DNA of 64,000 nucleotides, taken from Amphirosellinia nigrospora (Eukaryota > Ascomycota > Sordariomycetes > Xylariales > Xylariaceae). A program made the position numbers and the translations under genes. Within the stretch, counting starts at the first letter, position 1. Each line of letters opens with the position of its first letter. The stretch is from the NCBI GenBank assembly GCA_004123355.1, contig SCHM01000001.1, positions 13,216,193 to 13,280,192 on the forward strand, read 5' to 3'. Shown here piece by piece: positions 1 to 64,000 of this stretch. The notes under the pieces were generated by a model, which made no database searches, was not told where the DNA came from, and worked only from the letters and a program-made list of their open reading frames with translations.

Positions 1-756
1 CATGGTGTAGGCCGTACCTGCCTACACTCGGCGTCGTCAAGCACGTCCTCAATGACCAGGGGCTTGAGAACTTTATATTTATGCACTTGAGCATAAGCCC
101 TTGTCACACACCGGGTGGTATCCATAAGGTTCCAAGTTACCTCACCTAGCAATGAACACGTGGGTTCCACGCTAGTGGGACAATCACGATTGTTGATAGC
201 ATCATAGGCAAACTTGCCCAGGCAGTGAATTTGCCTACCTATTCACCTAGAGCACTTGAAGGCAGCGGGTGCCCTCGTTACAGCTATTTACTTGCTCTTC
301 GATTGATACCATCTTGCAAAGAATTCCAGTGCTCCTTCAATCTCTTCTCTCTGGCGACTTGCATCCTGCTTGTTTACACCCAGCTTCATTGGCACAGCTG
401 TTACTGCGCCGTTCTTTGTTACTTCAGTCTTTCTTTCTTCGGTACCAACGGACACAGAGAAGACCGAGGCGCTTTCCACCGCCACCCACGACATGGCTTC
501 TACAAGTAGATGCTGGCCATTCGCAGCACCCAGCCCACTCGTCGCGACGACAGTCCCGAGGGATCTGTCTCGATACTACCGGGACGACGATTGGAGGCCG
601 CCACGCGATCTCAGTGCGTACTTCTCAGAGCCCTGTTCTTATATTGGCAGCATGCAGAGCACAAGATTCCCTTCTAGGACAAGAGGGTGTCTAGAGCTTC
701 TGAAATCCTCACAACACACACGCTCTAGATGATGGCAACTGACCCTGAGTATTGCA
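1..756. other. No supported gene
   Basis: Several short overlapping frames are open, but none has a recognisable domain or a convincing start. A frame with an ATG at 493 encodes an Arg/Asp/Tyr-rich stretch and could be an upstream exon of the Tyr-rich ORF that follows. A plausible acceptor lies at 770-771, but no donor keeps both frames open, so I do not join them. Confidence 0.3.
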
Positions 757-1110
757 GTGATTCCATTACAGTACCCTCCTCAATACCCATTTCCGATGCC
801 AGGCTATAACGCAATGCCAGTCTACCATTCCACACCAGGCTACTATCCTGCGCCGAACTACCAATATGCGCAGGGCTACAATAATGCGCAGGGCTACAAT
901 AATGCGCAGGGCTACAATAATGCATGGGGCTACCAGCCTGCACAATGGCAAACGTGGCCAAACTACCACCAACCTATAGCTATGCCTTCGCAATCGATGC
1001 CTATGCTTCCGGCGCCTTCGACGATGGTACCTTATCCAACGGCACATCCTGGATACCAGGCGCCAACTTATCACTACGGTCCTCCCACCTACCAATATCC
1101 CTGGGTATAG
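757..1110 (+). CDS. Possible Tyr/Pro/Asn/Gly-rich low-complexity protein (partial or hypothetical)
   Basis: The frame gives about 117 residues rich in Tyr, Pro, Gln, Asn and Gly, with three tandem copies of a six-residue GYNNAQ unit near the middle. No ATG opens it (the first possible start is GTG), so if real it is probably a downstream exon whose first coding base follows the acceptor at 770-771. The composition resembles disordered, prion-like or glutenin-like tails of fungal proteins, but I recognise no domain. The opposite strand is also open here because of the repeat, so the coding case is weak. Function is unknown. Confidence 0.25.
   Translation: MIPLQYPPQYPFPMPGYNAMPVYHSTPGYYPAPNYQYAQGYNNAQGYNNAQGYNNAWGYQPAQWQTWPNYHQPIAMPSQSMPMLPAPSTMVPYPTAHPGYQAPTYHYGPPTYQYPWV
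864..930. repeat. 18-bp tandem repeat, about 3 copies
   Basis: The unit ggctacaataatgcgcag is repeated almost perfectly three times and then degenerates. On the plus strand it reads GYNNAQ. It explains the six-residue repeat in the overlapping frame. Confidence 0.85.
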
Positions 1111-3876
1111 CACTCTCCCGCCTCCTTGTTACGAAGACATAACATCATCAAACGGGCCGCCACCGTGGGCAGGGGGTAGGACGGCCCGTGCTAGGGAAGA
1201 CTCGAGGGACGCACCCTGAAGAAGTTTGCTGGGGTCGACGTGGAAGGGATGGGCGTCGTTGGGATATTACTTGTAGGGACATGGGATTTGGGTTTAGGGA
1301 GGCATGAATATTTAGGGGGTTGATTCACTGCGATGGGATGCCCTGGCGTATGGTGATAAACCTCATGCATGTCTGGTACCTGCATAAGCATAGGGCGAAC
1401 GCTACGAAGAGCGATCTGATTTACAACTAATGCTATGCATCAGCAATTATGGAGTTTCGGAGGCTACGTAAATAGAAAAGCGCTCAAATCTACATATAAT
1501 GCGACTGTGTTCGGTCCGAGGATCGCGTACTCGTGAGGTGGGAACAGGCGAAGTTTCCTTTCAAACAAGTGTGCCTCTTATTTGGACTTGCATTTGATAC
1601 GTTGTATTCAAGTTGGAGAGTGGTGGTTGGAGGCTCTTTGAAAGGCGGAATATGCCGGTGTTGAGGAAGTTTCTCAAGTTCCACCTAGCTAGGGGAGCGC
1701 TCGAGCCAGATGACGATCTTTGCACCGAGTCCCTGGCCAGGATAGAACGTCAAACAGTGTTTGTTGTGAATACCGTACTAGCATAAACGTCAACAGGTTG
1801 TTTCACCCGTCGATGGGCGGTGTTAGAAGAGTTGTCAACCCTGTTGCACCGCATACTTATACCTCTTCCGCTTTCAGTTACAAGTGGCGACCGCCTTTGG
1901 ACAATGTAGCTCCGAAGCTCCCGAAGCCCATGAGGCAATCACTGACCATTGGCATTCTCCGGATTGCGAGCGTGTGCGAGCTCTACCTCGGATGCCACCA
2001 AGGCCAATTGACGCTGTGTAAGACATCCAAGCATATCATTTGTCCCCGTCTTTTGTGATCTATGGGTGACCGACCTTTGGTCGTGCACAGGGCAATGGAA
2101 TGCCCCAGTGAAGTGTTGTCGCGTGGTTGCAGGAATCCGCTTTAGATCGGTGTGAATGTGTTAGCTCGCTGCTTTGGGTCATGTTATTCTTTCTATAAAG
2201 GCTAGGGGTGTGACGACTAAGTGGCGATTATGTACTTGTAATACATAATACATTACTGTAAGTAGACAATGAGTGAATGGATATGTTTATCTAGTGAATT
2301 CTGGTTTGTAGCTACGACAGCACATTCCTTATGGGAGTAGGGTAAATATATCCATGATGCAGGGAAGTTAATTATGATTAATGGCGAATAGGAGGAGCTG
2401 CAGATGAGGTGACGAGCTGAATGAACTCAACAGAACCGAAATTGTGCGCTGTTCGGCGTAAGGTCTCTTCTCCAAGCCCTTAGTGGAACGACAAGTGGGG
2501 GAGGCCCTAGGCCTCCCGGGGCGAGCCCTAGCCCGCTTCTCGTCATTGCAGAGTAGCTCTGCATGTGAAATATGTAGTCATTGGTAGTAGACGTTCATGT
2601 AAGGGGTCCATGTGCACTAGAACCTGCACGAAGTGAATAAAATCCTACTCAGAGATATTATGATTGATAATAATAGAAAATAGGAGAAAAAAAAACTTTG
2701 ACAACAACAATTCTCATCTACTATTGAAGGTATATGTCAATGTCTTCATCTGGTGCATCGGAGCTTAGGTACCGAGTCTGAGTCGACGTACAGCACACTA
2801 GACTAGCGTCTTAGGTACCTACCTCGGGCCCTACCTTATTGCGAGGTCTAGACTATTATACTTCCAAGTCGTAAGAGGTTACTGTATCACGGTTAACCTT
2901 TGATGTCTGGATGAGTCTAGATGTTATACCTTAAATTTAAACAGGCAGGAAAGCACATGACTATTCTTTTAACCTTGTATTAGTTTTCTACACTTTTTGC
3001 GTATCGACCTTTAGCTTTATCATATTTTCTAAGAACAGTTTGGTAAACTGAATTCCATGTTCATCATAAAAGGCGAGAGTTGCGGGCTTCTGTACTGTAC
3101 AGCAAGTACTTCCCCGCCACGGCTGGCTGACCGAACTACCTACCCTGGTACCGGTACTTACACTACTGCTTACCTCGTCCGGGGTCCTGTCTGCAGGCAA
3201 TGACTAAGTGCGTCCGCAAAGGATGATTAGCGCCGCTTGCGCTACTTTCACCAGCGCTGTATTGGTATCAGCCCACTACCTAGTAGTAGGTCAGGTAGTC
3301 TGGCTTCTGGTCTGGTCGGTAGAAGGTGACCCTAGCAGGGTAATAATTAATTCCAACGCTCCCCCACTGCTGAACGTCATCGTGAGCTTTCGCAGCCACC
3401 ATCCCAAATTACCCTCAGCGAACATGGTGCTTCACCGTACCCATCGTTGGCCCGCCTCCTGACAACAACAACAACAATAACCCATCTGAAACCGATTATT
3501 CTCCAAATTACGCTCCATGATCTAGAATCACCATTCATTATCATTCAATATCCTTTTTGACTCGAGTCGCTGGACCCGGACTCGGACCGGTCCTTGGCTG
3601 CGGTGCCAGTGCCAGTCCAAGCCCTTCTCCTTGAGTCCGTGCTTATAGATCTACTTGGTATATCTAAGCCCTGCATAGGCTCTATGAATATTCGCCCCTT
3701 GCTGGAGACGCTTGGCGCGACCGAGGTCAAATAAGACTGGGCTCTCTCGATCCGTGTAAGCCGGCTTGCAAGCAACTAACCGGGTGATTTATATCTGTCG
3801 GGGCATTCCGTGACGGACTGTTCATACAACTGCGTATTCCCACCCGACAATTCATTGTTGTGTGGAACTTGCCGAT
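1111..3876. other. Intergenic region without a supported gene
   Basis: Only short, unrelated open frames are present. The stretch at 2640-3000 is AT-rich. A run of aac units lies at about 3461-3479. The last few hundred bases are the likely promoter and 5' leader of the MHP1-family gene that starts at 3877. Confidence 0.6.
2499..2517. repeat. Short GC-rich inverted repeat (hairpin)
   Basis: Eight-base arms (GGGAGGCC-like and its complement) flank a three-base CTA centre, and are followed by a second run rich in GCCC/GGGC. The local GC content contrasts with the AT-rich flanks. No gene end lies nearby, so a terminator role cannot be assigned. Confidence 0.4.
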
Positions 3877-6800
3877 ATGGAGCAGGTACTGGATGTGAGC
3901 TGGATGACCCATGGGAAAGGTATAATATGCATCTCTCTCTCTTGGTCTTTGTCTTTGTCCTTGTTTTGTCCTGTCGGTCGCCTGCACCTCGATTGACGAT
4001 TCCGAGTGTCACATGTTATTGGCCGCTGACATGATCGCTTTATAACACAGACATACTCAACAAAATCGGACACCATCCGACCACTCCGTCCCAGCCCGAC
4101 CATGGCGCATCTGCTTCGAACAACCCCCCATCGTCCGCGACCCCGAGTAAAGCCAATGGACAAACCGCCCCGCAGTCGCAATCGCAATCACCATCGCATG
4201 CCTCATCGCCCTCAACCTCGTCTGCTGCCGCGACATCTTCAACGAACACGACTTCAACAACACAATCATCTACGCCTGCGAAATCCATCCCTCAGCGAGG
4301 AGGCAGAACAAGGAGGCCTGTCGAATGAATCGTCCGCAGGGCCAAATGGCACGCCGCCACAACGGAGGAGCTCCTGGTTTTCTAATATCTCATCCAAATT
4401 CTCTGGCTCGCCGTTGAATGGTCAAACTCAGGTCGCGCCTGATGGCGACGCCGACGATGTGACTCCTCTTCCCAAGATTACGCCGAACAAAAATGCCGTC
4501 CTCCCTCACGGGGCACGCCAGACCGGGGATGCCCCCTATATTCCCGCGCCTCCGAGAAGCGGTCAGCCAGGGTTTCTGGGTGTATTCCGTCGCCTATCGT
4601 CATCGAACACTTCCATTTCTCCAGGCGCAAGGGCAAGTCATGGCCTCGTCGAGCGCCGCGTCTTAAATGTCGACAAAAATCGGGAAAGGTGTCGTTTGAA
4701 CGAACTCAATCAGGCTAAGCTACGCCGGGTCGCGTTTTGCGTTGATGTCGAGATCGCACCAATGCCCAAGTACAATGATGAGGCAGCGCGCTCCAAAACA
4801 AGCACGGATAAGAGCGATAAGTCCAAGGTGACCGAAAAGAACGAAGGGCCTGCCTCGAAGGAACCCAAGGCTACAGAGGAGAAAAAGGAGAAGGCTGGCG
4901 TTGCGAAGGCTGCTGGCGAACCATCGCCCAAAGAAACTGAAAAAGAGGGTACCGTGGCCGTGAACAGTCAAAAAAAGGAACCGCCCCCTAAATCAGTCGA
5001 AGAACCGAAACCAGAAAAAGAAATTTCGCGGAAAAAGGAAAAGAAAAAGAAAAGCGAGGCTGAGCGGAAAGCTAAGAAGGAACAAAAGCGGAGAGAAGCT
5101 CTAGAGAAGGGCGCTATTCCGATGGAGATTCATCTTGACAGCGATTCTTCAACCGAGAACAAATCGTCTCCCACTCGATCGCCGCGACGCCAGGTAAAGC
5201 AGACCACAAACCCGGGTAGGATATACAGAAGATGCTGTCAGCTTCGAGAGACCGACATATTGACCAAGATTACGGGACAACTTCCGAAAAACACCGAAGG
5301 CTGCGCTGATGGGATTATCGAGAAACTGGACCTGAATGGATACTACCTATCATTGTCGGACCTAGAGACATTGGCGGATTTCCTCGCCGTTGTTCCTTTT
5401 AGGGAGATATGTCTGGAAAATTGCGGCTTAACAGACGAGGGTGTGCGTGTTATTCTGTCCAGCCTTCTCGGAGCTCGAAAGCCTAATATCGGGCGTCGTC
5501 GATCAATAACAACAACGTTCGACGCAGCATCACAAGGTGGGATTGTAGAGCGACTAGTCCTCAAGAACAACAAAATCGGCGTAGAAGGTTGGAGACACAT
5601 TTGTTTGTTTATCTACATGTGTCGTTCTATCAAATGCCTAGACCTTTCAGGGCTACATTTTCCAACGGTACTGGAACCAGCCAAATCGACTTTCAGCCAT
5701 CTCGGCCATCATGGACATAGCGCACCTGCGCTTCCCGATGTGTCGTTGCTGTTATCGAAATCTCTTGCCGATCGCCTCGCGGGCTCCGAACTTGAGCTAC
5801 TCAATCTAGGTGCTACAGGCTTGACATCGAGTCAACTGGAATGCGTCATTGACGGGCTGCTAAAATCAGGCGTGTCGAGGCTTGGGCTGTCGCACAACAA
5901 CCTCGATGTTACCGGGGTTGAGCACGTGGCGAGGTATCTACGTAGCGCCCAGTGTGAGGGCCTCGATCTTGGCGGTAACAATCTTAGAGAACACCTCGAA
6001 ATAATAGCTAGCGCTATTGACAACAACAACCCACTATGGGCACTCAGTCTTGCTAATTGCGACTTAAACGCTTCGTCCTTATGCAAGCTCTTCCCAAAGC
6101 TTTCAAAGCTCACCAACTTCAAATTCTTTGATCTTTCGCACAACCATGCTCTTTTTGAATCAGAGCCAAACGCAACCTCCGTACTCCGCCGGTAAGTTAA
6201 TTGGATGGAATGTTCGCGTAGAGCACTTCTAACTCGTTGCCTTTAGATATCTCCCTAAACTGGAATGCCTTAGGAGGTTTCATCTCGCCGATGTTTCGTT
6301 GTCATCGGAACAAGTGATTGCTCTAGCTGAGATTTTACCCGAAGTCAAGTCCCTCGCTCATATTAATCTCCTCGAAAACCCAGACCTAGTTCGTCTCGCA
6401 GACGCAAGGACAGAGGACATGCAAGAAGAAGCATGCGCGTTATATACTTCACTACTAGCTGCTGTTAGGGTGTCTAAATCGTTGATTAAGATTGATATCG
6501 ATGACCCAAGTCCGGAGTCTGGAGAGCTTCTCAAGGCGTTGGCTAATCGATTGGTGGCATATACTATGCGAAACCTGCAAGGAGTATCTGACATTCGAGA
6601 ACCTTCGGCTGGAGAATTGGCTCTAAAGCTCGAGAAGTATCCTGATGTTCTCCGCCATATTGTAGGCCACGAGGAAGACTATCCTATCGTCGCCGCAGAC
6701 GATGACATCGAATTAGCCCCAGATGAAGACTATGTCATAGGCGGCACCGCAGTCGCGAAGGCCCTTGCTTGCGTCCTGAAGAATCGGGGTAACGATTCAG

Positions 6801-7687
6801 GACGACAATCTGGTGAATTTGCACGGGAACTTGAGAATGGATCTGCGGCGAATCGCCCGCCACTACCTCCTGGGAAGGCTAAAGATATGTCTAAACATCT
6901 ACTTGCAACCGCGCGAAAAATTAGAGCACGCCTGCAGCCCGCATTGGCCACTGCCAAAGCATCTGCTAGAGAGGATCTTAGCAATTACCGTAAGTTTATT
7001 GTGCCTCCCCTATTTGGTCGTATAGAGCTAAGTATGTCTCAGATCGTTTGATTTTCCTTGATCAAACTATCGAGGGAATTATCAAACGGTTCGAGGATGA
7101 ATTTCCGGACACGCGGCAATCCGACGAGTCAAACGAACTGCCATCGGCGCCCAGTTCAACGGCTCCGGCGTCCAATCCCTCTCCGGAACCACACGATGTC
7201 GAGCCTTTTGCTCTATCGGATACCGAAGACATCGAAACGGAACTGCGCCCTGCTATCCGCTCACGTTCCAGCTCTATCATCTCGCACACATCTAAGGCTT
7301 TCTCGGAGGAAGAAGGCCTCGCTCTTCGCACAGGGCATAAATTCCGCCGCAGCTTCATGTCCCCGCAACAGTTTAACCACTTAACAGCAACGAGGAAATT
7401 AGCAAGAACCCCACCATGTGAAACTGGTCACTGGCCTCATGGAAGATATCATGGAAGATAACGAGGAGATCAGGAAACGGGCCCAGGAGAAAGGCATCGT
7501 GAAAGCGTTTGTAGAAGATAAGGAGAATATATTGAAATTACTGAGGGACACGGATCCTCAGTATTGGAATGTCTTTCTCGAAAGTCAGGAGAAAGCACGC
7601 GCTAATATCAAGGTCGAGCCGAGTGGGGCGAAGATAGATCCCCCGCAAGAAAGCGCTATCATTGACGATGAGGCTGTGGTGGATTAG
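3877..7687 (+). CDS. MHP1: MHP1-family leucine-rich-repeat protein (cell-wall biogenesis / microtubule-associated type)
   Basis: A tiny first exon (3877-3919; MEQVLDVSWMTHGK) is followed by an intron at 3920-4050 and by the Ser/Gln-rich N-terminus. Two more clear introns lie at 6192-6246 (GTAAGT, CTAAC) and 6990-7042 (GTAAGT). In order the protein has a Ser/Thr/Pro-rich region, an RRSSWFSNISSKFSG motif, a Lys/Glu-rich charged segment, the family signature RIYRRCCQLRE, then a ribonuclease-inhibitor-like LRR array (LDLNGYYLSLSDL and similar), and an acidic C-terminal helix region. Total is about 1,170 residues. Yeast MHP1 is reported to bind microtubules and affect the cell wall; that role is transferred by family only. 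Frame changes occur near 4220-4295 (possible 76-nt intron with a weak GTCTGC donor, or indels) and twice at 7385-7415, where each looks like one missing base. Confidence 0.78.
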
Positions 7688-8974
7688 ACATGATCGGCCC
7701 CACGAACGATAGTGAAGTTATCATGGTCGCTCCTCGCGCATAGCATTGAATGATTTACCCCAAGAACGAGTTGGAGGCTGAAAAAAGCGGCGCATGGCCA
7801 CCAACTACCATTTCGAAAAATCGCACCAGTCATGATATCAAGCAAACTGTAGGTAGGAACTACAGTATACGGGCGCCCATGCTCTTCTTTATTTTCTCCC
7901 CCTCCCCGTATCCGAACGAGGGGCGGGGCTGATCGAGTACACAAATGTAACTAACTAACTAAGTAACTGACTGACTATGGGTGAAGTTGAGCGTGGCGTT
8001 CCCGGATTTGCTAGGATATATCTTGACAAGTGGTTGCTATGTACCTACCTTGAACACGATTCTGAAGCTTCTTCTTTGGCTTCGTTTTTTGGCTTCTTTT
8101 TTGGCTAGTGCTTTGATGTGTGCCATTTTATGTGTCTCTAAGGTTGATAGATGATGTTATGTGTACTGTCAAAGTTTGAGGACTTTATCGATACACCTTC
8201 GATTCTTTGAAAATGACCAGGACAAAGGTATGAATCAGAGGGGTTTCTGGCTCCGTAGTGCGTGTGTAGTATATCAACGACGTGGAAGGAATAGAGTAAA
8301 CTGCATCGAGCCTACTTGAGAGGTAGCCTTATATGTGCTTAGCACCTTCCGTACAATTCCCGAGCCATTGCTCATGTTGCTGACTTAAGTAGGTAGTCGA
8401 TCGTAAATTCTATGGTAGATTCTCTTATACTCAATCTCAGACATACGGACATATTATGGTGGGATCTCATAACAGGAAGAAGCATAGATAGTGCGCAAGC
8501 AACGGGATAAGATGATTAATATTTCAGAGCCGAACTATCAAAGTGATGTACAAGTAAGTAGGTAGGTAGGTAGGTAGGTAGGTAGGTAGGTAGGTAGGTA
8601 GGTAGGTAGGTAGGTAGGTAGGTAGGTAGGTAGGTTATATTCGCGATACGCTTGGTACGCAGAGGTAGCATTCCACTCCTACGGATTCGATTCTCTCAAA
8701 GAGCCAACATATATTGTATGTATGTCGTCGAGACTCAGCTCAACAACGACAACCACAACCACCATGATAAAAACAACAAAAAAACGGGTATAGTAATTCC
8801 AGCCCCTTCCTTACGAAAATGTCCAGCAATAATATCCAATAAACAATAAATACCCGGGAATATTGTTTGGAGTTGTTCCTTCAAAATCAATCAATGGATC
8901 CATTTCATCATCCCAAGCGCCGAATCAAATGACCATAAAATAACACCTTCCCAACTTTTGCTCGCTCTTTTTTC
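7688..8974. other. Intergenic region
   Basis: This is the shared 3' region of the MHP1-family gene (+) and the DUF6536 gene (-). Apart from the tetranucleotide microsatellite I see no coding or RNA gene here. Confidence 0.6.
8554..8635. repeat. (TAGG)n microsatellite, about 20 units
   Basis: An almost perfect run of TAGG units lies in intergenic sequence, preceded by two imperfect AAGT units. Tracts of this kind are common in Sordariomycete intergenic DNA. Confidence 0.97.
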
Positions 8975-10858
8975 TCAGGCGTATTCCCTTTCTGTATCTA
9001 ATACCCCGATCGGACTGCTCGTGAAGGCACACCGGCCGGGCCGCTCGTCCGTGGCTTCTTCCACGACGCCCCACGAGAGGGGCCCGAGCCAGAGCTCCCC
9101 TCGCCGCGCGCTGCGTGGCACCGTGCGCTGATGAGCGCGCTGCAGGACCCCCGCTGATGGCCAGCGGGTTCCCCGTGACCCCGCCGAGGGGCACGGCGGG
9201 CGTGCGGCGGAGGCCGAGCGCTAGGACGGCGAAGAGCACGACGGCGAGAAGCACGATCAGGACCAGGAGGGCGAGCGTGTTAAATGCCACGCGCGGCGCG
9301 GTCGCGGGCGCCGAGACGATGGGAAACGGCCTGGCTGAGCACGAAGCCCAGCGCGGCGAAGGTGGCGAGGAGAAACCAGGACACGGGGCGCGGGAGCGAG
9401 AGGTAGAGGCTCGCCGTCTGCGTGCCGGCCGGGTCTGACGAGACGCGCAGGGAGCGCGGGCCCAGCGCGAAGAGCGAGAGCTCGTGGGACTGGAAGTACG
9501 TCGTCACGAGGGCGTTGGTCGAGAGGTAGAGGATGGCGAGGAGAAGCTGCGGTAGCGCGACGATGAGCCCGAGCTGGTTGGTGTCCACGGGGATCGGGAA
9601 GGAGAATGTCGTCTCGGGCGTGGCGGTTCCGAAGGGGGTGCTCACGCCTTGGCTGGATGCTCGTCCCATCAGGGCGATAGCTGCGGCGGTCGGGCCGCCG
9701 ACGATAAGCCATGAGAGGATGGTGAGAACCCATCGACTGAGCGAGGGCGCCTCGAGCCAGTAGTGGCTCCTTGGAACGCATTGCTTCGTCACCACCTCGG
9801 ATCCCCATCGTCCTTGCTGCAGGTCGGCCATGGTCATGAGAGATGCGTTCGTCGTTGTCTGATCGGGTACGCGGAGGAATGAGCGGATGGCATCGCCGAG
9901 GGTGGCGATGGGGTTAAAGGAGGATCTTGTTAGGATGATGGCCATGGTGATGACTAGTACGATATTTAATAGAGCCACGATAGCAAGCATGGAGCCGTTG
10001 ACGCTTACAGCACACTGGTTCTGTGTGCTTTGGGTGAAAAAGATTATTGCATTATAACTAGATGGTCGTTAGTCAGAAATTTGATAATTGGATATGAGAC
10101 TTCAGCATACATTACTTGGATCGCGATGGCGATGAGCAGCGTAGCCGCTCCCATTATCGCGCGAAATTTAGACACGTGGAGGAAGTTCCGTAGCGAGCAC
10201 ACGCCAATGTCGAGCCATTGTTTTCGGTCGTGTGCCGCGGTTATCTCGCGCCTCGTCGGGCTCGTCAGGATTTGAAAGACGTAGTTCGCCCCGGCGAGGA
10301 GGACGATGGTGAACACGTTGATGACAACGTGGACCCCTATATTTATCCGGTTTGCCGTCGCGCAGTCCCCTGTAAAAATCGCCAATTGCCCCGAGAAAAC
10401 TTTCGTCCTGGTGACAACTAATATTAAGCTGATGATGCCCACGACCAAGATCAAAAATGACAATAGCGTGTCGTAAACAACGCCTCCTCGCCACCCTGTA
10501 AAGTGCCTCCGTAAATCGCTCCGCTGGCTACCGTCGCCCGAAGGGCCTGTCATTGAGCTAAGGTGGTTCCCCAACTCAACGAGATGAGAGGAGAAGGTGT
10601 TCCGACGAGGCGTGATAATGACATTACGCTCACCCCATTGCCTCGCTTCCTTTTTCCTCGCTAAACTCTCGGGTGTCTCCCCCTCATGAAGTTAATCACG
10701 TAATCGGGGACGAGGCTTTGATCAATGCTGGCCGTATCGTCAAGTGAGCGTAGCATACTTCGAGAATTCCAAGTTCCCGAGCGGAATCTTCCTAGTCGAC
10801 TAGATCGTGCTGTTGAAGGGACCTCCGAGGTGTTACGGTTGTGAAACGGCCACATCAT
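8975..10858 (-). CDS. DUF6536 multi-pass membrane protein
   Basis: Read from a proposed ATG at 10858, the N-terminus carries the family motif NFMRGETPESLARKKE, then a GWRGG segment, several hydrophobic helices, NYVFQILTSPTR and WLDIGVCSLRN. A 53-nt intron (10058-10110; GTATGC donor, TGACTAAC branch, CTAG acceptor) joins VIYNAIIFFTQ to the C-terminal half, with TLGDAIRSFLRVPDQTT, four more helices, LRVSSDPAGTQ and a tail GPLSWGVVEEATDERPGRC. The rebuilt length is about 610 residues, close to the usual 600-700. The family is fungal, integral in membrane and of unknown function. Frame steps lie near 10680 (run of five C on the plus strand), 9320, 9150 and 9098, nearly all at homopolymers. Whether the gene is broken or the consensus is faulty cannot be decided from the sequence alone. 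Confidence 0.8.
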
Positions 10859-13800
10859 TGTTGATTTAGTACTTCTCGACGCGAGACCTGACCTCGAGTT
10901 CGTATACTCAGTGGCCTCTTGGATACTATCGAGGGTTAGATCACATGAGACATGGCATTCAGGCTTTAAGTTACCTTGACATTCGCTCAACATTCCGTAT
11001 GCCCCCCTCATCGTCGTATGTGTATCTGTATGGGTGCTTCCCATTATTCCTGGGCGGAATTACTATCTGCTCCATCTTTTCTAAGATGACGGTTTATTTA
11101 TTTTATTTAATTGGGTATTAAAGACATGAAAATTCGTAGTGAAGCTATGCTTCTAAAGAGCGTAAGAAGTAAAAGATGGAACGAAGAAATGGACGATAGG
11201 TTGCACCGCAAACGAACAGAAACGAAGGAAAGGAAGACCGCCTTGGGGTCCTCACCAGACGCCGGGGCCTCGCCGGGTCTTGTATGGCAACACAAGTGAG
11301 ACGGTGCCCAACACAGGCCCCGTCCGCGCTTGCTAGTCAAGGGTTCTTTGATTGATGAAGAACAGGATGGAGGACGAAGGCTCACGCTAACGTTGAGCTG
11401 GGATAGCCCTGCTTAGGTGCATCATATAGGCCGGGGTTCGGCAAGGGCCCTAAATACATTTCATGCAACAACCAATGGCGATTGTAAAACGCGCTTCTCA
11501 TTGGCTCCGGCAGTGCATCGTTCGATCAGTTGTAGTGATTGTCCCAAATGCATAACGGAGTAATTATCACAGCATCTTGGGGGGATCATGACGTTGCAAC
11601 GACCAGTTGGCGCAGATGCTGGCATGGCACCACACGTGTGATGATAACGTCGACGCAGAGACAGGGTGAATTGGGACGTTGACTCTCTCTCGACATGGTC
11701 CATTGTTGGGATCAGCACGGTGCACACTAAGTGTAGCTAGTTAGCACTAATAACGCTTGCGATATATCCTGCTGGTATCTAGTATACGGAGCATCGTCGA
11801 ATTCCCGCGTAGCGTCGCACGTAGGGCTCGTACAACTACGCAAAGGAATGAAAGAGTAACAGCGGATGGCCGGGAGGATCATTCATGCGCCCGATTGGGT
11901 GTGAAGCTGATTCCAGAAACCAGGTCATCTCGCATGGCCCCCGGAGCACATCAGACGAATAGAGGATAATGTTCAGCATACACATATAGTTAACATTTTG
12001 AGTTTACAGTACGGTAGTTCTCCCACGTTGACCTGTAGCACGGAGTATTGTAGTGTAAGTTCGCATACGAGTATACCTTGTATCCTTTGAGACGAAGGCG
12101 AGAAGAGGGGAGGGGAGGGCAAGGAAGATGAGAACGAGTCCTTGTGAGACAGGAAGGCCCGCTCATTTCATTTCCCTTCAATTGAATACTGTAGCGGGCA
12201 TTATCGCGGGTATTATGATCGTGACGGATACTTTGCGCAGCCTCAACTCGGAAACACGTAAAAGAAACACCAACAAGAGTGTGAAGACATTGCTAGAGCT
12301 GTAATTCATTATGGCAAGGACAATTTTGATGGGATTTCGATGATGGGATTTCGTAGGGTACTTGTACACTACACAGGGGGCATTGGCCTGGCTGGGGTGA
12401 TGGATGAAGTCACGACAAGGCAATATGCGAGGGTTGAATGCGACGCGAAGAAAAATCGAGACCTGCGTTACGCGAGTACCTACAGTAGACTCTTGGCGAC
12501 GTTTCATAACCTGCCGGCAGCCCCACCAGACGGCTCCGGGGCCCACCCGCATGCGCCACCCCAAACCGGTTAGGTCTGGTTAGATGATGGGTCCTGCAGC
12601 TGTGCACAGATCAGACTTAAGTACAGATTCTCAATCGGCGCCAAAAAGGCGTTGCGGCTGGCGTTGCGGCGTTGCCCATTCAGGACAGACTTCAGGGCCT
12701 CGCTTGACAGAAAAGAGTAATAGGTTCGCCCTTGCCCCGGCAGTCGCCCACGAATATAATACGAAGTTACACGACCTTGGACTCCATTTGTCGCGGTATC
12801 AAGTGCGCTGCCCTGTGCCACTCAGGCCCTGGTCCATGCCCAGGTACTAGCTTTACACTACATATATTAAGTACTTAATGTACCATTGTGCTATCGAATT
12901 CACTTTTCAATCAATCTTCGGCAGTTCGAACTTACAGTATTATAACGACTTCCGGTATTCTTCAATTTGAAAACCAAGAGGGATGTATAACTTATTTAAT
13001 TGGAACATACAACTTACTAGGTAGTGTAGGACCGCCGAATAGAATACCAACAGAAGTCAACCGCGGGTTCACAATGAACGGGATAATTTCCCCAGCTTCT
13101 ACCCGCGCTTTGGTTCTCAATGTTGTACTACCTTCGTACCTGATCACAATTTTCGCATCAAATTTTCGCATCAAATTTTCAAGTCCAAGCTATGAGGGAG
13201 GAGAGAGCAGCAAGTCTGAGGCTCACTAGCTTAACTTGCTCATTTGAGCCATACTAGGAATGAGAGACCCGACTTTAAACTATCTTTAGGGACTGGGTTT
13301 TAATACAACCCAAGGCATTGATATTTTGATGAAATCATCAGTAGATTCCTATGCTAGTAAATTTGTTTCTTTTGCTTCCTCTCCGGTAGTTGTTAGCACC
13401 CTCGTAGCGGTCTCTTATAGGGGTATAGCGTTCTATTTCTATTATTGCGCAAACGTCCTAATATCTTCGGAGCCTAATTACTCTAGGATAAGTACGTGAC
13501 CTAGAATCACTTTATTCCTTGAGCCGCCCCGGCGAGGTAGCCCAGTTATTAAAGCCCATGAGGCAATTATCGATAATATTTAATACCTTCACTCAGAGTT
13601 TTGAGTGCATGCCGCATATGTTGCGGTTAATTTCATCCGGCGGATGTACCCAAGACAACGCCTGGATAAATCTCGGGTTGAAAAGTTGCAGTGATCGGGC
13701 TACTAAACTGCCTTAACATATTTTAAAAAAAAAAGCCTAATAGGGCCGTGGGGATTAGTTCTTTACATAAAAAAGCGAAAGGCCACCAAACCCGGGAGTC

Positions 13801-14394
13801 GTCTTATTCCACGGGGATTAAACGTTGAACATTGTCCCTAAAAGGTACCGCTGTTTGGGCAGGGATAAAAATCGTCCGATATCTCTGCGGCACGATTAGC
13901 CAAGTGATATAAGGAACCCGTGGAGTCCGTGGGGCAATGATTGAACCTGCACGAATGAAGATAATGGACAGATCTAATTAATGGAGACTAATAAGTTATT
14001 TCATGTAAAACAAGTACATGAGCCTATGTATAGTCTGAATCCCGTACAGAAACGTGGAGGTGTTCTAATGCGACATTACTCTTTAGTCCTAAATGGTTGG
14101 GGGTATCTACGTCCTATATTGTAAGCTTAGATGACATTCTATACTACTATAATTGGTCGTTCCGATGTTGCGGTTTCAATTTGAAGCCCTGTTGTTACAT
14201 TCTCACGTCTCTACAAAATACTCCGAGAAAATCCAATTCGTAAGGGTATCACTTTTTCATATACTTGTCTATGTGGTATAACCAGAGAAACATTCGCTTT
14301 GTTAACGGTGGAAATCCAATTATTTGACGACCATCAATCCTCTTCGTCGTTTACTTGGGACGGAAACGAGAAGTTGAAACCATAAGTAGGACCC
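10859..14394. other. Intergenic region, partly AT-rich and decayed
   Basis: No domain is recognisable in any short frame. From about 12,840 to 14,390 the sequence is AT-rich, dense in TA steps and stops, and without long open frames, as expected for old repeat DNA altered by repeat-induced point mutation. The element family cannot be named. Confidence 0.5.
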
Positions 14395-15597
14395 TTATAA
14401 TCCGACGGGGAAATCGATGGAGGAAATGGAGGGAATGGTGGAAGAGTCGTCATCAGAGGCGGGCGGAGTCAAGTGATTCCAACCATTAGAAGGACCTTGA
14501 AGGGAGGGAATGGAGGAAATGGAGGAAACGGTGGAGGAAACGGTGGAGGAAACGGTGGGGGAGCGGGGGAAGCGGGTGAGCCTCCTGTAGTTTTCTGCTT
14601 CTTATTCTTCGGATTGAATAAGGGCGTACCGGTGGTTTTCTGAGCCTGATTTTGCGAATCTAATAACGATGTGCTAGCGATTTGCGTGTCGTCCTCGAAT
14701 AGATTGGCCCATTTTATAGGTCCAGGGGTGAATAGTGAGTCCTTATTGACAAAGGTTGGAATAGGCCACCCGAGTCATCCTCCTCCTGCTTAGGGCTGGA
14801 GGAGAGGGGGCTGGAATATCGATCTTAAAGGCCATTCCGGGTGTATAAGGGACTTTCCCAGGCATTCCAGGAATCACTTTAGGAGTGTTCGGTTCTTGGA
14901 TTCCAAAGAGCGGAAGATTAGGACAGAACAGGGGCGGAAGTTCAAACTTAAGCGCCGCCTTGGCTTTCTCTCTCCTGGCAATGCTGCAAGGCGTCTCAGT
15001 GAGCCCGGCTTGACCATCGCCCCGACGAGTGGGTCAAATTGGAACGAGCGATACTCCGTATTGGCGTACATGCCGGGATGGTCTGATTGCCTAGATGATC
15101 AATGAACAGCCCGTGGGAGACAACGAATATGTTTACGTTTGTATCCCTATACCGCTGACCGACAGCACGAAGGAATAGTCTCGCGGCTCGCGCTCGCTGC
15201 GGGACGAACCTAGGCGCATTACGAGATTGAGGCCGCTTGTCGGCCCAGTTTTCTGTCACGAATGAAAAGTCGAGAGACTCGTTGCCATATTTGTGGATAA
15301 GACCCTCTAAGGAGGTACCAGTACCGCAAGGTGTCGAGTCGTTCTCTTGTAGGTCAGGGTAAAGAACAATTCGCTTCGTCTGTGTGTAAGTTTTGAAAGC
15401 GGCCAGTGCGGTTTGAATCGTTCGCTGCATCGGGGAGGCAAACACCAACTCGATCTCGCCCAATTTAGCGATGTCGGCAGCGAGGCTTCGCATTGCTGAT
15501 AACCGAGTTCGGTCAACTCAGGATCATGGAGATTGTAATCTTGGGTGACATTGTGGAGCGCCTGAGCGTGTCGGACGAAATGAAATGTGGGAGGCAT
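14395..15597 (-). CDS. Histidine-phosphatase (phosphoglycerate mutase-like) protein with Pro/Phe-rich tail
   Basis: The start MPPTFHFVRHAQALHN contains the RHA/RHG catalytic motif of the histidine phosphatase superfamily (the His is phosphorylated). PELTELGYQQC, then LVFASPMQRTIQTAL (second Arg) and IFVVSHGLFIDHL (second catalytic His), complete the fold. The final motif is NTEYRSFQF. A long tail follows: an Ala/Lys-rich helix, a Pro-rich stretch, repeated PPPF units and an acidic C-terminus ending in IDFPVGL at the TAA of 14395-14397. Related fungal proteins are small-molecule or sugar-phosphate phosphatases; the substrate is unknown. The open frame changes about seven times, each step equivalent to one missing base (for example at 15490, 15065 and 15000). 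Total is about 400 residues. Confidence 0.78.
14500..14572. repeat. GGAGGAAACGGT-type minisatellite within coding sequence
   Basis: Repeats of 9 and 12 bases look like a minisatellite on the plus strand. On the minus strand they read as PPPF/PPF units in the tail of the histidine-phosphatase protein, so they are best seen as coding repeats. Confidence 0.75.
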
Positions 15598-16498
15598 TTT
15601 GTTCTTCTTTCCTGTAAGATATACGGTTTTAAGATGCTATGGGTTGAGAAAGTTCTAAGGAGGTAGTGAATAATCGTAGTAAATTGATGGAAGCAAGTTC
15701 TGTGAGTTCTGGTGATAGGATCGATTACACTGGGCTCGGAAATACTTTTATATGTATGAATACCTTCAACTTGGTCTTTAGCCATTCTTAACAATGCCAT
15801 TCTTTTCTCTGCATAGATTTCTTGGAAATGAAGCCTGTTCTGATGAGTTCTTTGACCCATTGTCTTGGGTGTCTCCATGTCTTCTTTGTCCACTAGGTAA
15901 TTAAATGGTCCAAGGTAAAGACTAGGGATGGTCCAAATTCTCTTACTTTCCTCTCTGTATGGCATTACGTAAAATTATTAGATGGGCTGGTAGAAGTTTT
16001 TAGTGTCGGAGGTTTTAGTATCTGAAAATAGAGTCCTTATCATTTTCTATCTTTGAAAAAGTGTAGCTTTCCGTAACTTCTTATCTTAACAAGTTGAAGT
16101 AGAAGTCCTATGACTTTTACCTATTACCCAAGGTATCCTTTACCAATTATATAGTTTATAAATAAAAAATACTATTATCAGTATATTTCCTAAAAATAAA
16201 GGGGGACTATACAAAAAGTATAGGTAGGGCGCGACATTTCGATTCGAAACTAGTGTACTCACCAACTGGCGAAATGATCACAGCCCGCATATCCCAGAGC
16301 CTGCATCGCGCCATAAGATATTAATTGTATCATCTTTAAATAAATAGGTACTTTTTGGGTACGGGAGACCAAAGTACCGCCTGAATATATGGTATGTTAC
16401 ATATAAGGATTTACATGGGGCGCCCGGCCCAATCAGTCGATGAGTCTTAACAGGTCTTCCGTACTCATCGTCTCCTACGATGACATGGTGGCTCTGCC
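15598..16498. other. AT-rich intergenic region
   Basis: This stretch lies between two minus-strand genes. It contains an unrecognised minus-strand frame at 15513-15965, probably the leader of the histidine-phosphatase gene. The part at 16,000-16,400 is strongly AT-rich. Confidence 0.5.
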
Positions 16499-19400
16499 CT
16501 AGAACGACCTAACGTTGCCCACGGCAATTAATGGGAGCGCTGGAACCATCTGCTCAAATCGGTCGAGGAGTTTGGATGGAGGGTTGCCCTTGAGAGGGTG
16601 AAATTTATTGTTCTTGTTGGTCTCATCGTTCCGGTCTTTCTCAATCGTCTCCTTGTCGAAACCAAGACGCTTAGCCCAGAGATCAACTGTCTTCTTTCCT
16701 CGGTCTCCTCGAGCCTTCCATGTCTCTTTGACTTGGTCCCACGATTTGCTCGGACCCGGAGGGACCCAAGAGCCACTTTGCTTGTCGGAGATGTTGGGAA
16801 ACACCGGCGCGTCTTCCGTGGTGGCGAATACGTCCTGCATCCGGTCCTTGATCACGTCGAACTTGTTGACTAAGTCTCCGGCCGGCGCCGGTGTGGGTGG
16901 CTGCACCGAGAGACCGGTCACGAGGGCATCGTAGGCTTCTCGCCTTTGAGCAAATCGTCAACCCGATTGCCGACGATACTGGGATCACTGTTACGGCTAT
17001 CTGTAGGTGAAATATTTATTAATCTTCGGGGTGTCTAGTCAAAGTCAAGTGGGAGTGAGGAGGGAGAAAAGAAGAGAGAGATACCCAAAGATGGGTCAGC
17101 AGAAAAGGGGAGGAAGGATCTTACAGCGCGCCCACGTCGAGGTCGGCACTGGGCTGATGACGGGGGTGATCCGCCACTTCTGGTCTTTCCACGTCTCCAT
17201 AATATGAATGGCTGAATCTTCTGCCTGATCGAGACGTGGCGCCGTGACAGAGATGGTAGCTTCTGAATGGAGAGGATAGATCAGCTGCATCGGCTTCGCA
17301 AAGACTTGCTTGTACTGGGGGTCGATGGTCGCTTCTGCCTCTCTTGTCTCGTCCTCGTCCTTGCCGTCTTTTGTAACCTTCCTCGTTTCAACCAAATTTC
17401 CATCGGTGACGACGAATTGGAACGTGGCGAGGAACGAAAACTTGACGGCCTTGACGTACCACTTGTTGGACTTCTTAGCCTGGTCGGCCCGCCCATTTGG
17501 GGTTCGAGACCTGACTCGCACGTGAGGAGGATGGGAGCTGTGTCTTGGCCCTGCTGGACTTGCGCATCTGACTCTTGAATGCTCTCCTGGTGGCCGGACG
17601 CAGCAAGGAACGAGGTCGGGCTCGAAGAAGAAGACTTCATGACGACCTTCCAGAACCTATCCAGCATGGCGTACGGCGGCGGCGGAGGCGGAGAGCCGAA
17701 TTTGACTTCAAAGCCGAAGACCCAGAAATCGACGTGAACGACGCCACCGAACGGGGGACCGGACAGATCGAGCGATGCGCTCACCTCTGCGTTGATCCTC
17801 ACCGTGACCAGCCATAAGTCGAGTGTGAAGCGCACGCCGACGGCGAGGCGCGCCTGCAGCTGGAAGTAGAAGGGCTCGAAGTTCATTAGGAAGTCGACGA
17901 AGGCGTCAAACCACGCCGAGAGAGCGCCGAGGGATAGGGAGGCGTGGAGGCGCCCGCCACCCATGCAGACTTTGGGCGTGATGGCGAAGTAAGCCTCGCC
18001 CACGACGCTGAGGCTCGTGTCGACCGACCAGCTTATGCCGAGCCGTGGCGGGCGCGGATATTGTGGGGTTTGACGAAAGCTTGATGATAGCCGCCGATGG
18101 TTAGGACCAGTCACCTGCCTCTATGTCCTTCTGCCGGTCGCCCTTGAACCAGGCATACATTGCTAGGCCTCCTGTCAAGTGGCATCGCGGCGCTAACACG
18201 AACGAGCGAGGGGAGAGCTGTGCCTCAAGCTTCAAGACGCCGCTGTTAGTGTCGAACGTGCACACGATGCCGAGCTCGACGTGGGCGAATTTGACGGGCG
18301 ACGCGAGAGCCGGCACGTCGCAGGTGGCAACACCAAAGACGCCGATGAGCAGAGCAGCGCCCCCAAACTGTACGACCAGCACGAGGTTGGCCGCCAGCAT
18401 CTGGAAGGCCGTAACACGCACACCAGCGGCCGCCCAGTAGAGTCCCTCAGCCGGGCGGAACCAGACATCCTTCAGCAGTTGCTTAATCTCCTCGGCAGGA
18501 CTCGTATTGCCGCCTTGATCCCTCTCCTTGACGAATGGGAAGTCGATCACCTGCTCGACCGTCGGCAGCATGATATCCGAGTTCATGCCAAACCCGCCGA
18601 CCAGCCCGGCGAAGTCGGCAAACCCGACCGAGAACAAGGGGCCCTCGAGCTTCACGAATATGAAGCAAAAGGTGAACGTCCCCGGGTCTGTTTTATCATC
18701 ATCTTCGAAGTCTAGTTCGAAGCTAGGATCCAAGAGTGCACGCTGGTTGCGGCGATCGAGAGGATCTAGGCTCACCGTTGTGATCGCATTCCCTTCAAAC
18801 TCGCTTCTACTCACGGTGGCGTACACCCCGATCGCTTGGAACATCCAGGGCTTGAACCCCACGATCAACCCACCCGCGTATTTGTCTATCTTTGGGTCTG
18901 ACGTATCGTGCAAGAAGCCGCCCGCCACCGTCAGAGGGGGGCGATCAAGGGAGACTGCTAGCCCTTGAAGTCCCCAGGTGACCTCGTCTAGGGGTGGCGG
19001 TTGGATATGCTATACGTACTGTTGAACGGCACGCCGATGCTGAAGCCGATGAGGGACAGCCCGACTGGTCCATGAGCAAGGTGGCAATCGAGGGTGATGC
19101 CGAACATTCCCTCCTTGAACCAGAGGCCGACGTTGTCGACCGCCAGAGGGCCCAGCTTCACCTTAAACGGCGCTTTGTTGCCCTTTTCAGAGCCCGAAGA
19201 ATCTGGTGCCTTCTGCTGTGGTGCTTTCCCGGCAATCTGAAGCATATTCTGCTTCTTCTGGGGCTTTTGGCCCTTGTTGAATAGGTAGTCCAGCACCACT
19301 TCGGACTTTTGATCAACTTTTCGCACTATGACTAGGTGTGAGCCTGCAGCGATGACCGTCGGTGTCGGCTCCCTGTCGTCGTCGACAAAGCCCTTGACCT

Positions 19401-22400
19401 TCGCGTTTTCTGGCTTCTTGGTCTCCTTGAACAATAGCAAGTCATCCCCAGTCAAACCTGCGTTCTTCTGGAGGCAGGTTTTGAGGTTATCGAATTCCTT
19501 TTGCGTGATACCAGGTGGATTCGTCGTATCGTTGTTACCTTTAGTCCTCGCTGGCGTTGTATCCTGCACCCACATGAAGAATAGCTTCTCCCAGGGACTA
19601 TCGATCGTGGTACTGAGGAGAGGAACATCGACTGAGACTTTACTTATGACGGCTTTGAGAAGCCGTTTCGTAGGCCCTGTCCCCTGCCTCATTTGCAGGA
19701 ACCATAGCGATATGGAGCCGATGTTTATCAGGATCGCAAGCACGCGGAGACCGCCCTGGCAAGCGAAAATGACCTGCAGCGGCTTCTCGCCTCTCTCACC
19801 CTCTAGTTTAGCGGTCCGGATCGCTTCGGGCAGTATCTGCAGCAGTTCATCGTCGATGAATGGGGACAGAACCTCGCACATTTCTACCGTCTCCCCGAGT
19901 TTATTCTCGGCACCAAGCCCCGCTCTGAACACCCAATCCTCCGAGCCGCGATTGTAGTATCCGAGTTCCAGCACAGCAATGGAACCGAGGCGTAACTTGC
20001 CATCGAACGTGAGCTGGTTTGGTACACTGCTTCCCTTGGTGTATTGGTACTCCACGATAACCGAGATGATCTGGATTTTGGAGAGGAACTCGGCTACGGG
20101 GCCCTGGTCATCTTGATGCCAGAAGCAGAGTAGGTGTCCCATATTAAGATCGCTAGCTTTAGCACTCAGGTTCCAGTTCCCCTGGGAGTAAATTAACTGG
20201 CCCTGTAACTTTGCAGCTTGATATACTTGTTTGTCGTAATCCTCCTTGTCGTCCAGTTTACCACCGAGGAATAGTTTGACGGCAATGACGAGCCGAAGAT
20301 TAAAGGCTGCGTCGTCAGAACTCTTTGTTCCCCAGGCATAGGAGGCATCGATCTGCACGTTTTCGAGTGATATTGACGGAGGCGCTTTGGTGTCGACGGT
20401 GGTCGTGCTCTGGTCTCCGCATCGGATCGCGCCACTGAACCAGATCTCCTTCTGCGAGATCCCGATCTCGCAATTGTATATCTGACTTGGTATGCCGGTG
20501 GGGATGACTACCTCACCTTCTTTGGTTGACAGCAGTCGTTGAAGGTCGAGGACACGGACCTGTTTCGAAGGGTCAATCTTCGTCATTCCGCTGGGCTGGA
20601 GTTCCTGATGGTCCTCGTATCCTGGAAGCGCTTTGTCGTAGTGCGTGAACGGGGTCTCCGGTGTAACTAGACCGGCATGTTAGGACGGTAAAAAAGAAAG
20701 CTACATGGCATGCATGGAGCTCGAAAGAAGAAAGCATGGACGCAATTGTCCACTGGGGAGGCAGTTCACTTACCATTCCAGAGCTTCCCGCTAAGAGAGA
20801 CACCGGTCACCTTGGACCACCCGAATGTGACCAAGAACAATACAGGCATCTGCTCCATCGTTTTAACGACGGGTCGGCCGATCTTGAGACAGCATTCAAT
20901 ATGAATAAAGGCCGACAGCACGGACTTGAAGTTTCCCTTCTCATCAAGGTCCAGCATGAGCTCAAGTCGGCGCGGAACGATAGAATCATCGTCGATGGCA
21001 CCGTTGTCTGCCGTTGCCTTGTCGAGCATGTCGTACAGGCCGAGAGATTTAATACCCAATACGTCGGCAAGCCAGTCGGCGAGATCCGAGAGGAGCCCAT
21101 GTGATCCTTTCGTTGCTTGCGCGAGGTCTGTGATTTGGGCCTCTGCAACGTCAAGCATAGGGAAACTTTGTCTTCAAAGAGACCAATATTAGTCTCGAAA
21201 TCGAACCCCTTGGTGGGAACGGAGACACTGGCCAGGAGGGCGATTTTGGCTTCTGAGATGACAACGTCGTCCCCTCCTTCGAAACTGAAGGATGCCTCCT
21301 TACCAGTGATGACAAGGATCTTGTCGACACTGATAGTAGGCGACAGCTTTTGAAGCCATGATTGTAGAGCTCCGGGATCGGCGTGGAACTGCAGCCGTAG
21401 AGAAGTCTGATAGTCCAGGCCAGGACGAAACCATATCGCATTGCGGAAGTCCTTGTCCGTGTCAAGGGTCAGGGTGACGCTGCCAAGAATGGCCTTGAGC
21501 ACCGGAAAACGATCAAGGTCGAAGTCGATATAGTTGGAAATCTCAACGAGGTTGGTGTCCAGTTGTTTATCCAATTTATTCAAGCCATACACCATCGTGC
21601 GCCTGCTGATGAGCATATTTGTCAAAGCGCCGATCGGCACGGCCGTGCCCCCGTCGTTCGACTTCGAGAACGTGTACGCGGCACCAGCAACTGTGTCAAA
21701 GTTAAGTATGCGACCGTTCGCATAAGGAACATCGATCGAAAATTGGGGTAAGGTCTGTTTATCTATCTCCCACTGGCTGGTGGTCATGGTCATTGCGAAT
21801 CCAGTTGGCGGGTCGCTGCTCTTCCCGTCATTCTTTCCCCAGGTGCAGAAGCGACCGATCCAGAGGAACAAGTCATCATCAGGCGCGAGCGACGTCGCCA
21901 CGTTGATCGTGGGGATCGCAGCGAGACTGAAGACTTGGAAATGCGTTGTGTCGACAAACCCGAAAAGAGGGTTCTCCTTCAACAGAGGGACTACATTAGC
22001 TCCCACGGGAAATCTCGCCTTGTTCCCGAAAACAGTTTCGGAGGCAATGTAGACGGCAGCTGGGGCAATGTGCAACGGCACTGCCTTTCGTAAGATTACG
22101 ATATCCCTTCTTGCAGATGGCTTGGTCCTTGAGCTTGGCTCCTCGAGCATGTTCCAGGACTCGTCACTCGAGGAGTCTGTATCAGCGTCGAAGTCAACAT
22201 CGACCCACGAGTCCAATCGCTTGTGCTTTTTCATATGCGTTCTCGTTTTAGTATCTTTTGGAGCGATCTCGATATGTCCGAGCTCCTTGGGACTAGGCCA
22301 CTTAAAGTTCCCAGTAGCAAGATCGACTCTTCGAGGTCGGTCATCACCGAGATCCGGAAATTGCTGCATCTTCAAGTTATCCGGTTCGTCCTGATTGACC

Positions 22401-24136
22401 CATATGAAAGCCTCAAGGGTTTTTGAGACTTTTCGGGAGGTCCAGTGGCGTCCGTTGACGTGGCCGGGTACGAAGTTGCGACCATAGATGTCAACACGGC
22501 CTTCAAAAGCAGGATGTGTCGTAGGGGATGACGTGACCATCATGGACAGAATCTCTTTGATATACTTGCCCGGAGCTTCCTGTGGCCACATTGTCGGATT
22601 TTGACCGTACGTCTTCACGACTTGCCCAAGTTCGCCTTGCTGGTAATTGTGTAGCAAGCTAATCCTGTTCATGATCTTCTCGGTCAAGGCACAGACTTGT
22701 TGCCGTACAAGAGCATCGGTGGTGGGTACTTGAACTTATCTTTCCAATTATGGACCCATGTTCTCATCGCATCAAGGGGTGATTCGGGCGCGAACATGAT
22801 CCCCTTCTCCAGGCGCAATTTCTTCACATTTTCCATAATCAGATCAGCCCCTGCAATCGGGCTTCCTTCTGTCTGATCAGATAGCTTTGCAATGCTAAAG
22901 GGGGTCTTCGTGAAGTAGCCATCTTCGTTTTGAACTAGGAAAGCCGGCCATTGGCAGGGGAAAAACGGCGGGTAGCGGGCGTTGACGCCCGCAAGTTTGA
23001 CCCACATGAACCAGACGTCCAGACAGAAGAGAACCTCCCAGCCTGATGAGTTTCATTGTTAGTCAGTCGTCGCGTGTGTGTATCGGAGTGGCAGAGAGAC
23101 TCACGTGGGTGCCCGTATTCATTTCCTGCTGATACAACGATATTCCAAGGCTGGAAATCATTGAAGTTGGTCCACGGGTTTGACGAAGAAGATCCGTGGT
23201 GACTCAACTTCATGGAGACAATCGGGCGGTTCCCCATCCAATCTGACAGCTTAGCTTCCAATATTTCGTGTGCGTCACCGGCGAAATAGTGAGAAACATG
23301 GGGTGTCCCCTGTTGATCAACAGTCTCGTTCCAGGCGATAATGAAGGCCAGGCTGGACATGTTCTTCTCTGTATAGTTCATGATATTCACGCCTGGATTG
23401 GAAAGAATACGTCTGTTGGCAGCGATGCAATACATGGCGGGATATGGGAGCCCTTCGTTCACTCCATCCAGGGGTTCTTGATCGGATTTCCAGTGTTCAT
23501 CAGGTTGGCCAGTGTGGTCATGTTTGGCCACCGAGTCGTCTGCGGTTCATCATCGTCCCATCTGAAAATATTCCTTCCCAGCAGCCAGTCCGGTCCAATT
23601 CTTACATTCAGGAGATCCTTGGCCATTTCTCCCTCCTTCAAGATAGCCAGAAGCGTCTGCTTGTTTCCGGGTTCATACGTGTCCCAGCCCCAGCCCTCCA
23701 TTTCAGTCCAAGAGGGCCAGACTGGCGCATAGAAGTAGCTCTCTGGAGGTCCATGTTTTAACAGATCACCATTGCCATATCGTGCCCGGGGAATGACCAC
23801 CTTCTTGGGATTATTTGGGTTGTTGTTGTAGCTTTGGAGGAGTTGTTCCTTCAAATAGCCGATAAGACCTCCGTAATGGTCTTCGTCCCAGTGTGTCACG
23901 ATGAACGCGTCAAAGATAAGCTTCTTTCCGTCGTCCTCTTGGCAATAGTACTTGGCCTCGATGCACTGAATGGTCTTCTTGATGATTGGGACTGCAGAAG
24001 AGCGGCCGCCGTCGATCATGTATGCACGACACACGACACGGGTGCCCGACGCCTCATGAACGTTGCAGAGGAGGTGAATGGCCCCATCTCCGGCGCCGAC
24101 ATTGATGTGGAATGAGTTAACTTCGTAATGAGACAT
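16499..24136 (-). CDS. Giant protein: N-terminal ComEC-type metallo-beta-lactamase fold plus DUF6603
   Basis: The start MSHYEVNSFHINVGAGDG (24136; an in-frame ATG also lies at 24154) opens a ComEC/Rec2-like hydrolase domain: THWDEDHYGG near residue 82, YFAGDAHE, KLSHHGSSSSNPW and GNEYGHP are its metal-site motifs. A long middle region follows, with an Asp/Ser-rich acidic segment. Then comes DUF6603: KLGPLAVDNVGLWFK, GFSIGVPF, GGLIVGFKPWMFQ, AHVELGIVCTF, LSPRSFVLAPRCHLTGG, LGISWSVDTSLSV, CMGGGRLHASLSLG and VDFWVFGFEVKFG. Introns lie at 23043-23104, 20667-20773 and 17001-17124. The total is about 2,450 residues. MBL domains of this type hydrolyse phosphoesters or nucleic acids; DUF6603 has no known function. 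At least eight single-base frame steps occur. No signal peptide is evident. Confidence 0.82.
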
Positions 24137-24701
24137 GGTTGGACTGGCCCTCATGGGCGTGTCTACCTCTCTTCCACGGCGGTCAAACTGAGTTGTGGCA
24201 AGTTGAGATGGGATTCATAAGCTGTAGATAGGCAAAGAAACGCCTTCTCGCTCAAGACATATCGAGGGCAACGGTAAAGCTTGTGTACGCGATGGATGTT
24301 GAACAACCCCTTCAGTCGCCAGCTACGATAGCTGACGGTCCGTCCCGCACGGTGAGGGTCTTTTTGGATCGACCATTTCGAGGCCAAACCCGTTCTGGCT
24401 CCATGAATTCCCTCGATCCATCTTTGGCGTACCCCTGAAATAAGGCCAGATGGTATTCAATAGCCTGGCAACCTGGCTGCTGGCGCGGCGGGCTATTGCA
24501 TGCTGATTTTCGCTTTCGAGTGATCGCTGGACGCTTTAAGACGTTCAGCTGTTCCAACTTGGATCTAGATTAGTCGAGGCCCTGACCCCTGCCTCATCTT
24601 CGAGACCCGCCCCCACACTCAGCTCGCGCCCTGCAGGACCTCCCCTTGTAGCGCTAACCCGAACTTGGTCATCCTGTATGTCGATGAGGGTGGCACGGAG
24701 C

Positions 24702-24737
<36 letters not shown>

Positions 24738-25253
24738 CGACAGATGATTTGGATGGTGTTGAAACTCCTCCACAGGGAATGGGTTTAGTCCCAAGCTACA
24801 ACTTGTTCGCTTGCCCCTTCAAAATCCAGAAGGCGACGGCAGCTCAGCAGTGTCTCTTTTGACATGAACATGATGACAGTCGTTGGAATGTCAAAGACAA
24901 TATCCGCTAATGAAAGTAGCTGATTATCGATCGTGAGTGGACAAGTACTCTGCAATTACTCTCTTCCCCGAAACGCATGCACTTACGTTGTTTGAGAGAG
25001 TGCGGGTCAAATTGTCCGCCGCTTTTCAAACAAGAGCCAAGATGACAACCTTTGAATTACAATTGAGATCGCAAACCCCAAAATTGATAAACCTATGATA
25101 TTGAATTCTGGGGAAAGAATCTGTAGAGCAATGGCCCGGTAGGGTGTTCATTATGTGGTAAGCAGCTAGATAGAAATCTATATACAGGGGTCATCATTCA
25201 AGATTCCTACATTTCTCATTAAACCCCGACGTGAATTACAGATGAGATTGGAG
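24137..25253. other. Intergenic region between the MBL/DUF6603 and lectin-like genes
   Basis: No supported gene lies here. The part next to 24136 is the likely promoter of the MBL/DUF6603 gene. It contains one trinucleotide microsatellite. Confidence 0.6.
24702..24737. repeat. (ATG)n microsatellite, about 12 units
   Basis: A perfect ATG/GAT run. It gives an Asp-rich frame on the plus strand, but nothing else supports coding there. Confidence 0.95.
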
Positions 25254-25451
25254 TTATAGACGAGCTTTCAACCTTAGCCGGACCTTGACGTCACCTTGTC
25301 CTTGTACGAGTCCGGCCGGAATACTAATCTCGACCTCTGCTTCTGCATCTTGGCTTCCCTTTATTAGCTGGGTTCCAACAAGCCCTTGTTCCCCAACTGC
25401 CTTGTCACCATCGGTGTTGCCCTTCGCCTCATCCTCATCCCCCTCGTTAAT
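25254..25451 (-). other. In-frame extension beyond the lectin-like stop codon
   Basis: Directly after the TGA, about 65 further codons stay open in the same frame. They encode an acidic Gly/Asp/Glu linker and then a beta-rich segment ending in ...RLRLKARL before TAA. The composition looks like protein rather than random 3' sequence. It may be a lost C-terminus, a second exon, or a read-through product. The last three residues, ARL, fit the loose peroxisomal PTS1 pattern, which could be chance. Confidence 0.4.
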
Positions 25452-26612
25452 TCATTTCTTCTTGCCGTTAAAGAACTTGTCGGTGACGACGGTGACCTTA
25501 TCCTTATCACCGGCCTTGGCAACGAAGATACGGTTCGATTGGTCGTTCTTGTCGACAACGACCGAGATCTGTGCATCTGGCTCCAAGTAAGTCGGCTGTG
25601 AACCAACTTGTACGCAGTCGGGCTGAAGGCAGCGGTCGTCGCGCCGCTCATCAGGTCCGAGTGCGCACGGTACAGTGTCTTCTGCCGTTGATGTCGTTGA
25701 GCCAGTACACGAACATGCGGCCGAGAGCCTGCTGGTTGAAGTCGGTCACCTTGGAGGTGTCGATGTCGCTGGCAACGACGAAAGAGCAGCCAATCGGTGT
25801 CTGCTCGATGAAAAACTTGCTCTGGAAGTTGACGGAGGAGGCTACAACAGAGCACGAAAGTCAGTTGAGCTGTTTGTTATAACCTTTTTCAGAGACAAAA
25901 GGCACAGGTGGGGCAACGCACGAGTCTGCTTGTCTGTGTTATATGCGACCAGTTGACCGCCGTTGGTCTGGTAGACGACCCAGGCGCGCTCCGTATCCCA
26001 GATGGCGCCAAGGCGTGTATTAGCCTTAACCTCGGTAGCGGGAAGTATGTCGTTATTGGAGTCAGGGTCCGAGACATCACTCCAACCGATGGAAGTGCCA
26101 CTGTTAAAGATAAGAATATGTTCGTCAGCCAAGAAGAAATAACGCAATTGGATGAAGGCGGCCTTGACTTACTCCTGGTAGTAAATCCAAGCACTCTCGC
26201 CGTTGGTGCAACCTGCGATGAAGCCTGTACTCGACTTCATCTGAGGCACGACTGGCTCGACGAAGGGGCTGATGAGCGAGACGACGTTGGTTTCTGCCGC
26301 AACACCATAGACGTTGATCTGGCGTCGAGTTCAATATCAGTCTCATCACGGGTAGGGCGGTCAATATCAGGGAATACCTACCAGGTCATTGAATTGAAGG
26401 GCCACCAAAGACGAGGGTGTGAGAAGCACTGTGGATGGCACGTTGGTGGTGTCTTTGTTGGTTCGGGTGACATATGAGCCGGCACTCCCGCCGATATCTC
26501 TTTGATCAAAACCTAGGACATGTGTGTCTTTGGCGATCCGCCAAACTTGGATTTTCCCGGGATTGATGGGGCTAAGGATAGCCGAGAAGGCGGAAAAGTT
26601 CTTAGCAGCCAT
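25452..26612 (-). CDS. Lectin-like beta-propeller protein (fungal fucose-specific-lectin type)
   Basis: The start is MAAKNFSAFSAILSP. Three introns are clear: 26319-26381, 26101-26172 and 25842-25921. Repeated blades carry a GKIQVWRIAKD, NGESAWIYYQD, ERAWVVYQTNGGQLVAYN and GRMFVYWLNDI pattern, typical of six-bladed propellers of the Aleuria lectin type. The length is about 315 residues, as in that family. Such lectins bind fucosylated or other glycans and often act in defence or recognition; binding here is an inference, and the family match is only moderate. No signal peptide is seen, so a cytosolic or non-classical route is likely. Two single-base frame steps occur near 25680 and 25610. The frame ends at a TGA (25452-25454), but remains open and well-composed beyond it to 25254. 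Confidence 0.5.
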
Positions 26613-28016
26613 GGTGTGTGACGGTCAAGGACCCAGATTTGTGATAATAAGACTGTATTCAAGTAGACCGACTCGTAGGTAGGTAGGTTGATATTCTGTA
26701 GTTACGTGTAAAAATGTCTGCTGGTTCAGTGTGAAAGGAAACAGACAGCACTGGACGCCATCAGTCCTTAAGTATGTCTTAGGACACATTGTTTCGGTTT
26801 ACATGACGTTCAATGAATACTCCCCTTTTCTCACATACGAGGTACTTTCTACCCCTCAGTACGGCGAGCCCGACGACTATTGGTGAGTCTGGATCTTTGG
26901 AAAAAGATTCCAGCTCTGATCTTGCTCCTGGCCTGGAACATAGCCCATGTCTCTCGGTTGGCTTCAATAAATGCGTGCCAAAATTGAGGGGATGGATTAT
27001 GTAACCACCTGATATCGGACCAGGGGTCGTTTTAGCGTATTGACTTCAAGGGACCATTTGGCGCCACGTTTCCGCTGCAAAGACTTGGGTTTAGCGTTGC
27101 CGTTGTCCCTGGCAAGCTACACAACAAATTGAGACACATTATAAACCCGGACAGGCCGTGGACGTAAACGTAATAGTCAGTTCATAACTATCAATTAGGG
27201 TCAACGGTCGCTCTTCAGCTCGACCTACTCCGTAGACACGTCCCCTCCTGGGAATCACGGAGACGGCGAGGCGGCAATACTAAAAGCGGAATAGCTGTTC
27301 TATAGCCATAGTAGCTGGAAATCAGTTCTAAATAAAGACAAGCTTATATTGAAAACTATTACTGATCATTAGTAGATCAGAGACGACGTTTTGTATTAAT
27401 CAACAATGTAGATTGTATCAGTTTCGCTAATTCAGAGTTAAGGCCTGGGCAGCGGCGTCCTCAATGATTTGAGTAAATAAATAGGCTTGATTATAGACAG
27501 TTGGGTTCAGCTGAGTTCAGCAGCCTCTTATATGTTCCACTATGCATGTGCACACGCTGGATCCTAATACTCCGCAAGGGACATCAATGCGTGAGCTAGG
27601 GTGCTCCCGGTCGCTAGTGTCCAGACCTCCGTACTCCCTCCCAGCTCTCTGATCAGTGCGTGATCGGAAAGAAAATGTGCCCAAGAGATAAGCGTGAGTT
27701 CGACGATGGGAAATCTGGCTCTGATAACAACTTCTCCACGTTGAGACTTGTCGTAATCGAGGTATCGCCCCCCATTCATCATCATAGAACCAATTTAAAC
27801 ACAACACACTTGCAGTGTTTAGGTATACTTAGACAGGGCGCAGGCTACATAACAATAAGAGTTTTGTATTTTCCACAGGGGCATAAACCAGAATTTAAAT
27901 ACACAAACAAACACGTTATGTCTCATTTACACATTGCTTGTCAACTACGTCGTGTGAACTCCGCAAATGCTGCATAATATGCGGCTGTCTACTTTTTTGG
28001 TTCGGACTTTTTGTTC
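26613..28016. other. Intergenic region without supported gene
   Basis: The end adjoining 26612 is the likely promoter of the lectin-like gene. The rest holds only short frames and AT-rich patches near 27,300-27,500. Confidence 0.6.
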
Positions 28017-31000
28017 TCAACAGCGCCGGAAGCCATTTGCAACCCTCCACCGGTGTATGGCCGTTGTCGAGGTTGGCTCGCTCGTCCAGGGCTCAATGGG
28101 CAGCGGCATGAACTGCTCCAGCGTATCTTGCATGTAGGTTGCAGCCACGTCCACTGCTCAAGCGCGCCACCCGGAAACGCGAGCCCCGGAACTTTTCGAC
28201 CTTAGTTCCGCCGGTGGCATCTTCCTTCTTTCTCCTCCCGGTCAATCACCTTCGGCGGCAGCTGGCCCTCGCGAAGCTTCGCTCTACATCAAAGTCTGGA
28301 ACATCGCTTGGAAGGAGGACGGGACCAGCGTGGAAGAAGGCAGACATGCGGTCCATGGATGCTTGCCAAGTCCAATTCGGGAGCACGAGCTCCTTTACGG
28401 GCAGGATTCCTGAGTAGGCGTGCACTGGTGCGAAGGGATCTACGAGCGCGCCGAAGACGCAGAGTTGCTCGTTTGTGATATCAGCGTATTCATCAGGCTT
28501 CATGACAACCCGGCCGAGAACCGGCTCCGTGACTGCAATGTAATAAGGTGGCAGACGGGGAAAAGTGTCCGGGCTGATAGGTTTGATATGATCTTCTGCC
28601 CGTGCCGCCATCTGCGTCTTTGATTGGGGTGGAAGAAGATGGGTGAGCTCTGTTTCGTAGGATGAAGTACCCGGATAGAAATGTGAATAGATCTTATCCA
28701 AATCTAGTGCATCGCCTGGCTCCAGAGCGGACGAGGTTTTAGGCTTAAAGTAACCCACAAGTCCATCAAAGCCCTGATCACCTCCCAGCTTCAGGGGGAA
28801 CCGGTAGTATATCTTATCGTAGTCGTCATTCTTCTCGTATCCCGGACTCGGGGCTCCCCGCTTGGCCGTGTCACGGTAGAGCTTCTTGGGTGTGACACCA
28901 TCGCCGTTTAGATAGGTTTTGAGCGCGGGCCCTGCGAGCTCTAATGACCAACCCATGTTCACAAGCGCCAGAGGCTTCCCGAGGAGGGCACTCCGGAACT
29001 CGGCATAGGCATTCGGGCTGCGGAACCGGTGCCCACCGTCCGGCGTGGATCATAGCCATGAAGCCTGCCAGGTACGCGGGCGAATCAGACAAGGTCTTGA
29101 CGAGACGTGCGAGTTGCTTAGCCGCAACGCCGCCGTCCTCGTCCCCACCTCGCTCGTCGGGGCTGTCAGGCCTACTGAATGGCAACCATCCGGCGAGACC
29201 ATGGCACTGGTTGGACCGCCCCGTCGGACTTCACGGTAGAAGGCGCCAGAGGTAAGAAGAATTGCAATCCAAAGTTGGCATAGTTGACCACGACCCAGCC
29301 CAGATGGGCTGATCCCAGTCATTGGCTGCCCGCCAGAACGGTTTTTTTGGTAGCTTGTCGTCATCATCACCAAGCTCTATCACTCGACCGGAGGAGACCT
29401 CAAGCTCGGTCTTGCCATCTGCAGGATCGCCCATACGGCGTTGAGACGGGCAGGCTGGTTGATCTGCGGCGGTACCTGGATAAACTCGCATCTCGGATCC
29501 TCTTTCGGGTCTGCCAAGTCGATATTGCGGTCCACGACGTTCGGAAGCATTGTTTTATCAGTACCCTTCTTCACCCCAGGCGCATACCAGTCGCTGATGC
29601 ATGGCCAGAGCGCGGGACCTTCTTCGCCATCAGGCACGGGTTGCGGATCAATTGCGTGTATCGCCTGACCGAATTTGTCGATGATGTTGAGACGCGTCAC
29701 CCGGAACTGGCCGTGGCTCACGGGCCTTGAAGGATGCTGGTCCTTCTGATCCCGCGATGGACTTGCGACTGCGCCCATACGGCGTCAGGTCTGTCTCGAT
29801 ATCCATCTTAGGCATCGTGGTACCGTCTAGACCAGCCTTTGTTCGGTAGGCTTCGGGAAGAAAGTTTAACGTCCCGTCGGCTGGATTCCGCACCGATGGC
29901 TTAACGTGGTTTCCTTGCTCGACGGTCGCCATGTGGCTGTTAAACCCACCGAGCGGCGCTGACAGGAATTGCAACTGCTGCAAGTTTTTATCCAGAAACT
30001 TAAGGTCATCTTCGGGTAGAATCTCCTGTAATTTTGATGGCAACGTGTTAGCGAGAAGCTGTGCGACTTTGGCCTGTAAACTGAAGCTTGGCTGTGGCAG
30101 GATGAGAACACGCCCACTCAAGCGCCGCCTGTTTCGGCGGTGGTGGATGGTCAGGGTCTGGCGCAGGGTCGTATTTCTTCCCAAGATCGATGTCGGCCTT
30201 GATTCCGTAGTGTAGCTTGGCGTTCTCGCCATGCCACCATTTTGACTCGGACAACTCCCAGTCTTCGTGCTCGATATGCGTGTATTCAATCTCCCACTCG
30301 AGGAACAGAGGAAACCACGGCTGTGTGTTGTTCCAATAGTCGCGCCATAACTTGTTTCCATCGAGATCAAGCCCCAGCCTGTCATGGAAGAGGGGTATCT
30401 CAGGCGTCAGGGGCGGCCTCACCGGCTCGTCTCCGTCTGTAGAAAAGTCCAGCTCGTCGACGAGTTGATCATCAGGGCGGCGATGAAGGCTCATCTCTAC
30501 CATCATGCTGGGCATTTCGGGTTGCCCGTCATCTTTCTTCTCGTCGCGACGCGTTCGCATCCAATAGAATTCACGCAAGAGAGACTGCGCCGATTGCCAG
30601 AGGCCCTCTGGCAATTTGGTCTTGACAACCTTCTCACAGAATTCACCCAGTCCGCTGCTCGCTTCATCCGGTAGAGCCTGCTTGACCTCAGCGGGTAACT
30701 GGCAGTCGAGACGCACGAGGAGCTTGAGCAGGTAGTCTGGCTCCCAACCAGAGCGAACACCGCCAACGAGCACAGTCGGATCTCGCTGTTGTTGGTAAGG
30801 AGGATGAACACCTGGCTCGAATTCTTTCACCTCATCATCCGCAAAGTTGCTCGGGGCGTGGGGTCGGGTTTCTTGACGCCTAGCTGCTTGTCGCACAACT
30901 CGATCTGCTCTTTCAACCGGTCAATGCTCTTGAGTATTGGCTGCAGCGTGGCTTGGACCTTGTCATCGGTCTTGGCCTCTGTAACCGAGAGCCACCATTC

Positions 31001-32574
31001 GGCGAATACGGCCCATTGCTGCTGCTTCATATTTCTCTTGGCACCGTCTCGGAAGCGACAGAGCTGGTTCCGACTGACGAGCTCGCGCTGCTTCTTCTTC
31101 GGGAGACGGGGCTTCTTGTCACCGGTCTGGTCGCCGCTGGTCGCGGCGTGAAACTCGTCTCCTCCGTCTAGGCGGCTATAGTTCCAATTGTAGAGCATGT
31201 CTGCCGCTTGCGCATGTGCCTCGACACCGTCATCACGACTGAGCAGGAGAGTTTCGAGACGTTTCAGTGCCGCTTCGATTTCTTTCTTCACGCCTCCGTC
31301 AATCTTCTCGTGCGCCCCTGCGTATGCCATCAGAGCATCCATCGGCGTAGTCCCAACCGAGACTGGTTGTGCAGCCGTTAAAAGTGTAGCATAGTGATCT
31401 GCCAGTACCATCTTGGGGGGCTCATTAAGGTCCCAGAATACATCGTACATGGCGCCGTGGCAGAGACTACGCGTCGCTGGATCTATTTCCTCGCCTTTAC
31501 TTTCGCTGAACCAAACCGCGATCTCCTTGGGGTACTTCGTCATCGGCTCCAGCTCCTTCTGAAATCCCTTGATCGCCAGATTTAGCTCACGGAATCGCTC
31601 TTCGCGCGAGTAAACGGCGGGATGCAGCCTTTTCCGCTTGTCTCCTCAGGCCGCTTTTGTCGCTTCTGGACGACATCTTTTGGCGCCTTTGAGTGCCAGC
31701 CAATGACGGAATAGCTGGCTTGCACTTTTGTTGCGTACTGAGGCTTCTTAGCCTTTGTCCCGTAGTAGAAGTTGTCGATAATGGAGAAGACATTAGAGCA
31801 ATGTGGCTGGTAATCAGAGAACAGTTCGTTCGACGATCCCATGAGTTGAAGGTTGATGCGTTTCTTCGTCAGGTCCTGAGTCCCATCGCTCGGTGCAGTC
31901 TCCACCCAGTCTGGTGCATCTGTCCTGTCACCAATGAAGATCTCGGCCTGTTTGTCCAGAACACTGCCATCTACGTTGTTATCGGACGGGCTGACGAATG
32001 GCGAGACATCCACCTGCAGGTCCAAACCTGTCGGTAGAATATTGATTTTATCTTCATCCTGAATGTCGCCATTCACACGCTTCCCATCTAGCATGCGACA
32101 GCGATCGCTCTCGACAATCCAGCCCGTGACGCGTTGCAATTTTTCTGCCGCCTCCTTTGGCTGGACCTGATTCAAGTTGTGGATGTGACGCACCACCAGC
32201 CAGCGCGAAGGTGGCTCTGGAAATTCTGGCAAGCCCTGGCTGTCCTTGTCACCGTCGCTAGTCAAGGCAGTGCCACTACGGTAGATTCGAGGGATCGTCC
32301 AGTGGACATAAACTCCTCGACGGTTCTCGCGGCGCTCGCGAGTGCCTAGGTCAGTGATGCGCGAGTTGTTGTCCGCTGGCGCAGCGTTGTGTAAATCTAC
32401 ATCGTACAAGATATCGGACTGAAGATATGAATCCTCCAGTCGTAGGAAAGAGTAGTTGGGTTGTGAGATGGGCGCGATCTTGGCCTTGCCTGGGCCACCT
32501 TTGCAAACTGCATCATTGAACACAAAGGCGTCGACCTTGAGCGGGATGAGCACGTTCTGTTGGTCTGAAGACAT
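28017..32574 (-). CDS. Very large uncharacterised protein A
   Basis: The likely start is MSSDQQNVLIPLKVDAFV at 32574, although two upstream in-frame ATGs exist. Visible features are YVHWTIPRIYRSG, PSRWLVVRHIHNL, TGWIVESDRC, NVFSIIDNF and YSVIGWHSK in the N-terminal quarter; a Lys/Glu-rich helical middle (DRLKEQIELCDKQLG); an acidic EYTHIEHEDWELSESKWWHG region; and C-terminal PPYYIAVTEPVLGRV and TLEQFMPLPIEPW. The total is about 1,520 residues. I cannot assign a named domain. From memory, its 'LHWALP... NRWLVVR ... WVVESD ... GWY' pattern recurs in large uncharacterised bacterial proteins; this was not searched. It lies head to head with protein B and in the same direction as the lectin-like and DUF6603 genes. 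About a dozen single-base frame steps occur; the true C-terminus is uncertain by some tens of residues. Confidence 0.65.
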
Positions 32575-33369
32575 GTTCATCGACTGCAGACCGACACGAA
32601 CCAAACTGAGTCTTCAGTGCCTTGTAACAAAGTCGAAGATTTTCAAGGTTTCTTGGGTGCGGTAGACTGAGATGCAGGAACCGTTGTCAACCTTCGTCTT
32701 TGCTGTGTCTATCCGATGGACACCAACTCAATCCTGGCATACCTAAGCTGTGTCCCTGCCTGCTGATGGTGTTTGGGCGTCCAGTCTCCATGACTAACCG
32801 TAAATGATGAGACACATTCGCCAAACAAGATCTAGATTTTCTTTGAAAACTCCCACGAGGGTGGTGGGCACGACGAGAGAAAGATCTTCTACCCTTAATT
32901 CCCACTTAGAGTCTAGTTTCAAGGACTATAGGCCGCCAAGACACTCAGCTGGAGTGAGTCCTGGGCCCCTACAAGTGCGGGTCTGGGCGCGGACTCCCGA
33001 TTCACACTATTGCTTTACGTTAACAGGGGCGTAGGCCCTCTTGGCCAGGGGCAGAATAGTCTGGACAGGCCTGAAGATTTTCAGCTATGGTCGGTCTTCC
33101 TAAAGAAGGGATGGATTCTATTACCGGCTAAGTATCCGTAGGCTCTGTCGGTTGCTGTTTAATCTGTGGATCAACGAACAGTGTCGATATCTAGTTAGCT
33201 GCTGAGATTCAATGTGGCTCTCTGGGGAGAGTCATTGGGAGTAACGATTGAGGTTAACGCAGTTGTAACAACAGAACTTTCAGAACAACTCACACACTAC
33301 CGCCGCCCTGGGGGTTTTTTTTCTTTCTCAAACCTCAATTGGTACAGGGGCTCTGTATGAGAGAGTGTC
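32575..33369. promoter_or_regulatory. Shared divergent promoter region of large proteins A and B
   Basis: About 795 bases separate the two divergently read starts. No coding frame is supported, so both promoters must lie here. I cannot point to specific binding sites. Confidence 0.45.
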
Positions 33370-36300
33370 ATGTCTTTGCGAAGCCAATACCGTCATCTAA
33401 CCCTTCGGCATGAACGCCACCTCATCAACAACACGGCACCGGCTCTAGGACCTGGAGAGGCCGAGTTTAAGTCATATTATCTTCCAGCGCTCCAAGCTGG
33501 AGAGTACAGCGTAAAAATTAATCAGACTGTGAAACCGCCGCCAGAGGATCCTCGTCATAAGGACTCTCCCGCACAGCATGCCTCATCCGACGAGCAAAAG
33601 TTCGAGGTCTTAGCACCGTCATGGAGTCTCGGTGCTGCAGCCGACGGTTCAGTCTCTAATGATGCGGGAGACAATGAATCTGCTGTCGTGCTGTCCGTGT
33701 TTCCGGCACCGGGACAAACAGCGCCCTCCTTCCTGACCCTCCGCACATGGTTCTCCGGGATCCGCAGATGCCTTGGGTTCGCCGCGTATCGAAACAAGAT
33801 CCCGAGAACGGGAGGACCATCATACCTTGGTTTGCCCTGCTCGTCTTCACGGCTGACGAGCTTGAGCTGCCAGACCAAGATCGCAAAGACTTCTTCGGCC
33901 TAGTCAATGCCACTCTGAACGATGCGCTAGGATGGGATACTCTTGCGCCTGCCGTCGAGGACATTGGTAAAGGCGTAGATCGCTTGGCCAGCTTCATTTC
34001 AAAGGCAGACGATGTCGTCGACAAGAACACCAAGGCAAGTGTGATTGCAGTCACCACCGATCTCTTCAAACGCATCTTCCAAAAACCAGGGAATTCCAAG
34101 TTTGATGTAGCGCCTTTCCGCTTCATGTCCCACGTGCGTACCGTAGCGACTGATGGCACCATGTCCGCCCTAACGGCCGAGGAAAGCGTCGAGAGCGGCA
34201 AAGCAGGGACATCTACGTTCAGCATTGTTGTTTCACATCGTCTAGGCCCTTCCAATATCGACGTGCCCACGCCCGTCCTTGCCCATCTCGTCTCACTGGA
34301 GAATATTGACCAGAAGAGCGTCACCCAGCTCGACGGAAAGCAACGCGTATTGATGAAGAGCCTTTACAGCTGGTCTTACACTGCGCTACCCCAGGTACGG
34401 TTGACCCTCGCGATGAGTTGAGACATCTGGGCAATGCGAAGGAAGGCGGTGGCCTTTCTGTGTTGCGTACATTTCATACGCAGGATACGCCATCGGCACC
34501 AGTTCAGAACGAACACCCAGGTCAGAGAAGAGTGGATGACAATATAGCCGCGATAGTCACGCAGAGACAAAAAGATGGCTTCTCTCTCGTTCGACATCGA
34601 ACGGTCACGGGCGAGCAGACCGCCGCCATGTACAGAGGCCCCTTAGTGCCTACACAAGTGAACTACCCACTGCACTCGAACAAGTCGTTCCAGTCCAACT
34701 TCGGGACCGACCTGCAGATACTGGATCCCGACGTAGGACTCATGGATATTTCATATGCCTCGGCCTGGCAACTGGGCAAGTCATTAGCCATGGGTGACCG
34801 CGCCTTCACCGCTGCGCTTGCCCGACTCCGAACTTCAAACCATAGTCAAGCTCTGGAGGCGGCTAGAAAAAATATACATAAAAGCTTCGAGCTGACACGT
34901 TAGATACTGCATCTTCGCTGACGGCATATGTTCCTCAAGAGGACTTCAAAGCCGACCTGGTCAGTCTCGTTGAAGCGCTGAACAGCCTCAACTCGTCCGT
35001 CCGCACTTCGGGCACCGCGATTTCTACAAACCGTTGGCGCAGGCGTGAGCCTCTCCAGGGCCCGAAATCTCAGGATGCAGGGACGTCTGACATCTTCAGC
35101 TTCCAGTCGCCGCACATATTGAGTCAAATGCAGCAGCAATCACTCATAGCCGCCTGCGCCTCTTCCGAGGCAGTCGGTGGTAAACCATACAACTACCACG
35201 TCGTGCCGACCAACACGGACTACGCCAAGGTTCAAGAATGGGTTCTCGACAAACTGCATCTCGCCGGCATCCCCGCTCATTATCTCCTACCGGATCCGTC
35301 GTACATCCCGCCCGAGACTCTCCGTTTCTTCCACATAGATCTCAACTGGCTCGACGCCCTTGTCGACGGTGCTTTGAGTCTGGCTAACCACACTGCCTCC
35401 GACCCTGCTGGTGATTTTGCTCGTACGTCTATCAAAGAATCTTTGAACAGGTATCTATATACTCCCATCGTCGGCAGCTACTGCCAACAAATGCCGGCTT
35501 ACGGCTTTCTCCTTCGCAGCCAACTGCTCGTCCAGTTCCCGATCTCGCCATCAAGGCCGAATTTGAGGTGTCAACGGTGGCAGAAGGCGTGCAGGCACCT
35601 ATCCTAGTGCAACGTAAGCTCGCGTCGGACATAATGCTAGTGCTCTTCGACCGGAAACCGCCGGGCTAGTCAACGTCAAGTTCACGCTCCCGGCACATCA
35701 GCAGACATTCATCGCCGCGACCAAGTTCCACCCCCCGGATAACGACCACCCGTACCCCACGGCCGAGATCTTCCACAAGAGATCTACGCCACGAAACCCG
35801 ATGTCTTGAACCCGATGCCTTCCGATGCAGAGCGCATAGAACCCATCTTGGTGGATAGGTATCCCCGCGACGACCTTTTTGACTGGGACGCGCGCACGCT
35901 GCGGGTGCAGAAATATGCAGATAAGATCTTCGATGTACTGGACAAAAAGATGCCGCAGACACCGGTGAGGCAGTACAGAGAGAAGAACATGACGTCGGCG
36001 GTCCTGGCTCTACAGCTCAATGCGCCCATTTACACGCTCGTAGTCCACGCCAAAGACCCTAACAAGAAAGCTTCGAATGAAGCGTTGCCCGACTGGCAAA
36101 TGCTGGCGAAGCAGCCCACAACCTTCCGGTTTCATCCCCAGAGTCTCCCATGGAGAAGAAGTATCAGCATTTATCAACCACGACGCCTCTTCCGAAGCCG
36201 AGACCAGTCAAACTCTTCAGACCCATCAAGCTTCTGCGCGAGGAAGATGTTCACTGCCCCAATCCCCGCCAAGAACATGAGCGACCTTTCTGCAACTTTC

Positions 36301-36952
36301 ATCAACGTCTCAGACACTCAAGCCGACTCAGCTACATACCCAATGCAGCAGAGCCCGGAAGGAAGAGGAATGAAGACGACACTATTCCCGTTACCCCCGC
36401 CCCCCAGCCAACAGACCAACCCGAATTCAGCATCTCAGTGAAACCCATCAACCAACCGCCCACAGCCTTTGACGTCCCCACGAACCGACGTGTGCCCTCA
36501 GACCTAATCTTCAGCATCGTAGTCCCCTCCATCCTCGCGCCCTGGAACTACCGGCTCATGTCAATCGAGCTCCGCGTGCGCATAGGGGAGACAAGAGACG
36601 ACAAAGACCCCAACAAAATCACCACGAACCGGGCCCTCATCCGTCGCGACGCTGATGCGGGGCCGCCGCCGACGATGCTGTCGAATTTACAGTTTAACGT
36701 TCTGCGCAGCTGGGACATGGAGGCAGGGGAATTGGTGCTGACGTGCCGCGGACGTTGTGGGGCGTGCATATGAAGACGCTAAGGGAGGCCAGTTTCTTGC
36801 TGCCTATGGCGAGTGTGGTGCCGTGGACGCCGCCCAAGGGGAAGAAGTATCGGTCGCATGTTGTGATCAAGTCTGTTATGCGGTCTATTGAGTCTGATCA
36901 TCCGAATTTTGACTATACTCATGATATTGATGTGGAGATGGGTGTGGAATAG
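33370..36952 (+). CDS. Very large uncharacterised protein B
   Basis: The frame opens with ATG at 33370. Motifs in order: LPALQAGEYSVKINQTV (a beta-strand-rich N-terminal domain), FEVLAPSWSL, DPQMPWVRRV, IPWFALLVFTADEL, FRFMSHVRTV, VLAHLVSLENI, YSWSYTALPPGTVDPRDELR, MYRGPLVPTQV, LMDISYASAWQLGKSLA, then YVPQEDF, GIPAHYLLPDPSYIPPETLRFFHID, and a C-terminal LWGVHMKTL...YTHDIDVEMGVE. The length is about 1,190 residues. No named domain can be assigned. From memory, the order 'LPAGTYT... LPWER... PWLALLLF... HLVSLEG... YRGPLVP... ISYAAAWQLGR' recurs in large bacterial proteins of unknown role; unverified. Its pairing with protein A suggests the two act together. About nine single-base frame steps occur. 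Confidence 0.65.
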
Positions 36953-37048
36953 GCTGATGGTAGGTAGATGAAGGAGTAGATAGATCGGGGTATATGAATC
37001 ATAGTAGGTATGTATTTTAAACCTTGGTATAGAACTCCCGCCTGCGTA

Positions 37049-37468
37049 TTACCGAACCGCACAAGATGACCTGGCAGTATTCATAGTATCCTCTACCTCG
37101 AAAAAGAGCTGGGTCTCGGCGTCTCGGCCGACTCCATCAGCTGTCCGAATGGCTGTGGGTCGCGGGACGGCACATGCCGCCCCACCCTCTGCACTCGGTG
37201 CTAGAGCTGCCATTTGTAGAGCCGGTACAGCGGGTCGTTGTTTTAGGTCTGCCCGCCAGTTTTCGGATTGCTGATGCGCCCGAGGTTGCGCACCAGTGAG
37301 CACAGCAAGAGTAAACTGGCCATTTAATTTGCCCAACACTCGACCTTTAGATTTCTCAATGGATGCCATTTGATCAAGAAACGTGCTACTATAGGTGTTC
37401 TTGCGCTGCTGTTTTTCGCTTGGTGGTTGAGCTGCACCGGCGAATGACCGGAAGGCATTGCGATCCAT
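37049..37468 (-). CDS. Small hypothetical protein
   Basis: A continuous 139-residue frame with an ATG (MDRNAFRSFAGAAQPPSEKQ). It is rich in Ala, Gln and Arg with a short helical KSKGRVLGKLNGQFTL segment. No domain or homologue is recognised. It lies between protein B and the Argonaute, and could be a real orphan gene or chance. It crosses no frame break, unlike its neighbours. Confidence 0.3.
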   Translation of the reverse strand: MDRNAFRSFAGAAQPPSEKQQRKNTYSSTFLDQMASIEKSKGRVLGKLNGQFTLAVLTGAQPRAHQQSENWRADLKQRPAVPALQMAALAPSAEGGAACAVPRPTAIRTADGVGRDAETQLFFEVEDTMNTARSSCAVR

Positions 37469-38788
37469 GCTCCGGAACCTGTCTTCGTTCCAGGGGCTTT
37501 ATAGTTATTGTGAGGCCCGGATCCATATGCCGATACCGTAGTGACGATATATGATTGTTGTCACGGAGATCTGCAGGGGTTCAAAAGCCATATTTGTGTG
37601 TGTGGGCGCAGGGCAGTCTGACTGCCCTGGCCCCCTACTAAGTATATAGACCTGTGTACACGATCACGTGACCTAACCTCCGAAGATCCCCCATATGGGT
37701 TTATATACCCCTTGGGAATAGCTTCATTTTGGGGGGCAATATCCACTTTACCGTAACACACCCCGATCTCTTCGACCTAGTACGAAAAGATCTCCTCCAC
37801 GCGGAGGGCTCTATTGCAGGGCTATAGATTACTTACGTTATTATACTACGAGCATACCCGTAGATGCCCTAGTACGCCGCCACGCGCCGCTATTCTTTAC
37901 GGCGTCCTAAGTTTATAGCTAACTAGGCCGGCGTAATCTTTATATAAAAAAGGAATATTTTATTAAATAATAAAATAACAAGTAATTAGCTAATACCCCG
38001 AAATAGGTTTAATAAATAAAGATTAAATATATAAAAACTCACGGCCGTTTTAAATAATAGGAAAAGGTTTAAGAATTAAGAATATTAAGCCTTTACCCCT
38101 ATACTTCTGCCTACCAATGAGCTATCGGCGACCCTACTTCACTCTGGAGCTAAACCACCTGATACACTTACGCTGAGAGGCAGGTGAATGAACTCACAGA
38201 CTAGCTTCCCGCAGCTTCGAAAGCGATACCTTAGGGATAGAGCCGAATTGCAAGTGGGCTACGAACGCAGCGATTATGCTTCTCTTTCACGCAGAGAGTC
38301 AAATGCCAACAGCGCTGCGACAGTCTATCTCCAGTTGCGAAACGTGAGAGCGACTCATATTTCGTATCGCGTAATCTGCCAAGGCCTTTTCGGGCTATTC
38401 TTTAAGCCGCTGGGAGACACGGACGTCTGGCGGGTAGTAACGAATTCCTTAATTATACGATAAACGATGAAAAAATGCACCTTGTCTTCAAGATAGAGGG
38501 ATGACTGTTGGTATAGGTCGAATGAACAGGTAAATTTTAGCGCCTTGTCGTGCACTATCATAAATTCTATAGACTCTATGGGAGGAATGATCCCGTCGTA
38601 GCAGGAAACAGGATGACAAATATCAAACAAATTGACAAGATACTTTTGGTGCGGAATCTCAGATGTGGCATGGATACTATGGACTTGCAAAATAATCATT
38701 ATCAAATAAGAAAAAAGGGAAGGGGATAGAAGGTAAAAGAGAGGTGAGAGTGAAAAGAAAGAAGGAAAGAATAGGTAGAGGCTGGAAA
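37469..38788. other. Decayed, partly AT-rich intergenic region
   Basis: No gene is supported. The stretch at 37,780-38,100 is rich in TA steps with short GC islands, as in repeat DNA changed by repeat-induced point mutation. A short tRNA A-box-like segment lies near 38,100-38,150 on the minus strand but has no T arm. Confidence 0.45.
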
Positions 38789-41700
38789 TTAGATATAAAA
38801 CATTGTATTTTTGACCATGGGATGAATCGTCACTAAGCTGGCGTCCGGCATCTGGCCGGCAGCACTTGTCCCCACTGAGCTCGTATCAGGACTCATCGCC
38901 GGCGACGGATTGTATAGGCCATGTAAGTAACAGCGAGCTCTCGTGCAAACCAGATCAGCATAGTAAGCTGGGGGGCAAACGCTCACAGCTTTGGTGGCTC
39001 GTCCGAAGAGGTAGCACATGTTATGCGTGAGGTCCTCTAGGGCATCTGCCGCTGTGGGGAATTGCGCCGGTACCTTCAAATTCCGGAAGATCTGGTCGTA
39101 GACGACGTAGTAGTGTGCCGGTTTCGCGGTGCCTTGGATCGCGGTATGCGCCTGGAGGAAGAAATCCCAGTTGCGGGCCTCCGTGACGCCGCGGTCCACT
39201 ACGGTGCCGTTCTTCGGGTTACCACCGCGGTCCGCGTCGTCCATTTTTGTGGGGTAGAAGCGTGTATTGTGGTTCTTCCCCCGATGATGATGGTGATTCG
39301 GGGCTTGCCGGCCTTGGTGTCCGAGGCCGGATACACCTCTTGGCAGGCGGTGCGGAGAGCGGGGAGTTCCTGGTCCACGACGATGTTGTACTGGCCCTCG
39401 GACACTCCATCGCGATACACAAGGATGTTTTCTGGCAAAACTTTATTTCTTTCCTTCCAAAGCAGCAACCGTGACTTCATCATCTTGTCCAAATCAGCTA
39501 CCATCTCCTGACGGGCGGGTTGGATGCGAAGATCGGCTGGCCATTGCCCCAACCATTCATCAACCGAAGCGACAACTCCGGCGACACTTGGGGCCCTCGA
39601 TGAAGAACCGGGGCCGGATGGGTAACGTCGATTCCGACGACCATAGTCTTTTTCTGTGAGATGAATCCTTGCTTAGAGGGATCGAGTGAATGGTTTCTGC
39701 GCCTAGCTTCAGGTTGAACTTAAGGCCGACATTCGCTAGGTACTGGGGATTAGCTCTCGAGAACTTCGAGTCCAGTACACAAACGTTCAGTATGCCTTCA
39801 TTCACATCGCATACATGTTTAACGCGGTTATACGCGGCAGTCTTTTCGGCCTCTGGGATGACCACCAAGATCAGTTTCGGCCGTTTTGGGTTGATCGCAA
39901 ACCTGTGTATCCAATGGTCGATCTCAGACTCCATGTTTTGGGAATCTGTGATAATATGCTTCCCAGGCATATAGTCATTCACCGAAATGCCGAGTTCCCT
40001 GAGTTTGACTTGGAACTCGTCGACCTTCGCGGTAAAGTCCTGATCGGTGGGCCAGCAGTTTCGTTCGCCTTGCAAAGAGATGCGAAAGTAGGTCCAGGAG
40101 GGTAGATCTGATTTTGTGGCAAATTTTACTGTGTGCAAGAAACACGTCAGCCGAGCTCTCTAAGTCTTGCATCACAGACTAATTAGACAAGACGCAACTA
40201 GGGGACTGAGGAACCAGGCACGAGAGGGTTTTATACATACCTGATCGCAAGTCCAGCCCCCAAACCTCGGCATGGCAACACCAGTCCCAGAATATTTGAT
40301 CGCCGGGGCGTTCAACACTCGGCCTGGGACAGTGATTAACTTCGGCGGCACGTTTATATCGAATGCACTCTGTGACCCTATTAGCTTGTGTACTTGCGCT
40401 GGGTAAGATTGCGCGCACCAATGTGGCATTGGTCGGCTCAAGCCCTAATAACGGGCCAGAAGTAACGATTGACTGAGCGTTTTGAGCAGGGCGTCGCACA
40501 GCGAAGCGAATCATTTGCTGCCCTTGAGACGAGCTTAACTTTGTCCCTGCAGGCTGCCCAGGGCGGACGTGGCATACTGCGGCTGGTAAATACGAAGGAT
40601 TGTCTTTCCCCCCAATATTGATCACGGGTAATGCTGGGTTCTGAATTGTAATGTTGTACTCTGGAACTGTCAGTACTGGGAGTTCGTCTTTAGTCACATC
40701 GGAAGCTTACTCTGCTTGAAGAAATCAAAGACACTGATATAGCGGCCTGTTGATGGTGGAGCTGGACCAGCCTTCGCAGCTTTCCCTCCTTTCTTCTTGC
40801 CTCCATGGGCTGCAGGGGTGGGCTGGCTTGAAGAGGATGTGCCAGCAGAAGTATCAAGGAAGAACTGTACTTCTTTTGCGCCGGCGCCAAATTGTGGTAC
40901 AATTGGAGGATGTGCCAAGTTACGGCCATCATCTTTTGTTGCGAAGCCTTGAACCGTTTGATCCTCGGAATGCGCTGGCCCCGGCTATTCGTTATCTTGA
41001 TATGTGTGGCATCAACTGATAATCTTTTTATAAAGCTCAGGAGCCTGTATACATTTGAACCGTGGACTGACATGTAGGCCATCATGATCTTATCAAGTGG
41101 TCCTTCGTCATAGAAGGCCATGTTTTTGACCTGTACATTGACGAGGATGCGAGCAGTCGCGGCTCGAACGCTCATGAAGAAGCCCCTGATCACTTGCAAA
41201 CCAGCGCCGAGGCTCATCCGATCTTGTGCCGCAGGACTCGTTCTGAAATGTCGATTTGCCGCTATAGTTGCTATCGAAGGCTCAGTCTTAGGGTGATGGC
41301 CGAGGACTATGTTCAAGGCTTGAATGATTTCATCTTTAGAACCAAACATTAAACCCGCTTGTGTCGAGGTCAGATGGTTGATGAGCTCAGATAGCGTCAA
41401 TGATCCTATGAACTGGATGCTGATACGGTATTGCGTCGCATTTGGTGTTGGGGTATCTTCATTTTCCGACCGGTAGGTAACAATGTAATCGTCATCTTTC
41501 ACGTCAAGCTCATCCCGAGAGATGAGATTTGACTTGTAGTCTGCCGCGATTTTATGCTTGTAAGTGGCGAAGTGCTCTTCCAGGAGTAGTTGGATAATCC
41601 TTTTTGCCTTTTTACCTACTGGTGGTGCTCTTCCTTTACCACCCGCTGCGATAGAAACACTGTAACGGTACAGCTCCAAATCATTGTTTGAGTAGAGATT

Positions 41701-42144
41701 GAAGTAGTTAGTCCAGAGTATGACCTCCTTCCCTACAACTCCATACCCCGGCCGTTGTGGGTTTACTTCGCTAGGAGGCTTCTTCATTACTTCGACAGCT
41801 GACTTGTTTTCGATTCTTTGGACTTCTTTGTCGGGATCGGGACGCTGTCCCTGGTCTTGACTATAAATGAACTCATTGTTAGTAGTTGCGTAAAACATCC
41901 TGGAAGAACCAAAATGCCAAACTTGCCTGAAAACCTCAACTTCAGTAGGTGCTCCACGACCTCTTCCTCTACCTCCTCGTTGGGCATCATAATCCCCTCG
42001 ACCTCTGCCACGCCCTCCTTGCTGCCCCCCAATATTCCCACGAGGCTCAGTTCCACGGCCCCTAGAGTGAAAGGGTATCGATTGGTCACCACGGCCTCGG
42101 CCTCTGCCTCTACTTCGTCCGGGATTGGGAGGGTTTCCCGACAT
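38789..42144 (-). CDS. Argonaute, QDE-2 type
   Basis: The N-terminus is RGG-rich (several GRGRGRG units), followed by ArgoN and linker 1, a PAZ region, a Gly/Lys-rich insert (GGKKKGGKAAKAG) before ISVFDFF, linker 2 (LITVPGRVLNAPAIKYS), Mid and PIWI. PIWI shows GIDVTHPAPGSSS (first Asp), ARQEMVADL (Glu finger), YRDGVSEGQY (second Asp) and PPAYYADLVCTRARCY (fourth residue Asp), so the DEDD slicer set appears whole. The C-terminus is TMFYI. Introns: 41861-41926 (GC-AG), 40661-40710 and 40129-40240. About 1,040 residues. It would bind small RNAs and cleave or silence matching transcripts. Single-base frame steps occur near 40960, 40400, 40260, 39650, 39608 and 39280, the last three at runs of A/T or G/C. 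Confidence 0.9.
41861..41926 (-). other. Candidate GC-AG intron of 66 nt, in frame, in the Argonaute gene
   Basis: The sequence starts GCAAGT, has a perfect ACTACTAAC branch site near the 3' end and finishes TTTATAG. Its length is a multiple of three and it has no stop, so splicing or retention both leave the frame open. Removing it deletes 22 residues with no match to the family. Confidence 0.65.
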
Positions 42145-43146
42145 TTGACGAAGTGACGAATATAAAAAGGGTTTCCGTTAAAGGACTTGGAAGGTATTCA
42201 GTACAATAATTCTGTACGAAGGCAGGGGGTCATACGGGTCGATTCATTCGAGGCAGGATATCTCTAGCTTATATATCCTAAAAGCTTTGAAAATCTTTGT
42301 TCTCGTTGTCTCGGAACCTCGGGGGTTAACTAAATAGCTTAGACCACGTCTAAAGGTTACATTCGGGTGTACCCAACCAGAGTCCGAGACCTTGATCTAT
42401 ACAGATACGTGTGACAACGAAACGATGAAAGTGGTGGGGTGGCGATTTTATTTGTCTTGCGCTCGACGAACATGAGAGGTTTGAATATTAAGGGAATGCT
42501 GTAAGCTTATGAGCAAGAAGTGATTATATGCGGGGGAAATTTGATGAGAAACCCGCATACAGTGTCAAAGATGATGTACGCCATGCTCACGTCAATCGCC
42601 GCCCGCACAAACTAACATTTGGATTGTCAATGCATATCCCTGATAAGAACAATTACATCATTAATTATTAAATCCGCAAGAAAGCTTGTAGTGCTTTCAC
42701 TTATAGCTACTATTAGCTCTAGAAGGCTAGGCGTTTAATGGAGTTACTCATGCTTAGACGACTTGGATTACGATACGTATCAGCCCCGTTCGGATAGGTT
42801 TACGTGACGGAGGGCCTGATTCGACTTTACGGAATCTACTATATTAATGAAATAATAGAGCCTGCATCGTTTTATGCAACGTAGCTTGATTTATTTGCTT
42901 ATGTGGCAGTGCTGCAACCGAATAGATTATGATGAGTCACTCAGCGGCCTGGTAGACCATTATATTCGATGGCAATCTCCGCGCCAATAGATGAGAATCG
43001 CGGTAAGATGCAGGCGGGGTAAAGCCGTTTGGCGCCAATAAATGAAACAAACATTCAATAATCATGACGCTGAGGGGAGATCCAAAACAGTCTTGGACAG
43101 TGGCATCAGCATCTGTTGCTTTCAAATTATCGCCAAATAGGCAAAG
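42145..43146. promoter_or_regulatory. Shared divergent promoter region of the Argonaute and helicase-AAA genes
   Basis: One kilobase separates the two divergent start codons, with no supported gene between them. The middle (42,480-42,900) is AT-rich. Co-regulation is an inference from the arrangement. Confidence 0.5.
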
Positions 43147-46100
43147 ATGTCAGGCCAGAGAAGCTCACCAAGGTCCACTCGGCTGCGGGTACTCTTTACG
43201 GGCGTGCTGAAAGGTGAGAAAACTATCGACAGCAAGACCGCGAAGTTGTTCCTCGAAGCAGTCTGTGATCAGGATAACAAAGCGTTATGTGTACAAAAGC
43301 TCCATGCCAGCGAGCATGGCCGTGTTGCTTTCCAGTCAGCCATCAGCTCGAGCACCGATCTCTCCTTCCTTCGGATTCCGTCACATCCATCCTTCAATAC
43401 CTCGCGGCGCCAGAGCTGAAGACGTTATGTGGTGGAACTGTCTTGGAACAGTTTATACTTAGCTTCGTCGAGGCAGAGCTTGCTTGGGACGCATATGTCA
43501 CTGCATTTAAATCCGGTCAGTTGAATGAAGATGGAGAAGATTCGTTTTCATGGCTCTTGTTGGAACTATTTTCTTTACCTAAGGATAGAGCTACTGCGTT
43601 CATACCACTTGGACAAGACGCGACTATCAAGAAGAGACTTCTGGAGTCGACTACACTTGAAGTCCGCTCACGCGGTAATAGAATCAAGCACATTATTGAA
43701 AATCTGATTGCAGGACATTCGGTTGATTCAAACGGGCCGGGCGGACGACACGACAACGATTTCACCCAAATCAGCAAGATCGCGATCGTTCCAACTGCCG
43801 ACGAACTTTCGGCCGATGACCCTTATCTCCCACGCGCTCACGAGACGAATACCCTTGCACAACGACCAGATGGGCTTGCTTACCACCTGGAAGGCCAGTT
43901 CCGTTTGCTCCGTGAGGACATGGTACGGGATATGAGGGAAGAGATCCACGTGGCACTGAATATGCAGAAGAAGCAACGGCGAGCATTTTCAGTCGAACAT
44001 CTCTCCGTAGCTGGAGTGCATTGCGACGGGAGGAGCCCGTGGGCTCTAAAACTCCAGTGCATGAATGACCTCCCGCAGATGCCCAAGAAGAACGATGAAA
44101 GACGAAAATTCCTCAAGAACAATCCGAAGTATCTGAAGCACGAGTCGTTAGCATGTGTGATTGCTGATGATAAGGTTGTTACGCTGGGTACTTTGATTCG
44201 TGAAGAGGAGCTTCTTATCATCAAGCCACCGATTCTATGTTTGCAAATTCCAGGGGCCAACTCTGAGAGAGCATTGCATAGTATCAAGGGAGCCAAAGCT
44301 GTCAAATTGGTGCAGTTGAACCCCGCCTTGTTCTCCTATGCGCCGGTTCTGAAGCAACTCCCTGAAATCAAGGAGTTGCCCTTCGAGGAAGAGATTCTTC
44401 GTTGGAATGCTGAGTCGAAGCCCCAGACACCAGGCTACGTGCTTTCTCCTATTATTTCGAATCTGCTAAGGGATTTACTCAGTAACCCCTCCTTCGATAT
44501 CCAAAATGCCCTTGGGCTCCCCAATGCGACAACACTGGATAAGTCACAAGCTGCATGTTTCGTGACTGGAATGCTCAAGAGGCTGAGTACAATACAGGGG
44601 CCACCAGGTTAGCCTCTTCTCAATTAGCAGCGGATTGAGACTGATTCCTATTAATGAGCAGGGACGGGGAAATCATTCATCGGCGCGCTACTTCTAAAGG
44701 CGATTTTCAGCCACTCCGAGGAGACAATCCTTGTTCTAACCTACAAGCACCATGCATTGGACCAGTTCCTCGAAGATTTGATTAAACTAGGCATTCCAAA
44801 AGACGAGATCGTTCGTCTAGGGTCTTCTAGGAAGGCCGCCGCATCTGTTCAAGACCTCTCGATGAGAGATGCTGCGCAGAAAGTAAAGCTTACAACAGAG
44901 CAATGCAAGATTCTTGATTGGATGAAGAAGGGAGCCCAAGATGAAGGAAAGAGTTTGGAACGGGCATTCTCAGGCCTAGACCAGCAAGCGCCTCCCAGAG
45001 ACGAGATTCTCGAACACCTTGAATTTCTCACCGAAGGTCCTCCCTTCTTCTTAGCCTTTCAAGTTCCCAAACGCGACGACGGGACAACTTACGTGGGAAA
45101 GAAGGGCAAAGCCATCGACAGTACCTTCTACTTACTCGACCAATGGTGTCGAGGAAAGGATGCATCGCCGTTCAAGAGGGTGGCTCAGAAATATCCCGAG
45201 GTATGGAATATAAAAGCGTCTGACCGAATGAGGCTACAACAGGAATGGAGGGCCGAAATTCTCAAAGAGAGGCTAAACGCTGTTCAAACAGCTGGCGATA
45301 GCTATAATAGAAATCTTGAGAGGATCAAATCGGTATACATGGAGAGAGAACTCACGGTCCTACGGTCAAAGCGCGTCATTGCCTGCACCACAACAGCTGC
45401 GGCGAAGTATGTGCAAATGCTGAACTCGGCACGTCCTGGTGTTGTCCTCGTGGAAGAGGCAGGAGAAATACTTGAGAGTCATGTATTGACGGCACTGGGT
45501 CCAGAGACAAAACAGCTCATTCTCATCGGAGATCACAAGCAGCTCCGACCGAAAGTGAACTTTGCTCTTAGCGTTGAGAAGGGTGACGGGTACGACCTCA
45601 ACATGTCTCTCTTCGAACGGCTGATAATGCGGGGATATTCTCATCAGACCTTGCTCCAACAACATCGCATGCGGCCCGAATTGGCCAACTTCGTGAGGGA
45701 ATTGACATATCCAAATCTTGTTGATGCCGCCAGTACGAAGAATCGCCCGAATGTGAAAGGATTGCAAGACAATATCATCTTCTTAAGCCATACTCACAGT
45801 GAGGAGCAAATGCAAAACGTACGAGACTGGAAAGATGGTGCATCTCCCTCCACGAAGAGAAATGCGTATGAAGTACAAATGGCAAAAAAAACCCTGCGCT
45901 ATCTGAGTCAGCAAGAAATCATAACGCCGACGGAAAAAATCGTCATCTTGACGCCCTATCTGGGTCAACTTCATCTCCTGAGAGACGAGCTTAGCAAGGA
46001 CAATGATCCGGTCTTGAATGATCTTGACTCACATGACTTAATTCGAGCGGGCCTAATGTCTTCTGGGACAGCGCAGGTTGATAAACCAAAGATTAGGATA

Positions 46101-49100
46101 TCGTCGATAGGTGAGCCCACCAACTTTGTGTTGTGTAGCTCGAATGCGCTGATAAATGGCAGATAATTTCCAAGGAGACGAGAGCGAGATCGTTATTGTG
46201 TCGCTGACCCGAAGCAACGAGAACGGCGACATAGGGTTTATGTCATCTCCAGAACGGCTCAACGTACTCCTCTCACGGGCCCGAAATGGCCTTATTCTCA
46301 TCGGTAATGCGGAAACCTTTATGGCCTCGAGGAAAGGGGGACAGTTATGGAAACGCTTCCTAGATATGCTGAAAGTACAAAATCACATTTATGATGGGCT
46401 GCCAACCAAATGTGAACAGCATCCCAAACGACTTGCCACCCTGAGATCTCCCGAAGACTTCGACAAGGAATGCCCAGATGGGGGATGCAAAGAACCTTGG
46501 TTAGTATTTCCAGATCGCTGTTAACTTCTTAGCTAACTGGAAATGTAGCGGCGCAGTTTTGCAATGCGGTGTACACAATTGCCCGAGAAGCTGTCACCAT
46601 CGCTCCGATCACTCTAAGATGAGATGTGAAAAGATCCTCGAGGTCAAGTGCCCGAACGGACATGTACAGAAGCGAAAATGTTATGAGAAGCAGCCCTTGA
46701 AATGTAAACGATGCGACATGGACGCAGAGAGAGCCAGGAAGATCTTGGAAAGGGATATCGAGCTTCAGGACAGACGACTGAAAGATCAAGTGAAGCATGA
46801 TATAGATATTGCAGAACTAGACATGCAAATCCGGAAGATAAAGGAGGATGTCGAGGATAAAAAGGTGGCCCAGGAGCGAGCACAGGCGCTAGAGCAGAAG
46901 AAGCGCGACTTGGAGGCTGCTCAACGTCTAGCTTCTCAAAACATAATCTCTCAAGCGACGAGTTCTAACGCCACCGTTTCCCAAACCTCGACTTCACATG
47001 CCACAGTCCCCCAGCCTTCACGACCCCCTTCTACTACTGGCACACCCACTAATAGTAGTAATAATGGGAAGGGTGCTCCGCCACCAAACACGCAAGGCCA
47101 AAAGACCGCGAAAGCCCCGAAACCGCCTCCTCCCAAACCAGCTGCCCCAAAGAAGAGCGCCTCGGAGCTGGAGTGGGAGAGGCAAAAGAGAATTGAGGGA
47201 GCCTCTAATACTGCCATTGACGACCTGATGGCTCTTACCGGGTTAGAAGAGGTCAAGGAGAAATTCCTCGACATCAAAGCAAAGATAGAAACGGTAGCAA
47301 GACAAGGCATCGATATGAAGAAGGAGAGAATGGAATGGTGATGCTGGGAAACCCGGCACAGGTATATTACACTTTAGCGTGCATATGTACCGGACTTCAT
47401 TGTTGACGATCATTGACAGGCAAGACGACGGTGGCGCGTATATATGCGCGATTCCTCGCCTCCGCGGGGCTTTACCCGGAAAGGAGTTTGTTGAGATCAC
47501 AGGATCTGGGCTAGCAAATGAAGGGACTGCTGGCACCAAGAAGATGATAGAAGGGCTCGTGAAGGCCGGCGGTGGCGTCTTCTTCATCGATGAAGCGTAT
47601 CAGCTGGCGTCCGGGAACAACTATGGTGGGAAGAACGTACTGGATTTCATCTTGGCGGAAATCGAGGAGCGAAGGGGAACCATCGCCTTCATCTTTGCCG
47701 GCTATGTGAAAGAAATGGAGAAGTTCTTCGAGCACAATCCAGGGTTTGACAGTCGGATGCCTCACAGACTGACCTTCGCTGATTATTCGGACCAAGACTT
47801 GCTGAAGATGCTAAATGCCATGATCGAGAGAAAGTACGGTGGCCGGGCTACTCTTGAGGACGGCGGATACGGCCTTTACGCGAGACTGCTGATCAAACGT
47901 CTGGGGAGAAGGCGAGGTACGGAGGGTTATGGAAATGCCCGCGCTTTGGAGAATGTCTGGGCACAGGTTACGGAGCGCCAAGCTTCTCGGCTGAGAAAGG
48001 AGCGAGTCGCAGGGAGCTCACCAGATGACTTGCTCTTTACGAAAGAGGACCTCATAGGACCTGAGCCAAGCGGAGCAATAAAAGACAGTCCTGCGTGGAA
48101 GGAGCTTCAGTCGTAGGACTGGAAAAGGTCAAGAATTCGATCAAGGCGCTCGTTGATGCCATCCAACGCAACTACCACAGAGAGTTGCAAGAACTCGAGC
48201 CGCTAGGGTTTACACTTCATCGTGTCTTCCTTGGCTCGCCTGGCACGGGAAAGACGTCGGTTGCTAAGTTATACGGCTCAATCCTAGCCGATTTAGGCCT
48301 GCTGTCAAAACGAGAAGGTATGTTGCTCTTGACAGGAGGAGACATCTCACTTCGTTGATGCTGATTGTTGATTATAGTTGTTGTCAAAAACCCTTCCGAT
48401 TTTATAGGATCAGCACTAGGACAATCGGAAGAGAATACGAAAAAGATCCTGAAAGTGGCAGCGGGAAAGGTGCTAGTGATTGATGAAGCCTACGGCCTTG
48501 ATGCCGGTGGGAAAGTTGGCGGTGGTCAAAAAGATCCCTTCAAAAGCGCCGTCATCGACACCATCGTGGCCGAAGTGCAAAACACTCCGGGTGAGGACTT
48601 GTGCGTCCTCCTGCTTGGATACCAAGAACAGATGGAAGATATGATGAACAACTCAAACCCTGGCCTGGCAAGGCGGTTCCGGCTCTCCGACGCGTTCTAC
48701 TTTGACGACTTCAATGACCAGGACCTACTGTGGATTCTTGATTTCAAACTGAAGAAACAAGGGCTAAAGGCGACGGATGATGCTAAACAAGCCGCGATAG
48801 AGTCCTAGCCCGCGAACGAGATCGCCCAAATTTTGGTAATGCCGGAGCCGTAGAAAACATGATCTCACGCGCAAAGGAACTCGAACAGAAGCGCACCTCT
48901 GCCGCAGGGCCAGGCAACTTTAATCCCGACATCACTTTTCTCCCGCAAGATTTCAATGAGGACTATGACAGAATAAGCGGCGCTGGACTCAGCTGCCGAG
49001 ACCTGTTCAGTGATGTTGTGGGATGTGAGAAACTCATCGACCAGCTTGAGAAGTATCAGCGAATTGCTCAGAATATGAAGCAACATGGGAAAGATCCTCG

Positions 49101-50510
49101 CACTCAGATTCCGTTTACTTTCTTGTTCAAGGGGCCTCCAGGTAAGAATCTACTTCTAGCGAATATGTAAGCCAACTACTGATTCAGTATCGGGCAGGGA
49201 CCGGGAAAACGACGGTAGCACGTAAGGTCAGCCAACTATATTACGACATGGGGATCTTAGGATCACGCGACTACATCGAATGCTCTGCGTCTGACCTCAT
49301 CGGCCAATATATTGGGCAGACTGGGCCGAAGACTCAGGCAAAATTGACCGAAGGGCTAGGGCGTGTTCTTTTCATAGACGAAGCATATCGATTCTGCGAT
49401 AGCCAGTTTGGCAAAGAAGCTATCAACGAACTCGTCGATTGCCTCACAAAACCCAAGTACATGGGAAAGGTAGTTGTTATCCTTGCCGGCTATACTCATC
49501 AGATCGACGAGTTATTGCGGATCAACCCCGGTCTTTCCAGTCGCTTTCACGAGGAAGTAGTCTTCGAGAACCTGGACCCGGAGAAATGCCTGGAACTCTT
49601 GGGTCGCGAGATCAAGAAACAGGAGATAGAGGTTACTCCAGCGATGAATTGCCTCGCGCCCGATGAACGTCAGCAGATGCTCGATGTTTTTGCGGAGCTG
49701 TCAAAATTTCCGTCATGGGGAAACGGTCGGGACGTGAAGAACGTCGCCAAAGATATCTGCTCGGATGCGTTTGCTGGTAACGCGGCCTCGGGATTGACAG
49801 TGAGCGTTGCCGACATCCTCCGGCATCTAAAGGAGATGTTCAAATCCCAGAAGGCGAGAAACGACATTGGGAAGAGTTCCGCAAGCGATCTATTCAAGTC
49901 CAGTAGCTTACCCATTCGGACACAAAGCCCGCCAAAGCCTCCGAATGTCATGTCCACAACATCGAAGGTCAATATGGCAGAACCCACCCCGCCGAAAGAG
50001 GACGAGCCACATGTCGAGCCCAACTCACGAAGGCCTGCGGACTCTTCATCGCAGCGCGACCCTGGTGTCACGGACGATGTATGGCAGCAATTACAGAGAA
50101 ACATCGCAGAGGAAAAGGCTCTAGAAGAAGCTAGAAAGGCGTTCGTCGAAGCTCAGGAGCGGGAATACGAGGCACAGAAAGCGGCTGAGGAAGCGAGGCT
50201 CAAAGAGCTTCAGCGGCTAGAAGAGGAAAAGCGCAAAGCGGACGAAAAGCGCCGGCAGGAGATCGAGGAGCAGCTGCGAAAGGAGAAGCTGCGGATGGAG
50301 GCCGCTCTTCGGGCGAAGAGAGACGCCGAGGAGAAACTGAGAAAGATGCGAGAAGATGCGGAGAAGAAGAGACGCCAGGAGGAAGCGGTACAGAAGAAGA
50401 TTAGACAAATGGGAATTTGCCCTCAGGGATATAGATGGATTAAGCAAGTGGGAGGTTATAGGTGTGCCGGGGGTTCTCATTACCTGAGCGACCATCAGCT
50501 TGGAATTTGA
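43147..50510 (+). CDS. SF1 helicase / NF-X1 zinc finger / triple CbbX-type AAA+ ATPase (ZNFX1-like)
   Basis: The N-terminal region is unique. The helicase has Walker A GPPGTGKSF (split by the intron 44608-44661), VVLVEEAGEILESH (motif II as DEAG-like EEAG), LIGDHKQLRP, LLQQHRMRPELA, DNFQGDESEIVIVSLTRS and RLNVLLSRARNGL. Cys/His-rich NF-X1-type repeats follow (CGVHNCPRSCHHRSDH; CPNGHVQKRKC), then a coiled coil, then three AAA+ modules with GTGKTT/GTGKTS Walker A, and FFIDEAYQL, LVIDEAYGLD and LFIDEAYRF Walker B. The C-terminus is a long Glu/Lys/Arg coiled coil. Introns: 44608-44661, 46111-46162, 46500-46548, 47362-47419, 48318-48377 and 49142-49197. About 2,350 residues. Relatives act in small-RNA silencing and RNA quality control. 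About five single-base frame steps (near 43380, 47340, 47357, 48110, 48805). Confidence 0.88.
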
Positions 50511-53500
50511 GGTGGTGTTTTGCCGGCGTTGGACTTGGTACTGTTGGGAAGATGGGTAATGCTTAGATCATAGTTGAAGCGGACGCCTTGGGACTTAGTG
50601 AGTTAATGTTATTTTAGGTATATCTAATCTAGACAAGAAATTGTGGCTGCTATCACACAAGAGAGAAGATCTTTAAAGTAATGCAGTAGAAGGCAACTTG
50701 AAGAAGTCAAGTGGGATACCAAGTGCGCGAGTTAGCCTGACAACTTGAATGGTTTCGCTGGCACATACTAATTTCCTGTGACTAAGGTGAATGGATTCCT
50801 TGCTATTTGTGCTCGTCCCTGTAATAGGCCTGTCGAGAACATCGGGTTCGTGATATCAGTCTATCCAAACGCATAACTATCATCATATGGATATGTGTTG
50901 TCGGGTTCTCGAAGCTCCAAGTCTATGTACGGAGAGAAGGGTCGGACATGAAACAACTCGTCATCGGTCTGGAAATCAGGGTACAACGCCGAGGAGCTAT
51001 CTCATGCAAGCACTTTATTTCCTGATGCAACGTCGAAACTGTGCATTATCTTTAAACATACCACCAACATCCTTGTTGTTGCATACAGGCGACAATCTCC
51101 GGAGGGCTCCGGTGCAGATGGGGCCGAGCTGTATACTTAGTAGTCGAACCTAATGCATGACATTGAAAGGCCGCTTGGCATCTGCTGGGCTATTTATTGT
51201 CCACTGCGGGGTAGGTAGACGTAGGGTCTCAAAACCTAATTAAAAGGCGAATGCAATTATGAATACACGAAGACCTCTGGTATTAGTAAATTGAGAGGGA
51301 TCGGACATTAGAGTTTTGCAGACAAGGCGTGAGAGGCGAGAGATGTTACGATGTAAAAAACTGTCGTGTTCGCATCGGAAAGATCTCTATCTACCCCTCG
51401 CGGGAATCAATATTGGTGGAAACTGCTGTCTAGTTGAACCACATTATACTCATCTTTACTAGAGGCAAACTCCAAATCGCCGAGGAAACCATTTTAGGTA
51501 GAATTCTTCTAGTCTAATGAAATTCTTAGAACTGTAGTTGACGGCAAGCTGCTATACTCATAATCAGGTTAAGATCCGCCGAATGTAGCAGGCAAGAACA
51601 TCGACGACAAATTGCGTGAGATCCTGCCCAATCCCGAGCCCCAAGAATCTGGGAATGCAGGCACACAATCGCGGTGGCTTGACTATCAATAAAGCACTCA
51701 TATGAAACTAGTATATGGGATATCACGAACCCAGTATGTGATAGGTCATAGACACTTGTCACTGCGCAAAGGTCTCTGAAACTACCCTCATGGAAACTAT
51801 TTAGCCATATCTAAGAAGTTTCTTTGTTTACGTCTGTCTGCCCATGCCCTGTGATACAGGATTTCGGTACTGTTAGAATAAGAGCTGGGGACGAGAGCAT
51901 CTTTTCTTTCGAAGCGCCAGAAGAGTGAGCCTAGGCTGAGCTTGAGACCAAGTCTCATCCTCGATATGTGATCTAGGACGATAAGCATACTCATCAATAT
52001 GTTAGTTTCCTTATAATTTCTAAGGAAGGTTTATTTATAAGTACTTAAGCTTAATAAACTCTTTGCTATAGCCTCGAAGCACTAGCCTCTGTGCCCAAGA
52101 ATGGTTCTAAATGCCAATATTAAATATTGCTGCTGTCTGAGGAGCTTTGATTGTAAGCAGAATTTGTGCCTGCTGGCTTATACACCTCAGAGCTTTTGGC
52201 CAGTGCGGACGAGGTCAGTAGATCATAAGTTATTGGGTTAATTTCCGTGACGGCGATGCATATAACATTTTAGTATAGGAAGCCAGCGTGATATCGTTGA
52301 TGCATTTGAACGGGGAAAAAGATAACCGAAAAAAACTGTGGCATACTGAACCTACCATGATTGAGTTCACAGATCGAGAATGGAAGGTCGTTTGTATCAT
52401 CGCATCATGAAGTTGGAGACCCACGGTTAGTCTATGCCCCGGGTTTGGATACAGAGGATGTCCGATTTTTTTCTTGACCACGCCGCAGCCGGCGTCACAT
52501 CCATTTCTTCCGATAAGCCAAACAAACCGTCGTCAACCCGGTCATTCCATGCTGCAAAGTCTTGCATTGGGATCCTCGCGACCATAGATTCGTGTGGGTT
52601 TACGTTACATCTGGGGTCATTTCAGGCTTTTGAGAGTGGCATGGGCTTGAAATAAGCATCTCGGCCCAAGTTCGCGGGTTCCAAAGACAGTCTTGCGGGT
52701 CGGAGAAATCATGCGGAAGGGGTTTCTCACGGAATAAAAACGACGCCGTTAATACTCCGCGAGTATTAACGGTATATGTATCCACTTCTACGCGACAGGG
52801 TTTTTCCTCGGCTCTAGAACATCCAGTTCTGGAAGATTCTATATCGATTCTTGGTCTGCGTGCAAAATCTTCCTGATCGCTTCAGAGCCCGAACGGGAAA
52901 ATTAAGCAAGAGAGAACAAAGATTGGGGTACGTATGCTGCATAAGTACTCCAAAATGACCCTGTATGCATGAGAGGGCTAAATACGAAACAAGTGGTAAT
53001 AGATTCCTACTGCGGTATTGTTCTAGAATAACTTGGAATAGGCGGCAACCCTGCGATGCCAAAACTTCTCGATGCATTCGCGCTTGTTTCATGATGATGG
53101 AGGCATGAGCATTTCTTATTATAGCACTGCAGCGACATTCCGGACTAGGTATGGTACCGAATCGCAGCCGGAAGCCGGACCGAGCCGGACCGTCCTCGAA
53201 GCTACGTGCCTGAGCGTACAGTTGACAGCTGTCCAGCACAGTACGCTAATCTTGGTACCCTTCACGTGCCAACACGTGTACGCGGACTACGCGCGGTAGA
53301 TCGCGCACGTTGATTGCCTGCCGGGACAACCCTTGGTCCGCCGCGCGCGCCGTAAATAGGTAAGTATACGCGCGCTGCCATGTTCCTGCGGGACTACTGC
53401 CACACTTGTGCTGTACTACTGCCTGCTGCCGCTGCAGCGCACAGGCTCCCAACTGGATTTCATCAAGATAAGAGAACTTCCCCTTGCAGTTCTTCTTTTT

Positions 53501-56421
53501 TTCCTTTTCTCAACAATTGCAGGTCCAGCATTTTGAAGGGATCTGCCCTAGATAGGCAAGAATATCCGTTTGGCAACGTAAGATTGGGTTACTGGCCTTG
53601 GATCTTGTTTGTTACGTGCAACGTAACGAGAATCTCGACCTCACACAAAGTAAGGGTGCTCGGGATAGTTTCTCCGGTACATCCTCCGCCAGTGCAATTG
53701 ATCGCTGTGTCACCAACCTAGCGCCTCTTGTCGCGAGTCTATATTGCGAAGAGGCTGGGTGGTGCAAATTGGCGCGGGGACTAAACAACCCAAGTGGCGA
53801 TCGCGTAGCGAGTGCCTTGCCTGAAATTGTTGACTTTCTCGTAAAGAAACACGGTCGCGGTGAGCTCGCGCGTTCGAGGAAGTGTCACAAATTTCACGCA
53901 AGAGGTGACGCCTCAAAGAGTCTCACAGATCATCGCGCCCTTACGTGGAGATGCAGCTGCTGCCAAGACATCTCATGGAGGGTGCGACGGTTAGACATTG
54001 GCGTATAGCCAACCACGCCAACGAAGCATACTATCCGGAGAGCCCGCGGTTGCTGCTGTGCGATATGATCTTGCAGAAAACGTTGGGCGCTCTTCTTACA
54101 GCGTGCATGATGGATTCTAGCATCATGAAGTTTTGGACCCTTTGGACAGATTTTGTTCGGAACCCAATTTATTGAGGGCATGCGACAAGTCGCTTCACTC
54201 TGAGCGTTTTGACTTATTATTACAGCTCATCTTCATGCTATTGGCTCAATAGGCTGTTAAGCTACGTAAGGAATACCATAATCTCCGCCCATCCAATCAT
54301 TGGGACAATTAAGGTAATAAGATGAAAATGGCACACGAGATATGTTTCGAAGCGTCACGGACGCAATGCCATCGTGGATTATTGCAAAGACAATTGACGA
54401 CACATCATCATGGCCTCACTAGCCTGGACTAACAAGAAGACATTGAGAAAAGAAGCAACGTGTAACCTAGGGGAGTGGTGTATACAGTCTAAAGCAGCCG
54501 TCGAGGGATACCATACAAGTGACAACTCATAACTCACCATTCCATCGTCACATCGTCACCCACACTCGACGATTATCACACTCTACCTTTTTGACGTGTT
54601 TGCTAATAATTTAGGGAGGGAAATGAGGGAGGGCTACTCATTACAGAGGCTGGGGATTACCAGATGGAGAACAAGACTACTTCGACGCCAGCAGCTTCAC
54701 TTTCGGCAATGGGTCCGACGAGAGACACGGTAGAACCAAGACAGAAGCCAGGAAAGAAGGATGATCGGGCCTAGGGTGGGAACGGTAATAATAGGTAAGC
54801 GAGGAGGGGCCGACGGGACGTTGGGCTCATGGCGATATGCGGAATTTGGTCGGCCGGCAAGTTCCCACGCATACGCTACTGCGCGCCCAGGTGTGTGGAT
54901 CACCAGGCCAGGGGAAGGGAAGGAATCAGTTCGCTGGGTCCGGAGGGCCAAGTTCAAGTTCGGGTTCGTGGGTTGGCTGCGCTGGCTTCGTTGGCTCAAC
55001 CAGCGATGCGTTCGTCCCATGACTGGCCTCGTCTCCCCTCCCTCCCATCCATCCGTCCCAACATTCGTCCTCTCCCCGGTTTAGTGTGCAGGTGGCCAGC
55101 GCCTCTTTAAGTCCGACACCTTGATTTCGGGGGATAGTAGAGGATAGTAGGGCCTGACACCTGGCTGGTCGGGCGCCATTTAGGGAGTCCTCCGTGAGTC
55201 GTCGTCCAAGTTCCACCTCTCCCATCTTGTTAAGGCACAGGGATAGCGCTATGTCGAGTGCGAGCGAGGACGGCGGGGGACTGGGGGAACGTGGCAGTCT
55301 TATACGGGAGAACTGGGATGTGGCGGCAATCTCGCGCGTGTTTCGTGTCCATGTCGCGTGCGCGAGCTGCAGCGTCGGCACATCTCCCCAGCAGACGCCA
55401 GCCACTCGATTTCGGGCCCTGCGGCCGCTATTGGTTATGGATTATAGCAGGTTGCAGCACCCCGGCCACAACCCTGCCAGTACCCCACCAGCACCCCGCT
55501 CGTACCTCTGTACCCTGTCGGTGCCCCGCTTTCGGGAGCACAGAAGCGGGGTGGTCTCTCTGGTCTCTGTATTCTGCTCTGGTCGGGCCAACGCCGCCGT
55601 CGCTGACTCGCCTCCCCAAGTCTCTCTCCGCTCCGATTGCCCCCTGACTGGCTGGCAGCGAGACCTCAGTGAGACGGGTGCAGGCCGGCTGCATGCCCAG
55701 CCTGCAAGCGGTCGTCGATCTGGCCATTCATCGCGCATATCACGGTCACCTTGCGCCCGTCGCGTCCGTCGAACTGCGCTTCTCTGCGCTTCTCTGTCCT
55801 ATCCACTTGCATGGCTCCCTGCAGCTTTCCACCACAGCCAGTCCCGACAGTGACTCATTCGCCAACCATCTTCGACTTGCCCGCCAATTCTGAGGATGGG
55901 CGACGATTGAGGGTGAAAAGATTTGCGCCAGGACAGGGGCGGGCGACGGGTACCTGTGAATGGGCGAGTGGCTATAACATGGTCTCCCGGCCGTGGGCAG
56001 GCCCTGTCGGGCATCGACCGTTTCTCTCTCTTTCGAAATATCAGGCCTTGAACGTTGAGTCAATCCGGGGTTGACAACTCATCGCCTGACCAGTCGATGA
56101 TTCGGACATTCGCACTCTTGCCCTGACACGTCTCTGCCCTTCTACAGGCCCCGGGCTGGAACGCATTCTAAGGCAGGCTTAAGTGCTAGCATGGCATGAA
56201 CTGCGAATAGCTTCATCCACCTAAGCGCCCACCCGCCTGCATCGGTGGCCCTTTGTTTATTTATTTAGGTCCCCGTTCTACACAGCCCTCTGTACCTGTC
56301 GTGCATTTCCCGCTGCTGACAGAATCAATCCTATTCTGCAACCCTGCGATAGTCGCATATCCCGCCTCAACACCCCTCTCACGCCCTCAGTATTCGCTTA
56401 TCACAACGACATGCGACAGAT
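50511..56421. other. Long region without a supported gene
   Basis: Nearly 6 kb of short frames. 50.5-53 kb is moderately AT-rich. A plus-strand frame at 53598-54008 and its neighbour at 53945-54175 are open but unlike anything I recognise. 54.7-56.4 kb is GC-rich with long overlapping frames on both strands, which is what composition alone would give. The end is probably the leader or promoter of the F-box-like gene. Confidence 0.5.
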
Positions 56422-58738
56422 ATGGCAGCGGGACCGCAATATTCTACTGTCTCTGGCAGACCAGTCGAATCCGTGACGCTCTGTTTGAAGAACTACCAAA
56501 AGAAGACCTTTGCAATGTGCGACTGGCCAACTCGGCCTGTTGCAACTTGGTCACTAAGCGACTATTCCTACGAACCCACCTGACCTTCACGGCCAACAGC
56601 TTCACCCGCCAACCCAAAATACAGGCCCTTTCAAGGATAGGTCACTATATCGAACATTTAACTTTTTATTTTCCACACTCCAATGCCACCTTTTTACCGC
56701 CCCTCATTCACCCCCAGAGTGGTCGTGAGATCAGTTTCCTCTACACGCCCCATACGTCAATGGGATCCGTATTAGAGAGACCCAAGTTCGCGAACGAGGG
56801 TCTGGGTGAGATATTGACATCGCAATATCCGCCCTTGTTTCACGCGGCATCGAATGTGCCTTCATTTATTAATGCGATGAAACACCTGGTGAATATCAGG
56901 CATCTCACCATCAAAACGCCGGGCCAAGACCCTAAGGAACGCTACCGGCGAGACATCGTAGACTATGCTCTCATCAGCCTCCGCGTAGCTCTCGAGCGGG
57001 CCCCCATGAAGAAGCTCAATAAGCTTTCTCTATCCGTGCACCCATCTGCATTCCTTTATTTGCGACCCGTACAAGGTTTCGGCTGCTCTCCATCCGCTGG
57101 TCGGCGATGGAGGCAAATCCGCAAGATGCACATCAACGTAGACTCGTGGGACTTTTATGGCCCGTCCCCGGGTCTTGACCATCTCAAGATCATTCAAGAC
57201 TTTCTGTGCAGTTATTCGACGAACTTGGAGAAATTGAGCTTTACTTGGTACGGTCGCAAAGGCCCCTGCCCAATCGCGCTTGCAGCCGACCCCCTCTTCG
57301 CGCCACCACGGAACTCGCTGAAACTTTTCCGCGAGGTCACCTCACCCATGTCGCCTCTGCCTCCGGTACCGCCGAGAAAACCAGTAGTTTTCCGCAAGTT
57401 GCGTTACCTGGCCATACGAAATACAACCATGAACGCGGCACAAGTGGCCGACTTAGTCGCTTCACACCAGCATTGTGTGCGCGAGTTCGATTTTGAAAAT
57501 TCTGTACTGATCAGTGACGGAAACTGGGATGATGCGCTCGCGCCACTGATGAACACCAATTCCCATGGTGGCTACTGGACCCGCCATTCGATGGCGACTG
57601 TTACTGAACTCACCAGTACTCATTATAACAGAACACTCCTAGATCCATATGAGCCGACGCCTTCGGCGGCCGTTGAGGCTGTAGCAGGGAACCTGTATAA
57701 TACTGATTTTGAGGGGGCGGAGGAAGTTGAGTACGAGGAGCATTCTGATGGGGTCGATGTCGAACTCGGCTCCGATGTTGAGGCTGCCCGACAGGCAAGC
57801 CTCGAATCCGCTAACAAAACCAAGAAGCGCACAGTCACCAAGCGGCGGCGCAAGCGCAAGCCTGGACACGAGCGCCGCGAGGAGAAGGGCGAGGAAAGGC
57901 ACCACCACCACCGTGGACGTCAACATCGGGACGCCACCGCCAACCATCCCATGGTTCCCTTGAGGAACCCCATGAGGTGCGCCGTCTTCATTTCCCATGG
58001 CTGAAACGATCGAAGGATTGCATGGATGAGCACCCGGCACTGATCCCCTCTACCCCCTGAACAACACCGCTCAAACAAACCGCTCAACCACTCCCCCGAG
58101 CCTCCCCATTTAACCCTTCCCCACCAGCCCTCCTACGGTGGCCTTTTCGGCGAGGTGGATAGTGTGTACTCCACTGACTCGCGTCGCCTATTTGGCGAAA
58201 TCACGCCCATCTCACATTCTAGGTCTGGATCTGAGCCGGATCTGTCGCACTCACCGAGCGACGACGCCGACTCGGGTGACGACTATTTCCGGCCTCAGAC
58301 GCCGGCCACGCCCAAGATGAAAATCTCGGCACCTATTCTTGACACGTCGCCCAATATGCCGACGTTACTGCAACCCACAGTGTACGATCCCACAGCTGAA
58401 CTATGCTCTGAGATCACGGCCGTCCAGCGTGATCTCCAAGCAGAGGAAAAGCATCGCCTCGTTGCCGAGGACGAGGAAATGCAAACCAGTGCGTTACGGC
58501 GGCGAAGGAACTTGTACTTACCCGCCTAGGCAAAGAGTTCGGTACCAATACCGGCGCTGGCTTCGGTGGCAGGATAAGTCCCAGAAAAGAAAGCTTCGGT
58601 GCGTCGGCCTTCCTTAGCAGCTCTCGCTTTAGAGAAGGGTTATTCGGAAAGAACAATGCCTTTAATCCAGGTATCCACCCTGCTATTCTACAAGACCACA
58701 GGAGTATGGATGTGCCAATTTTATTCAGCCGGGTATGA
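56422..58738 (+). CDS. F-box-like protein with leucine-rich C-terminal region
   Basis: A start at ATG 56422 (MAAGPQYSTV) followed by one single-base frame step leads into the F-box-like FEELPKEDLCNVRLANSACC. The long conserved body includes KRLFLRTHLTF, IGHYIEHLTFYFPHS, LVNIRHLTIKTPG, KMHINVDSWDF and REFDFENSVLISDGNWDDAL. A basic linker, EEPHEVRRLHFPWLKRSKD, GLFGEVDSVYSTDSRRLFGE, a coiled-coil VQRDLQAEEKHRLVAEDEE and a Gly/Ser tail ending PILFSRV complete it. About 770 residues. F-box proteins recruit substrates to SCF ubiquitin ligases; the substrate is unknown. The 58.0-58.1 kb section contains at least two frame steps, and a further one lies near 58500, so the middle of the C-terminal part is uncertain. 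Confidence 0.68.
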
Positions 58739-59986
58739 ATCATGGGTGACGACGTAAAAAGGAGATTAAAATTTTTAACGACATGTAATGACGACGACTT
58801 ACGACTAACGATTAAAGTACTTTTTCCTTTTGTCTGTCAGATTGATAGCTGGCGTCCTGGACCAATTTTCATTTGTGTCGCATCATCATGTAAGGAGAGG
58901 GGGCTTACACGGAACCCACGGGTGGGAAGGGGCGCAATTGATACCCTTCTTTCGGTTCGCAATCACGAATGCCCTAATGCCCCCTTTGTTGTATTAGCAT
59001 CATCATGTAAGAAGATTCAGTGGCACGGGAATAACGACGGTTGGCCAGTCCTCTGCGTGACTTGGCCGCCGACCTGCGTACGGATAGGAAACCTCCCGAG
59101 ATTACAACGACCAAGTACCTAGTGTTACCACAGCATATAGTTAGCCGTATGCACATGTTTACCTGGAGATGTCAGTATTGTAAAATTAGTACTCTGGTCT
59201 CTGGTTGAGCGCCCTCTCGACCTATTGCCCCTCTACGCAAAATGGGGCCACAGAGCCGGCTATCGTAGATATCTATGAGTACGGTACCTCAGGCCCTCCA
59301 TTATCTTCATCGCATATGGAGCCCCGTGGGTTAGATTGGTTGACCCGGAATGAGTATAGCCCCACCGGTGGCGTGTGTTTCGGCGATCTAGGCCCACACT
59401 TGTTTCTCAGACTTATCCGGGAGGGCACGATGATACCTATTCCAAGGACTCGGAACTGATCCACCATTTGGGTTCTCCCTATATCGGGGTAGAGAACTAG
59501 TACCTAACAAGTGCGAATAGGCAGCCTGCATACTCTATAGAACCCGACAATTAGGACAAGAGGAAGATGGCCACAACTTTATTTTCTAATCGGGAAGAGT
59601 GTTTCATTTTGTAAGTGGACAGCGATCGAAAACCAGCACCGAGGTGGCTTGGCGCGCCGGCAAGCTTTTGAGCCGAGAATTAGTGTAGCCGCTTGGGGTA
59701 TGACTTGCATCATATTGGGTACCGCCTGGAAACGTCAACACCAGACAGGTCACGTTCAGCCCTCGAGTCTAACCTACCGTAGCAACGTCTACTTTACTAG
59801 CCACACAAGGAGAGCATGTGAAAAAAAAGGGTCAGGCTGATATTCTTATAGGTTGCTATCCCTCTCCCTCATTATTACTTACTCACCCTCACGCACACGA
59901 GATACCCAAGATGAATGAGTGAATGAGTGAATTAGTCGATTGACGAGATTTGACTTGGGACGAAGGATTTAACAGGGTTGGGCATC
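58739..59986. other. Intergenic region
   Basis: No supported gene. A short direct repeat (gcatcatcatgtaag) occurs at about 58882 and 58998. The frame at 59205-59459 has no recognisable features. Confidence 0.55.
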
Positions 59987-61002
59987 ATGGGCTCTTTCAA
60001 CGCCCTCAACTCGGCGCTGGGGGCGGGTCTTCTGCTGTATGCCTCATGCAAATTCCTGAGCACGGCACGATTATACACGCGTCGTCAACCTGCGACGGTA
60101 CCTGTACACAGACGCCTCGGGCCAGCGCGCCTGGGCCCTCGTCACAGGGTCGAGCAACGGGATTGGGAAGAGCCTGGCCTTTGAGCTCGCCGGCCACGGG
60201 TTTAATATCGTCATACATGGCAGAAACGCCGAGAAGCTTGCGACGGTCAGGGACGAGATACGGAAGACGTATCCCGATGTCGAGGTCCGGGTTGTAGTAG
60301 CGGACGCCTCGCAGTGCCATCGGCGCGAGGTCGTGGATTTCGAGCGCATCAGGGAAGAGCTCGCGGGTCTGCACCTCACGGTGCTGATCAACTGCGCGGG
60401 AGCCGGCCCCGTACCCGCATTCGGCGCGCTCGAGACGTATGCGACGGACGATATACTGGGGAACCTGCATCTGAACGCCGCGTTCCCGGCGCTGCTCACG
60501 GCTACCCTGATGCCGGTGTTAAGGGGCAGCACAGACGGAATGCCGAACATACCAGCAGCAGCAGCAGTGGAAGCGCGACGAGATCGAGGCCCGCGCTCAT
60601 CATCAACATCGGCTCCGTCACGGACGTCGGGTTCCCGCTCGTGTCCTTCTACTCGGCCGGGAAGTCGGCGACACACGCGCTGCACAGGGCGTTGGCGCGA
60701 GAGGCGGCCCTCGACGGCTGGGACGACGAGGTCGAGGTCATCTCGCACCGCGTCGGCGCCGTCACCGACGTCTCGCACACGCAGGCGCCGCCGACGCTGT
60801 TCCGGCCGCGGCGCGGACCATCGCGAAAGCCGTGCTCGCGCGCACGGGGTGCGGGCGGGGCGTCGTCGTGCCGTATTGGCCGCACGCGCTGCAGCAGGGG
60901 CTCCTGGGCCTCGTGCCCGAGTGGATTGTAGATCGTGTCGTTAACACGGCCATGAGGGAGGAGAGGAGGGTCCAGGATGAAGAGGCGAAGAAGGGGTCGT
61001 GA
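59987..61002 (+). CDS. Membrane-anchored short-chain dehydrogenase/reductase
   Basis: An N-terminal hydrophobic anchor (MGSFNALNSALGAGLLLY) leads into the Rossmann fold. LVTGSSNGIGKSLA is the TGxxxGxG nucleotide motif, LINCAGAG the NNAG-like motif, LIINIGSVTDVG carries the catalytic Ser and FYSAGKSATHAL the catalytic Tyr-x-x-x-Lys. The C-terminus has a second hydrophobic part (VVVPYWPHALQQGLLGLVP) and ends RVQDEEAKKGS. This layout resembles microsomal 3-ketoacyl-CoA or 17-beta-hydroxysteroid-type reductases of the endoplasmic reticulum; the substrate cannot be told. About 339 residues. The frame shifts near 60077 (two bases' worth), 60540 and 60800. Confidence 0.78.
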
Positions 61003-61588
61003 TTTGGTTCGGGAATAGTTGGTCCGGTTTGCGAAATGTATATATTGCCGCCATTGCAAACATACTAACTAACCCCCCAGCGTGTGCATTTATAGGTGTT
61101 GTTGTAGCCGGTTTAGGTCGAATCATTCGCATTGTATGATAGGGCCGTTACCTGATGATGAAAGATAGACAGACGATGAATCATACCCACGTGGAGACGC
61201 AGCCGAGACGTTTTATGCCAAATCTTTTTTTCTCGAGGCCGTGCGCTACATAATCGGTTTATGTGGCGGTTTCCTTGTTTCCGCGGCCCTTTCGATAACT
61301 AGACGCTCACGACAAGTTCCCGTTCGGCAAATTGTTATTACTGACGTACCTGCCTAGGTTTTACTTTTGATACATTCCCGCTTGTTCACGATAACTTCAT
61401 TCTTAATGTACGAGAAGCATGAATAGGAAGAGGACGAATCGAAAAAAAACTTACACCAGCTCTACTTTGCTCTCAGGGGCATTGTCACAGACAGCCTTGA
61501 CTGCGGCCTGCGCTGTGGCATATATACAGTAGCTGTTAACCAAGGCTGCCACCTTGGTTATTCTGATCCCTTTTAGAGATACTGTGGT
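61003..61588. other. Intergenic region between convergent genes
   Basis: Short AT-rich 3' flanks of two convergent genes. I see nothing else here. Confidence 0.6.
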
Positions 61589-62692
61589 TTATAGCCTTCC
61601 GTCACAGGCATGCGTGCCACCACTTCCCGCCGCAAAAGCCTCGAGCTCCGCCTTCCTCTTCACAAAAACCCTCAAATCACCACATTTTCCTAATACATTG
61701 CTACCATGGAGCTCTGGTTTGTGGACAAATATTCCGGCGCCATTCTCTTCATACGGCGCTTCGAGCTCTGCCCGCGTTGCCACCGGGTCCAATTCAGCTT
61801 TCAAGAATGGGCCACTAAAAGTACTCCCAACAAGCTCTGCCTTGCCAGAAACAACAGTAGCAGGCGTGGCCCCTGTTCGTCTTGCTGTGTCTGCTTGGCC
61901 TTCTTCTTCCGGTGTCTCCTAACACACCAAAAAGCCCATAAACCGAGAAGTAATAGGACACCGCCTGAGATCCCAGCAGCCACAGCCACAGTCAGGCGCG
62001 TTACACGAGCAGCATTATCATCACCGGATCCGGGGGCTGTTGGCATCGTGAGACTGGATGTTGTCGGACCGGTGTTGTTCTCGCTAAGGGATCCTGGGAG
62101 AGAAGAGGGTCGAGACAGGATCTTCTGTCCCCGAGGAACACGGGCGTAGCGGATATCGATATCGTGGTCGTGTGGCTGCCCGTATGTTCGAAGACAGTCG
62201 CGTCACCGCAGACGCTGAACAACGCAAAGGTCCCTCCCGTCTCTATCCTCGTGCAGATATTACCGGATGGGTCGTTGTGGAGCGTCATCCCGCTTTGTCT
62301 CCATTTTTAGCAAGTTTTTTATTTTATTTTTTATGTTATTTAAAAAAACCCTCCGCGAACAAAAGAGAGAGCCTCACTCACCTGGGACAGCAGAAGACCC
62401 CGTCGAACCCCGGTACGCTTTTCTCCGTCGTCATGCCGAGGGGGCAATAGAGCCCGGGCGAATAGGTGAAGAATACTTGTTCCATGAACCCGTCTTTGCC
62501 CTCCCTGAGCGAGGACACCGCTTTGGGATAGCACGCGTCGCTGTGAGGGAATGCCTCGGCGAAGCAGAACGTGGTGCCCACGCACCCCGAGCAATGCCAG
62601 CTTGAACATGCCGGGGACGGTGTGAAGATTGTAGTCAGGGGAGGATACGTAGTGGTACCCGAGGTTTGTGCTAGGGTATCTGATTCCGCCAT
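61589..62692 (-). CDS. Cys-rich single-pass membrane protein
   Basis: Starts MAESDTLAQTSGTTTYPP. The first exon is Cys-rich (CSSWHCSGCVGTTFC, YCPLGMTTE, FDGVFCCP). An intron at 62293-62381 (GTGAGT) joins FCCP to SGMTLHNDPSGNIC. After a Ser/Thr/Pro-rich stalk comes one transmembrane helix (VAVAAGISGGVLLLLGLWAFW) with a basic stop-transfer RRHRKKK, then a cytosolic tail rich in Ala/Glu/Leu with AELDPVATRAELEA and KAELEAFAAG units. Proteins of this plan are common at the fungal plasma membrane, and are often wall-stress-sensor-like, but I cannot name a family. No classical signal peptide is visible. About 338 residues. Two single-base frame steps occur near 62165 and 61900. Confidence 0.65.
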
Positions 62693-64000
62693 GCTAATTA
62701 TCGAACTGCTGTTTCAATCGGTGCTTGTTATCATCAAGTAAAGGGCCCCACGATTCGAAAAAATCGGCCGGGGGAGGGGCCGTCTCTTCATATACGGCGA
62801 TATGAAACGGAAACAGTAGGCTCCCGGGCTGAATAGTCCCTTAAATGCGCCTTGTTGCGCATCTCGGATCCTTTCGCGTCTCAGAAGCTCTTGTGAAATG
62901 TATAGGTAAAACAGCTGCGCCTTAGGGGTGCTTGATTTTGAAGGCGATCATGTGACTCTTTGGGTTACATAACATCCACCTCTCTCTATATTGTAGGAAT
63001 GTATCTTTAATTTGACCCCGGACATTTTTACGCAAGAATATACCCAAAGTCTACTTTATTCGAGTCAATTAGCTACGCGCTCGTGGTCCGACGCAGTACT
63101 GTACTCTACATTTATAATATCTTCAAGTACTGACATACTTATTGCACATTCCAGCTCAACAAACCTTTTACTTGCAGGATTTGTTGTCTAAGTTATCTAA
63201 AAAAAAAAAAAAGAATAGGGAACCCAACGATTGAGCAATTCATATATTAAGTCCAGCTCGTCATGACTCAAACTCACAGATACCTCTTAAACTTTTGCAG
63301 GTTTTCTTACGTGGCCAGTCAGCTCGATACCGGCGTATAAATACAGGTTTCCCCCGCGTCCCAGACTCTCCTTCTTTCTTCTTTCCTTATAGGGCGTTGG
63401 TTTTAAGTGGTCGCATATCGTAACAAGTCGCAGGGGGTCGATGATGACAAGAACTGATGCTAATTGCCAATATAGAATGATGGTTACCACCACAGTGACC
63501 GACCACGATCATTTCTTTTGGCTAGGCTGAACTGAGATCCCCGAGCCTGATGAATGAGCTTTTGGAGACACTTTGGGTGTTAGGGTGCCGAGTGGCGCCG
63601 TATGCCGCGACAAGTATTGGAAGTAAGCTGAAGGAAAATACAAGTCGCGCGAGACGCATCGTTACCTAAGGATAGAGAGACTTGTTGTGCGAGGCGGCTG
63701 TAGGTGGATGATAGATGGAGAAGACGGAAGCAATGCGAGGCCAGTTTTCTTTGACTATTGTTACCTGCCGCGGAGATGGATTCTCTCACATTTGGTCCCA
63801 AGACTAAGACATTTTCCTTGCGTCTTCAAATTCGAGCGAGAGCATCTACACAATATACGGGGTTTGGTTCGAATTGAAGCCTTCATATTAAATGAGGCGT
63901 CTGCGGGTGTTTACGGCGTATCCGCAACACAACCAATTGGCTGCCCTCCCTACAAAAGTCTCGGACTCGGCCGCAATTAGCGTCTAATAGGACTACAGAT
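62693..64000. other. No supported gene to the end of the window
   Basis: Contains the probable promoter of the membrane-protein gene, an A-rich run at about 63,200 and short frames of no recognisable kind. A frame at 63687-63980 is open but unsupported. Confidence 0.55.

Follow-up and report, generated by a model that had tools for sequence, protein, structure and literature searches.

What does it mean that a fungal genome places an Argonaute gene next to a gene for a ZNFX1-like helicase? We addressed this question in Amphirosellinia nigrospora (GCA_004123355.1), where positions 13,216,193-13,280,192 of the forward strand of contig SCHM01000001.1 make up the 64,000 nt stretch of DNA analysed here (the window). 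A QDE-2-type Argonaute gene on the minus strand and a helicase-AAA gene on the plus strand lie head to head, and 1002 bp separate their start codons (ATGs 42144 and 43147; Table 1). An earlier note, made from the sequence alone, had placed both genes correctly, and the identities that it gave them (an Argonaute and a ZNFX1-like helicase/AAA+ protein) agreed with the Pfam domains and the best solved relatives, as its head-to-head arrangement did with the two ATGs. It had also proposed that the genes share a divergent promoter, that close pairing implies co-expression, and that the two products act jointly in silencing, possibly against transposons or viruses.

Table 1. Features of the two genes (window positions, except in the last two rows, which give positions on contig NYXK01000109.1; the codon positions of the DEDD residues derive partly from hand arithmetic)
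Feature	Position	Strand	Remarks
Argonaute gene, QDE-2 type	38792..42144	-	ATG 42144, start MSGNPPNPG; last sense codon 38792
Presumed fourth catalytic residue D, PPAYYADLVC	38945..38974; D codon 38954-38956	-	motif scan; aligns with D of QDE-2 and KpAGO
Presumed catalytic D2, NILVYRDGVSEGQY	39388..39429; D codon 39409-39411	-	motif scan; QDE-2 alignment
Presumed glutamate finger, RIQPARQEMVADLD	39487..39528; E codon 39505-39507	-	E common to all four covering Argonaute sequences
Presumed catalytic D1, VVGIDVTHP	39615..39641; D codon 39627-39629	-	motif scan
Intergenic stretch between start codons	42145..43146		1002 bp, GC ~0.43; candidate divergent promoter
Helicase-AAA gene	43147..50507	+	candidate ATG 43147; SF1 helicase AAA_11/AAA_12, three AAA modules
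N-terminal region	43147..44609	+	without Pfam domain; QFRLLREDM, as in ZNFX1-like paralogue L035
ZNFX1-like SF1 helicase core	44589..46521	+	AAA_11, AAA_12; Walker A 44589-44684 (intron-split); Walker B VVLVEEAGE 45441-45467
Cys/His-rich NF-X1-like segment	46541..46700	+	CGVHNCPRSCHHRSDHSKMRC at 46565-46627; conserved in L054
AAA+ module 1 with AAA_lid_6	47221..48113	+	Walker A 47335-47355, 47416-47454 (break and intron between); Walker B VFFIDEAY 47577-47600
AAA+ module 2 with AAA_lid_6	48091..49080	+	Walker A 48227-48259; Walker B 48467-48493
AAA+ module 3, CbbX-like	49081..49690	+	Walker A 49120-49143, 49197-49226 (intron between); Walker B 49362-49388
C-terminal stretch, visually similar to a coiled coil, and tail with cysteine GICPQGYRWIKQVGGYRCAGGSH	50060..50507	+	tail conserved in L054
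L054 Argonaute gene	~7198 to 10495	+	contig NYXK01000109.1
L054 helicase-AAA gene	~18355 to 10870	-	contig NYXK01000109.1; domain order same as in the window gene

Short introns, along with four breaks in frame, split the Argonaute coding sequence into pieces that hold the N, L1, PAZ, MID and Piwi regions. Pfam matched ArgoN, ArgoL1, Piwi and part of PAZ; the PAZ domain is split by an intron, and its piece scored below the cut-off (24.8 versus 28.8 bits). The best solved relative is N. crassa QDE-2. The residues that we take to make up the DEDD tetrad, with the roles of D1 and the glutamate finger assigned on the same assumption, are intact by motif scan and by alignment to QDE-2 and KpAGO, in agreement with the earlier note. 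The glutamate is covered in the alignment by four Argonaute sequences: that of the window, L032, L034 and the L054 orthologue described below. By its domains and its DEDD/DEDH tetrad, the protein is a eukaryotic Argonaute of the slicer type, for which guide-matched RNA cleavage is predicted. The N, L1, PAZ and Piwi regions and the DEDD tetrad are shared with Neurospora QDE-2 and SMS-2, whereas the window gene is one of at least four Argonaute loci in its own genome.

The core of the helicase-AAA protein had human ZNFX1 as its best PDB relative (9q9z, E 7.4e-42), followed by aquarius (AQR, 4e-13), with UPF1/NAM7 (2.6e-10), SMUBP2 (1.2e-4) and SEN1 (7.4e-4) as further solved relatives; these matches place the SF1 core nearer to ZNFX1 than to UPF1, SEN1, AQR or SMUBP2. 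The N-terminal region, whose structure model was too poor for use (pLDDT 37.6), shares 49% identity with its L054 orthologue over 409 aa and aligned with the N-terminus of L035 (hhalign probability 95.8, E 7e-9); against another ZNFX1-like paralogue, L036, the hhalign alignment was limited to 38 columns near Walker A, at that end of the region. No match to the Pfam ZNFX1 domain (PF25396) was detected before the core in the window piece or in the L054 orthologue, while among the paralogues L036 has it (3.2e-23) and L035 reached only 0.23. The Cys/His segment after the core, which we liken to an NF-X1 finger, gave no Pfam zinc-finger match, though its pattern is conserved in L054. It lies with the N-terminal part of AAA+ module 1 in one open frame of 278 aa (46505-47338).

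Walker motifs were seen in all three AAA modules, and the Pfam AAA match was above the cut-off in module 3 only (5.1e-13). Module 1 matched AAA_lid_6 at 27.6 bits and AAA at 20.3 bits, slightly under the cut-off of 21.2; the corresponding scores for module 2 were 34 and 17.3 bits, the latter also under the cut-off. AAA_lid_6 passed its own cut-off in both modules. Module 3 had no AAA_lid_6 match, and its best PDB relative was CbbX (3zuh, E 1.7e-24), with EccA1 also among the best solved relatives. The likeness to CbbX and, presumably, to SpoVK-type AAA+ proteins consists of the AAA fold, the AAA_lid_6 of modules 1 and 2, and the closeness of module 3 to CbbX and EccA1, whereas in the window gene a tandem array of three modules follows a helicase as part of one fusion. 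Multi-AAA paralogues that stand alone, without a helicase match, were seen elsewhere in the window genome, at C7:93-95 kb and C1:4.37 Mb.

A search of genome contigs with the C-terminal piece of the Argonaute identified contig NYXK01000109.1 (L054), which is fungal, 122 kb long and assigned to a MAG labelled 'Deltaproteobacteria'; L055 also matched, weakly (1e-4). L054 carries orthologues of both genes, with long open exons, as immediate neighbours. They lie tail to tail, and no gene was seen between them. The L054 Argonaute matched ArgoN, ArgoL1 and Piwi, with ArgoL2 below the cut-off. In the window genome, the best match of the L054 helicase core is the window gene (57%, versus 33% for L035 and 32% for L036), and the L054 Argonaute pieces total, by hand sum, ~605 bits at the window locus versus 418 at the next Argonaute. 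Amino-acid identity between window and L054 is 59.4% over 891 codons of the Argonaute and 56.3% over 2215 codons of the helicase-AAA gene, and third positions are identical at 35.1% and 34.6%, respectively; with third positions at ~35%, the link between the genes has therefore outlived synonymous saturation. With the helicase as query, a scan of genome contigs yielded no relatives, and neither did a scan of plasmids, for which this was the only query; four scans of viral contigs likewise yielded none. Of the 52 genomes in G001's phylum, a set that includes G001 itself, only G001 matched.

The L054 Argonaute is itself head to head with a Dicer gene, recognized by Dicer_dimer, two RNase III stretches and Helicase_C, across a junction that contains undetermined bases. 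Since the orthologous pair is tail to tail in a deeply diverged fungus, comparison of the two genomes indicates that the pairing is old and has survived rearrangement, and this supports a joint role in silencing. The idea that the pairing is meaningful was therefore strengthened by its recurrence, with Dicer added, in a second fungus; a pairing confined to this strain, which the earlier note had held would speak against it, is not what we observed, as L054 has the same neighbours.

The shared divergent promoter did not fare as well. In the window, the genes are divergent with their starts within ~1 kb, the layout by which bidirectional promoters are recognized, but the tail-to-tail order in L054, where the head-to-head neighbour of the Argonaute is Dicer, led us to reject the promoter as the conserved feature and gives no support to it as the point of the pairing. 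Nor does co-expression follow from close pairing alone. The intergenic stretch contains one imperfect 14-nt direct repeat and, at the settings used, no inverted repeat; an Rfam scan of window positions 36000-53000, which include it, gave no match, and a tRNA scan of the whole 64 kb found none. Eight 9-mers are common to this stretch and the L054 Argonaute promoter, versus a shuffle mean of 2.5 (3 of 200 shuffles reached 8), and no 9-mer excess was seen with the L054 helicase promoter; the signal is too weak to claim.

The window protein resembles ZNFX1, Hrr1, SAD-3 and RnhA in an SF1 core nearest to human ZNFX1 and a putatively NF-X1-like Cys/His segment after the core, and its gene lies beside an Argonaute. 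It differs from the ZNFX1 family in having neither the Pfam ZNFX1 domain, present in L036, nor an RZ finger match, present in L035, and from SAD-3, Hrr1 and RnhA in its three added CbbX-like AAA+ modules. Its ZNFX1 domain and its score against ZNFX1 suggest that L036, and not the window gene, is probably the most direct SAD-3/Hrr1 counterpart in this genome, and the known RNAi role may therefore belong to L036. Two further candidates were rejected: L037 as a ZNFX1-like locus, which is SEN1, and a second ZNFX1-RNAi pairing at C4:1.903-1.909 Mb, where the helicase ~3 kb downstream of an RdRP is nearer to UPF1/NAM7 (1.1e-23) than to ZNFX1 (1.7e-9).

In the S. pombe complex RDRC (Rdp1-Hrr1-Cid12), the helicase has an RdRP partner within a protein complex, whereas the window offers gene adjacency to an Argonaute, joined by Dicer in one fungus. 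Published work describes SAD-3, Hrr1 and RnhA as fungal ZNFX1-type helicases acting in RNAi (PMC5384783, PMC9276528, PMC5555490), and Hrr1 as working with the core RNAi enzymes of S. pombe (PMC9276528). At 1160, 999 and 1231 aa, respectively (PMC5384783), SAD-3, Hrr1 and RnhA have no space for three such AAA+ modules, and none appear among the domains stated there for RnhA. In N. crassa, SMS-2 (ncu09434), SAD-3 (ncu09211) and DCL-1 (ncu08270; PMC5555490), as well as the ZNFX1-like paralogues NCU09357 and NCU05861 (PMC5384783), are seemingly non-adjacent, going by the gene numbers and not by a map. No description of an Argonaute and helicase-AAA pair or cluster was found among the titles and abstract openings of the open-licence literature. 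Both the fusion to AAA+ modules and the locus itself appear to be new.

We consider it probable that the products of the locus, a slicer-type Argonaute and a ZNFX1-like RNA helicase with a triple CbbX-like AAA+ remodelling tail, belong to a single small-RNA silencing pathway of this filamentous fungus, and that the locus represents a rearranging RNAi gene cluster. In this model, a Dicer would produce siRNAs, by which the Argonaute would locate and cleave its RNA targets. The helicase-AAA protein would open or hold these targets, or the RNPs that contain them, and so allow amplification of silencing or recycling of the complex. The genes would be kept together as a small rearranging RNAi cluster, and not by a fixed shared promoter. 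We infer the common pathway, the physical partnership, the substrate and the role against viruses or transposons, the last of which is plausible going by the family. More tentatively, we speculate that some filamentous fungi possess a dedicated, rearranging locus of Dicer, slicer Argonaute and AAA+-armed ZNFX1-like helicase that forms one silencing module, with the helicase-AAA protein as a new core Argonaute partner. The helicase-AAA protein is a candidate RNAi factor absent from gene lists built on AGO, DCL and RdRP alone, and the locus suggests that fungal RNAi genes can cluster in changing order while keeping the same company. In worms and fission yeast, ZNFX1-type helicases serve to amplify small RNAs, and in mammals they serve defence (PMC9276528); for the question of how they meet Argonautes, the locus offers a compact genetic system in laboratory fungi.

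The strongest alternative, which we consider unlikely, is that the genes are inherited neighbours without joint function, adjoined in an ancestor and never separated, with the helicase-AAA protein engaged in unrelated RNA or stress work. Fungi can retain gene content while gene order and orientation shift, and only two genomes were compared. Furthermore, the other three Argonaute loci of the window genome are without such a neighbour: helicase-AAA pieces had no match in the 9.9 kb stretches around them, leaving one of four Argonaute loci and one of three ZNFX1-like loci found paired in this way (both counts being lower bounds). However, the 122 kb contig has 222 ORFs of at least 100 aa, of which 19 match the 64 kb window and all 19 lie within the pair, so that no other ORF of this size matches the window. 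Synonymous sites are apparently saturated, the change of orientation means that rearrangement either left the pair intact or brought it together again, and a third RNAi gene, Dicer, adjoins it in L054.

That same Dicer could mean that the functional unit is Argonaute plus Dicer, consistent with their head-to-head placement, with the helicase-AAA gene as a bystander or in a separate role, such as sensing viral RNA like mammalian ZNFX1, which PMC11574294 calls a dsRNA virus sensor. We regard this as distinctly unlikely, as the neighbour of the Argonaute in the window genome is the helicase, and Dicer lies elsewhere (best match C4:1.497-1.4995 Mb).

Both genes are frame-broken as assembled. Read from the three-frame display against the L054 exons, the Argonaute gene has four breaks and the helicase-AAA gene six, all ten net -1. 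Assembly error is the likely cause, because RPB2-family and HSP70-family genes elsewhere in the genome show the same kind of break; RPB2 is essential. Breaks without room for an intron occur in these families at two of three RPB2-family loci (all seven joints net -1) and five of ten HSP70-family loci (eight joints, six net -1 and two net +1), giving 13 of 15 joints net -1. Given these similar breaks and the long open exons of the L054 orthologues, real decay of the pair was not retained as the most likely explanation. It is very improbable that the breaks are real and the pair dying or dead, with both genes pseudogenes in this strain: neither gene has a single open frame, unbroken genes exist in the same genome (RdRP frames reach 917 and 934 aa) and one RPB2-family match is without frame change, albeit with one in-frame TAG, but the uniform net -1 of the breaks, the aligned pieces without an in-frame stop over the 891 and 2215 codons, and the intact catalytic and Walker motifs of both genes argue against it.

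The window (G000:C1:13216193-13280192) belongs to a eukaryotic genome of 48.1 Mb in 11 contigs, probably that of a filamentous fungus, judging from its short introns and from genes for RdRPs, Dicers and Argonautes of the QDE-2 kind. Here, an Argonaute gene and a helicase-AAA gene lie head to head, with a start-to-start spacing of 1002 bp. The Argonaute pieces matched the Pfam domains ArgoN, ArgoL1, PAZ (partial, and below the cut-off) and Piwi, and their best solved relative was N. crassa QDE-2. D, E, D and D occupy four catalytic positions, which we take to be the DEDD tetrad. The product of the helicase-AAA gene begins with an N-terminal region in which no Pfam domain was matched, followed by an SF1 helicase core and a Cys/His-rich, NF-X1-like segment. 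A coil-like stretch then leads into three AAA+ modules, and the C-terminus is again coil-like. Amongst solved structures, the core matched human ZNFX1 (7.4e-42), followed by aquarius (4e-13). We read the helicase and AAA modules as one gene rather than two, because a single 278 aa open frame (46505-47338) runs from the Cys/His segment into the beginning of the first AAA module; an orthologue in a second fungus has the same continuous exon.

This second fungus was found by scanning genome contigs with the C-terminal piece of the window Argonaute. The 122 kb contig NYXK01000109.1 is labelled 'Deltaproteobacteria bacterium isolate CPC1 67595', but is probably fungal, judging from an intron-split Dicer and Argonaute, a 2EXR-family gene (2EXR being a fungal family) and RdRP matches of eukaryotic type in other parts of the assembly. 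The bacterial MAG record (G001) appears to include contigs of fungal origin that carry Dicer, Argonaute and RdRP genes, and its RdRP stretch occurs twice with identical scores. In the pair-bearing stretch of this contig (L054), the helicase-AAA gene adjoins the Argonaute and has the domain order of the window gene. Long open exons were found in both the Argonaute (456 and 501 aa among them) and the helicase-AAA gene (539, 504, 265, 336, 293 and 484 aa among them). In support of orthology, the L054 helicase core shared 57 % identity with its window counterpart, compared with 33 % for the paralogue L035 and 32 % for the paralogue L036. The Argonaute pieces totalled ~605 bits at the window locus versus 418 at the next Argonaute locus; the longest single match fell at that next locus and not in the window, because the window copy is broken.

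Positions of the paired genes and of related loci in the window genome
Feature	Position	Strand	Remarks
Window Argonaute	ATG 42144 to 38792	-	
Window helicase-AAA gene	candidate ATG 43147 to 50507	+	
L054 Argonaute	about 7198-10495	+	
L054 helicase-AAA gene	about 18355 to 10870	-	
L035, ZNFX1-like helicase	C1:12.91 Mb		best solved relative ZNFX1; RZ-type zinc finger in downstream open frame
L036, ZNFX1-like helicase	C4:5.50 Mb		Pfam ZNFX1 domain; ZNFX1 match 2.9e-96
L033, Argonaute	C1:3.3015 Mb		
L040, multi-AAA paralogue	C7:93-95 kb		
L041, multi-AAA paralogue	C1:4.372 Mb		

Amino acid identity between the two fungi was 59.4 % for the Argonaute (891 codons) and 56.3 % for the helicase-AAA gene (2215 codons), with third-position identities of 35.1 and 34.6 %, respectively. 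Synonymous sites look saturated, and the two fungi are therefore far apart. Matches to the 64 kb window came from 19 of the contig's 222 ORFs of ≥100 aa, every one of them inside the pair, which is therefore the sole shared content seen between contig and window.

The earlier note had proposed that the two genes share a divergent promoter. As a conserved feature this did not hold, since the window genes are head to head whereas those of NYXK01000109.1 are tail to tail, with ~370 bp between them; a shared promoter is possible in the window species. The head-to-head neighbour of the L054 Argonaute is instead a Dicer (Dicer_dimer, 2.3e-26; Ribonuclease_3, 3.3e-43, in two stretches; Helicase_C, 5.7e-18), whose best match in the window genome (C4:1.497-1.4995 Mb) lies apart from the pair. 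Within the Dicer-Argonaute gap, the stretch L054:6900-7100 contains two near-identical repeat copies ~79 bases apart, with the same word starting at 6949 and 7028, and eight undetermined bases scattered in the second copy (6983-7027), making this junction less certain. The rest of L054 has no undetermined base, which leaves the junction between the Argonaute and helicase-AAA genes clean.

Neither window gene is a single open frame, even allowing for introns. Three-frame reading against the L054 exons placed four breaks in the Argonaute and six in the helicase-AAA gene, all 10 with a net shift of -1. As a control, we used abutting or overlapping family matches in the same genome that left no room for an intron. 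In the RPB2 family, whose genes are essential, two of three loci changed frame (C8:649268-650336 and C6:2233230-2234286), with all seven joints net -1; the third (C1:13601920-13603005) had one in-frame TAG and an unchanged frame. Five of 10 HSP70-family loci changed frame, at eight joints (six net -1, two net +1), not counting two with gaps of 49 and 134 bp that are possibly introns. Pooled, 13 of 15 control joints were net -1. Because essential RPB2-family genes break likewise, assembly error is the likely cause of the breaks in the pair, although some loci retain long open frames (two RdRP genes, for instance, have frames of 917 and 934 aa), which argues against blanket breakage. Elsewhere in the window, a DUF6603 match (1.2e-54; 17284-18120, minus strand) has long minus-strand open frames upstream to 22735, and its first two joints overlap in differing frames, resembling the breaks in the pair.

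The window genome has at least four Piwi-family loci (C1:4.67 Mb, C1:3.30 Mb, C5:4.95 Mb and the window) and at least three ZNFX1-like helicases (the window gene, L035 and L036), both counts being lower bounds. Only one of the four Argonaute loci is paired: in the 9.9 kb stretch surrounding each of the remaining three, no piece of the helicase-AAA gene had a match, and Argonaute pieces likewise had none around L035 and L036. The chance odds of one such adjacency are near 0.002, a rough guide for a pair picked by eye, based on four Argonautes with two neighbours each and three ZNFX1-like genes, in a gene set assumed to number 14 000. L033 is a divergent Argonaute, with a Piwi region 30-39 % identical to that of the window. 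Two further helicase loci were not counted as ZNFX1-like, L037 being SEN1 and L038 closer to UPF1.

As the most likely reading of the two genomes compared, we propose that the Argonaute and helicase-AAA protein would be two parts of one silencing pathway, and that their genes would be kept side by side in a small RNAi locus whose arrangement changes. The CbbX-like fold suggests that the AAA+ tail could remodel an RNA-protein complex. S. pombe Hrr1, termed the ZNFX-1 orthologue, acts with an RdRP and Cid12 (PMC9276528); its N. crassa homologue SAD-3, a helicase of meiotic silencing, is perinuclear, as is the SMS-2 Argonaute (PMC5555490; PMC10411587); and the SAD-3-like Mucor helicase RnhA, required for RNAi epimutation, has two more N. 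crassa relatives, NCU09357 and NCU05861 (PMC5384783). The Pfam ZNFX1 domain had no match in the window helicase-AAA gene, which we therefore label ZNFX1-like rather than a SAD-3/Hrr1 orthologue; by domain content, L036 appears the better candidate. Amongst the titles and abstract openings returned by searches of open-licence papers, none described this pair or a fungal Dicer-Argonaute-helicase cluster.

L038:4081-9822 (C4:1903080-1908821) carries an RdRP and, ~3 kb away on the same strand, the UPF1-like SF1 helicase. The interval holds open frames, and the two are possibly one fused gene. L040 and L041 are stand-alone multi-AAA (CbbX-like) paralogues of the window gene's tail, with no helicase match in their 9.9 kb stretches. 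Close to the L054 cluster, a P-type ATPase (L056:5362-8853) resembles one beside the L041 paralogue (L041:2153-4226; 35-53 % identity in four pieces), reflecting either chance or old linkage.
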